Shown here: one piece after another, positions 1-64,000 of the stretch | How the letters are laid out: every line of letters begins with the position of its first letter | Numbering within the stretch: position 1 is the stretch's first letter | Origin: Pontiellaceae bacterium B1224 | GTDB taxonomy: Bacteria > Verrucomicrobiota > Kiritimatiellia > Kiritimatiellales > Pontiellaceae | DNA: 64,000 nt | Reading direction: 5' to 3' | NCBI GenBank assembly: GCA_029432815.1 | Contig: JAROBA010000011.1 | Coordinates: forward strand, 62,001-126,000 | Program-made: the position numbers and the translations under genes | The notes under the pieces: model-generated | Databases searched by the model: none | Told to the model about the DNA's origin: nothing | The model's input: only the letters and a program-made list of their open reading frames with translations

Positions 1-446
1 ACTTCATCAATGCCATAGCGGGCAATCACATGTTCGGTAAACTTTCCGACGAGCTGCCCCCATTTTTCATAGTCGTTCGGCGGGCAGGAGTTGCCTTTCC
101 ACCAAAACACCAGGCCGTCGTTACTCGCAAGGTCCTGTGGGACGAATCCGAGTTCAATAAAAGGCTGCACGCCCATATCGAGCAGGCGGTCAAACAGTTC
201 GTCAATATATTGAAAGTTGTAGGTGATAGTGCCGTCTTCGTTTTGGCGGTAGACGAACATATCGTTATGAAACAGTCCGTGGAAACGAACGCGCTCGAAG
301 CCGCATTCTTTGTGGGCGAGCTCCATCTGTTCGAGCCAGTTGGCACGGAGTGCTTCGTTTGCACGCCCCGCGCCTACGCAGGGATTCCAATGCGGTTTGT
401 AGGTTTTTACGGCTTCGATTGAGATGTTGGCTGTCAGTTTATTCAT
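1..446 (-). CDS. GH39-like glycoside hydrolase, N-terminal part only
   Basis: The reading frame starts at an ATG (446-444) preceded by an AGGAA ribosome site and runs off the left edge after about 148 codons. The start reads MNKLTANISIEAVKTYKPHW, followed by NPCVGAGRANEALRANW and later GFERVRFHGLFHNDMF. The CVGxGRA motif and the RxHGLFxDDM-type motif are typical of the N-terminal TIM-barrel strands of GH39 beta-xylosidase/iduronidase-like enzymes. The catalytic acid/base (in a WNEPN motif) and nucleophile would lie outside the window. There is no signal peptide, so the enzyme is probably cytoplasmic. It lies 25 bp downstream of the 777-aa secreted protein on the same strand and is probably the last visible gene of that operon. 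Substrate unknown. Confidence 0.72.
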   Translation of the reverse strand, partial: MNKLTANISIEAVKTYKPHWNPCVGAGRANEALRANWLEQMELAHKECGFERVRFHGLFHNDMFVYRQNEDGTITYNFQYIDELFDRLLDMGVQPFIELGFVPQDLASNDGLVFWWKGNSCPPNDYEKWGQLVGKFTEHVIARYGIDE

Positions 447-471
447 GATTTTTGGTTCCTGTTGAGTATAT

Positions 472-2805
472 TTAGAGTTTTTGTTCACGAAAAAATACAA
501 TGGTTTGCTGCGGTGAAATCGTAACAATGGAAATGTTGCAGGTTTGACCCGATACCAGATCCTTTGCTCCAACGAATGCGGCCGGTAGATCAAATTCAAT
601 GGATTCCTTTTCAGTACAGTTCATGGCCACAAAGTAGGGGCCATATTTCATTAAATAAAGGTTTCCTTTTCCTGCAAGGGGATGGTCGCGGCCGGATTCA
701 TAGGAATCATCGTCGTCCGGAACCTCAGCAATTGGCTCTTTAATCCCGGCCAGCGCCTGATGAATGCCTTGCTTGGCATACCAACTTTCCTCACGGCCCC
801 GGCTGAATCCCTGATTGGTGCGGTCGGGAATCTCGTAAACATCCCCGCTGTCGTCGAAGATGGTTGTGATGTTCACGATGGCATCCCGTTCGATGGTCGG
901 CGTCATATAGTGTACCCGCGCAAGGTTGTTGATGGATTGGCGGGCTCTCCAGTAGAGCGATGCGTAAAAAATATCTTCCTGATTTTTAAATGCAATAACG
1001 CCGTCTCCCGGATCAGCAAAGACAAAGTCAGGCTGTCCCATTGTCATCGGAAGCCGGTAGGGCTGCTGCGGCAGCGATGCGACCAGTTCATACTGTTCCG
1101 GCACTCCAAGCAGGTAGGTTTTGGAATTGGTGTGGCGGCTCTCCATCCGTTTTTGAAGGGCGTAGAAAAACTGATTATCCTCCAGCATCTGCTGACCATA
1201 TCCCAGCAGTACCTTATCCCCAGTGGCAACAGCCACGTCGAATGCTCCGCCATCGCGGCCGTTGGTCTGATCGTAGATCACATTCCCCGGATATTTCCAG
1301 TCGCGCCAGCCGATGATGGCTTCCTGATTCATGCTGCGATATCCATCTTGATCTATCAATGGGTATCGGAAGGGCGCACGGGCTCTAACCATTTTGATCA
1401 GCTGTGCTTTGATGCGCGGATCTCCTTCCAGGTCGGGAGCAGGCTTGGTTGCTTCATAAATGCCCACACCAGAATCTGAAATAATTTCGCCATATGCGCC
1501 AACGTAGCCATATTCTTTCGTCAAGCCCTGCTCCGTAAGCAGCATCTTATTTTTGCCCATATTCCAGTCGGGTTTACCGTTTTTGTCCCAATTCCCGCTG
1601 AAGGGTTCCAGTCCCATGGCCTCATAGAGCATCAACCGCGCCTTTTCTTCAGGCCAGGCTTTTTTGGGATAGATCTCTCGAATTGCGGCATTGCAGTAGT
1701 AGGTATTCTGGTCTTTGATCATGCACTGGTTGGTGAAGGAACGACGCCCTTCGCCTTTTTCAGAACAGTTGTGGTTGCGTGAAGCTTCCATCATTTCCGC
1801 CCAGGCTTTTCTTCGCTCCGTCTTGGTCCCCGGCACATCATCATTCAGCCAGGGTTTCAGATCCCCGGCCCGACGGCGGATCGCATCGCCGATGGGGCCC
1901 TTAAAAATCCAGCGTTCACCCTCTATCTTTCCGGAATTCTCACGGAACTCCAGATAGTGCGCGTCAATCGCTTCCACCATTCGTTCCAAAGCCAGCGGAT
2001 TCTTATAGGCAGTGTTCCATGGCGTATCATAGGCAACCGCAAGATACTGAATATTGTATACATGCTTTTTCCCGCCCTTCGCCATCTCCTTGTCGGACCG
2101 CTCGTTAAGCTCGTTTTTCAGCGCTGCAATTACCTCAATCCCCGGCTCCGGCCGCACCGGAATATCGACTGGCAGCGCACCCTGCACTTCGTCTTCCAAG
2201 GGTTGGAAACATCCATTGGTGTGGGTATACGCCTGGTAAATTCCGCGGGACGGTTCGATCATCATCTTTTGATAATCTTTAATCTTCGGTGCATATCCAT
2301 TGATGCCGCCTTGCCCCTCGATCGTCAGCTCAACCGAGGTCTTGCCCCGGGTCATATGAATCGGGAGCGGTACGGTCCTATAAAGGAAACGCCCCGGATA
2401 CCGAGGCAGGTCATACTTCATGATATCGAGCGAATCGATGTCGCCGAGATGGCGGGTTCCCAACTGCTTTCCCTCGATGTACAGCGTCAGGCGTGCTTCG
2501 TGCATCTCATCACTGCAGGTTTCGCCACCCCAGAATTTTGCGGTGAAATAATTGGGCTGATCCGGATCGACTTCCAGTTGGAACGTGAGCTGGCCACCAC
2601 GCCATCCTTCCTCTTCCGGCGGGAGCAGGCGACGGGCTGGCTCGCCCAGTTCGCCCTGGATCACCTCGCTTAACTGGATTTCCAGCTGATGAGCTTCTTC
2701 CGAAACTGGATTCCCGAATTGAAGAGAGTCGACGGTGGAATTTGTCTGTGCGAATGCTGACACCATGCAGACCATTCCAGACAGCATTAATTGTAGTTTA
2801 CTCAT
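472..2805 (-). CDS. Large secreted protein of unknown family (777 aa)
   Basis: The protein starts with a signal peptide (MSKLQLMLSGMVCMVSAFAQ). I do not recognise the family. Residues about 60-170 look like a beta-sandwich accessory domain (FWGGETCSDEMHEARL, then YPGRFLYRTVPLPIHM). The centre is helix-rich and Trp/Tyr-rich (NIQYLAVAYDTPWNTAYKNP; GRDGGAFDVAVATGDKVL) and would fit an alpha/alpha-barrel glycosidase or lyase. The C-terminus (FVGAKDLVSGQTC, then TIVFFREQKL) looks like the small beta-domain that closes many glycoside hydrolases. A C-terminal fragment clearly homologous to this tail survives upstream of the sulfatase at 10752-12167. Its neighbours are a beta-helix protein and GH39, so a role in polysaccharide breakdown is likely by context only. 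Confidence 0.6.
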   Translation of the reverse strand: MSKLQLMLSGMVCMVSAFAQTNSTVDSLQFGNPVSEEAHQLEIQLSEVIQGELGEPARRLLPPEEEGWRGGQLTFQLEVDPDQPNYFTAKFWGGETCSDEMHEARLTLYIEGKQLGTRHLGDIDSLDIMKYDLPRYPGRFLYRTVPLPIHMTRGKTSVELTIEGQGGINGYAPKIKDYQKMMIEPSRGIYQAYTHTNGCFQPLEDEVQGALPVDIPVRPEPGIEVIAALKNELNERSDKEMAKGGKKHVYNIQYLAVAYDTPWNTAYKNPLALERMVEAIDAHYLEFRENSGKIEGERWIFKGPIGDAIRRRAGDLKPWLNDDVPGTKTERRKAWAEMMEASRNHNCSEKGEGRRSFTNQCMIKDQNTYYCNAAIREIYPKKAWPEEKARLMLYEAMGLEPFSGNWDKNGKPDWNMGKNKMLLTEQGLTKEYGYVGAYGEIISDSGVGIYEATKPAPDLEGDPRIKAQLIKMVRARAPFRYPLIDQDGYRSMNQEAIIGWRDWKYPGNVIYDQTNGRDGGAFDVAVATGDKVLLGYGQQMLEDNQFFYALQKRMESRHTNSKTYLLGVPEQYELVASLPQQPYRLPMTMGQPDFVFADPGDGVIAFKNQEDIFYASLYWRARQSINNLARVHYMTPTIERDAIVNITTIFDDSGDVYEIPDRTNQGFSRGREESWYAKQGIHQALAGIKEPIAEVPDDDDSYESGRDHPLAGKGNLYLMKYGPYFVAMNCTEKESIEFDLPAAFVGAKDLVSGQTCNISIVTISPQQTIVFFREQKL
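2194..2208 (+). repeat. Iterated palindrome TTCCAA-GGG-TTGGAA, perfect
   Basis: Perfect 6-3-6 copy within the 777-aa protein gene; on the coding strand it encodes F-Q-P-L-E. Confidence 0.85.
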
Positions 2806-2942
2806 AATATTAAATATCCCTTGTGAATAATGACCTATACCTCATCTAACCGGATTCTGGAAGAGAGAATAGGGGTTACACTGTTAATTCATTGAGCATT
2901 AGTCAGTGTATTCGTCCACAGGGGCGTACATTTAAAATAGAG

Positions 2943-4085
2943 CTACCACAAAAGTTTGACGTCAGTCGGCCACTCCTCAACATCGGTATAGGTTTCATTT
3001 CCTGTCTCGAAGGTGCTGTTTTCAATTGTGACATCGCACTTCAGCAGGCCCATATCGATTTTTTGGTTATCAAACACCGAGTTGATCACGAAGGAGTCGT
3101 TGACCATCCGCCACATGGCCCCCCAGGTGTTGTCCACAATTTCGCACCGATTCAGGATCACTTTCTGCGGAGCATATTTCGGATCTTCTGTGTAATCGAA
3201 CTTGCTATAGTAGGCTTCGCACGGGAACCACATGCCAACCCGGTCGCATCCGGAGATTGTGTATTTGTGAAAGAAAAGATAACCGGCCTGATCATTGTCG
3301 GACTGAATCCCGTTCCCCAGACACTCTCGAATCGTACACCGTTGCGCCAGCATATGCTCGACTGAGGTGTATTTGCAGCCTTTTCCAAGGATTGGAAACG
3401 ACATATCCAGGTCCGATTGCAGGATATATTTGTTATAGAGAAAATAGACATTGTGATACAGGCCGTCGCCCGAACCGTTAAACTGCAGGTTGCTATGGTC
3501 CATGATGATGTTATCCGTCCGTTTCATGTGCAGCCCGTGCGTTGCCCAGTCAGTGATGTTGATGTTCTGGATCATGATGCGGGTATGGCGACTTTCATTC
3601 CGGCCCGACATAAAAATGCCGTTCGCCTTATTTTTGTGAATACCCTTAATCCACAGGTCTTTAATCAGCACATCCGTAACCTGTGGTTTCGGTTGCGCTT
3701 CAAATCCGGAGCCGCTCATGTCTGCCGTCTGCTGCAGGATCGTCCGCTCACGGCCATCCCCGACAATACTGACTTTGCTCTTCAGAAACAGGGTTTCGCT
3801 GATCGGGTGAACCCCGGCCTTTAAATGAACCACGCCGCCGCCCGCATTGCTGGCAGAATCGATTGCCTGTTGAATAGAGTCGCCCGGTTCGACCACAAAA
3901 ACCTTCTCCAAAAACTGCTTTGGATATTCAACGTGCACAAAATCATCGCCCCATTTCGATTTCATGATCGAACCGATCTCTTCCTCTATTTCAACCGGGG
4001 TATAGCTGAAGTTTGTTTTCTGAGCGAAGGCAGGGTAGGTGCCCACCAGCGAGGCCACAAGAAGTACATGCGTCATCATTTTCAT
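2943..4085 (-). CDS. Secreted pectate-lyase-like right-handed beta-helix protein
   Basis: I chose the start MKMMTHVLLVASLVGTYPAF because AAAGGA lies about 10 nt upstream; an ATG 21 nt further up has no such spacing. A signal peptide is followed by VEPGDSIQQAIDSASNAGGG and VVHLKAGVHPISETLFLKS, the classic first coils of pectate-lyase/polygalacturonase-type parallel beta-helices. Repeated short strands then occur (IMIQNINITDWATHGLHM; NIIMDHSNLQFNGSGDG). No catalytic residues can be assigned with certainty. The fold suggests a polysaccharide lyase, epimerase or hydrolase acting outside the cytoplasm. The same opening motif recurs in the C-terminal third of the 36286-39114 product. It lies between the acetylesterase and the 777-aa protein, all on the minus strand. 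Confidence 0.7.
   Translation of the reverse strand: MKMMTHVLLVASLVGTYPAFAQKTNFSYTPVEIEEEIGSIMKSKWGDDFVHVEYPKQFLEKVFVVEPGDSIQQAIDSASNAGGGVVHLKAGVHPISETLFLKSKVSIVGDGRERTILQQTADMSGSGFEAQPKPQVTDVLIKDLWIKGIHKNKANGIFMSGRNESRHTRIMIQNINITDWATHGLHMKRTDNIIMDHSNLQFNGSGDGLYHNVYFLYNKYILQSDLDMSFPILGKGCKYTSVEHMLAQRCTIRECLGNGIQSDNDQAGYLFFHKYTISGCDRVGMWFPCEAYYSKFDYTEDPKYAPQKVILNRCEIVDNTWGAMWRMVNDSFVINSVFDNQKIDMGLLKCDVTIENSTFETGNETYTDVEEWPTDVKLLW
3383..3397 (+). repeat. Iterated palindrome TTCCAA-GGA-TTGGAA, perfect
   Basis: Perfect copy inside the beta-helix gene; it encodes F-P-I-L-G-K, a different reading frame from the F-Q-x-L-E copies. Confidence 0.85.
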
Positions 4086-4185
4086 ATTGATTTCATTCCT
4101 TTGCATATTTACGACCGGAGAATCATAACGTGCACGCCGCCGATCGCCATGTTTAATTTGCGCAGAGAAACCTGAATCTTTTTTC

Positions 4186-5805
4186 TTATTTCAATCTGCC
4201 TGTTGTAAACACCGAGGTCGGCAATCCTTCTTTGTTATACAGATTCGCGCCTTCCGGATTGGGGGACCAGGCATAGCGCACCTCGACCGGCTTTTTGATA
4301 TCGTCATGCCAGACTTCTACAACATCCTTGCCAACAATCTTCGCCTGCGCCCATTTCCAATCATTGGAAGCATCGCAGATTTGAAAGTACTGTAACGGCT
4401 CATCCACTTCAACCGTAGCATCCATCAGATGCTTATGCCCGGTCATCAGGCCGCTGCCGACATGATCGAATTTAATGTAAATCTTAGAACCTTTAACCTT
4501 GGCCTCTTTAAAAAGTGGTCCGCTGTAGACGAGGTCCCGGCCATAGGCTTTGTTGAGTGCCCATAAAGAGAGGCGCTTGCCCGCATCGATCTTATTCTTG
4601 GGATGAACATCGCCCTCTTCACCGATATCGTTCAGCACGGCCATTCCAGTGTTTGGAACACGGAGGGCCTCGCGCTGTCCATTCTGCACCCACACCCATC
4701 CGTCGACCTCATCGCCGAGCGGTTCCTCATTGACGGCCTTATAGTTGGCCAGCTGACACCAGATGAAGAGCAGTTCTTCCTGCCCCCATGAATCCCGCCA
4801 TCCTTCAATCAAGGCCTCAAGCCGGTTGCCGTATTCCTGAGGATCGTTGCCTGAATTACTCTCGCCCTGATACCAGATGACGCCTTTCATGGCATACGGT
4901 GCAATCGGATGAACCATGCCGTTATACAACGTTCCGGGCACGCCCCGGTCGCGCATCGGATCTTCGGGTTTTCGCGGCCCTCTATTAGCGACCTTCTTGC
5001 CTTCAGCAACTGCTTTTTCCCGCTCCGCCATCGCCTTTTTATAGTGGGCCATTTCGGCCTCGTGATCCCATGCGTCGGTCTTCTCTTTGAGCTCATCCAT
5101 CTTACTGGAATAATAGGTTTTCAACGTATCACTGCGCTCAAAGGATTTCGGTGCCATCCACGGCTCAATCAGCGTTCCGCCTTTGTTGCAGCTGATGAGT
5201 GCCACCGGCACATCCAGTTCGCGGCGCAGTTCACGACCGAAAAAGTAGGCCGTTGCACAAATTTCATTCACTTCGCCCGGAATCGCCTGCGACCAATTGC
5301 CACGACCGATGGTTTCTGCTTCATAGGGCTCATACATCTGGCCGGAGCGATACTGCCGAAACAGCGGATCGTTGGCCGTGTCCCGCTCGTTGCGGAGATA
5401 TTCCGTTATCGGTTCATAAAAGGGGTCGGCAGCCGGCGCCGTCAGCATCCGGAATGGGCGATACATATTCGACTGACCGCCAGCAAACCAAACCTCGCCG
5501 ACCAAAACATCGGAATATTGGATGTCTGGATTATTGGGGCAACTGACGGTCATGGTCCGGGATTCTGCAGACGCGGGCATCGGGTCGAGCAGAATTTTCC
5601 AATGGTTGGAAGAATCGGCCATGGCCGTCTTCTCCTGCCCGGCAAATTTTACGGTAACCGTGGTTCCGGCATCCGCCATGCCCCAGACCGGAACCATTTG
5701 CTCCCGCTGCAAAACCATTTTGTCCGCGAAGATGCTCGGTAACTCAAGAGCGAATGCTCCCGTTGAACATATAAAACACCACGCCAGAATAATCCATTTG
5801 TTCAT
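4186..5805 (-). CDS. Sialate-O-acetylesterase-like carbohydrate esterase (SGNH fold)
   Basis: The 539-aa secreted protein has a signal peptide ending near FICSTGAFA. A short beta-domain follows (MVLQREQMVPVWGMADAG), typical of the N-terminus of this family. The GQSNM motif places the serine nucleophile at about residue 112, and WYQGESNSG and DVHPKNK supply the family's other conserved blocks, including the probable catalytic His. The family removes O-acetyl groups from sugars. In marine PVC bacteria such enzymes usually accompany sulfatases, as here. It is paralogous to the 22543-24063 product; the SSNHW...LDPMP stretch is shared. It sits 48 bp downstream of the giant beta-helix gene and is probably co-transcribed with it. 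Acetyl specificity and substrate are inferred. Confidence 0.85.
   Translation of the reverse strand: MNKWIILAWCFICSTGAFALELPSIFADKMVLQREQMVPVWGMADAGTTVTVKFAGQEKTAMADSSNHWKILLDPMPASAESRTMTVSCPNNPDIQYSDVLVGEVWFAGGQSNMYRPFRMLTAPAADPFYEPITEYLRNERDTANDPLFRQYRSGQMYEPYEAETIGRGNWSQAIPGEVNEICATAYFFGRELRRELDVPVALISCNKGGTLIEPWMAPKSFERSDTLKTYYSSKMDELKEKTDAWDHEAEMAHYKKAMAEREKAVAEGKKVANRGPRKPEDPMRDRGVPGTLYNGMVHPIAPYAMKGVIWYQGESNSGNDPQEYGNRLEALIEGWRDSWGQEELLFIWCQLANYKAVNEEPLGDEVDGWVWVQNGQREALRVPNTGMAVLNDIGEEGDVHPKNKIDAGKRLSLWALNKAYGRDLVYSGPLFKEAKVKGSKIYIKFDHVGSGLMTGHKHLMDATVEVDEPLQYFQICDASNDWKWAQAKIVGKDVVEVWHDDIKKPVEVRYAWSPNPEGANLYNKEGLPTSVFTTGRLK
4355..4369 (-). repeat. Iterated palindrome, perfect (spacer TGA on minus strand)
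   Basis: Perfect copy in the esterase gene; encodes S-N-D-W-K, the third reading-frame class. Confidence 0.85.
4644..4658 (+). repeat. Iterated palindrome, one mismatch (spacer TGT)
   Basis: TTCCAG-TGT-TTGGAA in the esterase gene; encodes V-P-N-T-G-M. Confidence 0.7.
5597..5611 (+). repeat. Iterated palindrome TTCCAA-TGG-TTGGAA, perfect
   Basis: Encodes S-S-N-H-W at the codons homologous to those of the copy at 23849-23863 in the paralogous esterase. Confidence 0.85.
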
Positions 5806-5853
5806 TAATAAGCCCCGTGAAATAAAAAATCAAAACGCAGTTCTTTGAGTTTG

Positions 5854-8800
5854 TCACGCCTGAATCTGAAGCCGGTAGAATCCGTTGGTAACCGAGAACG
5901 TTTCGGAATCTTCGAGAATGACCGGACTGCCGGTTCCGGTGATCGGTTCTCCGACATCTTCCCACTCTTCCTCCAGGAGCGCATTCTTGCGTTGCAGTTG
6001 ATAGGTGTGGCCCGGAACAGACTGTATGCTGAATTGCATCGTGCCGTCCGAAGAAGTCGGAACGGGAATAACGCGTTCCTCGGGTGAGATTGGTAGATCG
6101 GGCGCCGGGGTGGTGCCCCAAATTTCTACTTCCAAGATGCTGTTCCAGCTGTTGTCCGAATTGCCGTGACCGACCAACCGTACGTACCGTGCGCGAGTTG
6201 GCGTGACATCGACCGTCTCCAATTCGAGCGTAGTGCCTGAGCTTTGCAGGGTTTCGGTGATCGCAGTCCAGGTCGAGTCATCGTCCGAGGTCTCGATATG
6301 GAAGCTCGAGGCGCGGGTCGAGCCATTGAGCCAGGCGATTTTTAGGGAATAGACATTCACCTCGGTACCCAGGTCGTAGCGAATCCACTCGCCGTCGCCA
6401 CTCGCGGACCAACGCGTGTCGAGACTGCCGTCGACAGTGTTGCTCGGATAATGCTCGGTGCCATCTTGATAGCTGCTGGCTGTAACCGCATCGGAACCGA
6501 TGATGAATTTCGACGGAACAGAGCCGTAGGTGGCCGTGACTTCATCGCTGGGGGAACTCTCCCCGCCGTCGATGGTCGCCGTGACCACGTAATAGTAGGC
6601 GATTCCTTCGAATGCGGTGGAGTCGGTGAAGGTGAGATCACTGGTGGTGCCGATGGGACTGTAGGGGCCTCCTGATATTGTGGCGCGTTGGACTGTATAG
6701 CTGGTGGCGTTGCTCACGGAGCTCCATTCGAGCATGATCTGTGTGGAGTTTGTGGAGGCGGTTACTCCATTGGGACCGGTGACCACGGCTCCGAAAATCT
6801 CCACTTCTGCCAGGCTGAGCGGGTTGGTCCCCCGCAACTGGATGACGACATACCGGCCCGTAACATTCGGCAGCACGGACGCAGATGGATTGGGGTAGGG
6901 GGCCTGATAAGAGGTCCAGACAGGTTGAGCATCGTCATTGAGAATGGTTACATCATAGTTGCTCAGGCGGCTCTGATAGGAATCCGTCCGTCCCCAGATT
7001 TTAATTTCAGAAATGCGGCTCGAACTTTCGAGCTCCAGCTGCCACCAGGGTTGCGCCTCGCTGGCCGTAAGGGTAACGGACCCTTCGCTGAATTGACCGT
7101 TGGTATTCTGATCGATCGCCAGCGATGCGAGCGCATCGTCATCGGTCGAACTCTGGGTTGCCTTGCCGTAGAACGTGATGTTGGACGTGATGCTCCAGTC
7201 TCTTAGGATGATACTGTTGCTGGTTCCATTGTTCGTCAGAGATCCGATCGACTGGCCGGTATTTCCAGACGTGTTGTCGTCCAACACCAGTGGATAGCCG
7301 GTCAGATTGTTAATCACTATATTGTTCGCCGCATAGTTTTCGTCTTCATCAAGCGCGCTTGCTGACCGTTTGTCGCCGCCAAGATTCAGTTCGAGTTCCT
7401 GGTCCGGAAATTCTTCCAAACCTCGGAACGTCAGGTTATGACCGCTGCCCCAAATGTTGGCAAAATGGCGGCCCCCGTTATAGTGCTTCCCTTCGTATGG
7501 CAGAATCGTGATATCGGCTACAATTCCTCGGTCAGATTCGTAGGCTACGCCGAACGCCGGTCCATATTTAACATCGGCACGGCAGTTTTCAATGATGCCA
7601 CCGGTACCGGTAGCAAAGCCTTGCTCACACCCGATGGCGGTGCAGCCCGAAACATATTTTGTGCCCGAGGAGAGCGTCAACGCGACCCCGGTTCGCATAT
7701 TAACAATCGTATTGTCAATCACGGTAGGGTTGGACGTGCCCCGTTGGGTGGTCACCCCGTCGACTATCGTTGTGCCGGCATTATACGAGCGGATACCGCC
7801 TTCACCGGTGCACTTCATATATCCCGGAGGAAGCCGGTAGCCCCAGTCCGTCAGAAAATCAATATCATAGGCGGGGCCCGAGGTTTCCGCCAGCATGTCA
7901 TCGGTGGAGCGCATCTCGCCTTCAATATAACACCCTTCAATGACCGGGCTTTTGGCCGCCTGCATAAATAGGGCATGGCCGTAGGAGCGATGGATCAGTG
8001 TGCAGTTCTTTGCATGATTATAATCACCGCGAACCAGAAACGCGCTATGTTTGGAGTGCTTGATGGTATAGGAGCCGCCTTTGCCGAAGCTATCTCCGTA
8101 GCCGTAGGGATAAGATCCTTTAATGGTCATGTGAAAGCCTTCAACCCGGTTATGGGCTCCATCCATGATGACATTGACTCCGCCGTCCAATGAAACACTT
8201 CCATGTACATCGCACAGATCAACCATGGTCAGATTTTTCAGGACGTTATGGTTCCCGAAAACCTGGAGGTGGTTCATGCTCAAATCGGAGGTGTAAATAT
8301 CGGCCGCGAAGTTAATGGTAACGTCGGTAAAATCGTAGGTGCTGTTGCTGCCCCGGAACGCGAAACGCGGTGTGCCGAACGTGTCTCTCACATCATCGGC
8401 ATCGATGAGATATGTGCCAGGAGAGAGTGTCGCAGAGACGTTGTCTTGTTCCAAATAAGGCAGCAGTGCTTCTGGAGAATCGACCGTAACGTTGATGTGA
8501 TAGGTGGTCACTAGCGCATCCGATGCAATATTCTGCAGACCGTCGTTCATGTCCATTACGGAATTGGCCGGCAGGCTCAATATAACATCGCCGCCGAAAT
8601 TCGGGCTGACCTCCACGGAATAGCTTGCGCCGGATCCGGTCACGCTTACGACGGTGGCATTGATAACATAAAAATCGCTCGCCGTTAAACCAGTGACCGG
8701 CTCGCTGAAGTCCACTTGAACCGTATAGTTGCCGAACACTTTATTTGTCGTCGTGCTGAGCGTCGGCACGGGCTGCTCACTTCCCGGAGCCACATAGGTG

Positions 8801-9630
8801 GTCTGCCAGATAGCTGATGCGATGTTTCCATGACCATCACTATCGCTAACCGTATCGGCAGGCAGTGCAATGCTCACGTCGCCGCTGCTCGTTGGAGTAA
8901 TCGTTGCCGACCAGCTCGATCCCAAGCCACTGACGGCCGAGGCGGTACCGTTCACAACGCTCAAATCATCCGCGGTCAAACCGGTTACGCTTTCTGAAAA
9001 GAGGATATCGATTGTAAAATTTCCGGCCACGGTCGCCCCGGCGCTGGAGCTGATTACGGGCAAGGCGCTGCTCAGGTCACGCACCTGATACGCCGTTAGC
9101 TGCGCGCCGGTACCCACGCCTTCAATCGTGATGGTCTGCGAGTTGCCATCGGCCGTGAATGTCCCGATGACATACTGATCATTCAACTGAGTGGTAACAT
9201 GGCCGAGTCCATCGCCAAATATAACGGCCCGGTGATCATAACTTCCACGTTCGTCGAGATACCAAAGCTGGACCAAATAGTCCTTGCCGGCTTCAAGCTG
9301 ACCGGCGCCCACTGAGATGCTGGATTCCGATCCGGCATCCTTGGAGTTTAGCAGCAGGTCATAATCGGCATCCCCCGTATCCCCGAAGAAAAAGGAGGTG
9401 TCTGTATCATTCCCCAACAGGGAGGGCGTGTTAATAAACAGAACCCCGTTGACCGCGGGACTGACCTGCAGGCCCGTACCACATCCATTGATCGCCTCAA
9501 TCAGCACGCCCTGCTTCGACACATCACTAGCCGTGGCATAATCCGTCACGGAATCCCAATTGATACTCGCTGCCTGAACGCTTACAGCCACGAAGAGTAT
9601 CCCAATAGTACCTGCTAATTGTTTGATCAT
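5854..9630 (-). CDS. Giant secreted multidomain beta-helix protein with F5/8-type carbohydrate-binding domains
   Basis: I chose the start MIKQLAGTIGILFVAVSVQA (1258 aa) because AGAAGGA lies 5 nt upstream; the longer frame begins with a non-signal extension. The order appears to be: signal peptide; N-terminal beta-domain (to about residue 190); two Ig-like repeats (VTGLTADDLSVVNGT and VTGLTASDFYVINAT); a long parallel beta-helix (GVNVIMDGAHNRVEGFHM; ANIWGSGHNLTFRGLEEF); an F5/8 type-C (discoidin-like) domain (ISEIKIWGRTDSYQSR); a fibronectin-III domain (NATSYTVQRATISGGPY); a second F5/8 type-C domain (NTVDGSLDTRWSASGDGEW); and a C-terminal module ending GFYRLQIQA. A binding and cleavage role at the cell surface is likely, and a lyase activity in the helix is possible but not shown. 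Confidence 0.72.
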   Translation of the reverse strand: MIKQLAGTIGILFVAVSVQAASINWDSVTDYATASDVSKQGVLIEAINGCGTGLQVSPAVNGVLFINTPSLLGNDTDTSFFFGDTGDADYDLLLNSKDAGSESSISVGAGQLEAGKDYLVQLWYLDERGSYDHRAVIFGDGLGHVTTQLNDQYVIGTFTADGNSQTITIEGVGTGAQLTAYQVRDLSSALPVISSSAGATVAGNFTIDILFSESVTGLTADDLSVVNGTASAVSGLGSSWSATITPTSSGDVSIALPADTVSDSDGHGNIASAIWQTTYVAPGSEQPVPTLSTTTNKVFGNYTVQVDFSEPVTGLTASDFYVINATVVSVTGSGASYSVEVSPNFGGDVILSLPANSVMDMNDGLQNIASDALVTTYHINVTVDSPEALLPYLEQDNVSATLSPGTYLIDADDVRDTFGTPRFAFRGSNSTYDFTDVTINFAADIYTSDLSMNHLQVFGNHNVLKNLTMVDLCDVHGSVSLDGGVNVIMDGAHNRVEGFHMTIKGSYPYGYGDSFGKGGSYTIKHSKHSAFLVRGDYNHAKNCTLIHRSYGHALFMQAAKSPVIEGCYIEGEMRSTDDMLAETSGPAYDIDFLTDWGYRLPPGYMKCTGEGGIRSYNAGTTIVDGVTTQRGTSNPTVIDNTIVNMRTGVALTLSSGTKYVSGCTAIGCEQGFATGTGGIIENCRADVKYGPAFGVAYESDRGIVADITILPYEGKHYNGGRHFANIWGSGHNLTFRGLEEFPDQELELNLGGDKRSASALDEDENYAANNIVINNLTGYPLVLDDNTSGNTGQSIGSLTNNGTSNSIILRDWSITSNITFYGKATQSSTDDDALASLAIDQNTNGQFSEGSVTLTASEAQPWWQLELESSSRISEIKIWGRTDSYQSRLSNYDVTILNDDAQPVWTSYQAPYPNPSASVLPNVTGRYVVIQLRGTNPLSLAEVEIFGAVVTGPNGVTASTNSTQIMLEWSSVSNATSYTVQRATISGGPYSPIGTTSDLTFTDSTAFEGIAYYYVVTATIDGGESSPSDEVTATYGSVPSKFIIGSDAVTASSYQDGTEHYPSNTVDGSLDTRWSASGDGEWIRYDLGTEVNVYSLKIAWLNGSTRASSFHIETSDDDSTWTAITETLQSSGTTLELETVDVTPTRARYVRLVGHGNSDNSWNSILEVEIWGTTPAPDLPISPEERVIPVPTSSDGTMQFSIQSVPGHTYQLQRKNALLEEEWEDVGEPITGTGSPVILEDSETFSVTNGFYRLQIQA
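7414..7428 (-). repeat. Iterated palindrome, one mismatch (spacer GGT on minus strand)
   Basis: TTCCAA-ACC-TCGGAA on the plus strand, in the giant beta-helix gene; encodes F-R-G-L-E. Confidence 0.65.
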
Positions 9631-9683
9631 TTTTTCCTTCTGGAAACAGCTGCCGGGCGAAGCCTGCATATGATTTCAATGAA

Positions 9684-10541
9684 CTACTTGGCCGGCAGGT
9701 AACCGTGCTGCGAGAGGAACTCAATACTGTGCTTCATGGTTTCGTTAAAAGCTTCATCGCCATTGCGCTCACGGAAGAACGAACCGTTGAAAAAGCCGTG
9801 GCCTTTGCCTTTGAAGGGGACGAGAATACATTCGTTCCCTGCCTCAGTCATCAGCTGGTCAAACCGTTCTGCGTTTTCGTAGGGCACCGTGGTGTCGGCG
9901 GTTCCGTGAAAAAGCAGGGTGGGGACAATGCCGGGATGGACCTGATGACAGAGCGAAATGTCCTGCTGTTTTTCAAGCGGAATACGGTCAGCGCCAAATC
10001 CTTTGTCTGTGGTATCGAGAACCGGGTTGTAGAGGATCATCAGGTTCGGCACCGAGCTGACGCCCAGGTCATCCGTTTCATCTTCCAAACCTTCAATCAC
10101 GCCCGTTGCTCCGGCAATATGACCGCCCGCCGAACCGCCCGCCGCGATGATTCGGTCTGGATCCACGCCCAGCTCGTCTGCATGTTCGCGGATCCAGCGC
10201 ACGGCGGATTTTGCATCTTTCACACATTCGAACGGAGTGGCACCGTTACGACTCTTAATACGGTAGTCGGCAGAAAACGCGACGATTCCAAGTTCAGCAA
10301 AAGCACGTGCCTGTTGATAGAATTGTTTCGGAGTTCCGGTTTCCCAGCCTCCGCCGAAAAAGAAGACAATCGCCGGGCGTTTGTCCGATGCCTGGAAACC
10401 TTCCGGCTCGAAGACCTGCATCTTCAGTTTAATGCCGTCGATCTCTTTATAGACGACCTCACGATCCGGCTTCATTCCGGAACCGAATGCCAATACTGGG
10501 CACATCACCGCCAGCCATACATACTTCATAAACGTATTCAT
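9684..10541 (-). CDS. Secreted alpha/beta-hydrolase, esterase/lipase type
   Basis: The 285-aa protein has an N-terminal signal sequence. Its oxyanion region is FFFGGGWETG, where most relatives have HGGG. The nucleophile elbow is GGSAGG (Ser about 137), the Asp is in FHGTADTTVPYENAERF and the His in FKGKGHGFF. This matches the BD-FAE / CE10-like family that removes acyl groups from small esters and acetylated sugars. It lies 53 bp upstream of the giant beta-helix gene and downstream of the sulfatase, which fits deacylation of the same polymer. A second ATG four codons in is an alternative start. Confidence 0.83.
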   Translation of the reverse strand: MNTFMKYVWLAVMCPVLAFGSGMKPDREVVYKEIDGIKLKMQVFEPEGFQASDKRPAIVFFFGGGWETGTPKQFYQQARAFAELGIVAFSADYRIKSRNGATPFECVKDAKSAVRWIREHADELGVDPDRIIAAGGSAGGHIAGATGVIEGLEDETDDLGVSSVPNLMILYNPVLDTTDKGFGADRIPLEKQQDISLCHQVHPGIVPTLLFHGTADTTVPYENAERFDQLMTEAGNECILVPFKGKGHGFFNGSFFRERNGDEAFNETMKHSIEFLSQHGYLPAK

Positions 10542-10565
10542 CTCTATTAAACCCAGTTTTTCCGG

Positions 10566-10751
10566 TCAGCCCCACATGGTTGGCATATCAGCCAAATCAT
10601 AGTATGCGATCATATAGGGATGATCATTATCGTATTCTGTCAGCGGCCGGGGATTACTGCATAAGCCCACCTCGCGCACCTCGTCACCAACACGGCCCTA
10701 CCGGCCGTCACCCAACGACCAGCGTAACTCTTCTACCACTTTTTCAATCAA
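10566..10751 (-). pseudogene. Possible decayed coding sequence in frame behind the sulfatase
   Basis: Directly after the TAA of the sulfatase the same frame continues for about 60 codons with a single TAG. It reads LIEKVVEELRWSLGDGR, stop, GRVGDEVREVGLCSNP, then RPLTEYDNDHPYMIAYYDLA and DMPTMWG before a TGA (10568-10566). The ending has protein-like composition. I see no relative of it in the window. It may be a lost C-terminal extension of the sulfatase or the tail of a deleted gene. It could also be chance open frame. Confidence 0.3.
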
Positions 10752-12167
10752 TTACCGATGCTTAATGTTACCCGTTCGGATCTGTTCCAAATCGTTGACC
10801 ATGCCCTGCTGAACATCTTCCCACCATTGGTCAAATTCGCGTGCAAGATGCTGCACAACTTCCGGGTGTTCTGCAGACACATCGTTCGACTCATCGCGGT
10901 CGTTTGCATAGTCATACAGCGCACGCTGTCCCTCCATATCCCAAACCAGTCGGTAGCGCTGATTAAATACCGAGGCGTAGACGAACTTACTGCTCTCCAA
11001 CTCATCGCTGCGCTTCCAGCGACCCACATGAGTAAACAGCAAACGACTTTCAGGAATTCTGGACGGTTTGCCTTGGATGTCCGGCAACAGGCTCATGCCC
11101 TGCACGTTGAGATCCTGAATATTCACACCGCTCAGCTCTGCAAAGGTCGGCAGGATATCCATGGCACTGGCCAGCGTATTATTTTCCGTGTTCGGCTGAG
11201 TGATCCCGGGCCATTGAATCAAAAACGGCACACAGGTTGAACCGCGCCAGGACTGCGTTTTTCCGCCGCGGAACCCGGCATTGTATAAGGCGCTTTCCTT
11301 CAACGTTCCATCGAGATTGATCCCTGCACCTTTTGGGCCGGAAATAGCGTGGCCATTATCGGTCATAAAAATCAGGATGGTTTCGCGGGAGTCGGTTCGG
11401 TTCTCCATCCACTCCATGAGCCGGCCCATGTTTTCGTCCACGGCTGAAATCATGGCATAGTAGGTTTTTTCTTTTTCACTCAAGGGCGCATCGGCATAGA
11501 GATCGATCAGGCGCTGAGGAGCGGCCAAGGGAACGTGCGGAATACTGGTCGCCAGATACGCAAAAAACGGCTGATCGTCCGAACAGGAGTCCATCCATTC
11601 CATGCCTACGTCAAACACCACATCCCCGCAGTAGCCGGCATACTGCTGTTCGTCTCCGTTATGAGACAGCTTGGGATCGAACCGGGGGGATAACTGATTA
11701 TAGGTATAGATCGCCGTATCAAATCCCCGCTCATAGGGTGCCAACGGCTTTCCCGTTAAACCGGTTTTATGCTTCGGTGAAGAGAGATGCCACTTGCCAA
11801 ACATTCCGGTTTGATAACCACCTCGCTTGAGGATTTCCGGCAACAGCGTGATGTCATCGCGCAAATTTTCGCGGTCCAAAATCGTATGGGTCACTCCAAC
11901 CGAAAACTCATGCTTTCCGCTCATGAGTTGCGCTCGTGTGGGCGCACAGGTGGGCGCGGCATTAAAATTGGTGAACCGAAGGCTCTGACTTGCCAGCTTA
12001 TCCAGATGCGGCGTCTTAATGATTTCATTGCCGCTCATTCCCAGCTCGCCCCAGGACATATCATCGGTCAGCACAAAAATAATATTCGGCTTTTCCGATT
12101 TTGCCCAAGCCATTCCGGCGGCACTCATCAAACAGGCTAACAGGGTGGTTGTTACTTTATTCATCAT
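10752..12167 (-). CDS. Secreted sulfatase, formylglycine-dependent (S1 family)
   Basis: The 471-aa protein starts with a signal peptide (MMNKVTTTLLACLMSAAGMA). NIIFVLTDDMSWGELGMSG supplies the metal-binding Asp pair. The TCAPTRAQLMSG motif (C-x-P-x-R, Cys about 74) is the site of conversion to formylglycine by a maturase that is not in this window. GKWHLSS and MTDNGH supply further conserved blocks. The product ends with FDQWWEDV and a short tail. It would hydrolyse sulfate esters of a polysaccharide outside the cytoplasm. The ATG overlaps (ATGA) the stop of an upstream gene remnant, suggesting it once sat behind a relative of the 777-aa gene. Subfamily cannot be assigned by eye. Confidence 0.93.
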   Translation of the reverse strand: MMNKVTTTLLACLMSAAGMAWAKSEKPNIIFVLTDDMSWGELGMSGNEIIKTPHLDKLASQSLRFTNFNAAPTCAPTRAQLMSGKHEFSVGVTHTILDRENLRDDITLLPEILKRGGYQTGMFGKWHLSSPKHKTGLTGKPLAPYERGFDTAIYTYNQLSPRFDPKLSHNGDEQQYAGYCGDVVFDVGMEWMDSCSDDQPFFAYLATSIPHVPLAAPQRLIDLYADAPLSEKEKTYYAMISAVDENMGRLMEWMENRTDSRETILIFMTDNGHAISGPKGAGINLDGTLKESALYNAGFRGGKTQSWRGSTCVPFLIQWPGITQPNTENNTLASAMDILPTFAELSGVNIQDLNVQGMSLLPDIQGKPSRIPESRLLFTHVGRWKRSDELESSKFVYASVFNQRYRLVWDMEGQRALYDYANDRDESNDVSAEHPEVVQHLAREFDQWWEDVQQGMVNDLEQIRTGNIKHR

Positions 12168-12337
12168 CCTTCTCTTTCTACCTTATCTCTATAAAACACA
12201 AACGTCCGTTTCGGTCCGATACGGATATCGACATTATCGCATGTCTGACCCGAAACAAGCTCCTTGGCGCCTATAAAACCTGGAGGAAAACTCAATGGAA
12301 AGCCTTTGTAATCACTCAAAAAAATAGCCTTAATGAC
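12164..12337 (-). pseudogene. C-terminal remnant of a relative of the 777-aa secreted protein
   Basis: The minus strand reads KAIFLSDYKGFPLSFPPG, FIGAKELVSGQTCDNVDI, then RIGPKRTFVFYRDKVEREG and a TGA that overlaps the sulfatase start. The intact gene at 472-2805 ends with FVGAKDLVSGQTC, three spaced residues, and TIVFFREQKL. The match is clear over about 40 residues. A TGA just upstream and the lack of any further homologous frame show that only the 3-prime end is left. The rest of the gene seems to have been deleted before the esterase at 12458. Confidence 0.75.
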
Positions 12338-12457
12338 TCATAAGAAAACACCACACACGAGGTTACTTTGTCAACTCCGCCGAGCGTTTTCCGAATACAA
12401 AAAGACGGTAAATCAACCAGCAACAGCCCCTGCTAAATCATACAATTACATACTGTT

Positions 12458-14842
12458 CTACTGCAGGTTGACTCGATAAAACCCCGCAGCGGGCTCTTCT
12501 TCCGGTTCAATCACCGCATCGGATTTTCCATACAGCGTAATATCGTCAAACCGGATGCCATGCCGGTAATCGGGTGTACCGTAGAGATAGAAGGTCCAGG
12601 TCACGATGTTGGAACTGGAGAAATCGTCAAAATCCACGTCTATCAACTCGACCGAAGCATTATCCTCAGCCATGGAATAGCTTTGCAGAATAAATGTTTC
12701 AGTAGTTCCGGTCGTATAGCTGACGTCGACTTTTCCGCCCGATGAAGCCTGGTCGGTATAAAACGAGAGCGAACTATAATCTACTGAGCTTCCTTCCGGA
12801 TCGATCGTAAAGGCGAACCAGTCTCCGGCTGTGGCGGCCGCGCTCTGGCTGGCCACATTGACATCCGCAAGGTTGAAGCCGGGGGAGCCGGAGGCACTCG
12901 CATCAAAAAGACCGTTCCCCAAAACATATGACGAAGAGCCGCCGCCGCTCAACGATCCGCCCTGGAACATCCGGGACGCCGTGGTGCCCGCCTCGGTATC
13001 GACTGAATCAAAGGCTTCCGTATTAAAGTCGCCGTTCCCCCCGGTTTCGGCATCGTATAGCGCCAATACAACCGGAGCAGATGTCGTCGCCGTACCATGC
13101 AGCGTGATGTCATCGAAACGGGTTCCATGCGAGCTGGCCGGCGCACCGTAAATATAGAAGGTCCATACCACATCCTCACTACTGGAAAAGTCGGAAAAAT
13201 CAACCGACATCAACTCGACATCAACATTATTAGTCGGCGGCTCATAGTTTTGGATAATGAACGTTTCTGTGCCCCCCAGGGTGTAGCTGATATCCACGTT
13301 CGCGCCGCTTGATGTCTGATCCGTATAGAACGAGAGTGATTCATAGTTAGCGGTATATCCGTTCGACTGAAGGGTGAATGAAAACCAGTCGCCCGCAGCG
13401 GCCGCCGCGCTCTGGCTGGTCAGGTTGACATTCGCCAGGTTAAAACCCGGAGCCCCGGAGTCGCTGGTGTCGAAAAGATCCCGGTTAAGGATCATATCAC
13501 CGGCGCCGCCGCCATCCAGAGATCCTCCCTGAGACAATCGGGTCGCTGTGGTTTGGGGCTCCGTATCAACCGAGTCGAAAGCCTCATTGTCAAAATTGCC
13601 ATCGGTACCGACTTCGGCATCGTATAACGCCAACACATTGGAAATAACAACTCCTGGATTTTCAACCGAACTGAGCTCATATGACCATACCGTATTCGTC
13701 CCGGTTGCCGCTGCCGGATATGCATCTTCGAGTTTGGTCCATTCCGACAAATCGACACTGTGATCCACTCTATAGCTGTTTTCGGCCTTGCTAGGCCAGT
13801 TCAGTGTCACTTCATTGCTGGCAACCACAATACTGTTCACTTTGAACACGGAGTTTGAATTGAGCGGATCGGTTCCTGCACGATATTCAAAACCATCTTT
13901 CTGGCCGTCTCCATCCGAATCGGGATTGCCGGGGTCGGTACCCAGTGTGGTTTCCTGATCAGCCGAAAGCCCGTCATAATCGGTATCCAGCGCTTCCAGC
14001 TGAATCATGACCGCCGCATGCTCTGCCCCCAGCTTTGCCTGCCCCAGGCCGTCAAAATGAATCGTTGCTTCGGCAAAAACCTGACAGCCGTCCGAATTGG
14101 CAAAGCCGGCTCCGTCGACATTTGCGGCCACGGTTTCCTGTGCGAGACGCACCTTTCCTGAACCGGTGGAAACATCATAAACATCCATAGTCTGGTTCGA
14201 AGAAAGTCCTCCTATCACGAATGGCAGGCTGCAGCCGTCAAACAGGTCGCGTCGAACGCGGGAGATCAGCAACGTCAGGTTTTCTTCATAGGCGGCAGCC
14301 GGTCCGGTCCCGCGGTCATGTTCCCCCTGTTGCCAGAGCATGCCGATCATTTCATAGGTATGCCCCTCTGCATCCAGGTCGGCCAACGCCGCATCGATGG
14401 TTTCTAAAAAGGTTGGATACCGTGTGCCGGTAGGCGACCACTCTTCATAGAGCGTGCTCCCGCCGTGCGTATATTTAATGATGGCAATATGATCGTCAGG
14501 GAACGCCTGAGCCATGTCATAGCCAAAGGCCAGCTCAGGACCGAACTCCGGCGAATTAACCGGACTGGTTCTTCCATGACCGGAGCCCGGAGCGAGACTT
14601 ACCCAGGTATCCTCCGGAAGTGTATTATTCGAGGCATCCAGCGTTTTATGATAATAGAACAGAATATTGGTGTGCGTCTGATTCAGATGGGCCAGCTCGC
14701 CCGTCAGTTGCGCGGCATCGCCCCGCCCCGTTCCATTCGACTGTCCGCCGATCAAATAAACCTTGTAGTGTTCCGCTGTACAAACTCCAAGCAATGAGGC
14801 CCACACAATCATGGCCCATATTCTAGTCATCTGACATTTCAT
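12458..14842 (-). CDS. Secreted SGNH-type carbohydrate esterase with duplicated C-terminal beta-domain
   Basis: I chose the start MKCQMTRIWAMIVWASLLGV (794 aa) because it begins a signal peptide; the longer frame does not. The esterase domain follows at once (HYKVYLIGGQSNGTGRG, Ser about 35; MLWQQGEHDRGTG; TIHFDGLGQAKLG with the probable His). A calcium-type thrombospondin-3-like segment follows (DTDYDGLSADQETTLGTDP). Then comes a small beta-module (VTLNWPSKAENSYRVDHSVD) and two tandem copies of a domain of about 165 aa that starts VLALYDAE and ends RFDDITLxG. The C-terminus is AGFYRVNLQ. The 24107-25939 product has the same architecture with a single copy. It probably removes acetyl groups from a polymer while tethered or bound through the repeated domain. 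Confidence 0.82.
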   Translation of the reverse strand: MKCQMTRIWAMIVWASLLGVCTAEHYKVYLIGGQSNGTGRGDAAQLTGELAHLNQTHTNILFYYHKTLDASNNTLPEDTWVSLAPGSGHGRTSPVNSPEFGPELAFGYDMAQAFPDDHIAIIKYTHGGSTLYEEWSPTGTRYPTFLETIDAALADLDAEGHTYEMIGMLWQQGEHDRGTGPAAAYEENLTLLISRVRRDLFDGCSLPFVIGGLSSNQTMDVYDVSTGSGKVRLAQETVAANVDGAGFANSDGCQVFAEATIHFDGLGQAKLGAEHAAVMIQLEALDTDYDGLSADQETTLGTDPGNPDSDGDGQKDGFEYRAGTDPLNSNSVFKVNSIVVASNEVTLNWPSKAENSYRVDHSVDLSEWTKLEDAYPAAATGTNTVWSYELSSVENPGVVISNVLALYDAEVGTDGNFDNEAFDSVDTEPQTTATRLSQGGSLDGGGAGDMILNRDLFDTSDSGAPGFNLANVNLTSQSAAAAAGDWFSFTLQSNGYTANYESLSFYTDQTSSGANVDISYTLGGTETFIIQNYEPPTNNVDVELMSVDFSDFSSSEDVVWTFYIYGAPASSHGTRFDDITLHGTATTSAPVVLALYDAETGGNGDFNTEAFDSVDTEAGTTASRMFQGGSLSGGGSSSYVLGNGLFDASASGSPGFNLADVNVASQSAAATAGDWFAFTIDPEGSSVDYSSLSFYTDQASSGGKVDVSYTTGTTETFILQSYSMAEDNASVELIDVDFDDFSSSNIVTWTFYLYGTPDYRHGIRFDDITLYGKSDAVIEPEEEPAAGFYRVNLQ

Positions 14843-14923
14843 GATTCTTATCCCAGCCTTCACACCTTGTCCTGAACCCGACTTTTCCCAACTCATATTC
14901 CGCAACCTCAATAAACTAAAACA

Positions 14924-14952
14924 GCGGGCTCTGCCGAACTGACAGAGCCCGC
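14924..14952 (-). terminator. Intrinsic terminator behind the 14981-15658 gene
   Basis: A perfect 10-bp stem (GCGGGCTCTG / CAGAGCCCGC) with a 9-nt loop is followed, on the minus strand, by TGTTTTAGTTTATT. Confidence 0.75.
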
Positions 14953-14980
14953 CACACACATCACAGGAGCATGCGATGAG

Positions 14981-15658
14981 TTAAATCATGAAACGCCGGC
15001 GGATAAAGAGAATAGCTCCACCGAAAGCGCCAAGCAGCCCCAGCGTAGCCGGCTCCGGGATCGCCGTCAGCGTACTGGCCCCATTCGTAGCGCCTGTGAA
15101 GTCGAAATTCTGTTCGAAGGTTCCGACCTGGACCCCGTCCTTGGTGAGCGCTCCTTCATTCCACAGCATCTCGTACAATGTGAGAGAGTTAGCTGCACCA
15201 GCAGTTCTGCTAGTTACACCATCTCTAGTCCAATTTGTACCATTCGCCCGAATTCCCCACGATCCGCCACTAATGATCATCTGCGCACCTTCAGACATAT
15301 CGATCGCAACAAGACCCGTATTGGTATCAGCAAGCCATACACCACCGACCCACATTTTGCCAAAGGTCAAAGATCCGTCCGAACCGATATTCAACTGGAC
15401 ATCCTGTAACGTATTATTGTTTCCACTGACTCCACCTAACTGAACTTCGTTGTCGTCACCGGCAATCCAGGCTCCATTAATATTAAGCGTTGCCACGGCA
15501 TTATCAGCAATTGACACTGCGGCACCGTTGGTGGTGTATGTTACGTCACCGGCATCCAGTGTGAACGTTCCACCACTGGACAGATCCGGAAACGGGATTA
15601 CTGCAGCTTGAGTTGCTCCGACGGCAAGTAATGCCGCCCCTAGTAGTATCTTTTTCAT
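14981..15658 (-). CDS. PEP-CTERM secreted protein
   Basis: The 225-aa product has a signal peptide (MKKILLGAALLAVGATQAA) with AAGGAG about 6 nt upstream of the ATG. A Gly/Asn-rich beta-domain follows (FTLDAGDVTYTTNG; GGSWGIRANGTNWTRDG). The C-terminus is a textbook PEP-CTERM signal: IPEPATLGLLGAFGG, a hydrophobic stretch, then FIRRRFMI. Such proteins are sorted to the cell exterior and processed by an exosortase, which is not in this window. The N-terminal ~195 residues are about three-quarters identical to the next gene upstream (15763-17835), where the PEP-CTERM tail is replaced by other domains. The role is unknown; an extracellular matrix or surface function is typical. Confidence 0.85.
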   Translation of the reverse strand: MKKILLGAALLAVGATQAAVIPFPDLSSGGTFTLDAGDVTYTTNGAAVSIADNAVATLNINGAWIAGDDNEVQLGGVSGNNNTLQDVQLNIGSDGSLTFGKMWVGGVWLADTNTGLVAIDMSEGAQMIISGGSWGIRANGTNWTRDGVTSRTAGAANSLTLYEMLWNEGALTKDGVQVGTFEQNFDFTGATNGASTLTAIPEPATLGLLGAFGGAILFIRRRFMI

Positions 15659-15676
15659 GTTTTCTCCTTATGTTTT

Positions 15677-15698
15677 CCCGCCGGATCTTCCGGACGGG
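15677..15698 (-). promoter_or_regulatory. Hairpin in the leader of the PEP-CTERM gene
   Basis: CCCG-CCGGA / TCCGG-A-CGGG forms a 9-bp stem with a 3-nt loop, just upstream of the AAGGAG ribosome site. No T-run follows, so an mRNA-stabilising or translation-control role is more likely than termination. Confidence 0.4.
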
Positions 15699-15715
15699 CT
15701 TTAAATTAAGAAATC

Positions 15716-15742
15716 CCCCGCCACGCATGGATGGTGGCGGGG
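15716..15742 (-). terminator. Probable intrinsic terminator behind the 15763-17835 gene
   Basis: CCCCGCCAC / GTGGCGGGG 9-bp stem with a 9-nt loop, followed on the minus strand by GATTTCTTAATTT. Confidence 0.65.
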
Positions 15743-15762
15743 ATATCGCTTCCTACACCGTG

Positions 15763-17835
15763 TTAGTAGGCCTCGATCTGGAAGAACTCTGCCATTCCTC
15801 CCGAAGGCGTCACATTGGTCGTGGTCGTGGTTCCCGCACCCGGAACCGCGGCAATATTCGTGGACCAGCCCCCAAAGGCCAGATCCGTCCTGCTGAGGAC
15901 ATTGTAGTCAAAGCCCGGCTCGGAGTCCCACGACAGGCTAACCGTTGAGCCATCGCTGCTGACCGATGTGATGTTCGGCACCACAAGAGGTACGCCCTGA
16001 ATTTGCTCAACGACCACGCGATCAATGGACATCGCAAGGTTGGGGCTTTCGCATTGGTTAAGAGCGAATACGTGCCCGGTGTCCACCGTGTTGGTGATGG
16101 AGGATGCGGCGTGCGTACCCGAGAAACTAATCGCGGATCCACCGCCGTAGGTATCACCAAGAATATCCAGTGACCATCCGGAAGCCGTCACAACCATCTC
16201 GATATCGAGTACAACATTGCTGGAGACTTCAGCATCTGTAAGCAAGAGGTTATCGAACGTCCAATTGGCCAGAGTCGTCTTAACGTTCGCCGCACTGTTA
16301 TAGAAGAAAGTGCTGGTTCCGGCAGGATTACCCGACAGTTGACCGAAGCCAAACTCGAGATAAAAGCCTTCCTCGGGATTATCACCCTCGTCTCCTGCCC
16401 CGGCATTATCCCTGATGCCAATATACGTCCTGGAGGATGACCCGTCGCCGCTATCGTCGGCCGAGAAGGCAAAGTTGACCCCTTCAAACACATACGAAGC
16501 ACCGTACTCAGTCACGGTATCGGCAGTCTCCCTGGAAGATATTCTGGTGCGGCGAGCACCATTCATGGGCGAGTCGAGGGTCACGGTTCCATTGGTCTCC
16601 ACGATAATTCCACCAGTCTGTGTACCAGACACGAAGCCTGTGCCGATTCCCAACGTGTTCTCTCCGATATTCCCATCGTCGAAGTCGTCATCAATCTGAA
16701 TACCGTAATCGATAGACGCAACCGTAATGTCCACAGAATTGCTGCCCAAGTTCCCTTGGTCATCCTCGATCGTAAGCCAGGCGGTGTAGTCGCCGACCAC
16801 CGTATAGGTGTTGGTGGCAAAGGGCCCAGTAGCCGAATTACCATCACCAAACGTCCAAGAATAACTGGTAACGGCTCCGTAAACTGACGTACTGGTGGTT
16901 CCATCAAAAATGACCCCTAGAGGAGCATAGTTGCTATCCTGGGTCGTCGTAATATTAGCCACTACGGCAGGATCAACCGTAATTACCACGGAATTGCTGG
17001 CCGTGTTCCCCAGGTCATCCATGATCGTAAGCCAGGCGGTGTAGTTGCCGGCAACCGTGTATGTGTTGGAGGCCAGCACGCCACTGCCTGTATTGCCATC
17101 GCCAAACACCCAATTATAATCAGTTATGGTTCCTGCAGCCCTACTTTCGGTCCCATCAAATATGACCTCAAGAGGATCAAAACCAGTGGTTACGGAAGGC
17201 GTAATGAGTGCCGCCGTATCCGGTGGAGAAATCGCGGTCAGTACGCTAGCCCCATCCAGAGCGCCTGTGAACTCGAAATTATCGTCGAAGGTTCCGACCT
17301 GGACCCCGTCCTTGGTGAGCGCTCCTTCATTCCACAGCATCTGGTACAATGTGAGAGAGTTAGCTGCACCACCAGTTGTGTTGTTAATACCATCCCTAGT
17401 CCAGGTGGTACCGTTTACCCGGATTCCCCACGATCCGCCACTAATGATCAGCTGCGCACCTTCTGCCATATCGATCGCAACAAGACCCGTATTGGCATCA
17501 GCAGCCCATACACCACCAACCCACATTTTGCCAAAGGTAAAAGATCCGTCCGAACCGATATTCAGCTGGACGTCCTGCAACGGGTCATCTTTACCGCTTA
17601 CTCCACCTAACTGAACTTCATTGGCGTCGCCGGCAATCCAGTCCCCATTAATATTAAGCGTTGCCACAGCATTATCAGCAATCGGCACGGCAGCGGTACC
17701 GTTGGTGGTGTAAGTTACGTCACCCGCATCCAATGTAAAGTCACCTCCGTTGCTCAAGTTCGGAAACTCGACAACAGCGGCACTTGCCGCTCCGGCTGCA
17801 AACACAGCAACTCCTACCAGTATACTTTTTTTCAT
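15763..17835 (-). CDS. Secreted PKD-repeat protein, paralogue of the neighbouring PEP-CTERM protein
   Basis: I chose MKKSILVGVAVFAAGAASAA as the start (690 aa), with GGAG about 8 nt upstream. Residues 1-200 match the neighbouring PEP-CTERM protein (TFGKMWVGGVWAADANTGL; MLWNEGALTKDGVQVGTF). Two PKD domains follow (DYNWVFGDGNTGSG and SYSWTFGDGNSATG), which usually act as extracellular spacers or binding modules. After them comes a concanavalin-like region (VFEGVNFAFSADDSGDGSS; YLEFGFGQLSGNPAG). The C-terminal ~75 residues (LSWDSEPGFDYNVLSRTDL, GGWSTNIAA, FFQIEAY) are a module shared with the 31573 and 39284 products. It carries no PEP-CTERM tail. No enzymatic residues were seen, so an adhesion or substrate-binding role is the best guess. 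Confidence 0.75.
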   Translation of the reverse strand: MKKSILVGVAVFAAGAASAAVVEFPNLSNGGDFTLDAGDVTYTTNGTAAVPIADNAVATLNINGDWIAGDANEVQLGGVSGKDDPLQDVQLNIGSDGSFTFGKMWVGGVWAADANTGLVAIDMAEGAQLIISGGSWGIRVNGTTWTRDGINNTTGGAANSLTLYQMLWNEGALTKDGVQVGTFDDNFEFTGALDGASVLTAISPPDTAALITPSVTTGFDPLEVIFDGTESRAAGTITDYNWVFGDGNTGSGVLASNTYTVAGNYTAWLTIMDDLGNTASNSVVITVDPAVVANITTTQDSNYAPLGVIFDGTTSTSVYGAVTSYSWTFGDGNSATGPFATNTYTVVGDYTAWLTIEDDQGNLGSNSVDITVASIDYGIQIDDDFDDGNIGENTLGIGTGFVSGTQTGGIIVETNGTVTLDSPMNGARRTRISSRETADTVTEYGASYVFEGVNFAFSADDSGDGSSSRTYIGIRDNAGAGDEGDNPEEGFYLEFGFGQLSGNPAGTSTFFYNSAANVKTTLANWTFDNLLLTDAEVSSNVVLDIEMVVTASGWSLDILGDTYGGGSAISFSGTHAASSITNTVDTGHVFALNQCESPNLAMSIDRVVVEQIQGVPLVVPNITSVSSDGSTVSLSWDSEPGFDYNVLSRTDLAFGGWSTNIAAVPGAGTTTTTNVTPSGGMAEFFQIEAY

Positions 17836-18225
17836 CCTTATCTCCATTTTTGAACCACAGAAAACCTGTGATGGTCAAATGCTGGCAACTTTTGCCGGCA
17901 AAATTACTATTTTTACACACCCGTTTCGTAGAACCCCGTTTCCGAACCGTTGATAGCGATGAGATACAAAACTAGACTGCCTCCGCCCGGAATATTCAGA
18001 GACGACACCGAATACGGTTATGCGAAAGAACATCCTTGCGACTATATCGTGCTATATAGGTTCATTAGTAAGGAATAACGCACTTGGGACAGTCGTCGGC
18101 CTTTTTTTTCAAAAAACCTGCGAAACAAGAGAGAAGGACGCAAAAAAGCGGTGATCCCTTAGACGATCACCGCATGAAAATGGGGGAAACAACCTGATGA
18201 TTTACGTAAAAATCACCTGTTAAAC
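17836..18225. other. 390-bp intergenic region
   Basis: No gene is seen. It holds a perfect 14-bp palindrome, TTTTGCCGGCAAAA (17890-17903), a CACAG/CTGTG inverted repeat next to it, and the terminator of the kinase gene near its right end. The promoter of the PKD-repeat gene should lie in its left half, but no convincing -35/-10 pair could be chosen. Confidence 0.5.
18141..18173 (-). terminator. Intrinsic terminator of the sigma-kinase operon
   Basis: GCGGTGATC / GATCACCGC 9-bp stem with an 8-nt loop and a run of six T on the minus strand, about 50 bp after the kinase stop. Confidence 0.85.
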
Positions 18226-20256
18226 TTACTCAGCAGGACGCTCAATAATTTCAACAGGCTCGTTTGACTTGATTTTACTCTTTATATCGTTCAGATCAAA
18301 CTGCCCCTTACGCACATAAAGGCGCTGAAGATGAGGAAGGGAAACCGGTTTTTTGAGCGTCAGCATCTGACATAGGCTTAAATCAACTGACTCAACCGGT
18401 AAACCGTTTAGATCAAACAGCTCAAAACTTCCGTTAATCTCAAGCCGTAACATACGGAAGGTGAGAAAGCGCAAAAGGCATTTATTAAAACCAGGCTGTC
18501 CCGCTAAATTCACATCACCTTCCGCCCGAACCGTGAGCCTTCCTTCCTCCATGTTATGGGAAAGACTGATATATTCGGGGTCATCATGCGCATACTGCAA
18601 ATAAGCCTCTATTACGCGTACGTAACCCGTTTTATCGGAACGGGCCGCAAGATCATACGCCAGAACCCTTTCCAGGTGATGGGCCCTTCCCTTATCAATA
18701 AAACGCGCCTTTTGAAAAAAACCGACCAACTGCGGCACGGACGGACGCTTTGTGTCTGAAAAATCAAAATCAGGAAATCCCTCCGCCAAACGAATGCTCT
18801 GCATATAATTCGGTAACTGGCGAATGGACTGGGGACACGCCAGTGCAGATCGATAATCCAACATCAGGCATCGTAGCCCGAATAGATTGTCATGTGCTTC
18901 CCGGCAGTCTGCGTCCTGCTGTAAAGCGGCCTGAATCAGCCTGTCACATTGATGTATCGTCCGTATGGGGTGCTCATAAATCGCCAAACTCCTCAAATTC
19001 ATGGCAGCCATCACCAGTTGTCTGGCCAGGACTTTCTTCCCGATCTTTGTCTCTTCCACAAAAGAGGAATATTCTGTATCGAGAGTCTCCATCTCCTCGG
19101 ATAACCGCTCCGTCTGCTTTCTTTGCTGCTGAATTGACTGAACGGAAAGTACTGCCACCACACCCAGGATCAATAACGCAACCACCGTAATGGAAGTCTC
19201 CACACGGTTACGGACAAAAAACAGCCGAGCCTCCCTGAAAAAACCCGATTCTTCGGCTCGCGTCGAGAAGCCGGCCAGGTAGCTCTCAATTTCCAGCAGC
19301 AATTGCGGAACCGAATTATATCGTTCTTCGGGCTCCAGCGCCGTTGCTTTCATCACCACCGCATCCAGCCCTTCAGGCACATAGCAGGCCGGGTAGTTCA
19401 GCCGCGGGGAAATCACTTTGGATTGCGATGTTTTCTCCAGCACTTCCTCAGGAGTTCCGGTGAAAGGGGGGGTGCCCGTCAGAATAAAATGCAGGATGCA
19501 GCCGAGCGCATAAATATCTGTCCGTTGATCCTTGGTCTCGCCAGGAACCACCTGTTCGGGAGCCATATACCCTAGACTTCCCTTGATCTGCCCAACCAAC
19601 GTCATGTTGCCCCAGATATGGGGCGAGCGTTCAGATCCACTTTGTTCGAACTCCGCCTCTTCAATGAGTTTACCCAAACCCCAGTCACAGACCAAAACCT
19701 CACCGAAATCATCCACTTGAATATTGTCCGGTTTAAGATCCAGGTGAACAACTCCCTGCGAATGAGCATAGGCCATGGCATCGCACACGCGGCAGAAAAT
19801 CTGAAGCTGCTGATGCAACTCGCCGCGCGCTGCCCGGCCGACCACATCCACCAGCGTGGTATTGCTTTTCAAGTCCATGGTAAAGAAGGGGCGCCCATCT
19901 TTACCTATCCCGATATTATAGACCTTGATTATATTCGGATGACTCAACGAGGCCACCAGCCTGGCCTCCCGAATAAACAGATCATAGAATTCCGGTCCGC
20001 GACCGGCGCGCAGGCGTGCCATGGCAATCCAGCGCTGGAACTGCAGGTCGTACGTCCGGAAAACCTCCTTCAGCGCACCTTCGCCAATTAACGATTCATC
20101 CTGATAGCGACTTTTTGTCGCCGCCAGCTCCGAATAAGCAGGACAGAGTTCCTCCAGACCATGCGTATCCAGGTCATTGGCCTCACTGTATAATTGGCTC
20201 AAACGTTTATCCGGAACATAGTCCCCCGTAGCCTGGGATTCATTTCGATCACTCAC
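18226..20256 (-). CDS. Membrane Ser/Thr protein kinase, atypical (no beta-3 lysine)
   Basis: The 676-aa protein has a kinase domain at about residues 55-330. Visible motifs are the Gly loop IGEGALKEVF (58-66), the alpha-C Glu in FIREARLVASLSHPNI, HLDLKPDN (171-178; the R of HRD is L, catalytic Asp 173 kept), VCDWGLGK (Asp 191; DWG instead of DFG) and GSLGYMAPEQ. The ATP-anchoring VAxK lysine is missing: the strand reads WIAMARLR. A transmembrane helix follows at about 353-373, then a coiled coil and a C-terminal outer domain of about 270 aa with no known motif. Its start overlaps the stop of the ECF sigma gene by 4 bp, so the pair is co-expressed and probably forms one signalling unit. Whether it is catalytically active is open. 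Confidence 0.85.
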   Translation of the reverse strand: MSDRNESQATGDYVPDKRLSQLYSEANDLDTHGLEELCPAYSELAATKSRYQDESLIGEGALKEVFRTYDLQFQRWIAMARLRAGRGPEFYDLFIREARLVASLSHPNIIKVYNIGIGKDGRPFFTMDLKSNTTLVDVVGRAARGELHQQLQIFCRVCDAMAYAHSQGVVHLDLKPDNIQVDDFGEVLVCDWGLGKLIEEAEFEQSGSERSPHIWGNMTLVGQIKGSLGYMAPEQVVPGETKDQRTDIYALGCILHFILTGTPPFTGTPEEVLEKTSQSKVISPRLNYPACYVPEGLDAVVMKATALEPEERYNSVPQLLLEIESYLAGFSTRAEESGFFREARLFFVRNRVETSITVVALLILGVVAVLSVQSIQQQRKQTERLSEEMETLDTEYSSFVEETKIGKKVLARQLVMAAMNLRSLAIYEHPIRTIHQCDRLIQAALQQDADCREAHDNLFGLRCLMLDYRSALACPQSIRQLPNYMQSIRLAEGFPDFDFSDTKRPSVPQLVGFFQKARFIDKGRAHHLERVLAYDLAARSDKTGYVRVIEAYLQYAHDDPEYISLSHNMEEGRLTVRAEGDVNLAGQPGFNKCLLRFLTFRMLRLEINGSFELFDLNGLPVESVDLSLCQMLTLKKPVSLPHLQRLYVRKGQFDLNDIKSKIKSNEPVEIIERPAE

Positions 20257-20846
20257 AGCTCCAACTCCTCTGTAAGCGAACGCACCTCCAGAAGCAACCG
20301 CTGTTTCACCCGTTTCCGAAGCGTGTAAACTGATGAAACCGTCAGACCGGTTTCCTCCGCAATTTCGGCGGCTGTTTTTCCATCCAGACCCAGTTCAAAA
20401 GCCTCGATCGCCTGCCCTTTGAAAACCTGTTGCACGCGTTCCATTGCCAGGTTTCCGATATAGGTGGCCCACTCACTTTCAATCCACAGGTGGATATCCG
20501 AAGGAACCTTTAATTCATCCGCAGCGCTCTCACTCTCGAATTCACAAAAGTTGGATGGACGGCTTTGCCGCTTACGAAAATAGTTAACCGCTGTATTGCG
20601 GATAACCGTTCCCAGCCAGTTCCGGAAGGTCGATCGGCTTCGGTCATAGTTCTTAAGGGTGCGAGTCAGACCAACCAGAACATTCTGCATTACATCGTGC
20701 CGTTCGCCTTCAGGAACCCCAAGTTCCCCAAGAATATAGAGAATAAACCGTCCGTAATGACCCACCAACTCATTCCAAGCTTCTTCATCATCCGTGTCAC
20801 ATGCACGACTCAAAAGCGTATAGCTTGTTTTATTATAGTAGGACAT
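20253..20846 (-). CDS. ECF-type RNA polymerase sigma factor
   Basis: The 197-aa protein has sigma region 2 at about residues 20-95 (AWNELVGHYGRFILYI; RHDVMQNVLVGLTRTL; STFRNWLGTVIRNTAVNYFR) and region 4 near the C-terminus (LDGKTAAEIAEETGLTVSSV, YTLRKRVKQRL), the latter a helix-turn-helix that reads the -35 element. It has no extra domains. The kinase gene overlaps its 3-prime end, an arrangement common in Planctomycetes and Verrucomicrobia, where such sigma factors are thought to be controlled by partner kinases rather than by classical anti-sigma factors. No strong ribosome site precedes the ATG. The upstream 164 bp should carry the promoter. Confidence 0.88.
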   Translation of the reverse strand: MSYYNKTSYTLLSRACDTDDEEAWNELVGHYGRFILYILGELGVPEGERHDVMQNVLVGLTRTLKNYDRSRSTFRNWLGTVIRNTAVNYFRKRQSRPSNFCEFESESAADELKVPSDIHLWIESEWATYIGNLAMERVQQVFKGQAIEAFELGLDGKTAAEIAEETGLTVSSVYTLRKRVKQRLLLEVRSLTEELEL

Positions 20847-21010
20847 AGCTCAAACCATACTGCATCACGTTGTTAAGCCAACCCCCAATCAACCCCAAAC
20901 CAAACTTGTCGTTTCGTTTATTGTGCCTCTTTGTGGCTACTTCCAAGCTCCGGACAGAACACTATCCACTCGGAATCCTTCAACAATTCTAGATCGAAAT
21001 TCGGTATCAG

Positions 21011-22540
21011 TTATTCCGCACCGCTTTTCCACAAGACAATGTCATCGACATCATTCTTCTGATTTTCACCGTCCGTACTGCGGCCGCGGGCGACCTCTAC
21101 CTCAAGTTGCTTGAGTAGACGTTCTGCAACTTCAGGATGGCTTTCATAAAGGTTCGTGGTTTCTGACGGATCGGCCTCCATATCATAAAGCTGGGCGACC
21201 GGCGCATCAGCCGGCATCGCATCTTCTGTCGGCTCCGTCCAACCACCGGAACTTTTTGCGAGCAGAAGCTTCCACTTACCTTGTCGATATGAAAAGTGAC
21301 CGCTGAAGGAATGATGAACGATGCCCTTACGATCCGACTCGATCGTTTCACCGGAAAGTGCCGGCAGGAAGCTCACCGTATCTTCTCCTGCATTCTCCGG
21401 AATGTCCGCACCGGTAATTTCGGCACACGTTCCCATCAGGTCGTTGAGCGACACGAGCTGATCACAGATGGTTCCCGGCTTTACCTTGGCCGGCCAGCGC
21501 AGGAAAAATGGAACGCGGTGTCCGCCGTCCCAGAGGTCGCCTTTCGATCCGCGGTATTGCGCGCTGTAATGATGGCCCAGTTCCATCAGTTTTTTGGTGC
21601 CGCACCATTTTGACGTACCGTTGTCGCTGGTGACGATGACGATCGTGTTTTCACCAAAGCCTTTTGCATCGAGTGCATCAACGATTTCGCCAATCACAGC
21701 ATCGGTCATCATCACAAAGTCGCCGTAAACGCCCAGATCGCTTCTACCTTTCCATTCATCCGTCGGTACCAGCGGGGTGTGGGGCGAGGGTAACGGAATG
21801 TACATGAAGAAGGGGGTGGAAGCATCCTGCTGATTAATAAACTGAATGGTTTTCTGCGTAAGAACAGGCAGGGTCTGTACATTGTCAAAGTTTTTGCCTT
21901 TCGGACCCTTGCGGCCTGTTTTCTGCATCACAATTTCATCAGAAACAAAGCGATCATTTTCAATGTAGACATAGGGTGGGATATTCAGAGAAGCGGCAAT
22001 GCCGTAGAAGTAATCAAAGCCGAGATCGACGGGGCCACCTGTAATTTTTCCATTCCAGTCCACATTGGTAAGCCCTTCTTCGTTCATCGGAGCATTATTG
22101 ATGGTCGGCATACCCAGCCCAATGTGCCACTTGCCGATGCAGGCCGTATTGTATCCGCTTTGTTTCAGCACGTCGGCCACCGTGGTCCGGTCTGCCTCGA
22201 TCAGCGGCGGGTCAAATCCCATCAGCACTTCTTTCTGCAATTCCGATCGCCAGTTATAGCGCCCGGTCAGGATGCTGTAGCGGGTAGGGGTGCAGACCGA
22301 TGAGCTGGTGTGCGCATCGGTGAAGGTCATGCCTTCACTCGCCAGCTGATCCATTCGCGGCGTATCAATTTTTCCAAGCTTTGGATTCAGGCACGACACA
22401 TCGCCATAGCCCAAGTCGTCGGCCAGAATGTATACGATGTTGGGCCTCGGCACATCTTCCTCAGGTGGTTGACCGGATGCGGCCGAAGCCAGGCGGGTCA
22501 TGCTCAATAGGCAGATAAAGGTGATCGTCTGTTTTGTCAT
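21011..22540 (-). CDS. Secreted sulfatase (arylsulfatase-like, S1 family)
   Basis: The 509-aa protein begins with a signal peptide (MTKQTITFICLLSMTRLASA). NIVYILADDLGYGDVSCLNP carries the metal-binding Asp pair. SVCTPTRYSILTGRYNWR contains the C-x-P-x-R formylglycine site (Cys about 83). GKWHIGLG and VTSDNGTSKWCG are further conserved blocks. The end of the protein has the usual small C-terminal subdomain (MEADPSETTNLYESHPEV). The gene starts 2 bp after the stop of the upstream esterase, so the two are translationally linked. It is the last gene of a four-gene sulfatase-esterase-esterase-sulfatase run. The substrate is unknown; acetyl and sulfate removal from one polymer is the natural reading. 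Confidence 0.93.
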   Translation of the reverse strand: MTKQTITFICLLSMTRLASAASGQPPEEDVPRPNIVYILADDLGYGDVSCLNPKLGKIDTPRMDQLASEGMTFTDAHTSSSVCTPTRYSILTGRYNWRSELQKEVLMGFDPPLIEADRTTVADVLKQSGYNTACIGKWHIGLGMPTINNAPMNEEGLTNVDWNGKITGGPVDLGFDYFYGIAASLNIPPYVYIENDRFVSDEIVMQKTGRKGPKGKNFDNVQTLPVLTQKTIQFINQQDASTPFFMYIPLPSPHTPLVPTDEWKGRSDLGVYGDFVMMTDAVIGEIVDALDAKGFGENTIVIVTSDNGTSKWCGTKKLMELGHHYSAQYRGSKGDLWDGGHRVPFFLRWPAKVKPGTICDQLVSLNDLMGTCAEITGADIPENAGEDTVSFLPALSGETIESDRKGIVHHSFSGHFSYRQGKWKLLLAKSSGGWTEPTEDAMPADAPVAQLYDMEADPSETTNLYESHPEVAERLLKQLEVEVARGRSTDGENQKNDVDDIVLWKSGAE

Positions 22541-22542
22541 AT

Positions 22543-24063
22543 TTATTTTTCCGTGTTTAAAGGTTCAAATCGGTCCGTGCGGAAAGGGTAGGCCGGGAGT
22601 CCGGCACCGTTGATCAGATTCACCTGCGGCATGCCGGCAAAGGCATATCGGACGTAGCGTGGTTTTTTCAGTTCAGCAGATTCCAGCACAACAGTTTCTC
22701 CTTCGATCGTTGCATCAGCAGAAACCCATTTACCGGAGTCGTCAGAAATCCAGAATGCACTTGGGGCTTCGCCGTCAATGGTCTTCAGACCTTCAGCATG
22801 ATCAAACGAAAGCACCAGCGTGTTGCCCCGCATTTCCAATGTTTGGAAAACGGGGCCCTGTGCTTCGATATCCATTCCCAGTGTGTCGCGTTGGGCCAGC
22901 AGGGCTAGGCGCTGCCCAACGGGTAGCTTATCTTTTGGATGGACGTTTTTTGCATCGCCGAGGTCGATCGTGTTGGCGACCGAGGTCTTCGGAAGTTCCA
23001 ATGCCTGGAGCTGCGATTCCCGCATCCAGGCCCAGGAAGCTGCGGTGGGGCTCTCGGCTTCATCGAGGATGTCTTTTGCATAGCCGGGAAGAAGCACCAC
23101 GAGGAATTGAAAATCATCGCGATTCCATTCCTGCCGCAGCCGCAGCATCCATTGTTTCAGCGTATCGCCATATTTCAGCATGCCGGAGTTGCGCGAAAAC
23201 CAAGGCTCTTTAATCATGCCGAACATCGACTGCGTATTGCGTTCGCCCTGATACCAAACCAGACCTCTGCAGGCATAGGGGGCCAGCGGAGCCAGCATGG
23301 CATTATAAAGAATGTTCGATTGACGGCGCAGGAACACATCGTCCTTTCCGCTCCAGGGCCTCGGCCCATCGAGAATGGATTGAATTTTTTCGTACGTCGC
23401 GGTGTCGGCATCAAATTCTTCCATCATGGTTTTGAAATGGGGGACGGTGGCGGTCATATCGCGCGGCATCCAGGCTTCGATCGACGAGCTGCCCCAGCAG
23501 GTTAGAATGATGCCCACCGGAACCTCGGCGGCCTCTTCCAGAAAATAGGCGAACGAAAATGCGACGGCACTATTTGGAATTGCATTCGTCCACGCCCCTT
23601 CGCACGAATCCTGTTCTGTAAAAGCTACGGTTCGTGGCACCTCGAACGTACGGATATTTTTTGCAGAGCTTTCCAATGCCTGGATCTCGGGAACCGATTT
23701 TACCGGAAACTTCATGTTCGACTGCCCCGAGCAGATCCAGACTTCTCCGACCAAAATATTGGAACATTGGATTTTTGGATCATTGGAGCTGCTGGAGACG
23801 ATCATTTCCAAGGGTTGGAAACTTCCAGGCATTGGATCTAATACGACATTCCAATGGTTGGAAGAATCCGCAACGGCGGTTTTTTTCTGACCGGAAAATT
23901 CAACGGTAATCGTTTCGCCGGGATCCGCGGTGCCCCAGACCGGAACGGGCATATCGCGCTGGAGTACCATGTGGTCGGTAAACATTGACCCCATTTTTAG
24001 TTCGGCTTGCACAACCCATGCGGATAGTGCCACGAAAACTATGCAAAACTTAACTCGGTTCAT
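22543..24063 (-). CDS. Sialate-O-acetylesterase-like carbohydrate esterase
   Basis: The 506-aa secreted protein has the same plan as the 4186-5805 product: signal peptide, beta-domain (HMVLQRDMPVPVWGTADPG), nucleophile motif SGQSNM (Ser about 115), WYQGERNTQ and DAKNVHPKDK with the probable catalytic His. The two share clear similarity throughout, but this copy carries six copies of the iterated palindrome within about 1 kb, more than any other gene in the window. It is flanked by a second SGNH esterase upstream (43 bp) and a sulfatase downstream (2 bp). It is likely to remove O-acetyl groups from a sulfated polysaccharide in the periplasm or outside. Confidence 0.86.
   Translation of the reverse strand: MNRVKFCIVFVALSAWVVQAELKMGSMFTDHMVLQRDMPVPVWGTADPGETITVEFSGQKKTAVADSSNHWNVVLDPMPGSFQPLEMIVSSSSNDPKIQCSNILVGEVWICSGQSNMKFPVKSVPEIQALESSAKNIRTFEVPRTVAFTEQDSCEGAWTNAIPNSAVAFSFAYFLEEAAEVPVGIILTCWGSSSIEAWMPRDMTATVPHFKTMMEEFDADTATYEKIQSILDGPRPWSGKDDVFLRRQSNILYNAMLAPLAPYACRGLVWYQGERNTQSMFGMIKEPWFSRNSGMLKYGDTLKQWMLRLRQEWNRDDFQFLVVLLPGYAKDILDEAESPTAASWAWMRESQLQALELPKTSVANTIDLGDAKNVHPKDKLPVGQRLALLAQRDTLGMDIEAQGPVFQTLEMRGNTLVLSFDHAEGLKTIDGEAPSAFWISDDSGKWVSADATIEGETVVLESAELKKPRYVRYAFAGMPQVNLINGAGLPAYPFRTDRFEPLNTEK
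22834..22848 (+). repeat. Iterated palindrome TTCCAA-TGT-TTGGAA, perfect
   Basis: First of six copies in this esterase gene; encodes F-Q-T-L-E. Confidence 0.85.
23806..23820 (+). repeat. Iterated palindrome TTCCAA-GGG-TTGGAA, perfect
   Basis: Encodes F-Q-P-L-E. The homologous codons of the 4186-5805 paralogue encode different residues and contain no copy. A two-mismatch copy abuts at 23823-23837. Confidence 0.85.
23849..23863 (+). repeat. Iterated palindrome TTCCAA-TGG-TTGGAA, perfect
   Basis: Encodes S-S-N-H-W, homologous in position to the copy at 5597-5611. Confidence 0.85.
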
Positions 24064-24106
24064 CTCTTGCTCCTGCCAATTGCTGTTCGTCGTTTAAAGC
24101 TTGAAA

Positions 24107-25939
24107 CTATTGCAGGTTTATCCTGTAGAATCCAGTAGAAGGGGCCTCGGATTCTTCGACGATTGCATCCGATGATCCATAGAGGGTGATGTCGTCGAAC
24201 CGGTTGCCATAGTTATCGGCCGGTGCACCATGAAGGTAGAAGGTCCATACCACATCGTTCGTGCTGGAAAAGTCGGCGAAGTCGACCGCTTTAAGTTCCA
24301 CGGGAACGTTGCCTACATGGCCTTCCGGCATGATATAATCCTGAAGAACGAACGTCTCGACGGTCCCGATGGTGTAACTGATATCCAGTTTTCCGCCGGC
24401 ACCATATTGATCGCTATATAACGACAGGGATTCATAGTTCACCGTTGCGCCATTCGCCTCAAGGGTGAAGGAGAACCAGTCGCCTGCTGTTGCGGCGGCA
24501 CTTTGAGTTGCCAAAGTCGTCCCCGCCAGATTAAACCCCGGAGAGCCGGAGTTGCTGGTGTCATAAAGTGCATTGCCCAGGACTAAGAGATCTTTGCCGC
24601 CACCGTTCAATGAGCCGCCTTGAGACAACCGGGTTGCAGTGGTACTGACTTCGGTGTCGACCGAATCAAAAGCCGTCGTGTTAAAATCACCGTTCAGTCC
24701 GGTTTGTGCATTGTACAAGGCCAGCACGTTTGTAATGGCGGGCACGACCCCTTCGGTTGCGCTTGTCCAAACCGTACTCGTTCCCTCTGTTGATGCGGGA
24801 ACATCGACATCAACCTCGGTCCATTCCGATAAAGCGGAGCTGGTTTCCACTCCGTATAAATTTCCTGATTTACTCGGCCAGGTTAGAGAAACCGCGTTCG
24901 ATACCACCATGATATTGGTTACTTTAAACAGGGAGGCAGCATTGGTAGGGTTGGTTCCTGCACGAAACTCAAAGCCGTCATTTTGACCATCATCATCTGA
25001 GTCCGGATTATGTGGGTCGGTACCCAATGCGATCTCCTGATCCTCCAGCAGGCCGTCATAATCGGGATCCAGCGCTTCCAGCGCTTCCATACGGAGCATT
25101 TCGGTGGCGTGAGCCGTGCCGAGCGCAAGCTGTCCAAGATAATTAAAGTGAATATTGTAGTCTTCATAAACCTCACAATTGTCTGCATTGGCAAACCCAA
25201 CCCCCATCACATTCTGCGCCACCATCTCTTGTGCAAGACGGACTTTGCCAGCGCCGGTCGTTGTATCTGAGATGGTTGAATACTGATTGGAAGAGAGCCC
25301 TCCAATCACAAATGGGCGAATAAGGCCTCCAAACAGATCAGCCCGGACGCGGGCAATGAGGCCGGTGAGGTTAGCCTCATAATTATCCGCATTGGTTGCG
25401 CCGGTGTCCGCCTCACCCTGCTGCCAGAACATGCCCGTCAGTTCATAGGTATGACCGGCGTTGGTAAGAGCAGTTAGTGCGGCGTTGACGGTCGTCAAAA
25501 ACGTCTGGTACATATCTCCGCCCTCCGCCCATTGCGTGTGTAAATTACTCCCGCCATGCGCATATTTGATGATGGCAATATTTGCGTTCGGATCGGCATC
25601 GGCCATCGTTCGGCCGAATGCAAGCTCGGGTCCGAATTCCACCGCGTGCCCGGATGGACTGTTTTTCCCCTCGCCGGAGTCGGGTTGGAGGTCGAGCCAC
25701 GTATCCGTGGTCAGGTTTCCATTAATGGTTCCGGTCAGTGTACTATGCCAGTAGAATGCAACATCGGTCTGTGGCGAGTCATAGGGTGCGCTCAACTCGC
25801 TGGCATCTCCCCGGCCAGCCGCATTGGACTGCCCGCCCAGCAGGTAGACCTTGTAATGTTCTGCCTGACTGATTGAACTCATGAAAAGTCCACCCAAAAT
25901 GAGGGCAACTGAACGTAGACTAGCGGGGTATATATTCAT
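24107..25939 (-). CDS. Secreted SGNH-type carbohydrate esterase with C-terminal beta-domain
   Basis: The 610-aa protein begins with a signal region, then HYKVYLLGGQSNAAGRG (Ser about 38), MFWQQGEADTG and NIHFNYLGQLALG, the conserved blocks of the esterase. A thrombospondin-3-like calcium segment follows (DPDYDGLLEDQEIALGTDP), then a small beta-module (VSLTWPSKSGNLYGVETSS), one copy of the ~165-aa domain (VLALYNAQ ... RFDDITLYG) and the tail TGFYRINLQ. It is the single-repeat relative of the 12458-14842 product. It lies 18 bp after the large sulfatase and 43 bp before the second esterase. It probably deacetylates the same polymer that the sulfatases act on. Confidence 0.84.
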   Translation of the reverse strand: MNIYPASLRSVALILGGLFMSSISQAEHYKVYLLGGQSNAAGRGDASELSAPYDSPQTDVAFYWHSTLTGTINGNLTTDTWLDLQPDSGEGKNSPSGHAVEFGPELAFGRTMADADPNANIAIIKYAHGGSNLHTQWAEGGDMYQTFLTTVNAALTALTNAGHTYELTGMFWQQGEADTGATNADNYEANLTGLIARVRADLFGGLIRPFVIGGLSSNQYSTISDTTTGAGKVRLAQEMVAQNVMGVGFANADNCEVYEDYNIHFNYLGQLALGTAHATEMLRMEALEALDPDYDGLLEDQEIALGTDPHNPDSDDDGQNDGFEFRAGTNPTNAASLFKVTNIMVVSNAVSLTWPSKSGNLYGVETSSALSEWTEVDVDVPASTEGTSTVWTSATEGVVPAITNVLALYNAQTGLNGDFNTTAFDSVDTEVSTTATRLSQGGSLNGGGKDLLVLGNALYDTSNSGSPGFNLAGTTLATQSAAATAGDWFSFTLEANGATVNYESLSLYSDQYGAGGKLDISYTIGTVETFVLQDYIMPEGHVGNVPVELKAVDFADFSSTNDVVWTFYLHGAPADNYGNRFDDITLYGSSDAIVEESEAPSTGFYRINLQ

Positions 25940-25957
25940 TATCCATTCCTGATTAAT

Positions 25958-28900
25958 TTATGGGGTATGCACCAAAATGCGAATATAGAGATGCTGTGGC
26001 ATATCCCCGGCAGGCTCCAAAAGCACTTTTTCGTAGTCAGCTCCCAGCTCACTGGCCGCAACGGATGAGACCGGACTTTTATAGTAGACATCCGCCGAGA
26101 CCCATTGCACAAAATTTTCTGACACTTTCACTTCATACCCTAAACCACCCTTGAGATAGCGGTGGTAGGAAAAGGTGACCTCATTGGCATCATTCAGGAG
26201 GATCGCCTGCACGGGGCGGGAGTCGGGCAGGGTGGGGTCACTTCCCAGTGCCTGCTCAATGAGGTTGTTTACACCGTCGCCATCGAAATCAGCACTGCCG
26301 GACTGAACGAGGTTACTGAACACGGCCATTTCATAGGCATCGTCCAGCTGATCGCCGTCGCTGTCGTTGGTTATCCGGGCATAGGTGGTGACAATCAGCT
26401 GCAGGTTTTCATTTACGTTCGTCGTTGCAGGATCATCTGCATCCGAAAATGCGGATCCGGTGAGACCTCTGTCCGGAAATGCGAGCCGGATTCCATAGTT
26501 AGGTAGCGTTCCATTCGCCCAATTTGAGACCATGGAGGATATGAGACCGGACGGATCAAATCCGCTGTCGTCAGTTGCTGGGGTTCCTGCCGCCCCACCA
26601 AAAAAACCGGATGCATCAGTTGCCATTCCAAAATCAGCATTGCTGCCGAAAATGAAGGCATCAGCAATCGAGGTGGAAGCAAACAGTGGGTAGTTCGTAC
26701 CGCTGGTATTATCCCAATCCTGCGTGACCCGTGCCATCTGAATATTCCCCGTATGGATATCGTTCAGCCGGTTGTTCTGATGAATCCGCAACCGCGCCGA
26801 TTGAATATTCGCGAGTACGGACTCTACATCAAACTTAAGAAAGAGCTGGGTTCTCGTCTGTTGCCGGCTGCCATTTGTACTTCGTTCCCGGACATAGAGA
26901 GTTCCGGCCGCCGGCCATGCACCGGCCGCCCCGCCGACGTCTGCCGGAGCAAACGCAGTGCCCGTGGAACCGACCGCCTGCACAACAGACGGACTCAGCT
27001 CCAGTTCTTCCATTTCTACTGTGCTTCGGGCGGGGATGGATGACGCACTCCGCGGATTTGAGAAGTAGCTGAGCTCTTCGGCATCCGGATATCCATCCTC
27101 GTCTGTATCGCTTAGAGCAGGATCAGTATCCCATTGCAGAATCTCATTGCCGTCTGAAATGGAGTCGTTATCGGAATCATCATCGATAGGTGAAGTTTCG
27201 TACCGGTTAATCTCATCGAAGTCGCTAAGCAGATCGTTATCGGTATCTGGTTTATGCGGATCTGTGGTGCACTGGAATTCTTCAAGATTGCTTAAGCCAT
27301 CCGAATCAAAGTCCAGCTCTGCATCTGCGGGATCCAGACGATCCAGACCGGTGGTTGTGTTTTCATAATAGTTCGGAATTCCATCCAGATCGGTGTCGAA
27401 AAACGGCACGTTACTGTCGCCATCCGTGCCATAACTGTCGTCGCCCCGAATTTTATTCAGGAGCGCATAGAGTTCGGCTTCTTTGTCCTCGTGCGCTTGC
27501 GAAGCATTGATCAGCAGGTTGGTTCGTTCGCCTGGATCGCTGTGCAGATTGAAGAGCTGTTTTGGCGATCCGAGCACGACCCCTTCCGCACTTCCAATCA
27601 GGACATTGTCGGCATCATAGGTGTCGTTATATCCACCGCTTCCAGTGCCATCGAGCAGTTTCCATTCACCGTTCTGATCAATCACGGCCAGCTGGCCGTT
27701 CATGGAATGCTGCACCACGCCCTCACGGCGGGCTTCCGGCATATCCTCCCCAATCAGGATCGGCAAGATACTCTCCGCATCCGGCACTTCCTCGGGTGAA
27801 AAGTCATATTTAAGATGCTCAGCCATGGCAGCATAAAAATCGCCCTGCCAACAAAAATGATCGGTGATTCCGGGTATCGTTACGCCGGGCCAGCGCACCA
27901 TGAACGGAACACGCGTTCCGCCTTCCCAATTATCGCGCTTCACACCACGGAAGTCGCCGTTGCCATCATATCCCGCACCCAGGCTTGCAGCCTGCGCAAA
28001 TTTTTCCGGGCCGTTGTCGCTGGTGATGAATACCACGGTGTTGCTCACCATGCTGTCGTCAGTCAAAGGATTACCGTCCGGGTCTTCCAAGGCCTGGAGA
28101 ATCTGTCCGGTGTAGTGATCGGTCTGCGCCATGTAGTCGCCATAGTGATACGAAGTTGCGCCGACAAACTGATCCTGCAGCATCCATGGACTGTGCGGTG
28201 CAGGCATGGGAACATAAATGAAGAAGGGCTCATTATCAGCGCCCCGGGCTTGTAGCAGTTCAGCCACTTTGGCCGCCTGTACCTGCAGGTAATCCTGCAT
28301 GATGAAGTAGGGGTCGTACACCCCGCCGCGCACATTGCCGCTAGTGTTGGCTGTGCTGTTCGGCGTTCCCTCTTCCAGATCCGCGTTGGTGGCCGGGACG
28401 CCCTGACTGAAGTCAACCATTCCGTTGGTCACAAATCCGCCTTTAAACAAGAGATGGTCATTTTCAATCCACGCATAAGGAGGCATATCGAGCGATGCGG
28501 TGGTTCCGAAATAATAATCGAAACCGTTGTGATAGGGGGTGTTTGAAATCGCCAGCGAAAAGTCGATTAGATCTCCAGAGGTCGTGGCGTCGTTATCATC
28601 GAGTACATTGTTGTTGTTATTCAAATCGCCTACGGGTTGTCCGTTGGAATCATGGAACTGCATACCGATATGCCATTTGCCCACCATGGCGGTTGTGTAT
28701 CCCAATGATTGGAACATTCTGGCAAAAGTAAAGCGCTCGGGCTCAATCAGAGAGGGCGAATAACCGCCATTCACTCCGCCTTTTAAATCCGTCCGCCAAC
28801 AATAGCGTCCCGTCATCAGTGCATATCGGGAAGGAGTACAAACTGCATCGGCGGAATGGCCTGCGGTGAAGCGCAGCGCATCCGATGCAAAGGTGTCCAG

Positions 28901-29083
28901 GTTGGGGGTGAGCGATGGATCGGCATCTCCGTAAATACCCACATCGCTATAGCCCATGTCATCATAAAAAATCATTAGCACATTGGGTTTGTTCGTGTTC
29001 TGATTTCCTGCCAGCAGCTGGCTGGGGTACATGCCCAACAGGGCTAATGCTATTACACCTTGAATACATCTGCTCGTTTTCAT
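25958..29083 (-). CDS. Large secreted sulfatase with thrombospondin-3 repeats and DNRLRE (CBM96-like) domain
   Basis: The 1041-aa protein starts with a signal peptide (MKTSRCIQGVIALALLGM). The sulfatase domain spans about 30-545: NVLMIFYDDMGYSDVG, VCTPSRYALMTGRYCWR (C-x-P-x-R, Cys about 82), GKWHIGMQ, ITSDNGPEKF. Residues about 565-685 are Asp-rich thrombospondin type-3-like calcium repeats (DTDEDGYPDAEELSYFSNP). A DNRLRE/CBM96-like domain follows (LFLKFDVESVLANIQSARLR; QDWDNTSGTNYP), then another Asp-rich repeat and a C-terminal beta-module ending HLYIRILVHTP. Typical sulfatases are about 500 aa, so half of this protein is substrate-binding or anchoring. It is the first gene of the four-gene operon, with a candidate operator about 142 bp upstream of its ATG. 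Confidence 0.9.
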   Translation of the reverse strand: MKTSRCIQGVIALALLGMYPSQLLAGNQNTNKPNVLMIFYDDMGYSDVGIYGDADPSLTPNLDTFASDALRFTAGHSADAVCTPSRYALMTGRYCWRTDLKGGVNGGYSPSLIEPERFTFARMFQSLGYTTAMVGKWHIGMQFHDSNGQPVGDLNNNNNVLDDNDATTSGDLIDFSLAISNTPYHNGFDYYFGTTASLDMPPYAWIENDHLLFKGGFVTNGMVDFSQGVPATNADLEEGTPNSTANTSGNVRGGVYDPYFIMQDYLQVQAAKVAELLQARGADNEPFFIYVPMPAPHSPWMLQDQFVGATSYHYGDYMAQTDHYTGQILQALEDPDGNPLTDDSMVSNTVVFITSDNGPEKFAQAASLGAGYDGNGDFRGVKRDNWEGGTRVPFMVRWPGVTIPGITDHFCWQGDFYAAMAEHLKYDFSPEEVPDAESILPILIGEDMPEARREGVVQHSMNGQLAVIDQNGEWKLLDGTGSGGYNDTYDADNVLIGSAEGVVLGSPKQLFNLHSDPGERTNLLINASQAHEDKEAELYALLNKIRGDDSYGTDGDSNVPFFDTDLDGIPNYYENTTTGLDRLDPADAELDFDSDGLSNLEEFQCTTDPHKPDTDNDLLSDFDEINRYETSPIDDDSDNDSISDGNEILQWDTDPALSDTDEDGYPDAEELSYFSNPRSASSIPARSTVEMEELELSPSVVQAVGSTGTAFAPADVGGAAGAWPAAGTLYVRERSTNGSRQQTRTQLFLKFDVESVLANIQSARLRIHQNNRLNDIHTGNIQMARVTQDWDNTSGTNYPLFASTSIADAFIFGSNADFGMATDASGFFGGAAGTPATDDSGFDPSGLISSMVSNWANGTLPNYGIRLAFPDRGLTGSAFSDADDPATTNVNENLQLIVTTYARITNDSDGDQLDDAYEMAVFSNLVQSGSADFDGDGVNNLIEQALGSDPTLPDSRPVQAILLNDANEVTFSYHRYLKGGLGYEVKVSENFVQWVSADVYYKSPVSSVAASELGADYEKVLLEPAGDMPQHLYIRILVHTP
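28700..28714 (+). repeat. Iterated palindrome, one mismatch (spacer TGA)
   Basis: TCCCAA-TGA-TTGGAA in the large sulfatase gene; encodes F-Q-S-L-G. A two-mismatch copy lies at 28085-28099 in the same gene. Confidence 0.65.
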
Positions 29084-29224
29084 CGGACCTCTTTTCTGTA
29101 GGATAATGGTTGGTGCGGTTTAATTGAGCCATAAAAGCGGGACTCTGTCTAAGTACCGTTTTTCCAGATTGCCATTAACGGCTAAAAGATACACCTGCGC
29201 GTGTCTGGTAACAGCCATTCTTAA

Positions 29225-29238
29225 GTTTATCTATAAAC
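29225..29238. promoter_or_regulatory. Candidate operator GTTTATCTATAAAC
   Basis: A 6-2-6 perfect inverted repeat 142 bp upstream of the large sulfatase ATG. Near-identical elements occur at 33941-33954 and 34084-34097, each about 125-140 bp upstream of a start codon. Binding protein unknown. Confidence 0.45.
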
Positions 29239-29300
29239 CTTGTCGGATGATTCTTTTTGGAGGAATTTTATGCGCGCATGCCTTGGTATTCGATATGGAT

Positions 29301-29315
29301 TTCCAATGTTTGGAA
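29301..29315 (+). repeat. Iterated palindrome TTCCAA-TGT-TTGGAA, perfect, intergenic
   Basis: Lies in the region between the large sulfatase and the SHD1 protein gene, 11 bp from the next perfect copy. Confidence 0.85.
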
Positions 29316-29326
29316 CCCGTTCCGAA

Positions 29327-29341
29327 TTCCAACCCTTGGAA
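29327..29341 (-). repeat. Iterated palindrome, perfect (spacer GGG on minus strand), intergenic
   Basis: Second of the intergenic pair, 26 bp downstream of the SHD1 gene's stop; the two copies face opposite ways when oriented by their spacers. Confidence 0.85.
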
Positions 29342-29367
29342 TGGGAATCTGGCCGTCTGCAGCAGGA

Positions 29368-31242
29368 TCAGTTGGTGTTGGCGGCCACAGCAAACGGTCG
29401 GGGCGGGGTCGGAAGGCAGCGGTTGCAGTCTTTATCGAAATACCAGCCCACACGAATCTGGCGGAGATGATCAAGATTGCGGTATAGATTTTCACTGGGC
29501 GTCTGGTAGGCAATCACCTCGCCGCGCGCATCCTTAATCACAACCAGGAAACCGCCATACCGCTTGCCCCGACGCTCTTCATTGATCACGTAGTCGAGAA
29601 GTTCGACCGGTGGACCGCCGAATTCAACGCTGTAGTCGTTTTCTTCGGTCAGCGTGAATGTTTTTTTCTGATAATCGAGCAGTATATTTTTCTGTCCGCC
29701 GATTTCATCGCCGATCGCGAAAAACTCGGCCGTCAACGGCTGACCGTACGGGCGGGTTGAGGTTTGTTTTATCCGGGTTGAAAAGGTGTAGAAATTGCCG
29801 CGCGCCGTTAATTCCTTGGCATTATACGTAGGGCCGAATTTACGAGGTTTTGTTGTTTTTGAAAAGTTGATGTCCAGCTTGGGGGGCATCTCCAGGGTAA
29901 TGTATTCGCGATCCTCTTCTGAGAGTCCGCTCAACGGCACCTTAATCTGTTTTCGATTCGCGGTTTTCAGAATGGCATTCCCGCCCACTGAGGTCATGAA
30001 TTCTGCTTCAAGGGTCTGTCCGGCAAGGGTTGTCCATATACGGGTGACCGGTCTTTCATCCGGCTTCTCTGCCGTTTGAGGCGGTTCGGGTTCCGGGGTG
30101 CTTGAAGCATCAAGCGGGATGGAGGATGTTCCTGAATAGTAGTCATTAAATACCGGTCCAGTCGTGAGGGAGCACTCGTCGGCTGCAAGGAACCGTGAAA
30201 TTTCGGTGAGAGTATCCCAAGAGAGTTCCTCTGTCTTGAATACGGGGAGCAGGGGGCCGCCGGTGCGGGCGGTAGGGTATTCCACACCGTCCACTTCGAC
30301 TAAGAGCATGCCCGTCACGGCGCCGCCATTCCATTCGCCGAAGAGTACTTTTAAGGGCAGCGGCTCCCCGGCTTTCAGTTCAATCCAGTCTCCCACAACC
30401 ATACGTTGGTTGCCCAGGAGATGCGACCGGTCACCGCCTGCCTTACTCTGCCACCAGTCAAACCAGGGATGATGAAAATGCCAGGCGCTCATCAGCACTT
30501 CTTTGCCATCGACGTTCACAAACATATAGGCGTCGCCAACGCCCCAGAAACGAAATTTAATATCTTCCGGGTAGACCAGCTGTCCTTCGTATTTAACAAA
30601 CAGCCAGTAATCTTCCAGTTCCGGCGCTCCGAATATGCCCGGAGCCATACAGGTGGGAACGGGCGGTACGATTACGTGTGTGGAATATAGTTTTTTCGGT
30701 AGGCGGTAGTAGCGCGACAAGACCGAGTCTTTCCATCCGCTGAGTACATATTTTCGCAGTACGTCCCGGAAAGAATCCTGATCCATTGCAATTGGTCCGC
30801 CATTGCGGCCGCGAACCAGAGAATATACGACGCCTTCTAAATCGCTGCCGATAGATTGATCGCCGCCGAAAACGCTGATGGTGCTTAAATCCGGCATTAA
30901 GTCAAATCCGGCATACCCGCCGCCGGTGCCGACTCCGTCACCGATACCGCTCATTTCCGGCAGATAAATTTCCGGCATATTGGCTTTCTGCACCTTGGTG
31001 ACAATGCGTTCGGAAGATTTGGGCTTGGAATTTTTTTTCACCTTCACCTTCGGTTTTTTGAGCTTCATTTTCGGTCGCTCAACCGGCTTTGGCGGTACAA
31101 ATTTTTTCTCATCCTTGTTGTGTACGGTGAACACAACTAAGAGTCCGGCCAGCATAAACGCCGCCACATGTATGAGTATACTGATCACAAAACCGCTGGG
31201 TGCGCCCTTTGAAACGCCATTCGTTTTTTTAACTTTCTTCAT
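29368..31242 (-). CDS. Membrane-anchored TonB-like protein with SHD1 domain
   Basis: The 624-aa protein has one N-terminal transmembrane helix (about residues 18-40) and then a Pro/Lys-rich stretch (KPVERPKMKLKKPKVKVKK) like the periplasmic linker of TonB-type proteins. The middle (LEDYWLFVKYEGQLVYPED; DAYMFVNVDGKEV) looks like a PA14-type carbohydrate-binding beta-domain. An SHD1 domain follows at about 415-465 (RIWTTLAGQTLEAEFMTSVG; KVPLSGLSEEDREYI), common in Planctomycetes and Verrucomicrobia. A further beta-domain closes the protein (GFLVVIKDARGEVIAYQ). A C-terminal TonB box-binding domain is not evident. A role in envelope transport or surface binding is possible; the function is not known. 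Confidence 0.6.
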   Translation of the reverse strand: MKKVKKTNGVSKGAPSGFVISILIHVAAFMLAGLLVVFTVHNKDEKKFVPPKPVERPKMKLKKPKVKVKKNSKPKSSERIVTKVQKANMPEIYLPEMSGIGDGVGTGGGYAGFDLMPDLSTISVFGGDQSIGSDLEGVVYSLVRGRNGGPIAMDQDSFRDVLRKYVLSGWKDSVLSRYYRLPKKLYSTHVIVPPVPTCMAPGIFGAPELEDYWLFVKYEGQLVYPEDIKFRFWGVGDAYMFVNVDGKEVLMSAWHFHHPWFDWWQSKAGGDRSHLLGNQRMVVGDWIELKAGEPLPLKVLFGEWNGGAVTGMLLVEVDGVEYPTARTGGPLLPVFKTEELSWDTLTEISRFLAADECSLTTGPVFNDYYSGTSSIPLDASSTPEPEPPQTAEKPDERPVTRIWTTLAGQTLEAEFMTSVGGNAILKTANRKQIKVPLSGLSEEDREYITLEMPPKLDINFSKTTKPRKFGPTYNAKELTARGNFYTFSTRIKQTSTRPYGQPLTAEFFAIGDEIGGQKNILLDYQKKTFTLTEENDYSVEFGGPPVELLDYVINEERRGKRYGGFLVVIKDARGEVIAYQTPSENLYRNLDHLRQIRVGWYFDKDCNRCLPTPPRPFAVAANTN

Positions 31243-31572
31243 ATCTGAAACCTGTACGTAACCTACTTGCTAAGATGAAAACCCATATTGTCATTTAATA
31301 TCACATAGGTGTTCTAAAATGCAAGAATCTTTGAGAGTTGTATTCTCATGTGTTTGCGCGGCGTCTTTGCTCAAAGAGCTTTCCGTGTCTTTATAATCCT
31401 GACCTTCACAAGCAGGTAGTCGTACATAAAAAACGGATTCTATGATACGGCCTATTATTAGAACCCGCCCTTAGAACCCGTTTTATTCTTAACTGAATAT
31501 CTATCTGATTGATCGATTTATATCCCCGCCCCGTTGAGGGGCAGGGCAGGAAATTAGTTCACGAATGAACCG
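31243..31572. other. 330-bp intergenic region
   Basis: No gene is seen. A direct repeat TTAGAACCCG occurs twice 13 bp apart (31458-31467, 31471-31480). A GC-rich hairpin (31528-31542) lies just after the stop of the 31573 gene. The promoter of the SHD1 gene should be in the left half. Confidence 0.45.
31528..31542 (-). terminator. Possible terminator hairpin behind the 31573 gene
   Basis: GCCCC / GGGGC stem with a 5-nt loop, flanked by further complementary G/C runs; no clear T-run follows. Confidence 0.35.
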
Positions 31573-33807
31573 CTATTCCTCATAGGCCTCGATCTGGTAG
31601 AATTCCACTTCACCAGGACCGGTCAGGTTGGTCGAAGTCGTGCTGCCCGCGCCGGGAATTGCAGCCGTGTTTGTGGACCAGCCCGCATTGACCAGATCCG
31701 ACTTGCTCAGTATGTTGTAGTGTATTCCCAGCTCGGAATCCCACGACAGGTTAACCGTGGATCCGGATACGCTAAACTCCGTAATGTGCGGCTGAACTTC
31801 CGGTCCGAAACCTGACGCGTAGACACGCAGCGTATCAACGCCATTCGTAGTAAATCCAGTATCCACAAAGGCAAAGCTCCATATATTGGTATCGACTTCG
31901 GCTGCAAAGGCCAGATTGCTTTCCACGAGGGTTCCTTCCCACTGCATGACATCCCAGGTGCCGTTACCGCCGTCCCATCCGGTAAAGTCGACATCCAGCT
32001 CTGCACCTGCATAGAAGTAAGCATCGCCACCGGTTCCGTCGTCGCCGTAGTCATCGACAAGGATGGTGGAAAGACCATTGGTATCGACCAGCATCTGCAG
32101 CGTACCACCACGATGGTACCAGAAGCCGTCGACCGAACCCTGGGAACCGATACCAATCGTATTGCCGGAACCCTGCACGCTTAACAGAGCGTTATTACCT
32201 GTGGCACCCAGCTCAAATCCAGTCCGTGTTAAGAGTGTTGATCCACCCGAAACATTGATGGTTCCATCACCGCCGGCATTCAAACCGAGACGAACGGAGT
32301 CACCAGCATTACCGCGCCCGAAAATCAGCGTACTGCCGTTCTCTACGTTCACGATTCCGGTACCGCCATTTCCGATCAGTACCACATTGGCTGAGTAACT
32401 CATGGTCGCACCGTCCAGAACATTAAGCGTACCCGTGGCTGCATTCTGGCCGATGTACATGGGATTCCCCTGAGCTTGATTCAGCTGAACACCAATCACA
32501 TCCAACCGGCCGTCAAGAGTCCGCCCGATATGGAGCCGACTATAGGTCCGGGTTCCATACTCCGATGTGTAGATGGGATGGTTCGCCGGATCGGCAGTCT
32601 TGATCTCAATGATGGCCTGAGAGCCACCTTCGGCAGGCAACGAATTGTTGTCGTTATCGTTGAAGGCCCAGTTCACGGGGTTGTCCCAATCATTATCACC
32701 GGCTTCTCCATCCCATGTAATTTCGCCGCTCACGTATTCAATGGTCGGCGGCATGTTGGTCGTTACGTAGCCGGAATCGCCCAGGCCATACCATACTTCC
32801 AGGGTGTTGTTGGTAATGGTGAACGACCAGTCGGGGTCTGTCACACTGGGGGCAAAGGCGATCCCGTAGTCAATAAAGTCGTCCGCTTCAAGCACAACCC
32901 ATTTACCGACCTGAGGGGTACCGGTAAAATAGGGTTCCAGCAGTGCGCCGACTTCAAACTGAACGTCATTACGGCCACCTTCTGCTCCGAGATCCACCAC
33001 CTGAATGGGCGTGATACCCGCCGCGGTTTCATCAATGCCGACCTTCAGCACGCTCTCGGGATATTGGAACCATGTAGCGTATGCATTATTTGTATCAGGG
33101 TAGTTGGCATTGTCACCAAAGATGATCGCATCAGGCCCGGTACCGACGACATGGAATGTCCCGATGCTGCCATCGTCATTACCAAGCTCCACCCCGCGAA
33201 TAAAGTTGCTGACGGCTCCGCCGCTGATCTCAAACAATCCCGTCATGCCAGCATTGTCACCATTGCCGGCGATGATCAGGGACGAGCCGTGATTGCCTTC
33301 ACCGCCACCGTTTTCGAGTGTGCCGCCGGACATGATGTATTCACCTGAAGAGTTGGCGGTGTAACCCACATGAACCTTATTGGCAAGATACGTACCGCCC
33401 GACTGCATGAAAACGCCGGAGGCACCATTCTGCCCGATTACCGTTCGGTTGTACGAATTGCCTCCGTTTGCATTCTTTTGGCTGTTCAGGGTTCCGTCAG
33501 TAAAGCGGAATTCTCCGGCTGTAGTAGTACCGACATTCAGTTGCTTCACGAAAACTTCAAGCCCTGGACTGTTGAACTCGCTATAGTCGGCACCTTCAAG
33601 GTTCACGGTGCCAGTCCATATGTCATTGGTAGAGGTGAGTGTGAAAAGCGGACCATTCGTGTCGTTGCTCCAGTTGAGAGCATTGGTAAAATCATTGTCC
33701 GCTGCATCGTTATCCCATGTTTCCGCATATGCAACAGCATCAGCCGAACTGGCAGCTAACGTGGCCGCCGCTATGGCAGCGCCTAGTATTCTTGTTTTAT
33801 TTCTCAT
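31573..33807 (-). CDS. Secreted autotransporter-like beta-repeat protein
   Basis: I chose MRNKTRILGAAIAAATLAAS as the start (744 aa); AGGAG lies about 7 nt upstream and a signal peptide follows. The body is made of Gly/Asn-rich beta-repeats typical of passenger-type beta-solenoids (NGTLNVLDGATMSYSANVV-like strands; TGIVNVENGSTLIFGRG; DGTINVSGGSTLLTRTG). A block ending WDVMQWEGTLVESNLAF and NGVDTLRVYASG is shared with the 36286 and 39284 products. The C-terminal ~75 aa (LSWDSELGIHYNILSKSDL, AGWSTNTAA, FYQIEAYEE) is the shared end-module. No PEP-CTERM and no outer-membrane barrel are seen. Its function is unknown; a surface structural or polysaccharide-binding role is likely. Confidence 0.72.
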   Translation of the reverse strand: MRNKTRILGAAIAAATLAASSADAVAYAETWDNDAADNDFTNALNWSNDTNGPLFTLTSTNDIWTGTVNLEGADYSEFNSPGLEVFVKQLNVGTTTAGEFRFTDGTLNSQKNANGGNSYNRTVIGQNGASGVFMQSGGTYLANKVHVGYTANSSGEYIMSGGTLENGGGEGNHGSSLIIAGNGDNAGMTGLFEISGGAVSNFIRGVELGNDDGSIGTFHVVGTGPDAIIFGDNANYPDTNNAYATWFQYPESVLKVGIDETAAGITPIQVVDLGAEGGRNDVQFEVGALLEPYFTGTPQVGKWVVLEADDFIDYGIAFAPSVTDPDWSFTITNNTLEVWYGLGDSGYVTTNMPPTIEYVSGEITWDGEAGDNDWDNPVNWAFNDNDNNSLPAEGGSQAIIEIKTADPANHPIYTSEYGTRTYSRLHIGRTLDGRLDVIGVQLNQAQGNPMYIGQNAATGTLNVLDGATMSYSANVVLIGNGGTGIVNVENGSTLIFGRGNAGDSVRLGLNAGGDGTINVSGGSTLLTRTGFELGATGNNALLSVQGSGNTIGIGSQGSVDGFWYHRGGTLQMLVDTNGLSTILVDDYGDDGTGGDAYFYAGAELDVDFTGWDGGNGTWDVMQWEGTLVESNLAFAAEVDTNIWSFAFVDTGFTTNGVDTLRVYASGFGPEVQPHITEFSVSGSTVNLSWDSELGIHYNILSKSDLVNAGWSTNTAAIPGAGSTTSTNLTGPGEVEFYQIEAYEE

Positions 33808-33940
33808 CTTTTTCTCCTGTTTCATCTGATGATTCATACATCCGTAATGGGCAAGACTCTACCGTATGCTGGATGATTGAGCTTAGTACCTTCGAGCAAC
33901 CAGCATACTCATGCCCTCGACATAAAAAAGGGATAATCAG

Positions 33941-33954
33941 GTTTATCCATAAAC
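33941..33954. promoter_or_regulatory. Candidate operator GTTTATCCATAAAC
   Basis: 6-2-6 perfect inverted repeat 134 bp upstream of the 31573-33807 ATG. Confidence 0.45.
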
Positions 33955-34083
33955 TTCGTTGATTTCTATGCACAAGAAGGGAGGTAGAAGAGTACTTGCC
34001 TTAGAATTCTTCGCCCGGCAGCTACACACCAAACCGATAGAACGTAGGTCTGTTCCTCAAATACTATTTCCATATTCCATTAG

Positions 34084-34097
34084 GTTTATGGATAAAA
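34084..34097. promoter_or_regulatory. Candidate operator GTTTATGGATAAAA
   Basis: Same element with one end base changed, about 126 bp upstream of the PEP-CTERM gene ATG. Confidence 0.4.
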
Positions 34098-34180
34098 CGG
34101 AAAAGAACTGGTGTCTGAAAAAAAGCGGCATATTCTGATTCAATCATAAAAGATGAGCCTCATTGAGACCAAGGAGTTGT

Positions 34181-34198
34181 GGCATGTGAATGCATGCC
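34181..34198. promoter_or_regulatory. Candidate LacI-type operator GGCATGTGAATGCATGCC
   Basis: Inverted repeat GGCATG/CATGCC 24 bp upstream of the PEP-CTERM ATG. Its core GCATGTGAATGCAT differs by one base from the core of the large palindrome at 63969-63992 in front of a LacI gene. Confidence 0.45.
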
Positions 34199-34222
34199 TT
34201 CATAAAAACAAAGGAGAAATAA

Positions 34223-35017
34223 ATGAAATCAGTACTGCTAACGACGTGGGTAGCTGTGGCCGCTCTGTCGCTTCATGCATCAGCCGATGTCACGGTTGTC
34301 GACTTCACCTTCGATAACATTGCCAATGACACCGGCCCGGCTTTTCAGGAGTTTGACAATGGCGCGGGAACCCCTTTTCAAACGATTACCAATGGTGTGA
34401 TCAATAACGCGGGCAGCTCCGGCTCGGGCTTCAACACCGTTTCCGGCGTCGACCTCAGCAGTTATAGTGCGTTCACTGTAGGGATTGTCGTCGAAGCCGC
34501 GTCCCTCGAACAGGGGCTGAATGGATCGTTCTTTGGCATCACGAGCGGGCTCGATTCGAACGGAACTGATGGTAGCGCTCTTTTCAACAACGCGGGGAAA
34601 GTCGGCGCTCCAGCTATCGGTGTTCAGATCGGTAATGGTCGGGGTGGCGCAAACATTGATCTAGCCTTTGATATGGTTGGCGGAAACGGCACCTTTACTG
34701 ATATCTCAGCCGCGCCGACCCAGGAGTCCATGGATGACGGCTTCTCTTTGATGCTGACCTTCACCGATAACGGCGTGAGTGATGCCGGCGTGGCTGTTAC
34801 GTCCTCCGGCCTGAGTACTGAAATCAACTACAGCGGCACCGTTGCCACTACGTACGATACCTTCGCCAACCACGTAACAGGCAACGTATCAAGCCAGGGT
34901 GGCTTCATCGACCTGACCAGCTACACCGTTACAGGTATTCCGGAGCCGGCCACTCTTGGATTGGTTGTTGCTATGGGTGGCGGAATCCTGTTTATCCGCA
35001 GACGCCTGATGCTGTAG
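34223..35017 (+). CDS. PEP-CTERM secreted protein
   Basis: The 264-aa product has AAGGAG about 7 nt upstream, a signal peptide (MKSVLLTTWVAVAALSLHAS), a concanavalin-like beta-domain (FTFDNIANDTGPAFQEF; FTVGIVVEAASLEQGLNGSF) and a PEP-CTERM tail (IPEPATLGLVVAMGGG, then FIRRRLML). The tail is nearly identical to that of the 14981-15658 product. The protein should be exported and cleaved or anchored by an exosortase outside the window. A strong terminator follows 25 bp after the stop, so it is a single-gene transcript. Two different candidate operators lie upstream. Function unknown. Confidence 0.85.
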   Translation: MKSVLLTTWVAVAALSLHASADVTVVDFTFDNIANDTGPAFQEFDNGAGTPFQTITNGVINNAGSSGSGFNTVSGVDLSSYSAFTVGIVVEAASLEQGLNGSFFGITSGLDSNGTDGSALFNNAGKVGAPAIGVQIGNGRGGANIDLAFDMVGGNGTFTDISAAPTQESMDDGFSLMLTFTDNGVSDAGVAVTSSGLSTEINYSGTVATTYDTFANHVTGNVSSQGGFIDLTSYTVTGIPEPATLGLVVAMGGGILFIRRRLML

Positions 35018-35042
35018 ATCCTCCGGTCGAATTGTTCAGAAC

Positions 35043-35077
35043 GCCAGACTCAACGTTATTCGGAGTCTGGCTTTTTT
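35043..35077 (+). terminator. Intrinsic terminator of the PEP-CTERM gene
   Basis: GCCAGACTC / GAGTCTGGC 9-bp stem with an 11-nt loop, followed by six T. Confidence 0.9.
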
Positions 35078-35185
35078 GTGTTATCTTAAGTCCTGAAATG
35101 GTCACACCTTATTGCGGCTTGAACACGGTTTGCTTTTGATTAGACTGCTTGAATGCAAGGGCAGGTAGGCAGAGGATTGTCAGCT

Positions 35186-36238
35186 ATGAAAGATGGATCG
35201 GAAAAACGAAGAATTACACTGGCAGACATTGCCAAAGCCTGTGGCGTTTCCAGCATGACCGTCTCGTTGGCCCTCCGAAAAAACCCAAAGATTTCCGAAA
35301 AAACACGCACACTCGTAAAGCAAAAGGCGGAGGAACTAGGATATGTTCCTGACCCCATGCTGTCGGCGTTAAATCAATATCGAGGTTCCACGCAGGAAAA
35401 GCCGGTTCAGGCTACACTGGCCTGGATTAATCCGTACCACGATCCAAAGCGCTTGCGTGCCATGTGTGAGTTTAATTTATACTGGGAGGGGGCGTCCTCT
35501 GCTGCTAAAGAGATGGGATATCATCTGGAAGCATTCGCAACCACAAAGATGTCTTTTTCCCGAATGAATTCCATTTTTAAGACGCGCAATATTCAGGGGA
35601 TTCTCCTGGCAGCACTTTGCCGGCCTCAGTTTAGCGATAAGAATGCCGATTTCACTGAAATGCCTTGGGAGGATTATGCCATTGTCCGTTTTGGTCGGAG
35701 CACCGCGTATCCGGAAGCACATTATGTGACGAGTGCCCAAACATCTAATACCATATTGGCTTTTGAAAAGATTCTCGAAAAGGGATATCAGCGCATTGGT
35801 TTTGTGACTGAATATCGGCCGATGCGGACATTCAGTGGCGGGGTTACTATTGCTCAGCAGGCTCTTCCGGAACATCAGCGGCTTCCGATTCTTTTATTCA
35901 CTCTTGGAGAAAATAAGGAATCCCGAATACAACGGTTGAAGCAATGGATCGCTGAAGAGAAACCGGATGTGATTTTTACCGATGAAGAGAAGATGCCGGA
36001 GTTTATGAGCATGCTGAATATTCGAATTCCTGACGACATCGGGCTGGTCACAACCAGTATTCACGACACCCCGATTGATGCGGGCATCGACCAAAACCCG
36101 GAAGAGGTTGGGCGAACAGCCGTCCGTACGTTGGTGTCGCTCATCAATCATCAAAGCTTCGGTATTCCGTCCATTCGCAATGAAATTCTGGTGGACGGCC
36201 GCTGGGTAGACGGTTCCATGCTTCCGCCCCGGCATTAA
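35186..36238 (+). CDS. LacI-family transcriptional regulator
   Basis: I chose MKDGSEKRRITLADIAKACG as the start (350 aa) because AGAGGA lies 9 nt upstream; an ATG 33 nt further up is possible. The N-terminal helix-turn-helix (TLADIAKACGVSSMTVSLAL) and hinge (KAEELGYVPDPMLSAL) are classic LacI. The sugar-binding periplasmic-protein-like domain follows (YQRIGFVTEYRPMRTFSGG; DDIGLVTTSIHDTPIDAG). It is about 50% similar to the regulators at 41632-42717 and 62875-63906, including the closing block GIPSIRNEILVDGRWVDGSM. It is convergent with the 36286 gene and may control it or the PEP-CTERM gene upstream. The ligand is probably a sugar from the polymer. Confidence 0.92.
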   Translation: MKDGSEKRRITLADIAKACGVSSMTVSLALRKNPKISEKTRTLVKQKAEELGYVPDPMLSALNQYRGSTQEKPVQATLAWINPYHDPKRLRAMCEFNLYWEGASSAAKEMGYHLEAFATTKMSFSRMNSIFKTRNIQGILLAALCRPQFSDKNADFTEMPWEDYAIVRFGRSTAYPEAHYVTSAQTSNTILAFEKILEKGYQRIGFVTEYRPMRTFSGGVTIAQQALPEHQRLPILLFTLGENKESRIQRLKQWIAEEKPDVIFTDEEKMPEFMSMLNIRIPDDIGLVTTSIHDTPIDAGIDQNPEEVGRTAVRTLVSLINHQSFGIPSIRNEILVDGRWVDGSMLPPRH

Positions 36239-36257
36239 ACCACCGATCTGAAATTCC

Positions 36258-36269
36258 TTTCACGTGAAA
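36258..36269. promoter_or_regulatory. Palindrome TTTCACGTGAAA between convergent genes
   Basis: Perfect 12-bp palindrome in the 47-bp gap between the LacI gene and the convergent 36286 gene. Function unclear. Confidence 0.25.
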
Positions 36270-36285
36270 ATGACCTTTTAATAAA

Positions 36286-39114
36286 TCACCATCCACTATT
36301 GTTGCTTTGTTCATAGGTGCAGTTTTGTATCTGGTAATTCTGGTCCCCATTGCCGCTGGCGCTGTTATCTTTCAGCAAGCCATCGCTTGAGTTTACACAA
36401 TAAAATCCATCATTCCCGTTATCGTTCGCTGTAGATCCTATGATGGTGAAATCCGGCACGTTAGCCACCCGGATTCCAGGCTGGTCTTCGTTCAGTCCGT
36501 TGCGGTTCGTTTTACAGTTAATGATCATCATACGCCGGCCGCCGTCGTTGGCTTCGAAACGAATGCCACGGAAATGGTTATCCGAGGCATCCAGATTATC
36601 AAGGATCACATTGTAGCAGTCGGTAGATAAATTGAATCCATTCCCTGCGGTACAGTCGCTGATGTTTAAATTCTTGAGCAGGGTGTTTTCGGCCCTTCGA
36701 AAATAGATGTTGTGGTCGTAGCCGATCAGGCATCCGTTGCCATGAATATCGCTGTTTTGGATGCGCAGATCATTCACGCCTTTGACATGAATTCCCATTG
36801 CGCAGCGGGTGATTTCAACCTCCTCAATGCGAAGGCGCTCAAAGGTGTTGCCGCTGAGCTGATCGGTAAAAAGTATGCCGTACGTATCGCCGCGAACGGT
36901 ATTCCGGTCTGTGTCGCCCGGCAGGGTCTGTTCATCGGCTGGCTGCTGGCCATCGATCGTCAGATTCTTAATCGTAATATCGCTGTTCACACTGCCTTCA
37001 CTGGTGGCTATCATAACCGGCTCGTTGGATTCAGCATCCAGTAAAATCTTGGAAATACCGATGCCTTGCCCTTTGAGCGTGATATCGCTGTACATGACCA
37101 GTGATTCAGAGACGGCGTGGTTACCCTCCGCTAAAATTACATGACCGCCACCCTGTGCATGAATGGTATTCAGCGCCGTCTGAATCGACTCGCCGGGCTG
37201 CACCGTGACAGTCGGTTGGTTAAATTTAATTTCAAGCTTCGGAACGGAAACCGAGACATGCTCTCGGCTGGCGTATGTGCTCATTCCATCGAGTCCGATG
37301 TTATGGGGCGATTGTATCATGATCGAAAAAGCCCCTCCGTTTTTAAGGGCGTCTGTAACTTCATCCAGCACGTCGATTTTGATGGACTGACTGTTGGTCG
37401 TCACCCAGGCATCCAGTTCATTCCCGACTACGGGTTTCGTGTTCCAGGTCAGACCATTTTCTGTCCAGCTGCTATCTTCCACAACGAAGGCTGCATTTTC
37501 AACCGGGTCGGTTGCGTTGGCCGTTGTATTGATCCAGATAAAGGCCGAATCCGGAGTCTCAATCGTGCTGGGCAAATCGAAGCGGAGGAATAATTCCATT
37601 TGTGAGTCATCGGTATTGATCGTTTTTAATTCCGTCACCGTTCCGTAGTTGGTGTCCGCATAGAGTCCATCGCGCACATAGGAATCGGATACGGCTTCCA
37701 GTTCAAGCAGATCCGGCATGGCCTCGATATACGTCTGAAAATAAGCATTGGACCCGCCGCTCACTGATATGGTGATTGAGGTTTCCGAAACCAACCCGAC
37801 AATGCCGGATGCAATGGTGTTCCAGCCGGGGGCATTTATATCAGCGGATTCGACCACTCCGTATCGTTTGCCCGCGACCGAAGACCAACTCAGGGTCATC
37901 GTGCTTCCAGCAATGGATGGGGCATTCATTGTAAAAACCGATGCTGCATTGGTCGGGATGGTTCCCGCGATATACTCTTCCCGGGTCAACAGGCCATCTG
38001 CATCGGTATCGCTGTTGTCGGCCAACTGAAACTCTTCGGCGGAACTCAACTCGGGATAGTATTGCTGAAGCCAGGAATAGGGGGTTCCGTTCGTCGTATA
38101 GAACGGTGAAGAATACGTCACCCGAAGCGTATCCACGCCGTTGGATGAATCCGTATCCACCCAGTTCATACTCCATAAATCGGTGTTCACTCCGGGGGCA
38201 AAGTCCAGACCGTTATCCGTCAAGGTGCCTTCCCAGTGCATAATCGACCATACCCCGTTTTCTTCCGATCCTTGGAAACCGACATCCAATAGGGCGCCTG
38301 AATCGAAAGTTACATCGCCCCCCGAACCATCGTTGTTCTGGTCATCAATAAAGAGGGGGGTAATGCCTCCGGAATCAATGCTGATTTTCAGGATTCCGCC
38401 GGCATCCTGCTGCCAGTTGCCGTCCAGCGAGCTGTAGCTGCCAATGCCGATTTCATCCGCAGCGCTTCCGGCTACTTCAAATATTCCGGCAGATGCCACC
38501 GTAACGCCCGCCCGCGATTGGAATGTTCCATCACTGATATAAAATGTTCCATCGCCGCCAGTACCCACTGAAAGACTGGTTCCTCCCGATTCCCGTCCGG
38601 CGGTGTAAGATGCATTTGCGCCCGTAATATTGATCCGCCCCGTGGAACCGACCGATTTGGCAATATGCATCAGGGATGCTTCAAAAATACAGTTGCCACT
38701 CCGTATATTCAGCGTGCCGTCGGAACCGCTTGCATCGCCAATAAAATACGCTCCGGCAGAAGTCGTCTTCCACGTGTTCCCTGAACCAATGTCTATATTC
38801 AGCGAAGCCGTTTCTGCTCCCGCTAGCAGGAAGGTGCCGGTGCGGTATTCCGTGGTAGAATAATTCAATGAATTATTATTCATGAAGGTCCAGCTGTCCG
38901 CATCCATCACAACGGTCTGCCCTCCGGCTGAACCGGCGATCGTGATGGTGTCGCTGCCCGAAGGAACGGTGCCCGTATCCCAATTCCCGGGCACTTCCCA
39001 ATCGCCTCCCTGTGGGTTGCTATATTCCGAAGCCCTCGCGGTTAAGCTGGCTGCGCTAAATGCGAGAAGTATACACGCAGATGCCAAAGTTTGCCCGTAT
39101 TTCGTTGTCTTCAT
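36286..39114 (-). CDS. Secreted multidomain beta-repeat, DNRLRE (CBM96-like) and pectate-lyase-like protein
   Basis: I chose MKTTKYGQTLASACILLAFS as the start (942 aa); the longer frame uses a TTG. After the signal peptide, residues about 30-310 are a beta-solenoid module (GGDWEVPGNWDTGTVPSG; GRINITGANASYTAGRESGG) that is about two-thirds identical to the 39284 product. Then come an Asp-rich calcium segment (DNSDTDADGLLTREEYIAG), a small beta-module (LSWSSVAGKRYGVVESADI) and a DNRLRE/CBM96-like domain (DSYVRDGLYADTNYGTVTEL). The last ~290 aa are a parallel beta-helix (PGESIQTALNTIHAQGGGHV; GIRFEANDGGRRMMIINC), similar in opening to the 2943-4085 product. Lyase activity is plausible. Candidate TTCATGAA operators lie just upstream. 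Confidence 0.75.
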   Translation of the reverse strand: MKTTKYGQTLASACILLAFSAASLTARASEYSNPQGGDWEVPGNWDTGTVPSGSDTITIAGSAGGQTVVMDADSWTFMNNNSLNYSTTEYRTGTFLLAGAETASLNIDIGSGNTWKTTSAGAYFIGDASGSDGTLNIRSGNCIFEASLMHIAKSVGSTGRINITGANASYTAGRESGGTSLSVGTGGDGTFYISDGTFQSRAGVTVASAGIFEVAGSAADEIGIGSYSSLDGNWQQDAGGILKISIDSGGITPLFIDDQNNDGSGGDVTFDSGALLDVGFQGSEENGVWSIMHWEGTLTDNGLDFAPGVNTDLWSMNWVDTDSSNGVDTLRVTYSSPFYTTNGTPYSWLQQYYPELSSAEEFQLADNSDTDADGLLTREEYIAGTIPTNAASVFTMNAPSIAGSTMTLSWSSVAGKRYGVVESADINAPGWNTIASGIVGLVSETSITISVSGGSNAYFQTYIEAMPDLLELEAVSDSYVRDGLYADTNYGTVTELKTINTDDSQMELFLRFDLPSTIETPDSAFIWINTTANATDPVENAAFVVEDSSWTENGLTWNTKPVVGNELDAWVTTNSQSIKIDVLDEVTDALKNGGAFSIMIQSPHNIGLDGMSTYASREHVSVSVPKLEIKFNQPTVTVQPGESIQTALNTIHAQGGGHVILAEGNHAVSESLVMYSDITLKGQGIGISKILLDAESNEPVMIATSEGSVNSDITIKNLTIDGQQPADEQTLPGDTDRNTVRGDTYGILFTDQLSGNTFERLRIEEVEITRCAMGIHVKGVNDLRIQNSDIHGNGCLIGYDHNIYFRRAENTLLKNLNISDCTAGNGFNLSTDCYNVILDNLDASDNHFRGIRFEANDGGRRMMIINCKTNRNGLNEDQPGIRVANVPDFTIIGSTANDNGNDGFYCVNSSDGLLKDNSASGNGDQNYQIQNCTYEQSNNSGW
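38263..38277 (-). repeat. Iterated palindrome, one mismatch (spacer GGA on minus strand)
   Basis: Encodes F-Q-G-S-E in the multidomain lyase-like gene. Confidence 0.65.
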
Positions 39115-39156
39115 ATATTCAATTCTCTTCAAGGCTCGAGTTCACTTCTAAATAAA

Positions 39157-39204
39157 TGGGTTTCATGAAACAGCGCTTTCAAAAATACTGCTTCATGAAA
39201 CCCA
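39157..39204. promoter_or_regulatory. 13-bp inverted repeat with two TTCATGAA cores
   Basis: TGGGTTTCATGAA (39157-39169) and its exact complement TTCATGAAACCCA (39192-39204). Each arm carries a self-complementary TTCATGAA core and the cores are 30 bp apart, centre to centre. It lies about 43-90 bp upstream of the 36286-39114 start. A dimeric LacI-type regulator could bind both; a hairpin is the alternative. Confidence 0.45.
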
Positions 39205-39248
39205 AATCGTTCTTATCGGATTAATCTATCCTGTAGACAGCTTGTTAT

Positions 39249-39270
39249 CCCACCTCCGCTCGGAGGTGGG
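39249..39270 (-). terminator. Hairpin behind the 39284 gene, probable terminator
   Basis: CCCACCTCCG / CGGAGGTGGG perfect 10-bp stem with a 2-nt loop, 13 bp after the stop of the 39284 gene. No T-run follows on the minus strand. Confidence 0.5.
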
Positions 39271-39283
39271 GTTGATTTAAACC

Positions 39284-41473
39284 TTACTGTCCGAAGGCTT
39301 CGATCTTGTAGAACTCCTGCGGTCCGACACCGGTCAAATTTGTTGTGGTGCTTGCTCCCATTCCGGTGATGCCTGCAATATTCGTCGACCATGGCCCAAT
39401 GACCAGATCCGTGGTGCTCAGCACATTGTATCCGACAATCGGTTCTGAATCCCACGTCAGGCTGATGGTGGTGTTGGAGGCGCTGACAGCTGTGATATTC
39501 GGCTGTACAGTCGGATCGGTTATTAAGCCCGATGCTTCAATACGAAGCGTATCAACCCCATTAGAAGAGTCAGTATCCACAAAGGCGAAACTCCAGATAT
39601 CCGTATCCACACCGGGTGCAAATGCCAAATCACCAGAACGGAGCAAGCCCTCCCAGGTCATCACATCCCAGGTTCCGTTTGCTCCCTCATAACCGATAAA
39701 ATCAACATCCAACAGAGAACCGTTGAAGAAGGAGACATCGCCGCCGATGCCATCATCGTCTTTGTCATCAATCACGATTGTGGTCAGACCATTGCTTGAC
39801 ACGAGCGCCTGTAGAGTTCCTCCGTCATTCTGAGACCAGGAACCATCTACGGTTCCTTCCGACCCGATGCCAGCCTGACCGCCGGCTCCCTGGACACTGA
39901 AGAGGCCGGTCGCGGTACCCACGCCAACAGACACACCGGCACGCGTCAGGAATCGTGCATCATCCACAAGTTTGATTTCGCCGTAACCACCGTTCGAGCC
40001 GAGATTCAGCGACACACCACTGCTTTCCCGTCCGATGATCCACCGGCTGTTGTTTACCACCGTAACCAGCCCGGTTGATCCGTTACCGTTCCCGACATGG
40101 AAAAGAGAAGCTTGTGTCTTCAGTGTAGCTCCGCCATCCAGATTTAAGATGCCCGTGTTTCCATTGTACCCGCAAAATTGACTTCCGGATTGGTCAAATC
40201 TCAGTTGGTATCCGTCTCCGAGCATATCAAACCGTCCATCGTCAGCATATCCGAGGTAAAGTCGGGCATAATCACGGCTGCCGTACTCGGACGTGTACAC
40301 GGGGTAGTTGTTGCTCGTATCAATTTGTGTCGTTGCTCCGGAGCTGCCCGTACCTGTAAGCGGCAGCACATTGTTGGCGGTAAAGGCCCAGTTGGTCGGG
40401 TTGTCCCAGTCGTTATCACCGGCTTCGCCGTCCCAGATGCAGATTGCATTCGTGTATACGATTTCCGGCGGCGGATCCGGAGTATATCCGGAATCGCCGA
40501 GGCCATACCAGACTTCGAGGATATGGTTACTCACCACATTGTACGACCAGTCGGAATCGCCGCCGTTATCCAGGGTAAGACCGGAATCGGCAATCGAACC
40601 GTCCACCGTCATGACCGTCCATTTACCGGTCTGGGTTCCGCTAATAAAATAAGGTTCGAGCAACGCACCGTTTTCAAAGGTGGCTGGGGCAAATCCGTCG
40701 GGTCCGTCGAAGCTCACGTCATCAATAAGAATCGGGGTAATGCCACCAGAGTCGATTCCAACCTTCAACACGCTGTTAGAGGCCTGCTGCCAATTTCCGT
40801 TTATTGAACTGTAGCTTCCGATGCCGATTTCATCCACTTCGCTTCCTGCCACTTCAAATGTGCCGGATGAGGCCACCGTAACGCCCGCTCGAGTGTAAAA
40901 TGTTCCGTCGCTGATATAAAGCGCACCATCGCCCCCGGTACCCACGGATACACTCGTGCCACCCGACTCTCGTCCGGCGGTGTAGGAAGCATCTGCTCCG
41001 GTAATATTGATACGCCCCGTGGAATCGGCTGATTGCGCAATGTGCATGATGGATGCTTCCAACACGCACGATCCGCTCAGCACATTCAGTGTACCGTCGG
41101 AACCGCTCGCAGAACCCACATAATATGTTCCTCCTGAAGTAGCCTTCCAGGTGTTTCCGGCTCCGATATCGAAATCCAACGAAGCAACTCCAGTTCCCCC
41201 CAACAGGAATGTTGCCGTGCGGTATTCTGTTGCTGAATAATTCAATGCGTTGTTGGTGATATAGGTCCAGCTGTCCGCATTCAGTGCAACGGGTTGTCCG
41301 CCGGCAGAACCGGCGATTGTGACGGCAACATTGTTCGTAGGCACCGCTCCGGTGTCCCAATTCCCAGGAACCTCCCAGTCACCACCTGCTTCATTTATAT
41401 ATTCCGCACCCTGCGCCGCACCGGTCAGCAGACCAATGGCCAAAGCGATTGTTCTATATACCTTAATCTTCAT
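39284..41473 (-). CDS. Secreted autotransporter-like beta-repeat protein
   Basis: I chose MKIKVYRTIALAIGLLTGAA as the start (729 aa) because GGAGG lies 7 nt upstream; longer frames do not begin with a signal peptide. The N-terminal ~260 aa match the 36286 product (GGDWEVPGNWDTGAVPTN; GRINITGADASYTAGRESGG). A second, related solenoid unit follows (GTGSSGATTQIDTSNNYPVY; DARFLTRAGVSVGVGTATG) and is closest to the 31573 product. The shared end-module closes it (LTWDSEPIVGYNVLSTTDL, GPWSTNIAG, EFYKIEAFGQ). There is no enzyme motif. It is divergent from the LacI regulator at 41632, with inverted repeats in between, suggesting direct control. Confidence 0.74.
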   Translation of the reverse strand: MKIKVYRTIALAIGLLTGAAQGAEYINEAGGDWEVPGNWDTGAVPTNNVAVTIAGSAGGQPVALNADSWTYITNNALNYSATEYRTATFLLGGTGVASLDFDIGAGNTWKATSGGTYYVGSASGSDGTLNVLSGSCVLEASIMHIAQSADSTGRINITGADASYTAGRESGGTSVSVGTGGDGALYISDGTFYTRAGVTVASSGTFEVAGSEVDEIGIGSYSSINGNWQQASNSVLKVGIDSGGITPILIDDVSFDGPDGFAPATFENGALLEPYFISGTQTGKWTVMTVDGSIADSGLTLDNGGDSDWSYNVVSNHILEVWYGLGDSGYTPDPPPEIVYTNAICIWDGEAGDNDWDNPTNWAFTANNVLPLTGTGSSGATTQIDTSNNYPVYTSEYGSRDYARLYLGYADDGRFDMLGDGYQLRFDQSGSQFCGYNGNTGILNLDGGATLKTQASLFHVGNGNGSTGLVTVVNNSRWIIGRESSGVSLNLGSNGGYGEIKLVDDARFLTRAGVSVGVGTATGLFSVQGAGGQAGIGSEGTVDGSWSQNDGGTLQALVSSNGLTTIVIDDKDDDGIGGDVSFFNGSLLDVDFIGYEGANGTWDVMTWEGLLRSGDLAFAPGVDTDIWSFAFVDTDSSNGVDTLRIEASGLITDPTVQPNITAVSASNTTISLTWDSEPIVGYNVLSTTDLVIGPWSTNIAGITGMGASTTTNLTGVGPQEFYKIEAFGQ

Positions 41474-41523
41474 ATTCATACCTCCATGTTTGATTTTGCA
41501 GGCGTTCATGATAACCCCCCTCA

Positions 41524-41550
41524 TGAGCGTGAATCCTACGTTCATGCTCA
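41524..41550. promoter_or_regulatory. Inverted repeat TGAGCGTGAA-N7-TTCATGCTCA
   Basis: Arms of 10 bp matching at 9 positions, in the 158-bp divergent region between the 39284 gene and the LacI gene. It shares the TTCATG half-site with the element at 39157-39204. Candidate operator for this LacI. Confidence 0.4.
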
Positions 41551-41631
41551 GAATGCGCTTGCCCTTATCCCTCAACAAGGAGTAAGTAGTTTACCATGTT
41601 AAGTAAGTTAAATTATAACGTGGGTTAAAAT

Positions 41632-42717
41632 ATGTCTGAACATTCAGTCGGTAAATCCAGCTCTGCTGATGGAGATCAACAGCGCGTTACGCTACGGGAT
41701 ATTGCGCGTGCAATTGGCGTTTCCCACGTCACCGTTTCACTGGCCTTGCGGGGGAGTCAGCAGATTTCCGAACCAACCCGATTGAAAGTCCAAAAAAAAG
41801 CGGAAGAAATGGGATATGCTCCGGATCCCATGTTGGCGGCCCTTTCACATTACCGGTTAAAAAAGAAAGATATGGTTACAAGGACGACACTTGCTTGGAT
41901 TAATCCGTTGCAGGATCCTGCTCAACTGCGAAAGCACCGTGAATTCGACCTCTATTGGAAAGGTGCGGCTGATGCCGCCCGAAAACTTGGCTATCAGATT
42001 GAAGAATTCTGTGTGAAAGATCTGTCGTTACAACGCATGGAGTCGGTCTTTAAAGCCCGGAACATCAAAGGCATATTATTAGCCAGCGTTCTTTCGAAGG
42101 TTTTTCACGATGGAACCGTCGATTGGGATCACTTTTCCTGGCAGGATTTTGTAACCGTACGTTTCGGTCGAAAAGCAACTCATCCCCAATCGCATTTTGT
42201 TACCAGTGCTCAGGCCTCCAATACCATCATGGCGTTTTCCCGGATCACCGACAAAGGCTATTCACATATCGGGTATGTTGGGGAATACACCGAAGCGCGG
42301 GTTTTTTGCGCGGGATTTCTTTTTGCCCAGCTGGGCGTTCCAGAAGAGCTCAGAGTTCCTCCCCTGATGTTTTATCAAGAAGAGCTTCCGCAGGTGGAGA
42401 ATGAAAATGTGCTGAACAAGTGGATTGAGAAACACCGGCCCGATGCGATTTTAACGGATCGTCCCTACGTGCAGCTGATGCTGAAAAAACTGGGCTATCG
42501 GGTTCCTGAGGATATTGGACTCGCCACCACCAGTATTCATGACACAGGGATCAATACGGGTATCGATCAGAAACCTGAGGAAATCGGACGCGCCGCCGTG
42601 CGATTACTGTCGGCAGAAATCAACCATAACCATTTTGGGATCCCATCCACCCGCAATGAAATGCTCATAGAGGGCACATGGGTAGACGGTTCTATGCTGC
42701 CGGACAGAAACGGATAG
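41632..42717 (+). CDS. LacI-family transcriptional regulator
   Basis: The 361-aa protein has the LacI helix-turn-helix (TLRDIARAIGVSHVTVSLAL), hinge (AEEMGYAPDPMLAALSHY) and sugar-binding domain (YSHIGYVGEYTEARVFCAG; EDIGLATTSIHDTGINTG). The closing block GIPSTRNEMLIEGTWVDGSM is shared with the other two LacI proteins of the window, so the three form a paralogous set. It is divergent from the 39284 gene and its 3-prime end is 8 bp from the convergent CotH-type gene. No good ribosome site precedes the ATG. It probably senses a breakdown product of the target polysaccharide. Confidence 0.92.
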   Translation: MSEHSVGKSSSADGDQQRVTLRDIARAIGVSHVTVSLALRGSQQISEPTRLKVQKKAEEMGYAPDPMLAALSHYRLKKKDMVTRTTLAWINPLQDPAQLRKHREFDLYWKGAADAARKLGYQIEEFCVKDLSLQRMESVFKARNIKGILLASVLSKVFHDGTVDWDHFSWQDFVTVRFGRKATHPQSHFVTSAQASNTIMAFSRITDKGYSHIGYVGEYTEARVFCAGFLFAQLGVPEELRVPPLMFYQEELPQVENENVLNKWIEKHRPDAILTDRPYVQLMLKKLGYRVPEDIGLATTSIHDTGINTGIDQKPEEIGRAAVRLLSAEINHNHFGIPSTRNEMLIEGTWVDGSMLPDRNG

Positions 42718-42725
42718 CTATTACT

Positions 42726-45700
42726 TTATTCAACGAGTTCAGCCGTAATCCGATAGTAGCAGCTGGACTGTGCCGGATTGACAGACGAGTCGAAGAATGG
42801 ACTGTTCGTGACGGTGGCAATTTCCACGAACGGTTCATTCAGATTTTCGGCTCTGAAAATGGTGTACGTTCGGCCCTCCACCGCATTCCAGGATAGGGCC
42901 GGTGGGGCGAGCGCCTGAACTGCAAAGTAGGAACTGTTGTCGGTGGGGATGGTACCGGCGATATATTCCTGCAGGTTATTCTGACCGTCCAGATCCGGGT
43001 CGGCATCCGGTTCTACGAGATTCTTGAAATACAATGTTTCCCATTGGTCCGACATTAGGTCGCTATCGATATCTGCCGAGTCCGGCACGTTCCATGATGA
43101 AAGTCCGGTGCGCATAAGCGGATAGCCCGTTCCGTCCGCACTGACTGGCCACGGGGATTGATCAAAATAGAACAGCTCATCGACAACAACCCAGGATATG
43201 TCGAGCGGTTTGAGCGGGTCGTCCGAATCCTGAGGGCGTTCGATGGCAACGCGTTCCCCGCGGTCGGAGAGCGATCCGCTGTAGCCGCCAATGAAAGTTT
43301 CGCTGGCGGCGTCTAATCCATAGGCTGAACAGAACAGGTCCAGTTTGACGGAATTGGTTGGGTTGAACGAAAGAATCCAAAGGATTTCGCCGGCGGGCAG
43401 GGTGGTGCCGGCGGGGAAGTCGAATTCAACTCCGCCATCAATACGGTAGGCACCGGTTGCATTTTCAAACGTATGCGAGGTCGATCCGAGATTTTGAATC
43501 TGTATATATTCAAAATCGTTGCCGGGCTGTATTGGATTATACATCAGTTCGCTGATTTGAATCGTGGCCGCAACCGGCACGTTCGCACTTCCAAGGGTTG
43601 GAAGGGTGGTGATCCAGCTTGCCGAACCATCGGGATAGCGACCCCAGGAAACATGTTCGGTATCCGTATTTTCCTGTCCTTTGAAACGGACCACATCCAC
43701 CACGCGTCCGGGTGCGGTGAGCACCACCAGTTCTCCGGCCTTATCGAGGCCGAAACCGCTGATGCGGTCGGGGTGAAAATTGTTTTCATCAAAAACGATG
43801 TAACCATCGGCTGGAATCACGGTTCCAGATGGAATTTCCCATTGGTATAACTCGTCGAGATCATCGCTCAAATACCACCCATTCAGTGTGATGTCCGATC
43901 CGGTTGGATTATAGAGTTCGATTTTATCGTTCGAATCGTAGGGTTCAGCAAGGCCGGTATCGGTATGCGCTGTAATTTCATTCAGCAGAACCGTTTCTCC
44001 TTCTTCAGGGTCCGGGTAGCCGGGCGAGCCTTTGAGGTAGGTGCTCGCGCGCCAGTTACCCCCATAATCGAGCGAGCCGGTTTCCTGACGGTCGATCGCT
44101 GAGTCGAGCGGAACCAGCGAGTGCCCCGCGCCGTCAGCAGCCTGCGGCCAGTTGCGCGCATCATCATACGTGAAGGAAATCAGATCCTCATTGCGGAATT
44201 CGAGATCCACCTTCTCGCCGCTATTGCTGAAGTCACCGCTAAACTCCCCGGCAATCGAAATGCCGCCGCCGGGATATGCGGCATTAAAGCTGTCGATATC
44301 ATCGACCGCGACCAGAAACTCACCCGGGGCAAGACTGGTTTGTGCGGCATTTTTAAATTTAAAGCTGATCGCATTGTCGAACTTGTAACCTTGAAGTGAA
44401 ATGGTTTCGTCTGAAATATTTTTCACCTCAATAAAGTCGTATGGATTTCCGTCGGGGGCGTGATACATCAGCTCGGTCACAGCCAAAGGAATTTCGGGCG
44501 TCCAATACGTCTCTTCAGCCAAGGCGCTCCACTCGCCATTGGTTGCGCGGCAGCGGGCCATGAGATGCGTGGGGCGGGTAATGGAAATAGATCCGGTATA
44601 CGTTGAACCGGCAATGCCACCGCCAATCGCACGCGGGTCGGTACCGTCGGTGGTGTAATAAATGGTTCCCGAACCTGCGCTCAAAAATACGGTGGCTCCT
44701 GAATCAACCCGTCCTCCGGCACGACTCATCAGCGGAGGATCAATGGATGGTATTAATCCATCGGCATCCAGATAACCAATCACTTCATTGCACCGATCGC
44801 CAGAGCGGGAGAACCAGGCCCGGGTGGTTGCGACTGCATCAACCCATGTGTCGCGGTCCAGTTCCGTACTGCCCCAGCGCGCTGCGTTGGCGACGATGGC
44901 GCGGTCGATCTGAGCCGCACGGAAATCCAAACGCGCTTCGCAATTGGTTCGAACCAACACGCCGTCATTATACATGCTTTCATACACCCGATCCGCGTAT
45001 TTGATGCGGTATTCCGCATTCTCGATGAGTTTGTCATGAAGGGTCATTGCGTTGAAATATTCGGGCAACGTGAAATTGCTATTCGTGAACGGGCCCGTGA
45101 AATCCAGCGCTTTGTAGGTATCCAGACTATGTTCACTGTCGTGCTGGATCCACTTGAATCCATCGGGATTGACGCGGTTGTACACGGCATACATGTTGTT
45201 TAATTTCGCGTAACGGCCCACGAACCACGTGATGCAGTTGTCGGATGCAGCCATGTGTTGCAGTACCAACAGGTAATCAATCAGGTTATCGACATCGAGC
45301 AGCTTTTCTTTGGTTGCATCAGGTTCTCCGTTGGCGTCGAGTCCTTGAATGGCAAAATAGTCCGCATCGTCGGTAAAGCCTGCCATCGCCGCAGCGTACA
45401 ACCGGTTGTATGCATCCAGTGTTCCGTCCGTGACTTCGATGGAATACTGGTCCGGCAACCCTCTGCCAATTACCTTGACCGCATCGTAGTCATCTTTGTC
45501 GCCCCCGAAATAGGATGCGGCAAAGGAGGCGACCGGTCGCTCTTCGGTCATGAACAGCCCCCAGTATTCACCATTTAAATAGAGGTGGTAATAGCGGCTT
45601 CGGGTGTAGGTCTGGCCCATTGCGCCCGCGGTGTCGCGCGCGAATACATCGCGCAGAAACGTATTCTTTGAATTGTTCTCTTTCGACCAGCTATAGTTCT

Positions 45701-47465
45701 GCGCCGACCGCAGGTCCACTTTGTCGAACTCATCGACACCCTCTTCTTCGAACAGCGGGAACTTGAGCTTGCCCGCACCGTAGTCTTTTCGGAAAAAGAG
45801 ACGAAAGGAATGTTTGGGATTTGAGCTCGTACGGCTGGCCCCACCTCGGATGCGTAATCCGGCATTGATGTGAAACCCTTCGCTCCCATCGGGATTGATC
45901 AGTTCCGCGGAAGCCGGGACCTCCCAACCGTGCTGGGAAGCATTGACATAAATCCCAATGGCCGGGTCGTACAGGTTTTCATCATCCGTTGTAAGGGATA
46001 TTGTCGGAATGGCTTTCAGTGCATCTTGGACCGAGACCACCTGATTCGATGCGTCAAAGTAGGTCGCGTTTACGACAGCGGAGTCCATGCCGTATTCCAA
46101 TGATTGGCCGTTGATCGATGCTTCTGCTTGGGAGCGGTTCGCGACATCGTCGACGAAAATATAGGTGTCGGTACGTGGGAACGATGGCTTCCAACCCTCT
46201 GCGAAGGAGCGGACGCGGAAACACGTTGTGGCGGAGATGGTGATCGGCCCTGTATATTCGGGGCTGCTCTCGGTGGGTTCAGATCCGTCGGTTGTGTATC
46301 GGATTGTGGCGCCGGGCGTTACGTTCGACACGGACACCTGAAACGGGCTGTCGTGAAAACCGCGTGCCGGCGTTGTAACCGGGGTTTCTACATCGCCCAG
46401 ATAGGTAACGTTTGCATTCGCTGTTCCGGGCGTGCTGTAACCAAGCATTCCAATTGCAGATGCATCGATATCTCCATCGGCAAAGGTTGCTTCTATCTTC
46501 GGCATAAAAATGAGATCCGAAGAAGTGAGTCCTTTATTCAGGCCATGAATCGCCAATATATTTGCCCCAGAGTTCAATGAAGAGATATGGGACGTCAGAT
46601 CAAAATCTACAAAACTTACAGCTGAATCATCGCTATGCAGTGTTCCTCCGCTATCCCACGCCAATGTGCCCGAGACATTCGCCGATGCGACAAGATCTCC
46701 GTTGATATAGGCCGCGAATCCGTCATCGTATTTCATCTTTAAATTCAGACTGGTGGCCGCTTCGGCGCTTTCAACTGAAAAGGGAACGCGGATGTAGACG
46801 GATTGGTTAACGCCTTGCATCGCCATAACATTCAGACCGATGAGACCTGTATAGTCAGTATCCTCGTCATAACCCACGCCCGTCGTTCCACTCAACCATT
46901 CCGAATCGTCAAAGGCTTTTTCCTGCCAACCTGCAGCATCCGATGCGCTGGTGGGAATATGCGCGGTGCAGGGAGCTCCTGTTTCCAATAAGACGATCGG
47001 TTCGAGACCGCTGCTTTCAAAGCGATAGCCATAGGAGACGTCCTCATCCAACGACGGAAACGTTAGGGAGTGCTCAACCGTACTACCATCCGCTTGAACT
47101 AATAGCACAGATTCGCCGGAAGCGCTCAGCTTGAAATTGGAATGCAGTTCAGCGCCTGCGACAGCTCGGTTTTTATCGGATGCAAAGACGATTAGGAAAC
47201 CCTCGGGAGCGATACTGGTTGCGGGGAACTGCCATTTAACGAGGTTCGTAGCAGTATCGGTTAAATACCAGCCGGTTAAATCGACTGGGCTATCGCTTGT
47301 ATTGTGCAGCTCAATCCAGTCTGGTGAATCTCCGTCTTCATCCTCGAGTGAGCCGCCGTTGTCTGCCACGATTTCACTAATCCATACGTTCTGAGAAAAA
47401 CTGGTTGAAACCGCCATAAATCCGATAAAAAACAGATGCGCAAGGTGTAGTTTATAATGTTTCAT
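42726..47465 (-). CDS. Very large secreted CotH-kinase / lamin-tail-domain protein
   Basis: I use the ATG at 47465 (1579 aa); the longer frame starts with TTG. After a signal peptide comes a lamin-tail domain (VWISEIVADNGGSLEDEDGD; DWIELHNTSDSPVDLTGWYL). Then a beta-domain and a chitobiase-C-terminal-like repeat (ATIRYTTDGSEPTESSP) precede a CotH kinase-like domain at about 540-880 (FRLFFRKDYGAGKLKFPLFE; DLRSAQNYSW; RDVFARDTAGAMGQTYTRSR; GLFMTEERP; WIQHDSEHSLD). A second chitobiase-type repeat and three more lamin-tail domains follow. The C-terminus has an Asp-rich calcium segment (DPDLDGQNNLQEYIAGTIP) and a beta-module ending CYYRITAELVE. CotH proteins phosphorylate secreted proteins in spore-formers; here the target is unknown. 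Confidence 0.85.
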   Translation of the reverse strand: MKHYKLHLAHLFFIGFMAVSTSFSQNVWISEIVADNGGSLEDEDGDSPDWIELHNTSDSPVDLTGWYLTDTATNLVKWQFPATSIAPEGFLIVFASDKNRAVAGAELHSNFKLSASGESVLLVQADGSTVEHSLTFPSLDEDVSYGYRFESSGLEPIVLLETGAPCTAHIPTSASDAAGWQEKAFDDSEWLSGTTGVGYDEDTDYTGLIGLNVMAMQGVNQSVYIRVPFSVESAEAATSLNLKMKYDDGFAAYINGDLVASANVSGTLAWDSGGTLHSDDSAVSFVDFDLTSHISSLNSGANILAIHGLNKGLTSSDLIFMPKIEATFADGDIDASAIGMLGYSTPGTANANVTYLGDVETPVTTPARGFHDSPFQVSVSNVTPGATIRYTTDGSEPTESSPEYTGPITISATTCFRVRSFAEGWKPSFPRTDTYIFVDDVANRSQAEASINGQSLEYGMDSAVVNATYFDASNQVVSVQDALKAIPTISLTTDDENLYDPAIGIYVNASQHGWEVPASAELINPDGSEGFHINAGLRIRGGASRTSSNPKHSFRLFFRKDYGAGKLKFPLFEEEGVDEFDKVDLRSAQNYSWSKENNSKNTFLRDVFARDTAGAMGQTYTRSRYYHLYLNGEYWGLFMTEERPVASFAASYFGGDKDDYDAVKVIGRGLPDQYSIEVTDGTLDAYNRLYAAAMAGFTDDADYFAIQGLDANGEPDATKEKLLDVDNLIDYLLVLQHMAASDNCITWFVGRYAKLNNMYAVYNRVNPDGFKWIQHDSEHSLDTYKALDFTGPFTNSNFTLPEYFNAMTLHDKLIENAEYRIKYADRVYESMYNDGVLVRTNCEARLDFRAAQIDRAIVANAARWGSTELDRDTWVDAVATTRAWFSRSGDRCNEVIGYLDADGLIPSIDPPLMSRAGGRVDSGATVFLSAGSGTIYYTTDGTDPRAIGGGIAGSTYTGSISITRPTHLMARCRATNGEWSALAEETYWTPEIPLAVTELMYHAPDGNPYDFIEVKNISDETISLQGYKFDNAISFKFKNAAQTSLAPGEFLVAVDDIDSFNAAYPGGGISIAGEFSGDFSNSGEKVDLEFRNEDLISFTYDDARNWPQAADGAGHSLVPLDSAIDRQETGSLDYGGNWRASTYLKGSPGYPDPEEGETVLLNEITAHTDTGLAEPYDSNDKIELYNPTGSDITLNGWYLSDDLDELYQWEIPSGTVIPADGYIVFDENNFHPDRISGFGLDKAGELVVLTAPGRVVDVVRFKGQENTDTEHVSWGRYPDGSASWITTLPTLGSANVPVAATIQISELMYNPIQPGNDFEYIQIQNLGSTSHTFENATGAYRIDGGVEFDFPAGTTLPAGEILWILSFNPTNSVKLDLFCSAYGLDAASETFIGGYSGSLSDRGERVAIERPQDSDDPLKPLDISWVVVDELFYFDQSPWPVSADGTGYPLMRTGLSSWNVPDSADIDSDLMSDQWETLYFKNLVEPDADPDLDGQNNLQEYIAGTIPTDNSSYFAVQALAPPALSWNAVEGRTYTIFRAENLNEPFVEIATVTNSPFFDSSVNPAQSSCYYRITAELVE
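43589..43603 (+). repeat. Iterated palindrome TTCCAA-GGG-TTGGAA, perfect
   Basis: In the CotH-type gene; encodes L-P-T-L-G-S. A two-mismatch copy lies at 46095-46109 in the same gene. Confidence 0.85.
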
Positions 47466-47685
47466 ATAGATCAAATCCGTTTACTCAGCTTTTGGCGGCT
47501 ACCTTATGAGTCGTTTAATGGCAGACAACCAATATACCAAAGTGTTCACTAAACCATGTATAAGAAAGGCTATAGACCCTTCTGTACAAAACGGATATGT
47601 CAGCAGATTATATACCGTGTTTCGATGTTTGTTTTTTGAGTTACCAAGGTAATCTTTTTGGCCGGTTAAACTCTGACAGGAAACG

Positions 47686-49434
47686 TTAGGTAATGTTGTG
47701 ACTTTGTTTGATGGATCTGCTGTAAAAATTATCATGTTTGAGCAGATCAGCCGGAGAAGCGTAGTCTATTAATCTTCCGTTATCGAGGATGGCAATCCGA
47801 TCGGCATTTTTCAGGGTGGAGAGGCGGTGTGCGACAATGAAGGTGGTGCGGCCTTTCATGGCCTGATCAATGGCGCGTTGAACATGGGCTTCCGATTCGC
47901 TGTCGAGCGCGCTGGTGGCTTCGTCAAGAATCAGGACCTGCGGATTGCGTACGATGGCCCGCGCAATGGCCAATCGCTGCATCTGCCCGCCCGACAGTTT
48001 GACCCCGTTCACACCGAGGCGGGTTTCAAGCCCTTCCGGCAGGGCTTCAACAAAGTCGCGGGCATGGGCCATTTCCAAGGCCTGGAAAACTTCTTCAGTC
48101 GTGACTTCGAGATTCCCGTAGGCAATATTTTCAAAAACCGAACCGGAAAAGAATACCGGATCCTGGGTTACGACCCCGACGTTTTTACGATAGCTCCGCA
48201 GATCCATCGCCTTCATATTCATTCCATCGAGTTCGATGCTCCCTTCATTGGGGCGGATAAAACCAATCAGCAGGGAGAGCAGGGTGGATTTGCCACCTCC
48301 GCTCGGTCCGGCAATGGCCAACGAGGTGCCGGCCGGAACCGAAAGGGAGAGATTACGAATGGCCGGGGTGGAGGATTCCGGGTAGGTGAAACTGACATCG
48401 TTAAATTTAAAGTCACCGCTGATGTCGGTGTATTCCGGTTTCCCGTTGTTTTCCTCCAGATCGGGAGCACTGAAGATTTCAATGATGGAGTCGAGCGATT
48501 CCCGGGTTTGTAATACTTGCGGAACGAAGGTCAGCAGATTGGCCAGACTGTTGGAGAGGGTGAGGAAAAAGGTGTTAAACATCACCACGTCGCCCACTGT
48601 GATCTGTTTTTTAAAGCAGGCGACCATTGAACCACCCAGAAAGAGCACCTGCATGACGCCCATCACCACCCAGCTGATGGCCGCGAAGAGCTGGGTCAGT
48701 TTGTCGAAGCGAACCCCTTTTTGATAAACGCCCTGGATGCCGTCTTCCACATGGCGAAGCTGATGCTCTTCCAGTCCGTGCGCCCGCGTGATGGGCATCA
48801 TGGTGACCATCTCGTTGAGATGAGAGCTCATGCCTTCCATACTTTTACGATAGTCATTCACGCTGTCGCTCATCTGGCGACGGAACAGGCCGGATACAAC
48901 ACCGCAGAGCGGAACGGTGAGTGCAAAGAACCAAAGCGCCTGAGGGTTGCTACGGGCAATCATGATGCTGGCAATGAGCAGTCCCAGAAAAAAGCTGTAC
49001 CCCTGTTCAAAGGCCAGCTTCGGAAGCAGCTCGATCATTTCAATATCGCGGATGGCTTTTGTGTGGAGCGAACCCACACTGCTGCGGTTGTGATAGTGAA
49101 GGGACAGCACCTGCAGCTGTCGGCAGATGCGGATGCGCAGATCCATTCCGATCCCGCGCGTGAGGTGCACCAGGTTGCTGGTGTAGAAAACGGCCGCTGG
49201 AACATTCTGTAGAAAGAGAAAAATCGCGATGGAAAGATAGAGCAGCAGTTTTCCAATGTCTGGATGATCCGAATAGCCCATATCGATGATACGCGCTGTC
49301 ACAACCGGAACCAACCAAACCGGCGAGGCCTTGAGGGTAATGAAAAACAGCGCACCGAAGATGTGTCGATGTTTGTTGCTGAACAGTTCATGCAACAGCA
49401 CCGATTCGCTGCGGTTTTTAGATGGGGTAAACAT
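47686..49434 (-). CDS. ABC transporter, fused permease and ATPase (exporter type)
   Basis: The 582-aa half-transporter has an N-terminal six-helix membrane domain (about 20-310) and a C-terminal ATPase. Walker A is GPSGGGKST (376-384), the signature is KLSGGQMQRLAIARAI, Walker B is VLILDEATSALDSESE and the H-loop is VAHRLS. The fused arrangement and the lack of a binding protein mark it as a type-I (MsbA-like) exporter of lipids, peptides or glycans; it would work as a dimer. It starts 24 bp after the small secreted protein gene and is the last gene of the lyase operon, so an export role linked to that system is likely. The substrate cannot be inferred. Confidence 0.92.
   Translation of the reverse strand: MFTPSKNRSESVLLHELFSNKHRHIFGALFFITLKASPVWLVPVVTARIIDMGYSDHPDIGKLLLYLSIAIFLFLQNVPAAVFYTSNLVHLTRGIGMDLRIRICRQLQVLSLHYHNRSSVGSLHTKAIRDIEMIELLPKLAFEQGYSFFLGLLIASIMIARSNPQALWFFALTVPLCGVVSGLFRRQMSDSVNDYRKSMEGMSSHLNEMVTMMPITRAHGLEEHQLRHVEDGIQGVYQKGVRFDKLTQLFAAISWVVMGVMQVLFLGGSMVACFKKQITVGDVVMFNTFFLTLSNSLANLLTFVPQVLQTRESLDSIIEIFSAPDLEENNGKPEYTDISGDFKFNDVSFTYPESSTPAIRNLSLSVPAGTSLAIAGPSGGGKSTLLSLLIGFIRPNEGSIELDGMNMKAMDLRSYRKNVGVVTQDPVFFSGSVFENIAYGNLEVTTEEVFQALEMAHARDFVEALPEGLETRLGVNGVKLSGGQMQRLAIARAIVRNPQVLILDEATSALDSESEAHVQRAIDQAMKGRTTFIVAHRLSTLKNADRIAILDNGRLIDYASPADLLKHDNFYSRSIKQSHNIT
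48073..48087 (+). repeat. Iterated palindrome, one mismatch (spacer GGC)
   Basis: TTCCAA-GGC-CTGGAA in the ABC transporter gene; encodes F-Q-A-L-E. A two-mismatch copy lies at 49251-49265. Confidence 0.7.
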
Positions 49435-49458
49435 GTTGAGCTCGAAGCAGGGCGTTAG

Positions 49459-50319
49459 CTAGTTGCGGGGATCGAGTTGGTAGATCGCCAGGTTTTTATA
49501 TTGATGGTGCGAGCCAACCATTCGGAATCCGAAATAGCCTTCGTCATAGGCGGGGAAATCGTCTTCCGTGTAGATTGCTTCTGTTTTAACCCGCTTGCCG
49601 TCTTTGCGAGACTCGACCGTGATGGTGTCGCCCTCTTTGAATTCATAGACCACCTGACCATCTTTGATGTATTGCAGCATGTCGTTGCAGACGACCAATT
49701 GGATCGTGTGCCATTTGCCGGGCTCGATCAGATATTCCGGCTTACGGTCATTCCAGTTCACGGCCATGTGCGGAATGTCTTTGCCGTCAACCCAGCGCGG
49801 ATAGCGACGGAAGCGTGTCGTTCTGTTTTTTCCTCCTCCGGTGCAGGCGTAATAGCCTTCCATTTCGTGATAACCCAGAAAGCCGCCGTGATAGTGCGTA
49901 TCTGTGGTTTCTAAAATTGCATCAAACTTCCGAGGGTCGGAACAATGCCAGAAGTTGTTGATGTCGGTTGCAATAATGCCTTCATCATTCAAGGTTTCAA
50001 GCGGGCAGCGAACCTGATAGACAATCGTGATCGGCCCGCTGAACTTTTTATCCAACCACGCCGTGCAGCCGCGTTTCGGCATATAAAGATCCAGCATTCC
50101 ATCTTTATACGAAATGCGTTCTTCGAATGAAGTATCATCGGTCGAAACCTGAACCACCCAATTCGTTGGATCTTGAAAATCCGTCGAGTAGAGCTCCTGC
50201 CCAATGGTGAACGCTTCCTCGCCATAGCCCAGCACCAACGGACCAGCATCTGTACCGGCAAACGAAGCAAAAGATGCACCGATCAGCACACCTGTCAGAA
50301 TTTGTTTAAATGGATTCAT
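49459..50319 (-). CDS. Small secreted protein, DUF1961/DUF6250-like (concanavalin-type)
   Basis: The 286-aa protein has a signal peptide (MNPFKQILTGVLIGASFASF). The rest is a single beta-rich domain (GQELYSTDFQDPTNWVVQVS; DGMLDLYMPKRGCTAWLDKK; ATDINNFWHCSDP; KTRFRRYPRWVDGK-like block). The layout recalls DUF1961 or DUF6250 concanavalin-fold proteins that occur in polysaccharide loci, but I cannot decide between them. It is about half identical to the upstream neighbour (50316-51179), which overlaps it by 4 bp. The conserved Cys/Trp/His positions (GCTAWL, NNFWHC) may form a glycan-binding or catalytic face. Confidence 0.65.
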   Translation of the reverse strand: MNPFKQILTGVLIGASFASFAGTDAGPLVLGYGEEAFTIGQELYSTDFQDPTNWVVQVSTDDTSFEERISYKDGMLDLYMPKRGCTAWLDKKFSGPITIVYQVRCPLETLNDEGIIATDINNFWHCSDPRKFDAILETTDTHYHGGFLGYHEMEGYYACTGGGKNRTTRFRRYPRWVDGKDIPHMAVNWNDRKPEYLIEPGKWHTIQLVVCNDMLQYIKDGQVVYEFKEGDTITVESRKDGKRVKTEAIYTEDDFPAYDEGYFGFRMVGSHHQYKNLAIYQLDPRN

Positions 50320-51179
50320 TTTGGATCCAGCTGATAGACCTTCAGGTCTTTATACTGATGGTGCGTACGGACCAACCGGAAGCCGAAATAGCCTTCGTCA
50401 TACGAAGGGAAGGTCTCTTCGTTATATTCTTCCTCGATGACAGCACGTTCCCCATCCACTACCGTTTCGACCGTTACGGTGTCGCCCGCCTTGATTTCAT
50501 AAAACACTTTCCCATCCATGCTGTATTGCGCCATCCCGTTGAAGATGACGAGCTGGACGGTGTGCCACTTTCCGGGGGTGATCAGATAGTCTTCATTACC
50601 ATCCCGATCGTTAAGCGCAATATGTGGAAACGGTTTTTCATTCACCACGCGCGGGTACCGACGGAAGCGGGTGGTCTGGTTGCCAACAGCTCCGCCGCCA
50701 CCGGTGCTGGCATAGTACCCCTGCATTTTTCCGTAGCTGCTGAAGCCGCCGTTAAACAGCTCATAGTTGAAAATATCGGTTTCATTATCGACGCCGGAGC
50801 AGTGCCAGAAGTTATTGATGTCGCGTGCCTGAATGCTTCCGCCATTGACGGTTTCCAACGGGCACAGCACCTTGTATTCAATCAGGATCGGTCCTTTAAA
50901 CTTATGATTGAGCCAGGCCGTACAGCCGCGAGCCGGCATATAGAGGTCCAGCATGCCGTCGTGGAATTCAATCACCTCTTTTTCAGGACCTTCCTTCGCC
51001 TCAACCTGAATCACCCACTCATTCGTATTGGAGAAATCGGTTGAATAGAGTTCTTCACCAACGGAGAACATGGATTGGCCGTAGCCTAGCTCTTCCGGTT
51101 TATCGGCAGTCGCACAGCTGCTGAGCAGGGCAACGCTGAAGAGTAGGGGAATAGAAGTGAAGATGTTGAGTTTAGTCAT
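50316..51179 (-). CDS. Small lipoprotein, paralogue of the 49459 product (DUF1961/DUF6250-like)
   Basis: The 287-aa protein carries a lipoprotein signal (MTKLNIFTSIPLLFSVALLS, then SC; LSSC lipobox with Cys about 22), so unlike its twin it should be membrane-anchored. The mature part mirrors the twin: GEELYSTDFSNTNEWVIQVE, DGMLDLYMPARGCTAWLNHK, ARDINNFWHCSG, TRFRRYPRVVNEKPFPHI. It overlaps the stop of the lyase gene upstream by 8 bp and the start of its twin downstream by 4 bp, an operon with coupled translation. A role in binding or cutting the lyase products at the cell surface is inferred. Confidence 0.68.
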   Translation of the reverse strand: MTKLNIFTSIPLLFSVALLSSCATADKPEELGYGQSMFSVGEELYSTDFSNTNEWVIQVEAKEGPEKEVIEFHDGMLDLYMPARGCTAWLNHKFKGPILIEYKVLCPLETVNGGSIQARDINNFWHCSGVDNETDIFNYELFNGGFSSYGKMQGYYASTGGGGAVGNQTTRFRRYPRVVNEKPFPHIALNDRDGNEDYLITPGKWHTVQLVIFNGMAQYSMDGKVFYEIKAGDTVTVETVVDGERAVIEEEYNEETFPSYDEGYFGFRLVRTHHQYKDLKVYQLDPK

Positions 51180-54100
51180 TTTGAGTTTCCTCCGTACGAA
51201 TTACGTTTCCATTTAATAGTTCTGTCACCGAAATACGAATGTTTTCCGGATCGCTGTCCAAACCGGAAATGTTAATTTTCTGCGTTCTGCCGTCGGTCAG
51301 TTCGACCACCAACTCGTTTGCACTATTTGCCTGAACCGATTTCACAACGGACTCCGTTTCATAGGGTTCTATGACGGAAAGATATCGCGCGTCGGTGCCG
51401 GTGCTGCGAACGGCCATTGTTTTGCGGCGTTGTGTTTCATCGCCCATCGGGAAGTCGCCGCCGATCGTTGTCTTGAATGCAACCGCGTCCATGCCCGAAA
51501 GGTCAATGGTAATGCTGCCGCTGGACTTGGAATCCTGCGGCATACCCGGCGTGGAATTTTCCATGAGCATGCCTTCAATTTTCACCGGGCCGCCGTAATA
51601 ATCTTCGCCAGCGACTGCCGGTTGTAGGATATTGTCATATTTGACGGGAAGAGATGAAATGAATACTTCCGAACCGTCGTCGAGAATCAATTTCGCATCG
51701 CCCCAGAAGATCGTATTGTTCTGCGGTTTTTCAGTTCTCGTAGTCAGCACCAGTTCTTTTTTGCCCGAAATATTCACTTCAATATCCTGTGCACCGAGTA
51801 TCCACGCACCCGTGCTGTCTTTCTCCAATGTTTCGCCATCGGCCGTCACACTGTACCAGATGCGTTTATTCACATTAAAGGTTTCCGGGGCGGTGGCGAT
51901 CATGATCTCATTCTGCCGCGGCCAGGCATTAAATATATCGATCTTCAACGGACCGTCTTCGCTCGCCTTCATCCGGCCGATCTCATTTTCGCATCCTTTG
52001 CCGAAGCACATTTCAAAACGGGCCCGGGCAGTGCCTTCGGTCTCGTACCAGTCGCAATCTGTAATGAACTGCGCCGCACCCAGTGGATCTTTATTCATCT
52101 GACCGTCATGGCGAACCAATTCCACCTTCTCGGCTTCCAATCCCTGGAAGCCTTTCACATGAAACAACCAGTCAAACGTATGTTCCTGTTCTGCCTTCAG
52201 ATAATCAGCCAATACAATGTAGTCATCCATCATAACCATTAAGCGGCGTTGCAGTACCGGTTCGGTATAGCCGGTCACTTCCGCATACGCCGGCGCATTT
52301 TCCGGGATATAGATCGAACGATTGTCTGCTTCGACTTTTTTTGCAAAGTCGGTTTCCAGCCCGTCATAGAGCATCCCGCCGTAAGGAGGATGACTCCATC
52401 GCGCTTCCGACTCAACCGCCACGGCCTGCAGCATATCGCCGGTATAATAGAAGGTGCGGAAACTTTCCTTCGGCTCCTGCATCTTTTGATCTACCACTAC
52501 CATATTCTTGGTCATCGAGGTTTGAACTAAAAATTTGTAGAGATAGGAGGCATAGCCATACCAGATCATTTCCGGATTATAGAAACTGCGTCCATAACGC
52601 ATCATATTTAGGAACCCGGTTCTGTCGAAGTGACCGTGATGTCCACCATGTGAGCCGTAGTGCAGGGTGGCCTGAATCTGCTCGCGCTGTTCCCTGTCTT
52701 CCGCCTGAGAGCGCAACTGGACGATGCCGATGTTATCCGCATAGGCTGATTCTTTCATTTTTTCTGAAGTCACGTTCGGCAGATCCGGCACGCCATAGAG
52801 CAGGCTTCTCTCCGTGCCGCGGTTAATCACGGCAGCATATTCCGGATCGCGATAGAGGTAGTAGGCCAGCTCATAGCGATCTCCGGTCACTTTCATTTCC
52901 GTGGCATCGTTCACGGCAAACATGACTCCGCGATAATCCAGGAAAGGAATCATCGCATCCCACATGTCTTTGATGTTTACGCTATTTTTAGCAAGGGGAC
53001 CCCATTTCATGAAATCCATTCCGAACAGGCCGGGCACTCTACGTTCCGGTAGCAGGGCAAAATATTGAGTGGGTCCAATCGGCATCTCTTCATCGATGAA
53101 ATTGATTCCCCAGGGCAGCAACGCAATTCCAATCTCTGAAAACTCGCTGGCCACCCACAGGTTATATCCCACAGCACATTCATACCACCAACCGTCGCTC
53201 ATGACCCCATGAATGAACTGCTGGTAAATGCCGGTTGGTGCATAGAGCAGTTCCTCAACAAGGTGCCAGTCCTGAATGGCCAGAGCGCAATATAGGGCAC
53301 TAGTCACTTCGGCGACATCCCAGTTACTGATGGCACCGAAATCAGTGCCCAGCTGGATGGTTTCGATGTGCAGGCGGAAGGTGTTTTCGACGAGTTCTTT
53401 ATCTTCATCCGTCAAAATGCCGGAATCCAGAATCATATCGTAGGCGCGGGCCACGTGCTGGAAGAACACGCCTTCTTTCACAAAGTTCTGCGCGTTCCCG
53501 CGGAAGGTGGTGGGATAGCCGTTATCCAGATTGACCACGCGACGAATAAACAACGCACACTTTTCTGCATATTCTTTTTTTCTGGTGACCTGATAAGCAA
53601 TGGCGCAGTCAAACAGATCATCCGCATTGTCAAGATGATATAGATTTCTGCCTAAATGAGGATTCACAGAGGAGGGGCCCGTCGCAAGTTCCGGAACCTT
53701 CCAATTAGAGGCAGTTTTTTCATATTTAGCCAGCGCCTCTTTTGCCCAGTCGTAGGTTTGAGCGTTTTCCCGAACCACATCCCACCGATCCTCGGTAAAT
53801 ACAATGTTTGGAAAAGGAACCGCGACGGCCGTGGTAAATTCCAGGGATTGTGCTGCAGAACCCTGACCATTCGGGATCACTGTAATCACCTGCTTTTCCC
53901 GGATGCCCTGAGGCAGTCGTGCAGGGATAGATACTTCAATTCGACAGGTCTTTACCTCTCCCGGAGCCAATTGCAGCAGGGCCGGTTCAATGGTCACGGG
54001 CATGGCTTCCCAACCCAACGTGGAAACCATAAGCTGGACGCTTTGCTTCTCGGCGGTCGTATTGCCAATGCTCATCTCATACTGTACCGTGCCGCCGGCT

Positions 54101-54663
54101 TCAGCAGATTTTCCCTGAGCCGGTGAGTCCAGCGCAATGCGCTCGCCCTTGGTCAGATGTAGATTCCGAATTTTCAATACCGGATTTTTCGGAGAGGTTG
54201 CCGTGATCTCAACCTCTTTAACAGCCTGTAGCGATCCCCAGCGCTGGCCTTCGGAAACATCAAACAGTTCCCATGGAACATAAACGGTTTTCCAGCCCTT
54301 TCCAGTGATTGGAATTCGGGCCGTGTTGATGCCGCTCAAACGATTTGCATCGCTCTCCGTTAATGTGGCGGACACAATCAGGTCAACGGTAGATTCCTTT
54401 TCCAGAAAAACCTCAAAACTCAGCCCCGCATAGATACTCCAGTCCGATGCATATTCATAATATTCACGGAACCCGATATATTTAAACTCGCCGTCGGGAT
54501 AGCGGTATGAAATGGGCTCGCCGCTTTTGAGCGAGATCTCATCGTCATTAACTTCAGCAATTCCGGACCAATCCGAAAAATCAGGACTTCCGATATCGGC
54601 ACGCAACTGTGCGTGGGTGATTAAGGGAAGCAGAGCCGCTATCAGCATGAGTACTTTTTTCAT
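51172..54663 (-). CDS. Secreted heparinase-II/III-type polysaccharide lyase, copy 2
   Basis: I chose MKKVLMLIAALLPLITHAQ as the start (1163 aa), with AGGAA about 9 nt upstream. After the signal peptide come a carbohydrate-binding-like beta-domain (DWSIYAGLSFEVFLEKES; GKGWKTVYVPWELFDV), an Ig-like domain (GGTVQYEMSIGNTTAEKQ), an alpha/alpha-toroid (KEYAEKCALFIRRVVNLDNG; AISNWDVAEVTSALYCALAI; DGWWYECAVGYNLWVASEF) and the heparinase-II/III beta-sandwich (HYGSHGGHHGHFDRTGFLNM; GRSFYNPEMIWYGYASYLYK). The SHGGHHGHFD motif fits the metal or catalytic His region of these lyases. They cleave uronic-acid-containing polymers such as alginate or heparin-like glycans. It is highly similar in length and sequence to the gene 38 bp upstream. 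Confidence 0.85.
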   Translation of the reverse strand: MKKVLMLIAALLPLITHAQLRADIGSPDFSDWSGIAEVNDDEISLKSGEPISYRYPDGEFKYIGFREYYEYASDWSIYAGLSFEVFLEKESTVDLIVSATLTESDANRLSGINTARIPITGKGWKTVYVPWELFDVSEGQRWGSLQAVKEVEITATSPKNPVLKIRNLHLTKGERIALDSPAQGKSAEAGGTVQYEMSIGNTTAEKQSVQLMVSTLGWEAMPVTIEPALLQLAPGEVKTCRIEVSIPARLPQGIREKQVITVIPNGQGSAAQSLEFTTAVAVPFPNIVFTEDRWDVVRENAQTYDWAKEALAKYEKTASNWKVPELATGPSSVNPHLGRNLYHLDNADDLFDCAIAYQVTRKKEYAEKCALFIRRVVNLDNGYPTTFRGNAQNFVKEGVFFQHVARAYDMILDSGILTDEDKELVENTFRLHIETIQLGTDFGAISNWDVAEVTSALYCALAIQDWHLVEELLYAPTGIYQQFIHGVMSDGWWYECAVGYNLWVASEFSEIGIALLPWGINFIDEEMPIGPTQYFALLPERRVPGLFGMDFMKWGPLAKNSVNIKDMWDAMIPFLDYRGVMFAVNDATEMKVTGDRYELAYYLYRDPEYAAVINRGTERSLLYGVPDLPNVTSEKMKESAYADNIGIVQLRSQAEDREQREQIQATLHYGSHGGHHGHFDRTGFLNMMRYGRSFYNPEMIWYGYASYLYKFLVQTSMTKNMVVVDQKMQEPKESFRTFYYTGDMLQAVAVESEARWSHPPYGGMLYDGLETDFAKKVEADNRSIYIPENAPAYAEVTGYTEPVLQRRLMVMMDDYIVLADYLKAEQEHTFDWLFHVKGFQGLEAEKVELVRHDGQMNKDPLGAAQFITDCDWYETEGTARARFEMCFGKGCENEIGRMKASEDGPLKIDIFNAWPRQNEIMIATAPETFNVNKRIWYSVTADGETLEKDSTGAWILGAQDIEVNISGKKELVLTTRTEKPQNNTIFWGDAKLILDDGSEVFISSLPVKYDNILQPAVAGEDYYGGPVKIEGMLMENSTPGMPQDSKSSGSITIDLSGMDAVAFKTTIGGDFPMGDETQRRKTMAVRSTGTDARYLSVIEPYETESVVKSVQANSANELVVELTDGRTQKINISGLDSDPENIRISVTELLNGNVIRTEETQND
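52135..52149 (-). repeat. Iterated palindrome, one mismatch (spacer GGA on minus strand)
   Basis: Encodes F-Q-G-L-E at the codons homologous to those of the perfect copy at 55659-55673 in the twin lyase. Confidence 0.7.
54300..54314 (+). repeat. Iterated palindrome, one mismatch (spacer TGA)
   Basis: TTCCAG-TGA-TTGGAA; encodes I-P-I-T-G-K. The homologous codons of the twin lyase carry no copy. A two-mismatch copy lies at 53799-53813 in the same gene, also without a counterpart in the twin. Confidence 0.7.
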
Positions 54664-54701
54664 ATCATCTATTCCTGTTCTGAATATGCGAGACCGTTTG
54701 A

Positions 54702-57700
54702 TCAAAAGGTTTTTTCTTCGCGAATCAGCTCACCGTCTTTGAATTCCTTAACGTCGATTGAGACATCCTGATCTTCTTCAGCGAAGCCGGAGATTATAAT
54801 CTCCTGAATGCTTCCATCCACCAGTTCCACCGTCAGTTCATTCGCGCTCTTCGCGGTTACCGATTTGACGACCGATTCCGTTTCATAAGGTTCAATGATA
54901 GAGAGATAGCGAGTTTCGGAGCCAGTGCTGCGAACGGCCATCGTTTTACGGCGTTGTGTTTCATCGCCCATCGGGAAGTCGCCGCCGATGGTCGCTTTGA
55001 AAGCAACCGCGTTCATGCCCGTGAGATCAAGGGTAATGCTGCCGGCGGACCTGAAATCCTGCGGCATACCCGGCGTGGAGTTATCCATGCGGATGCCTTC
55101 AATCTTCACGGGTCCGCCATAATAGTCCTCTCCGGCAACCGTCGGTTGCAGGATATTGTCATACTGAACCGGCAACGAAGAGACGAATACCTCAGAACCG
55201 TCATCCAGAATCAGCTTTGCATCGCCCCAGAAAATGGTGTTGTTCTTCGGTTTTTCAGTTCTCGTAGTCAGCACCAGTTCCTTTTTGCCGGAGATATTCA
55301 CTTCAATATCTTGCGCACCCAGAATCCATGCGCCGGTGCTCTCATCCACCAAGGTTTCGCCATCAGCCATTAGGCTGAACCAGACCCGTTTATTCACGCC
55401 AAAGCTTTCCGGAGCGGTCCCGATCATGATTTCATTCTGTTGCGGCCAGGCGTTAAATACATCCATCATAAGAACGCCGTCTTCACTGTTTGGCATACGG
55501 GCGCCGGCATTGTCGGCCCCTTCGCCCCAGAGCGTTTTAAAGGTGGCGCGGGAGGTGCCTTCTGTTTCATACCAATCGCAATCGGTAATAAACTGTCCGG
55601 TGCCCAGCGGATCTTTATTCATCTGTCCGTCGTGGCGAACCAGTTCCACCTTGTCGGCTTCCAATCCTTGGAAACCCTTAATCTGCATCAGCCAGTCGAA
55701 GGTATGCTCTTCATCTGCATCCAGATAGTCGGCCAGCACCACATAGTCATCCATCATGATCATTAGGCGTCGCTGCAGAATGTCTTCCGTGTAGTCCGTG
55801 CAGAGACCGTATTCCGGGGTCTCGTCCGGAATATACAATGAGCGGTTTTCTTCCTCCGACTTTGCTTTAAAGTCGATGCCGTCCAGATGGGTGTAGACCA
55901 GACCGCCGTAGGGCGGGTGACTCCATTTCGAGATGCTTTCAACCGCTGTCGCCTGCATCATGTCGCCGGTGTAATAGAACGTGCGGAAGCTTTCGCGGGG
56001 CTCCTGCTGCTTTTGATCCACCACCACCATATTCTTGGTCAGGGAAGTTTGAACCAGGAACTTGTAAAGGTAGGAGGCATAGCCGTACCAGAACATTTCC
56101 GGGTTATAGAAGCTGCGCCCGTAGCGCATCATATTGATGAAATTCAGCCGATCGAAATGCCCATGATGTCCGCCGTGCGAACCATAGTGCAGCACGGCCT
56201 GAATCTGTTCGCGCTGTTCGCGGTCCGGCGTCTGGGAGCGGAGCATCACGGCCCCGAAGTTATCGGCATAGGCCGACTGCGTCATCATTTCCGACGTCAC
56301 ATCCGGCAGTTCCGGAACGCCATAAAGCAGATCGCGTTTGTCCCCGCGGTTGATCACTGCCGCGAATTCCGGATCACGATAGAGATAGTACGCCAGCTCA
56401 TACGGCTTGCCCGTCACAAACGATTCTTTGGCATCGTTGACGGCAAAGATTACGCCGCGGTAATCGAGGAACGGAATCGCCGCATCCCACATCTCTTTAA
56501 TGCCGATGTAGTTTTGATTGATGGAACCCCATTTTTCAAAACTCATGCCGTGCAGCCCCGCCACCCGGCGGCTCGCCTGCAACGAAAAATGCGGTGTGGT
56601 TCCAATCAGGAACTTCTGGTCTTTCAGATTGATACCCCACGGTTCGAGGGCGATGGCGGTTTCTGAAAATTCGCTGGCGACCCAGGTGTTATAGCCGACC
56701 GCACATTCGTACCACCAGCCATCAGCCATGATACCGTGATACATCTGCGCATAAACACCCGTCGGGGAGTAGAGCAACGTATCGATCAGGTTCCAATCCT
56801 GCAGCGCCAAAGCGCAGTACAGCGCGCCGATCACTTCCGCCACGTTCCAGTTGCTGATGCCGCCGCGTGTGTTGTATTTGATCGTGAGATTCACAAACAG
56901 GCGCATCGTATTCTGAATCAGCGCGTGATCTTCTTCTGTCAACAGCTCCGAATTACGAACCATATCGTAGGAACGCGCCACACCCTGAAAAAAGACGCCT
57001 TCATGCACAAAGCCTTCTCCGCTGGCTTGCTCCGTTGCCGGGTAGCCGGTTTCAACATCCGACAGTTCGCGAAGCAACGTGATTACTTTTTCAGCATACG
57101 CTTCGTCCCCCGTCAGCTGATACACAATGCCGCAACGGTTCAGCTCGTCGGCATTGCCTTTATGGAAAAGTGCCTGCCGGGGATTTTTTGAATTAAATGA
57201 AGCCTTCGGAACGTTCCACTTGGATGCCTTCTTTTCGTAGTCAGCCAATTCCTGCGCCGCCCATTCATAGTTGGCCACCTTGTCTTTAACCTCCTGCCAC
57301 TTGTCGGCCGTAAAGACAATGTTCGGCGTCGGCAGTGCAACCGATGTGAAATATTCAATGGTGACGGCTGCAGAACCTTTGCCATTCGGAATGGCTTTAA
57401 TGACCTGTTTTTCGCGTGCACCGTCCGGCAGGGAAGCGGGGACCGCCACCTCAACCTGAACGCTTTTCGTTTCACCCGGAGCCAGCTGCAGCATGGAAGG
57501 TTCCATGGAAACGATCATCGATTCCCAGCCCAGTTTTTCGACCAGCAGTTGAACGCCCTGCGGTTGATCAGTGGTGTTGCCCACCTTGAATTCATACGAA
57601 ACGGTTCCGCCGGCGTTAACGGCACGGCCCTGAATCGATGTTTCCAATGCCAGCTGTTCGCCTTTGGTCACCCGAATATTCCGGATCTGCAGGTTTTTAT

Positions 57701-58190
57701 TCTCAGCAGATTCAACGGTGATTTCCAGCTCCTTCACCCCCTGCAGCGCATTGCCTTGCTGACCGATGTTTACATCAAATAAGTCCCAGGAGAGATAGAC
57801 AGTTTGCCAGCCTTCTCCCGACACAAGGGCTTTAGCCGTCGAAGCCGGGTTCAGCTCCATGTGGTCTAGCGGGTCCGCCTTGAAGGTTGTAACGATTTCA
57901 GCGGTACTGGGTTTAGCCAGAAAAACTTCAAACGAGAGTCCGGCATAGTCGTACCAGTCCGCCGCGTCGCCTTTAAACTCGCGCTTCAGGTTCGGGTATA
58001 CGCGGTTCTGACCGCTGTATGTGTAACGGATCGGTTTCCCGCTCGTGAGTTCCGCTTCGTTATTACGAACATTGGATATTCCGGACCAGTCTGAAAAATC
58101 AGGTGCGCCAACCGGCTCGTTGAGTTTTGACTGTGCTCCATGGCACACCATACCCAGCAAAAAAATAACAATACTAATCATCGATTTCAT
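54702..58190 (-). CDS. Secreted heparinase-II/III-type polysaccharide lyase, copy 1
   Basis: I chose MKSMISIVIFLLGMVCHGAQ as the start (1162 aa), with GGAG about 7 nt upstream. Domain order equals that of its twin at 51172: N-terminal beta-domain (ADWYDYAGLSFEVFLAKPS), Ig-like spacer (GGTVSYEFKVGNTTDQPQ), toroid (GDEAYAEKVITLLRELSDVE; GGISNWNVAEVIGALYCAL; DGWWYECAVGYNTWVASEF) and beta-sandwich (HYGSHGGHHGHFDRLNFINM; GRSFYNPEMFWYGYASYLYK). The C-terminal ~250 residues are almost the same in both copies (GDFPMGDETQRRKTMAVRSTG), suggesting recent duplication or gene conversion there. A hairpin with a T-run separates it from the symporter gene upstream. Substrate not readable from sequence. Confidence 0.85.
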   Translation of the reverse strand: MKSMISIVIFLLGMVCHGAQSKLNEPVGAPDFSDWSGISNVRNNEAELTSGKPIRYTYSGQNRVYPNLKREFKGDAADWYDYAGLSFEVFLAKPSTAEIVTTFKADPLDHMELNPASTAKALVSGEGWQTVYLSWDLFDVNIGQQGNALQGVKELEITVESAENKNLQIRNIRVTKGEQLALETSIQGRAVNAGGTVSYEFKVGNTTDQPQGVQLLVEKLGWESMIVSMEPSMLQLAPGETKSVQVEVAVPASLPDGAREKQVIKAIPNGKGSAAVTIEYFTSVALPTPNIVFTADKWQEVKDKVANYEWAAQELADYEKKASKWNVPKASFNSKNPRQALFHKGNADELNRCGIVYQLTGDEAYAEKVITLLRELSDVETGYPATEQASGEGFVHEGVFFQGVARSYDMVRNSELLTEEDHALIQNTMRLFVNLTIKYNTRGGISNWNVAEVIGALYCALALQDWNLIDTLLYSPTGVYAQMYHGIMADGWWYECAVGYNTWVASEFSETAIALEPWGINLKDQKFLIGTTPHFSLQASRRVAGLHGMSFEKWGSINQNYIGIKEMWDAAIPFLDYRGVIFAVNDAKESFVTGKPYELAYYLYRDPEFAAVINRGDKRDLLYGVPELPDVTSEMMTQSAYADNFGAVMLRSQTPDREQREQIQAVLHYGSHGGHHGHFDRLNFINMMRYGRSFYNPEMFWYGYASYLYKFLVQTSLTKNMVVVDQKQQEPRESFRTFYYTGDMMQATAVESISKWSHPPYGGLVYTHLDGIDFKAKSEEENRSLYIPDETPEYGLCTDYTEDILQRRLMIMMDDYVVLADYLDADEEHTFDWLMQIKGFQGLEADKVELVRHDGQMNKDPLGTGQFITDCDWYETEGTSRATFKTLWGEGADNAGARMPNSEDGVLMMDVFNAWPQQNEIMIGTAPESFGVNKRVWFSLMADGETLVDESTGAWILGAQDIEVNISGKKELVLTTRTEKPKNNTIFWGDAKLILDDGSEVFVSSLPVQYDNILQPTVAGEDYYGGPVKIEGIRMDNSTPGMPQDFRSAGSITLDLTGMNAVAFKATIGGDFPMGDETQRRKTMAVRSTGSETRYLSIIEPYETESVVKSVTAKSANELTVELVDGSIQEIIISGFAEEDQDVSIDVKEFKDGELIREEKTF
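55659..55673 (-). repeat. Iterated palindrome, perfect (spacer GGA on minus strand)
   Basis: Encodes F-Q-G-L-E in lyase copy 1. Confidence 0.85.
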
Positions 58191-58224
58191 ACCGGAACTC
58201 CAAAATCTGAAAGCACAGTGCCCG

Positions 58225-58268
58225 AAAAAACACAAAAACCGAAATGCAGCATTTCGTATGTTTTTGTG
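58225..58268 (-). terminator. Terminator or attenuator between symporter and lyase genes
   Basis: Two stacked stems: CACAAAAAC / GTTTTTGTG outside and CGAAATGC / GCATTTCG inside, with a TAT bulge. Six T follow on the minus strand. It lies about 20 bp after the symporter stop, so it should reduce read-through into the lyases. Confidence 0.65.
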
Positions 58269-58287
58269 CTTTCCGTGACCGTCTAAT

Positions 58288-60081
58288 TTACTTATTGCCT
58301 TGCATCATTGCCGTGCGGGCGGCTCTCTTTTTTCCGATAGAACGAAGCACGACTCCGACGGACAGCACAATGCCGCCGCAGATGAGAACCAGCATACGGG
58401 CTTTGAAATCATTGGGCACCAGCAACAGCAGCAGGGTGAGTCCGCCGTAGGCCATGCAAAGGTTGGCCAGTACCAGGTATTGGCGGCTGTCGCATTCATA
58501 CTCGGGCTCATGTTCCTGGGCACGGTTGATCGGCGTGTTCATTTCCGTCATGAAGTCGTCGACCTGCTTGATATATTCCTCACTGGAATATTTGTAGAAA
58601 ACTTTGGTGAAGAAGAACCAGATCGTGCAGGCCGCGGCAATGATGCCGGTCGTATACGCAATTTTGAGGTCTCCAAGCTCCCGATCGTTGAGGGCCGGCT
58701 CCCAGGATTCACGAATTATTTCCAGCCATCCCCAGTTGGTAAAACCGATGTGCAGGATGACCGAGACGATAAATCCGATCACCATGGTAGACCAGCCGGC
58801 CCAGCCGGGAACTTTCTTCACGAACATGCCGTAGAGCATCGGCAGCGCGGCCGGCAGACCAATGGCCGCCGAAGCCAGCAGGATCAAATCGAACAGCTGC
58901 AATCCTTTGATTTGGGAGAAGATCATGGCGACGCCCGTCCAGATCAGGCCGTACACGAGAATGAAGATACGACCGACGAGGATCTGATTCGACTCGCTGG
59001 CTTTTTTATCGACCACACGGATCCAGAAGTTGCGGACGAATCCGGCGGAGAAGGCGTTGAGCATGCTGTTCATGGAGGTCAGGCTGGCTGCAAAGATCCC
59101 GCAGACCAACAGGCCGAGAAGTCCTTGGGGCAACAGCTCCTTGGCAATCGCCACATAAGCCGCCTCGCTCGGATTGTTGAGCTGAGGATACATGCTCCCC
59201 AAATCTTTGAAAATGATTGAAGCACCGATGGCCGGGATGATCCAGATGGCCGGCAGCAGGATAAATCCGACCACAGACACCCAGGCGGCTTTTTTTGCAT
59301 CTGCCCCATCTTTTACGAACAGGTAGCGCGCCGCGCCGGACTGCATGGAGTTGGCAAACACAATCTGGTTAATCAGCAGCAGGACTGAAAAGACGACAAT
59401 CACCACCGGCCGCTCAAACTGGGTCCAGTCCTGGATGCTAAAGGCGTGCATCTGGTCGACCAGACCGCCGATTCCTCCAATCTTTTCATGACCCAGCGTC
59501 AGTACGGCCATGATGATGGTGATCACCAGTACCACCATCATCTGCACAAAGTCGCCGGCGGTGGCTGCCCATGAACCTCCCAGCAGGGTCATGATAATCG
59601 TAACCCCGGCCAGAATCCAAATAATCGGTTTCATAGGAACCTCGAAAACCCCGGACATGAAAACGGAGATCGTATAGAGCATAATGCCGCCGAAAAAGGT
59701 GGTGAAAAACAGCGGGAGCCAGTTGAAGATCTGCTCGCTGGTGTTGCCGAATCGTTTTTGGATGGCCTCGACCGCGGTAATCACACGCATCTGGCGGAAG
59801 CGATGTACCGTGAAAAGCACGGTGGTCAGCGTTGCAATGGCGTTGCAGACAAACAGAATCAGGAAAAAGGTTCCCGTCTCATACGCTTTGCCTGCGCCGC
59901 CGGTAAACGACCAGGCCGAAAACGAGTTCATGAAGGCCGAGCTGCCGACCACCCACCAGAGCATTCCGCCACCGCCGCGGAAAAAGTCGGAGGCCGTTTT
60001 ACTGAAACTCTTGTAAATCGGGCCCAGCGACAGCATGAAAACCAGATATACACCAATTACAATATAGTCATAATTACTCAT
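58288..60081 (-). CDS. Sodium:solute symporter (SSS family)
   Basis: The 597-aa protein is strongly hydrophobic with about 13-14 helices. It shows SSS-family blocks: DYIVIGVYLVFMLSLGPIYK at the start, WWVVGSSAFMNSFSAWSFTG, PIIWILAGVTIIMTLLGGSW, FAASLTSMNSMLNAFSAGFV and a conserved SxxxGLP-like stretch (ASAAIGLPAALPMLYGMF). Relatives in PVC bacteria import sugars or uronates with sodium. It sits between GH3 and the lyases, so import of depolymerised product is likely. A copy of the iterated palindrome lies in its 61-bp leader. The specific solute is unknown. Confidence 0.93.
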   Translation of the reverse strand: MSNYDYIVIGVYLVFMLSLGPIYKSFSKTASDFFRGGGGMLWWVVGSSAFMNSFSAWSFTGGAGKAYETGTFFLILFVCNAIATLTTVLFTVHRFRQMRVITAVEAIQKRFGNTSEQIFNWLPLFFTTFFGGIMLYTISVFMSGVFEVPMKPIIWILAGVTIIMTLLGGSWAATAGDFVQMMVVLVITIIMAVLTLGHEKIGGIGGLVDQMHAFSIQDWTQFERPVVIVVFSVLLLINQIVFANSMQSGAARYLFVKDGADAKKAAWVSVVGFILLPAIWIIPAIGASIIFKDLGSMYPQLNNPSEAAYVAIAKELLPQGLLGLLVCGIFAASLTSMNSMLNAFSAGFVRNFWIRVVDKKASESNQILVGRIFILVYGLIWTGVAMIFSQIKGLQLFDLILLASAAIGLPAALPMLYGMFVKKVPGWAGWSTMVIGFIVSVILHIGFTNWGWLEIIRESWEPALNDRELGDLKIAYTTGIIAAACTIWFFFTKVFYKYSSEEYIKQVDDFMTEMNTPINRAQEHEPEYECDSRQYLVLANLCMAYGGLTLLLLLVPNDFKARMLVLICGGIVLSVGVVLRSIGKKRAARTAMMQGNK

Positions 60082-60096
60082 AGTACTCCCTTATCA

Positions 60097-60111
60097 ATCC
60101 AATGCTTGGAA
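60097..60111 (+). repeat. Iterated palindrome, one mismatch (spacer TGC), intergenic
   Basis: ATCCAA-TGC-TTGGAA in the 61-bp gap between the GH3 stop and the symporter ATG. Confidence 0.7.
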
Positions 60112-60142
60112 ACGCATTAGAATTGCCCCTTTAGTTATTAAT

Positions 60143-62749
60143 TCAGGCTTCCGTGATACTTAGTTGAATCGTTTGCCGGATATCATCCGACGCCGAACCA
60201 ATTTGCACTTCAAAAGCTCCCGTATCCACCACATAATCCCCTTTTTCTTCGTTCCAGTAGCGCAGGGCACTGGCAGGAAGATCTATTGTCACGGTTGAAA
60301 CGGCACCCCGAGCCAGACTTACGCGTTTAAAGGCGGCGAGCGAGTGGATCGGTTGGGGAACGTTTGATTCCAGATGGTGAACGTAGAGCTGAACCACTTC
60401 GTCGCCGTCAACCGAACCGCTGTTGGTCAGCTCAAATTGAACCTGAATCGTTCCTTCGACGGTCATGGTGTTGGCAGAAGCGCTCAGCGTTCCATAGCCA
60501 AACTGCGTGTAGCTCAGTCCATGGCCGAAGGCATAGAGCGGTTCGCCCTTAAAGTAGCGGTAGGTCCGGTTTTCCATTTTATAGTCATAGTAGTGGGGCA
60601 GTTCTTCCGTTGAGCGGTAAAAGGTGAGCGGAAGTTTTCCGGACGGGTTGCAGTCGCCGAAGAGAACGTTTGCAACCGCTGTGCCGGCCGCCTGTCCCGG
60701 ATACCATGCCTGCAGGATGGCCGGCAGGTTTTCAGCTTCCCACGGAAAGGCCATGGCACCGCCACTGCAGTTAATGAAGACCACCGGGGTTCCGGTGGCA
60801 TGCAACTGCTTGATCAGCTCATGTTGTACAGGAGGCAGTTCAATTGAGGTGCGGTCACCGCCGTTAAAGCCTTCCATCTTTACCGGCATCTCTTCGCCTT
60901 CCAACTCTCCGCTGATGCCGCCGAAGTAGAGAACCACATCAGCGTCAGCGGCAATATTGAGCGCTTCGGTAAAGGAGGAGGGGTCAATTTCCGGATTGTC
61001 TTTCGGCAGGGCCAACGGGCAGCCTTCGTCCACCAGAATCTCCACTTCGCCTTCCAGCGCATTTTTCAGGCCGTTCAGAAAGGTAACCGGAGCGGATGGA
61101 TCGCCATGATAGTTGCCGAGCAACGCTTCAACGGAGTCCGCATTCGAGCCGATCACAGCCACTTTCTTCAGCGCGGCCTTGTTGAGCGGCAGGATACCGT
61201 CGTTTTTCAGCAGCACCAACGATTCTTCCGTCGCCTTGAGCGCAACCGCCTGGTTTTCCGCAGAATCATTCTGATCCAAACCGATGGCCGTCCATGAAAC
61301 GTTATCCACCGGATCAAACATGCCCAGGCGGAAACGGGTGCGCAGCAGGCGGTGCAGAGCGAGGTCGATTTCTTCGTCGGAAACCAGTCCTTCTTTCCGG
61401 GCCGTCAGCAGACTGCCGAAAGTGACGCCGCAATCCAGGTCGCATCCGGCTTTAACCGCACCGGCCACCGCTTCTTCAGCGGTGTCCACAAAACGGTGGT
61501 GTGCATAAATACTGCGAATGGCGCCGCAGTCGGCCACCACATGGCCATCGAAGTTCCATTTGTCGCGCAGCAATTCGGTTAAGAGAAAATGGCTCGTGTT
61601 GCACGGTTTACCGTAGAGACTGTTGTACGCACCCATCACCGATTCCACCCCGGCTTCGCGGACGGCGGCTTCGAACTGCGGGAGATAGGTTTCGTACAGA
61701 TCGCGCTCGGTGATCTCCGAATCGAAGGAGCGGCGTCCCGGTTCGGGGCCGCTGTGGACCGCGTAATGTTTGGCGCAGGCGGCCACCTTCAGATAGGTGT
61801 CGTCGTCGCCCTGCAGGCCTTTGATAAATTCATTGCCCAGCTGCGTGGTCAGATACGGATCTTCGCCATAGGTTTCCTGGCCACGGCCCCAACGAGGATC
61901 GCGGAAAATATTAATGTTGGGCGACCACATGGTCAGCCCCTGATTCCGGTGGTAGGTGGATACTTTTCCCAGCGCATTGAATTTGGCGCGGGCTTCGTTG
62001 GAAATGGTGTCGGCAACCTGAAACATCAGATCGGTGTCCCACATCGCCGCCATGCCGGTGGCCTGCGGAAATACCGTGGCAAAGCCGTTGCGGGCCACAC
62101 CATGCAGGCATTCGTTCCAATAGTCATAACCCGGCACGTCCAACCGATCAATCTGCCCGGCTGCGTTCACCAGCTGATCAATCTTTTCTTTGAGCGACAT
62201 GCGGCGAATCAGATCGTCCACCCGTTTTTCCAGAGGTTGGCGGGGGTCGTTGTAAATAATCGGTTCATCCACTTGCGGAATAATGCGCGATTCCGGATCT
62301 ACGAAATCCGCCAGATCTTTTGCGAGCGCGTGTGCCACGACGACTCCACTCTCATCCTTAATCGTGATCGCATTGAATTTTGCTTCCTGGATCTTGCCCT
62401 CAAACTGAATGGCGATCGGTCCGCGCTGGGCATCGCCCAAATGCTCAACGGTTCCGGAAACTTGATACGGCCGTCTGAAACCGCCGGCTTCTTTTATGAG
62501 GTCCAATTCTTTGGCCAGTACTGTATTAAAGCACTGAATATCCATCACGCGCTGCCCTTCGCCATCGAGCATGCATTCAACGAAATCAATTTCAACCGTA
62601 TAGGTGCCCGGTTCCAGTCCCGGTGCCGAGGCAATAAAGGACGTTCCGGATATCTCTTCGACATAAACCTCGGGTTGGCTTTCATCAAATGCTCCCAACG
62701 ATTTGGAATGTTTGATGTCTCCGCTGAGTGTAAATTGAGCTTTTATCAT
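60143..62749 (-). CDS. Glycoside hydrolase family 3 enzyme with N-terminal malectin-like domain
   Basis: The 868-aa protein has no signal peptide. Residues about 1-140 look like a malectin/CBM-type beta-domain (PGTYTVEIDFVECMLDGEGQ). The GH3 N-terminal domain follows (LEKRVDDLIRRMSLKEKIDQ; WSPNINIFRDPRWGRGQETYG; CAKHYAVHSGPE), with the catalytic nucleophile Asp about 406 in HVVADCGAIRSIYAHH. The GH3 C-terminal domain (VAVIGSNADSVEALLGNYHG; GLSYTQFGYG) and the fibronectin-III-like domain (DGDEVVQLYVHHLESNVPQP) close it. GH3 enzymes release single sugars from non-reducing ends (beta-glucosidase, xylosidase or similar). Cytoplasmic location plus the symporter downstream fits final cleavage of imported oligosaccharides. 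Confidence 0.93.
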   Translation of the reverse strand: MIKAQFTLSGDIKHSKSLGAFDESQPEVYVEEISGTSFIASAPGLEPGTYTVEIDFVECMLDGEGQRVMDIQCFNTVLAKELDLIKEAGGFRRPYQVSGTVEHLGDAQRGPIAIQFEGKIQEAKFNAITIKDESGVVVAHALAKDLADFVDPESRIIPQVDEPIIYNDPRQPLEKRVDDLIRRMSLKEKIDQLVNAAGQIDRLDVPGYDYWNECLHGVARNGFATVFPQATGMAAMWDTDLMFQVADTISNEARAKFNALGKVSTYHRNQGLTMWSPNINIFRDPRWGRGQETYGEDPYLTTQLGNEFIKGLQGDDDTYLKVAACAKHYAVHSGPEPGRRSFDSEITERDLYETYLPQFEAAVREAGVESVMGAYNSLYGKPCNTSHFLLTELLRDKWNFDGHVVADCGAIRSIYAHHRFVDTAEEAVAGAVKAGCDLDCGVTFGSLLTARKEGLVSDEEIDLALHRLLRTRFRLGMFDPVDNVSWTAIGLDQNDSAENQAVALKATEESLVLLKNDGILPLNKAALKKVAVIGSNADSVEALLGNYHGDPSAPVTFLNGLKNALEGEVEILVDEGCPLALPKDNPEIDPSSFTEALNIAADADVVLYFGGISGELEGEEMPVKMEGFNGGDRTSIELPPVQHELIKQLHATGTPVVFINCSGGAMAFPWEAENLPAILQAWYPGQAAGTAVANVLFGDCNPSGKLPLTFYRSTEELPHYYDYKMENRTYRYFKGEPLYAFGHGLSYTQFGYGTLSASANTMTVEGTIQVQFELTNSGSVDGDEVVQLYVHHLESNVPQPIHSLAAFKRVSLARGAVSTVTIDLPASALRYWNEEKGDYVVDTGAFEVQIGSASDDIRQTIQLSITEA

Positions 62750-62874
62750 GATTTTATATCCATCGGTTTCCCGGTTACTTGATTCAAAAATTAGCCATTC
62801 ATAGACTCATAACAGCGCAGAATATACGAGTCCAGCTTAGGTTACATTGTTAATCTATATGAGTAAGGCACGTA

Positions 62875-63906
62875 TCAGCTTCCGTTTCGCGGAGGCAGGG
62901 TGGCACCATCCACCCACTGGCCGCTCACCAGTACTTGCCGAGGAATGGCGGGGATGCCCCGGTCGTGATCGCTGATAAGAGAAATGAGTATCAGCATCGC
63001 CACACGACCAACCTCTTCGAGATTCTGCATAATTCCGGCCGTGTCTGGATGACGCAGGACATTCTGGGTTGCGAGTCCAAAGTCATCAGGAAAGCGATAC
63101 GGGGTTCTGCTCAGTAGGTTATGAAAGTCGGTGAAATCTTCAAGAATGGCATCCGGTTTATTCTGTTCGATCCATTGGCAAAGGGCTTCCTTCTGCTTTT
63201 CTGGAGGAAATTTGTTCATAAAAAGCGGCGGAATAAACTCAGCGTCTGAATGGTTATGCTGCCCCCATGCAAAGCCGGGGTAAAAAAGACGTTCCTTATG
63301 CGTGTATCCAACAAAACCGATGCGTTTATAACCCAGTTCATTCATCTTGTTTGAAGCAAGGAGTCCATCGGCCGTCTGATTGGCAGTTACCAGATGCGCA
63401 TCGAGGTTGTGAACGCTTCGACTGAGTCGTACGATTGAATAGTTTGAGGCCTGCAGCTTTTCCCACTCGAGATAGGGATGATGTTCCGGTGGCAGCAACA
63501 GGCCCTTTACATTACGTGCATAAAGAATCTTTTCGACCTGTTCGAGCGTCTTTTTTTCGGTGAGGGAAAATTCTTCAATGCGATAACCAAACCGGTCTGC
63601 GCAGCTTTTAGCTCCCATCCAGTATAGATCGTATTCCGGATACTTTCTGCGCAATTCTTTGGGGGAGTCACCGACCGTGATCCAAGCCACAGCCCCCGCG
63701 AATTCCCGGGGTTTTGATTGCCAGCGGTAGTTTGCCAGCGCACTTACGGAAGGGTCAGGGCGATAGCCGAGCTCCTGTGCTTTCTCAAGAACTTTCGAGC
63801 GAATCTCTTCTGTAATTCGGGGATCATTGTGCAGCGCCCGCGAAACGGTCGAGGCGTTTACGCCAACGTGTTTAGCAATGTCTGCCTGTGATATCCGATG
63901 GGGCAT
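62875..63906 (-). CDS. LacI-family transcriptional regulator
   Basis: I chose MPHRISQADIAKHVGVNAST as the start (343 aa); AGGA lies 9 nt upstream. The helix-turn-helix is complete (QADIAKHVGVNASTVSRALH), followed by the hinge (KAQELGYRPDPSVSALANYR) and the sugar-binding domain (YKRIGFVGYTHKERLFYPGF; DDFGLATQNVLRHPDTAG). The closing block GIPAIPRQVLVSGQWVDGAT is shared with the window's other LacI proteins. It is the first gene of the lyase locus, 125 bp upstream of GH3 on the same strand. A large palindrome lies about 63 bp upstream of the start and may be its own operator. The ligand is probably a polymer breakdown product. Confidence 0.93.
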   Translation of the reverse strand: MPHRISQADIAKHVGVNASTVSRALHNDPRITEEIRSKVLEKAQELGYRPDPSVSALANYRWQSKPREFAGAVAWITVGDSPKELRRKYPEYDLYWMGAKSCADRFGYRIEEFSLTEKKTLEQVEKILYARNVKGLLLPPEHHPYLEWEKLQASNYSIVRLSRSVHNLDAHLVTANQTADGLLASNKMNELGYKRIGFVGYTHKERLFYPGFAWGQHNHSDAEFIPPLFMNKFPPEKQKEALCQWIEQNKPDAILEDFTDFHNLLSRTPYRFPDDFGLATQNVLRHPDTAGIMQNLEEVGRVAMLILISLISDHDRGIPAIPRQVLVSGQWVDGATLPPRNGS

Positions 63907-63968
63907 AGTTGTTATCCTTTCAAACTGAATGCGGGGGGTAAACATACGCATTTTAATATGAAATGCAA

Positions 63969-63992
63969 CGTAATGCATGTGCATGCATAACG
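63969..63992. promoter_or_regulatory. Large palindrome, candidate LacI operator
   Basis: A 24-bp palindrome matching itself at 20 positions; core arms ATGCAT (63973-63978 and 63983-63988) around GTGC, outer arms CGT / ACG. It lies about 63 bp upstream of the LacI start and resembles the element at 34181-34198. It could serve autoregulation or a divergent gene off the right edge. Confidence 0.55.
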
Positions 63993-64000
63993 GCCGCCGT

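Follow-up and report, generated by a model that had tools for sequence, protein, structure and literature searches.

A gene remnant of an uncurated protein family at a probable recombination junction in a polysaccharide-degradation locus of Pontiellaceae bacterium B1224

Genes of the locus and the remnant between them

The stretch of DNA analysed here (the window) comprises 64,000 nucleotides of the marine Pontiellaceae bacterium B1224 and lies at C22:62001-126000 of a 5.38 Mb genome in 204 contigs, all of which was covered by the whole-genome search. On the minus strand, the gene of a SASA-domain carbohydrate esterase (acetylesterase) of 833 aa (12458-14959) and its 3' flank (12300-12457) are followed by the remnant (12164-12299), by a type I (formylglycine) sulfatase gene of 471 aa (10752-12167), and by the gene of a BD-FAE-like alpha/beta hydrolase (esterase; 9684-10541). 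The sulfatase is an intact-looking member of Pfam PF00884 (Sulfatase, E 1.6e-54) with the formylglycine motif CAPTR at residue 74. At 472-2805, also on the minus strand, lies an intact gene encoding a 777-aa protein, whose product is the nearest relative found for the remnant (score 105, the next best being 69).

The remnant is contained in an open frame of 57 codons at 12164-12337 of the minus strand, which is translated as VIKAIFLSDYKGFPLSFPPGFIGAKELVSGQTCDNVDIRIGPKRTFVFYRDKVEREG and ends with a TGA. In local alignment, 49 of its residues match residues 727-775 of the 777-aa protein without a gap and with 20 identities, giving a BLOSUM62 score of 105; 2000 shuffles averaged 29 and never exceeded 51, and the other five frames of the region scored 29-33. 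When the 777-aa protein was searched against the whole genome, the remnant was match no. 5 (E 5.8e-6), covering query residues 731-775, which is the exact C-terminus. The similarity and register proposed in the earlier note are thus real, and so is the overlap that it described between the TGA of the remnant (12166-12164) and the first ATG of the sulfatase (12167-12165), which share four bases as ATGA at 12167-12164. The span that it gave, 12164-12337, has to be shortened: 12164-12299 is derived from the family and contains the last ~45 codons and the stop, while the first 13 residues of the open frame, VIKAIFLSDYKGF (12300-12337), come from the 3' flank of the SASA gene and are kept in the relative described below. 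Homology to the family starts immediately past this flank, at 12300, and the upstream limit of the remnant was set by comparison with that relative.

Four intact, full-length copies of the family are present in the same genome, at C22:62475, C22:16961, C22:26804 and C166:998, and the remnant is a truncated fifth copy. Of the three domains predicted for the intact protein, it keeps the equivalent of residues 731-775 alone; in the structural model these residues would supply the closing strands of the beta-sandwich at the C-terminus, and such a piece cannot be an enzyme or act alone. The remnant, with its frame of 45 codons, probably has no function. It is a real gene fossil, albeit of an ordinary kind. 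Weak matches elsewhere (L178-L189), considered as further relatives of the remnant, turned out to be antisense or unrelated.

Several other features of the window deserve mention. Two adjacent genes of 1177 aa each (51172-54705 and 54702-58235), with 64% mutual identity and a 4 bp overlap, represent a tandem duplication with essentially no Pfam match, and their C-terminal parts are visibly closer to each other than their N-terminal parts, which may reflect gene conversion. At 18226-20846, the gene of a Ser/Thr protein kinase and that of a small sigma-70-like factor overlap by 4 bp (20253-20256) and form a possible regulatory pair. A protein of 1582 aa encoded at 42726-47474 combines lamin-tail domains, a CotH kinase domain and chitobiase C-terminal repeats.

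An exchanged tract with sharp edges

The relative used for comparison, G016, was matched to Pontiellaceae bacterium B12227. A tract of the window, 10378-15004, is ~95% identical to G016 and is interrupted at 12090-12300 only. The corresponding pieces of G016 lie at 22.5-25.3 kb (the SASA gene with its flank, 93% over the block) and at 30.1-32.5 kb (the mature sulfatase and the esterase, 89%). Sliding identity mostly ranges from 85 to 100% over 15027-10409, with lower values in the interruption, in the SASA 3' flank (79% identical) and around 14000; beyond the tract it falls to ~70-79% or homology ceases. Within the tract, amino acid identity to G016 is 96% for the SASA esterase and 95% for the mature sulfatase. 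The esterase gene at 9684-10541 is a mosaic, in which the 5' fifth, as far as ~10378, hardly differs from G016; identity drops to ~72% below that point, the remainder lying at about 70-79%.

Silent sites give the same picture. Identity at four-fold sites is 0.85 for the SASA gene and 0.86 for the sulfatase gene, well above the genome and locus background: it is 0.60 for rpoB, 0.49 for the esterase gene overall, and 0.41-0.52 in most of the remaining locus genes, a single one reaching 0.74. The tract has edges at ~15004 (in the tail of a PEP-CTERM gene), 12300, 12090 and ~10378 (inside the esterase gene), those at 12300 and 12090 being sharp. These features are the hallmark of DNA that two lineages have recently exchanged. 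The recent rearrangement suspected in the earlier note is therefore well supported, and its breakpoints could be placed by the comparison with G016.

The ~210-bp island at 12090-12300 contains the remnant and the start and signal peptide of the sulfatase gene (12091-12167), and nothing else. On its upstream side, the SASA flank is shared with G016 up to ...ACAAAGGCTT and ends abruptly there, the two sequences parting at window position 12300 after ...TGATTACAAAGGCTT. Its downstream edge, at ~12090, is located just past the signal peptide, where the sulfatase gene encodes a conserved N-terminal region. At the position of the island, G016 has 4.8 kb with the tail of another gene, a gene of 1459 aa that is alginate-lyase-like, and a sulfatase signal peptide unrelated to that in the window. 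The stray tail in G016, MFFEVELNAQ followed by a stop (L129 7290-7388), lies directly past the SASA 3' flank and shares its junction point with the remnant. Since the block shared with G016 is broken only at ~12090-12300, the remnant marks a recombination breakpoint.

A repeated or mobile element was considered for the 12300 junction and was ruled out, as the SASA 3' flank of 168 bp is limited to G000 and G016, the remaining matches being short and non-significant. Neither the island nor a donor for it was found in the 58 related genomes searched. Among the searched genomes, none besides G016 holds the locus and no third allele was seen; an intact 777-like gene at the locus was likewise not found in relatives, G016 carrying a different gene there.

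Like other gene remnants at the edges of horizontally exchanged tracts, that of the window is an in-frame truncated tail with intact paralogues elsewhere and a sharp change of identity beside it. Unlike them, it sits within the exchanged tract, in an island that is not shared with G016 and that also holds the next gene's signal peptide.

Origin of the fragment

In our view, the remnant is very probably the truncated 3' end of a 777-aa-family gene, non-functional and left at the recombination junction within a locus for polysaccharide degradation. The starting arrangement would have been a 777-aa-family gene followed by a sulfatase gene, with the 4-base overlap of stop and start. Exchange with a G016-like lineage would then have introduced both neighbouring parts, or substituted for earlier versions of them, namely the SASA gene upstream and, downstream, the mature sulfatase together with the first part of the esterase gene. 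The junction at 12300 would have cut the 777-like gene so that its last ~45 codons were left, and the second junction, at ~12090, would have fallen just past the sulfatase signal peptide. The ~210-bp island would thus be the residue of the old arrangement, in which the lost gene is represented by its tail and the sulfatase gene by its start. Because the stretch at 12090-12300 that is not shared with G016 holds just those two, the source allele presumably had the fragment right next to the sulfatase start. Consequently, the ancestral order assumed in the earlier note, a 777-like gene and then a sulfatase gene, is a fair deduction for that allele, although the partner was not necessarily the present sulfatase: as the exchanged tract includes the mature sulfatase, a different sulfatase may originally have stood there, with its signal peptide as the sole trace. 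The order of events and the direction of transfer in this account are inferred from two alleles.

The alternative that survives best is that the fragment arrived already truncated. Here the donor allele would already have had the order SASA gene, remnant, sulfatase gene, G016 would later have swapped the island for the lyase gene, and no whole gene would have been lost at this locus. The SASA and sulfatase genes are equally diverged from G016 at four-fold sites, as if a single event had carried them with the island between them, and G016, too, has a gene-tail scar at the junction; on the other hand, none of the searched genomes has a third allele displaying the older state. We regard this course of events as quite possible, albeit somewhat unlikely. 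It is a sub-variant of the explanation given above, from which it differs in the place of truncation and not in the identity of the fragment. The fragment, then, comes from a paralogue, as the earlier note held, but its wording of a loss being proven was too strong.

Relocation, in which the intact gene now at 472-2805 would have occupied this place before shifting elsewhere in the cluster, with its tail staying behind, would agree with the finding that the best match of the remnant is the product of this gene, 10 kb away on the same strand. The two are, however, only about 41% identical over their common C-terminus, with DNA similarity confined to one 33-bp stretch, and this is too diverged for a recent move, whereas the surrounding tract is recent; we therefore consider relocation very improbable. 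Hardly more likely is the idea that the open frame of 57 codons, which ends in the ATGA overlap, encodes a functional small protein or a leader peptide for translational coupling to the sulfatase: the flank that supplies its initial residues is unrelated, its upstream in-frame starts are TTGs only, and it has no counterpart in G016 or in the 58 related genomes. An assembly chimera is conceivable in a draft genome of 204 contigs with such abrupt junctions, but the tract is about 95% rather than 100% identical to G016, and separate errors would be needed at three independent edges, which leaves it a similarly slight probability. Short as the similarity is, chance resemblance is ruled out by the shuffles, the other frames, the exact C-terminal register and the E-value of the genome search.

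The parent family, its neighbours and its predicted fold

The family is widely spread. Together with the 472-2805 gene, the loci collected (L050-L128) represent Verrucomicrobiota, Planctomycetota, Bacteroidota, Caulobacter, Pectobacterium, Streptomyces, Nonomuraea and Paenibacillus. The link to sulfatases that the earlier note had read from the remnant, and for which it suggested checking how commonly the family is followed by this sulfatase in related genomes, was not borne out as a general one. Outside Pontiellaceae, a sulfatase gene lies immediately downstream in 0 of 75 cases and within three genes in 1 of 75; among the intact Pontiellaceae copies, two of seven have one immediately downstream. 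These two are the copy at C22:16961-19243, with a sulfatase gene 30 bp downstream whose product is 30% identical to that of 10752-12167, and the G016 orthologue, with a sulfatase gene 223 bp downstream. The copies of G008 and G004, those at C22:26804 and on C166, and the window copy (472-2805) have none immediately downstream. Even the two positive cases are weak evidence, because Pontiella genomes are packed with sulfatases, 165 having been reported in P. agarivorans (PMC10880615). Looked at from the sulfatase side, the closest sulfatases in sequence, in G004 (58-59%), are preceded by genes recognised by eye as GH95-like and GH2-like, and not by a 777-aa-family gene. Association with sulfatases as a rule of the family is rejected on these counts, and type I sulfatases are not its defining partner. 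Neighbours of the family elsewhere include GH95, GH43, GH88, GH39, GH97, GH106, GH127 and heparinase II/III-like genes.

No Pfam or NCBIfam model matched the family, and no related sequence was found in the PDB, where a 51-member profile gave two unrelated weak chains (best E 0.13); similarity in sequence to any lyase of solved structure is thus lacking. The AlphaFold model of the 777-aa protein, built with 51 sequences, has a pLDDT of 92.5 and predicts a beta-sandwich (22-200), a helical toroid (220-577) and a second beta-sandwich (594-775). The top Foldseek matches are PL8 chondroitin/hyaluronate lyases (best 2q1f, E 1.1e-9), with low TM-scores. In VIA-align, PL17 and GAG lyases lead with Z of 15-16 over ~370 residues at 8-11% identity, 7bjt reaching Z 15.9 over 367 residues. 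Helical toroids generally score high in this comparison, and sugar epimerases reach Z 14.6, so the lyase reading rests on the toroid together with the sandwich that follows it and not on Z alone.

The predicted order of a toroid and then an antiparallel beta-sandwich is that of PL8, PL17 and PL33 lyases. In this respect the family resembles the PL8 enzymes chondroitin ABC lyase (2q1f) and hyaluronate lyase (1f1s), as well as PL17 (Alg17c, 7bjt), PL33 (BT4410), the GAGases (8khv, 8khw) and PL40 (9vtk), albeit with 6-13% identity and an rmsd of about 4-6 Å over the VIA-align lyase matches. N359, Q360, Y438, R476, R501 and Y511 are invariant in the family and H632 is frequent; as sequence positions, they would suit the Asn/His-Tyr-Arg site of such lyases. 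Based on the predicted fold and the gene neighbours, the parent family is probably one of polysaccharide lyases. In the literature on newly described toroid lyase families, we found PL40 and other known families, none of which could be tied to the 777-aa family.

With slightly less than even confidence, we propose a broader picture, in which the 777-aa family would comprise undescribed toroid-type polysaccharide lyases across Verrucomicrobiota, Kiritimatiellota, Planctomycetota, Bacteroidota, Proteobacteria and Actinobacteria, and in which its genes would be swapped among Pontiellaceae as single-gene modules of sulfated-polysaccharide clusters, via crossovers where sulfatase and esterase genes are conserved.

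The main interest of the locus lies in the mosaic tract and the uncurated parent family rather than in the fragment itself. The remnant is a scar which tells that genes for the digestion of algal sugars in Pontiellaceae are exchanged piecewise between species, with breakpoints inside sulfatase and esterase genes that give rise to mosaic enzymes, and it points to a large uncurated family that resembles polysaccharide lyases.

Follow-up and report, generated by a model that had tools for sequence, protein, structure and literature searches.

The genome of Pontiellaceae bacterium B1224 is pervaded by one 15-letter interrupted palindrome, TTCCAA-NSN-TTGGAA, whose two 6-bp arms supply 12 specified bases: the 5.38-Mb assembly (G000; 204 contigs) contains 1177 exact copies where a dinucleotide model predicts 0.86, and the reversed control occurs 0 times. 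Judging from the sequence and arrangement of these copies, they are probably binding sites of one sequence-specific, dimeric and cooperatively binding Kiritimatiellia protein with a genome-wide role. The 6-bp arms would be recognized as an inverted repeat centered on a G:C base pair, and a spacing of two or three helical turns between centers would place neighboring dimers on one face of the DNA. In B1224, selection or drive at the level of DNA would make and keep sites by point substitution, even at the price of altering proteins. The role would most likely lie in nucleoid organization or global transcription rather than in a classical regulon. Below, the window denotes the whole 64,000-nucleotide stretch of this genome that was analyzed.

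A single palindrome is over-represented genome-wide

With up to two mismatches allowed, the 64-kb window holds 77 matches to the motif, compared with 22.85 (sd 5.73) in shuffles. A sample of 842,769 bases of the B1224 genome contained 199 exact and 243 one-off copies, while 25 palindromes made of shuffled half-sites gave 0 exact and at most two one-off copies in the same bases. When all 5-base half-sites separated by gaps of 0-21 were screened, the motif (overlapping frames included) was the sole enriched spaced dyad in this genome. The same screen of samples from relatives found it enriched in G048, G021 and G027 and barely visible in G004 and G024; it was absent from the G018 sample. Counting degenerate sites, the B1224 genome has about one site per 1.6 kb, scattered, and 124 of the 199 exact copies in the sample fall in coding sequences, which make up 86.8% of bases according to gene calls from a simple codon-usage caller rather than a standard tool. 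Fourier analysis of the site spacings in B1224 revealed no 10.5-bp signal, and site density was not correlated with GC content (rho 0.11, P = 0.17). One 22-kb stretch (contig C44, 22085-44058; loci L035-L037) has no relaxed sites and a GC content of 0.47; its genes resemble, by eye, glycosyltransferase and polysaccharide-export genes, and it is probably a young variable region.

The 243 one-off copies deviate from the consensus mostly at position 6 (143 copies, of which 127 are A>G), position 5 (47) and position 1 (42), while positions 2 (6) and 3 (5) are rarely changed and C4 never (0). This is not random decay, and a protein-binding site in duplex DNA would degenerate in this manner. Of 539 relaxed sites, 485 have G or C as the central base of the spacer, and the equal frequency of G (246) and C (239) suggests that a base pair of duplex DNA is involved. 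The palindrome could also pair in a transcript and so act as an RNA hairpin, either a terminator or a processing signal. However, mirror changes read in the coding sense (47 A6>G vs 44 T10>C; 5 A5>G vs 29 T11>C) lack the asymmetry expected if G:U pairs were tolerated, so what is conserved is not an RNA pairing that tolerates G:U. The G/C center is moreover symmetric, the spacing of neighboring copies is helical and their placement obeys no orientation rule, all of which makes the hairpin scarcely credible.

The copies might instead arise, like HIP1, as a by-product of DNA methylation combined with biased mismatch repair. HIP1 (GCGATCGC) of cyanobacteria is characterized, in the excerpt of PMC4390886 that we used, as a highly iterated palindrome that differs in frequency between relatives and whose one-off deviations are biased to the first and last bases. 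The extreme genome-wide over-representation that marks a HIP1-type palindrome is seen here too, but deviations in our motif are concentrated near the center (position 6) rather than at the ends (position 1), and a by-product of this kind leaves the phasing and the intergenic arrays described below unexplained. A specificity of 12 bp is also long for a methyltransferase. We consider this origin very unlikely.

Copies in an esterase gene, its paralogue and lyase-like twins

Individual sites were scored against TTCCAANNNTTGGAA (TTCCAA-NNN-TTGGAA, 12 specified bases). The open reading frame at 22543-24063 (minus strand) encodes a carbohydrate esterase of the SASA family (sialate O-acetylesterase-like; PF03629, E = 2e-14), with orthologues in G008 (81% identity), G004 (75%) and G016 (72%), and a paralogue of the same family is encoded at 4186-5805 (PF03629, E = 2e-17). 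All six copies that the original prediction had placed in the esterase gene are present. Those at 22834, 23806 and 23849 score 12/12 and those at 22996, 23671 and 23823 score 10/12, the latter three differing only by changes tolerated elsewhere in the genome (G at position 6, an altered end base).

The histories of the six sites differ. The exact copy TTCCAATGTTTGGAA (22834-22848), encoding FQTLE, aligns without gaps in all homologues and scores 12/12 in G016, 10/12 in G004, 8/12 in G008 and 5/12 in the paralogue; G016 keeps every one of the 12 motif bases, although its peptide reads FQRLE and its middle codon is wholly different (CGG, vs ACA in B1224). The degenerate copy TTCCAATGCCTGGAG (22996-23010) is likewise 10/12 in the G008 and G016 orthologues, and TTCCAATGCCTGGAT (23671-23685) scores 9/12 in G008, 8/12 in G004 and 6/12 in G016. 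The copy TTCCAAGGGTTGGAA (23806-23820) is exact in B1224 alone (G008 9/12, G016 4/12, G004 3/12), and the degenerate copy TTCCAGGCATTGGAT (23823-23837), 17 bp from it, scores 9/12 in G008 and 7/12 in G016. At the codons of these two sites the paralogue has no copy, as had been claimed, and scores 3/12 and 4/12, respectively. The exact copy TTCCAATGGTTGGAA (23849-23863), by contrast, is shared: the paralogue carries it at 5597-5611, both genes encoding SSNHW there, and it is equally 12/12 in G008, in G016 and in a second G016 homologue. From this alignment the shared copy is taken to be ancestral to both paralogues, so that old copies exist too. Gene conversion is not needed to account for it, since esterase and paralogue are identical at just 190 of 468 aligned residues and the identical block at the shared copy hardly exceeds the motif. 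The paralogue in turn has a private exact copy at 4355-4369 (6/12 at the same codons of the esterase) and an 11/12 copy at 4644-4658 where the esterase scores 5/12 and a further homologue, in G012, 11/12.

The clustering of sites in the esterase is ordinary. Six relaxed sites occur in three of 540 called coding sequences, the esterase being the shortest of them; the chance of its six sites is P = 0.00017 for this gene alone and roughly 0.09 over 540 genes. The six sites are thus the tail of a mildly clumped distribution.

A second pair of homologues in the window behaves in the same manner. Two adjacent genes at 51172-58235 (51172-54705 and 54702-58235), each of 1177 residues with 746 identical columns of 1183, are a tandem duplication. 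Their polysaccharide-lyase-like profile matches (to Hepar_II_III_C for one twin and to Alginate_lyase for the other) are weak and below the Pfam cut-off, so the name lyase is tentative. The one copy that the twins were said to share is indeed the same site, 11/12 in the first twin (52135-52149) and 12/12 in the second (55659-55673). Of the two copies reported for one twin only, that at 54300-54314 is clear (11/12 vs 4/12 in the other twin), whereas that at 53799-53813 is a weak example (10/12 vs 6/12). Elsewhere in the window, exact copies lie in coding sequences at 2194-2208, 3383-3397 and 43589-43603, and an intergenic pair of exact copies 26 bp apart occupies 29301-29341.

Coding copies arise by point substitution and follow DNA identity

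The original prediction held that homologous coding sequences gain or lose copies, leaving the mode of origin of these copies to codon alignment. We aligned the exact coding copies of B1224 with their homologues, retaining the 40 of 123 copies that had a usable homologue (at least 35% identity). Across these copies, 156 of 162 alignments are gapless, compared with 714 of 808 for random windows in the same genes. Three of the six exceptions have a gap of one or two residues in the homologue and three an insertion in the homologue; a 5-residue insertion at a B1224 coding copy was seen in none of the 162. The absence of gaps indicates that copies are made by point substitution, not by insertion.

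Comparison of 46 reciprocal-best pairs extends this result to orthologues. Exact B1224 sites were exact, 10-11/12 or below 10/12 in 4, 3 and 3 cases in G016, 1, 2 and 6 in G008, and 0, 1 and 4 in G004, none of them gapped. In the reverse view, G016 sites fell into the same classes in B1224 in 4, 1 and 0 cases and G008 sites in 1, 1 and 2. As sites are missing whichever genome is taken as the starting point, gain or loss runs both ways. The middle triplets of B1224 sites often differ in G016 (ACA vs CGG, TGA vs TCA), although base-level conservation in this comparison is indicative only, because its score classes select conserved sites. Together with the esterase, paralogue and twin alignments, these data bear out gain or loss within homologous genes.

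The copies might nonetheless have been ancestral protein motifs kept by amino-acid selection, which would have overturned that claim. Codon use speaks against this and reveals constraint at the level of DNA. The peptide FQxLE occurs 85 times in 539 gap-free called coding sequences, compared with 2.1 predicted from composition, and 39 of its occurrences use the exact motif codons, compared with 1.01 predicted from codon usage. The other two reading frames of the motif are enriched as well, with 34 vs 1.47 in the second and 50 vs 0.10 in the third. We conclude that the force acts on DNA, overriding both codon choice and residue choice, and that copies follow DNA identity, not protein need.

Phased, intergenic arrays in relatives

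In relatives the motif forms arrays with a regular pitch. Neighboring copies in 100 kb of G048 are spaced by 31 bp (21 times) or 32 bp (7), and those in 43 kb of G057 likewise by 31 (8) or 32 (7). In 24 array-bearing genomes, which were chosen among those positive at a gap of 16-17 bases, exact pairs number 1756 at gaps of 16-17 bases, 557 at 2-15 and 119 at 18-36, which averages 878, 40 and 6 pairs for each gap value (over 2, 14 and 19 values). G134 and G148 account for 455 of the 557 pairs at gaps of 2-15, and the pairs listed there are mostly 22 or 30 bp apart. Spacings of 31-32 bp correspond to three helical turns and about 22 bp to two. Eighty named loci were picked by a triple pattern with 31/32-bp spacing, so that this spacing is theirs by construction, whereas their spacings of 22, 30 and 51-53 bp are not. 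In G134, G148 and locus L201 (JAFXQI), 22-bp pairs with an A/T-rich spacer are mixed with 30-31-bp pairs whose spacer is more G+C-rich, and the mixed spacings sum to 52-53 bp, or five turns. Phasing is weak in the window's own genus: pairs summed over B1224, G016, G008 and G027 number 22 at gaps of 16-17, 51 at 2-15 and 27 at 18-36 (11, 3.6 and 1.4 per gap value), and B1224 itself shows a spacing excess at 17 and 30-34 bp.

The arrays lie between genes, with 26 of 29 exact copies intergenic in G048 and 19 of 19 in G057. This restriction, like the helical phasing, is not expected of uptake signals, which are the main rival to a binding protein: the palindrome would mark self DNA for natural transformation and accumulate by molecular drive, as DUS and USS do. 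Such a signal would fit the scatter of sites over coding as well as non-coding DNA and their gain by substitution at the protein's expense, and also the presence of ComEC and the absence of the motif from the 22-kb polysaccharide-type cluster. ComEC, however, is found in 38 of 38 genomes, motif-rich or not, so that this part of the competence machinery does not discriminate between the two groups. On balance an uptake signal is unlikely.

Orientation of the flanking genes does not matter to the arrays. In relatives, sites occur in 47 of 136 co-directed, 7 of 31 convergent and 17 of 49 divergent intergenic regions, and in B1224 in 55 of 260, 12 of 28 and 16 of 51, respectively. These counts bear on the possibility that the motif is a classical operator, bound by a transcription factor whose regulon is very large. 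Its operator-like symmetry would be suited to this, as would the two- and three-turn spacing that Lrp-type regulators use according to the part of PMC2995911 available to us. Yet convergent regions, which normally lack promoters, bear sites too, and coding sites are spread uniformly along genes (KS P = 0.73, n = 308), leaving a classical operator decidedly unlikely. Sites in convergent regions and inside genes argue instead for a genome-wide structural or global function of the proposed protein.

The spacers within arrays are mostly unrelated. Neighboring spacers have an identity of 0.43, compared with 0.29 for random ones, and reach at least 0.8 in 7% of 145 neighbor pairs; since neighbors are above random, some arrays may have grown partly by duplication. 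An array-holding stretch is 97% identical over 112 bases in two assemblies (L015, 2039-2150; L191, 14-125); arrays can therefore be stable, or common to close relatives. Intergenic arrays that vary among relatives are also what a REP/BIME-type mobile palindrome spread by a RAYT transposase would leave, and genes for Y1_Tnp (PF01797, a family broader than RAYT) are present in 18 of 20 motif-rich genomes. But such genes are equally found in 15 of 18 motif-poor genomes and are absent from the motif-rich G101 and G191, the flank profiles have no GTAG-type head, and the gapless alignments at B1224 coding sites show no spread by insertion. A mobile palindrome is largely refuted by these data and highly improbable.

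Distribution in the class and candidate reader proteins

Copy number ranges from 0 to 1339 over 58 relatives (B1224 included) and from 0 to 1177 in the window's own genus alone. The pair pattern with a 16-17-base gap was found in 32 of 114 genomes of its own class (Kiritimatiellia by inferred assignment, B1224 included) and in 0 of 223 genomes from other classes of the phylum sample, 337 having been searched overall. The assignment to Kiritimatiellia follows from exact or close DNA matches to named records of that class: one G134 array string matches RGIG6649, G057 matches GMC4_bin_25 (97% over 112 bases) and B1224 matches Kiritimatiellales STD2_208 (78.7% over 1270 bases). In at least one other genus the number of arrays runs from 0 (G275) to 79 (G288). 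Swings of this size within genera indicate that the user of the sites is dispensable or fast-evolving. A scan of a contig collection for three phased copies returned at least 116 stretches. Eighty of them are listed, from 26 records whose titles name Kiritimatiellae/-ia/-aeota, Kiritimatiellales, Pontiellaceae, Lentisphaerae, Verrucomicrobia, Spartobacteria or an uncultured bacterium. A putative viral contig (L031, IMG/VR 3300018422_000008) has six exact copies in one predicted coding sequence (7607-7846), with start-to-start spacings of 36-60 bp, and may encode a repetitive protein.

Motif-poor genomes retain a few copies (1-14 in 12 of 20). All-against-all BLAST of the genes neighboring copies in 20 stretches from such genomes disclosed no outstanding shared family. 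Nor do the leftover copies appear to sit beside their regulator as an ancestral target, since the ten flanking proteins that we scanned, which come from six of the 20 stretches, show no relationship to one another. Two leftover copies lie next to restriction genes, as if they had been transferred from motif-rich relatives. In G054, which has only five strict-pattern copies, two phased pairs (L301, contig C28, 1332-1378 and 12182-12228) flank an island of about 11 kb that contains a type III restriction subunit (PF04851), a methyltransferase-like gene (by eye) and a HARE-HTH protein. It looks like a defence island brought in from a motif-rich relative.

Every protein family that we tested fails to track the motif, and the cognate protein was not found among Lrp/AsnC, ParB, ComEC or REP-type transposase proteins. 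A 15-bp palindrome with two- or three-turn phasing is what would be expected of an Lrp/AsnC operator, and our motif has both traits. PF01037, however, is present in 30 of 30 array-bearing and also in 25 of 30 array-free genomes. The Lrp-like protein of the class has an acidic helix-turn-helix that is alike in G018, G003 and G014, motif-poor species included, and B1224 has no match to PF13404 (HTH_AsnC). For these reasons the protein is unlikely to be the reader. Across loci L144-L163 this conserved Lrp/AsnC-like protein lacks the usual arginines in its acidic helix-turn-helix region, and it may no longer bind DNA. An extra ParB-like protein does not distinguish motif-rich genomes either, PF02195 occurring in 38 of 38 genomes and more than once in some genomes of either group.

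Discussion

Dimers of one protein, bound side by side, would best account for the symmetric arms, the G:C center, the position-specific tolerance and the whole-turn spacing. We infer that protein, its cooperativity and its role from the traits that we observed, namely these four together with abundance, origin by substitution and restriction to one class in the sets searched. More than 1000 copies of a 15-bp site, forced into proteins and phased in relatives, imply a strong genome-wide force at the level of DNA. The notable part is therefore the class-wide phased palindrome, beyond the gene-level finding from which the original prediction proceeded.

Bacterial nucleoid proteins known so far mostly bind with low sequence specificity. 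If the palindrome belongs to a specific phased system, it would be a rare example of a chromosome-wide binder whose sites are all legible in the sequence and whose site gain and loss can be traced among sister species. We tentatively raise the possibility, on which we would not insist, that Kiritimatiellia have sequence-specific chromatin, built by an abundant protein that lines up along a single face of the DNA at thousands of nearly identical palindromes. Such a protein would bind strongly enough to dictate amino-acid sequence and intergenic layout, and would repeatedly have been lost or re-tuned within genera. Our results also carry a warning, since over-represented peptides in these proteomes (FQxLE, SNxW) can be artefacts of DNA rather than protein motifs. 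A search of openly licensed PMC papers for the motif strings, for Kiritimatiella/Kiritimatiellota repeats and for iterated palindromes found no paper on the motif, which is not proof of novelty.

Among known systems, DUS and USS uptake sequences are abundant short words that accumulate inside genes; our motif differs from them in being palindromic, helically phased and, in relatives, intergenic. Like HIP1, it is a short palindrome repeated very often and unevenly among relatives, but it is a 15-bp interrupted one with deviations near the center and phased intergenic arrays, and is confined to one class in the sets searched. REP/BIME elements are extragenic palindromes in arrays, as described in the portion of PMC2817692 available to us. 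Our motif, unlike these, has no head sequence, has mostly unrelated spacers, and its in-gene copies are made by substitution.

NrdR boxes have a sequence different from the motif and few sites per genome. In the excerpt of PMC12051234 at hand they are paired sites that need helical phase, with spacers of 14-17 bp, and by this description alone our arrays, as paired sites in helical phase, resemble them. Lrp/AsnC (FFRP) operators are bound by cooperative dimers whose centers are separated by two or three helical turns, on the same face of the DNA, according to the excerpts used (PMC2995911, PMC4046817). The Ss-LrpB operator TTGCAAAATTTGCAA is also a 15-bp palindrome, with arms that differ from our motif by one base pair per half, whereas the motif has more than 1000 sites and a G:C center. 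By analogy, the system would work like phased Lrp or NrdR operators without being one of them.
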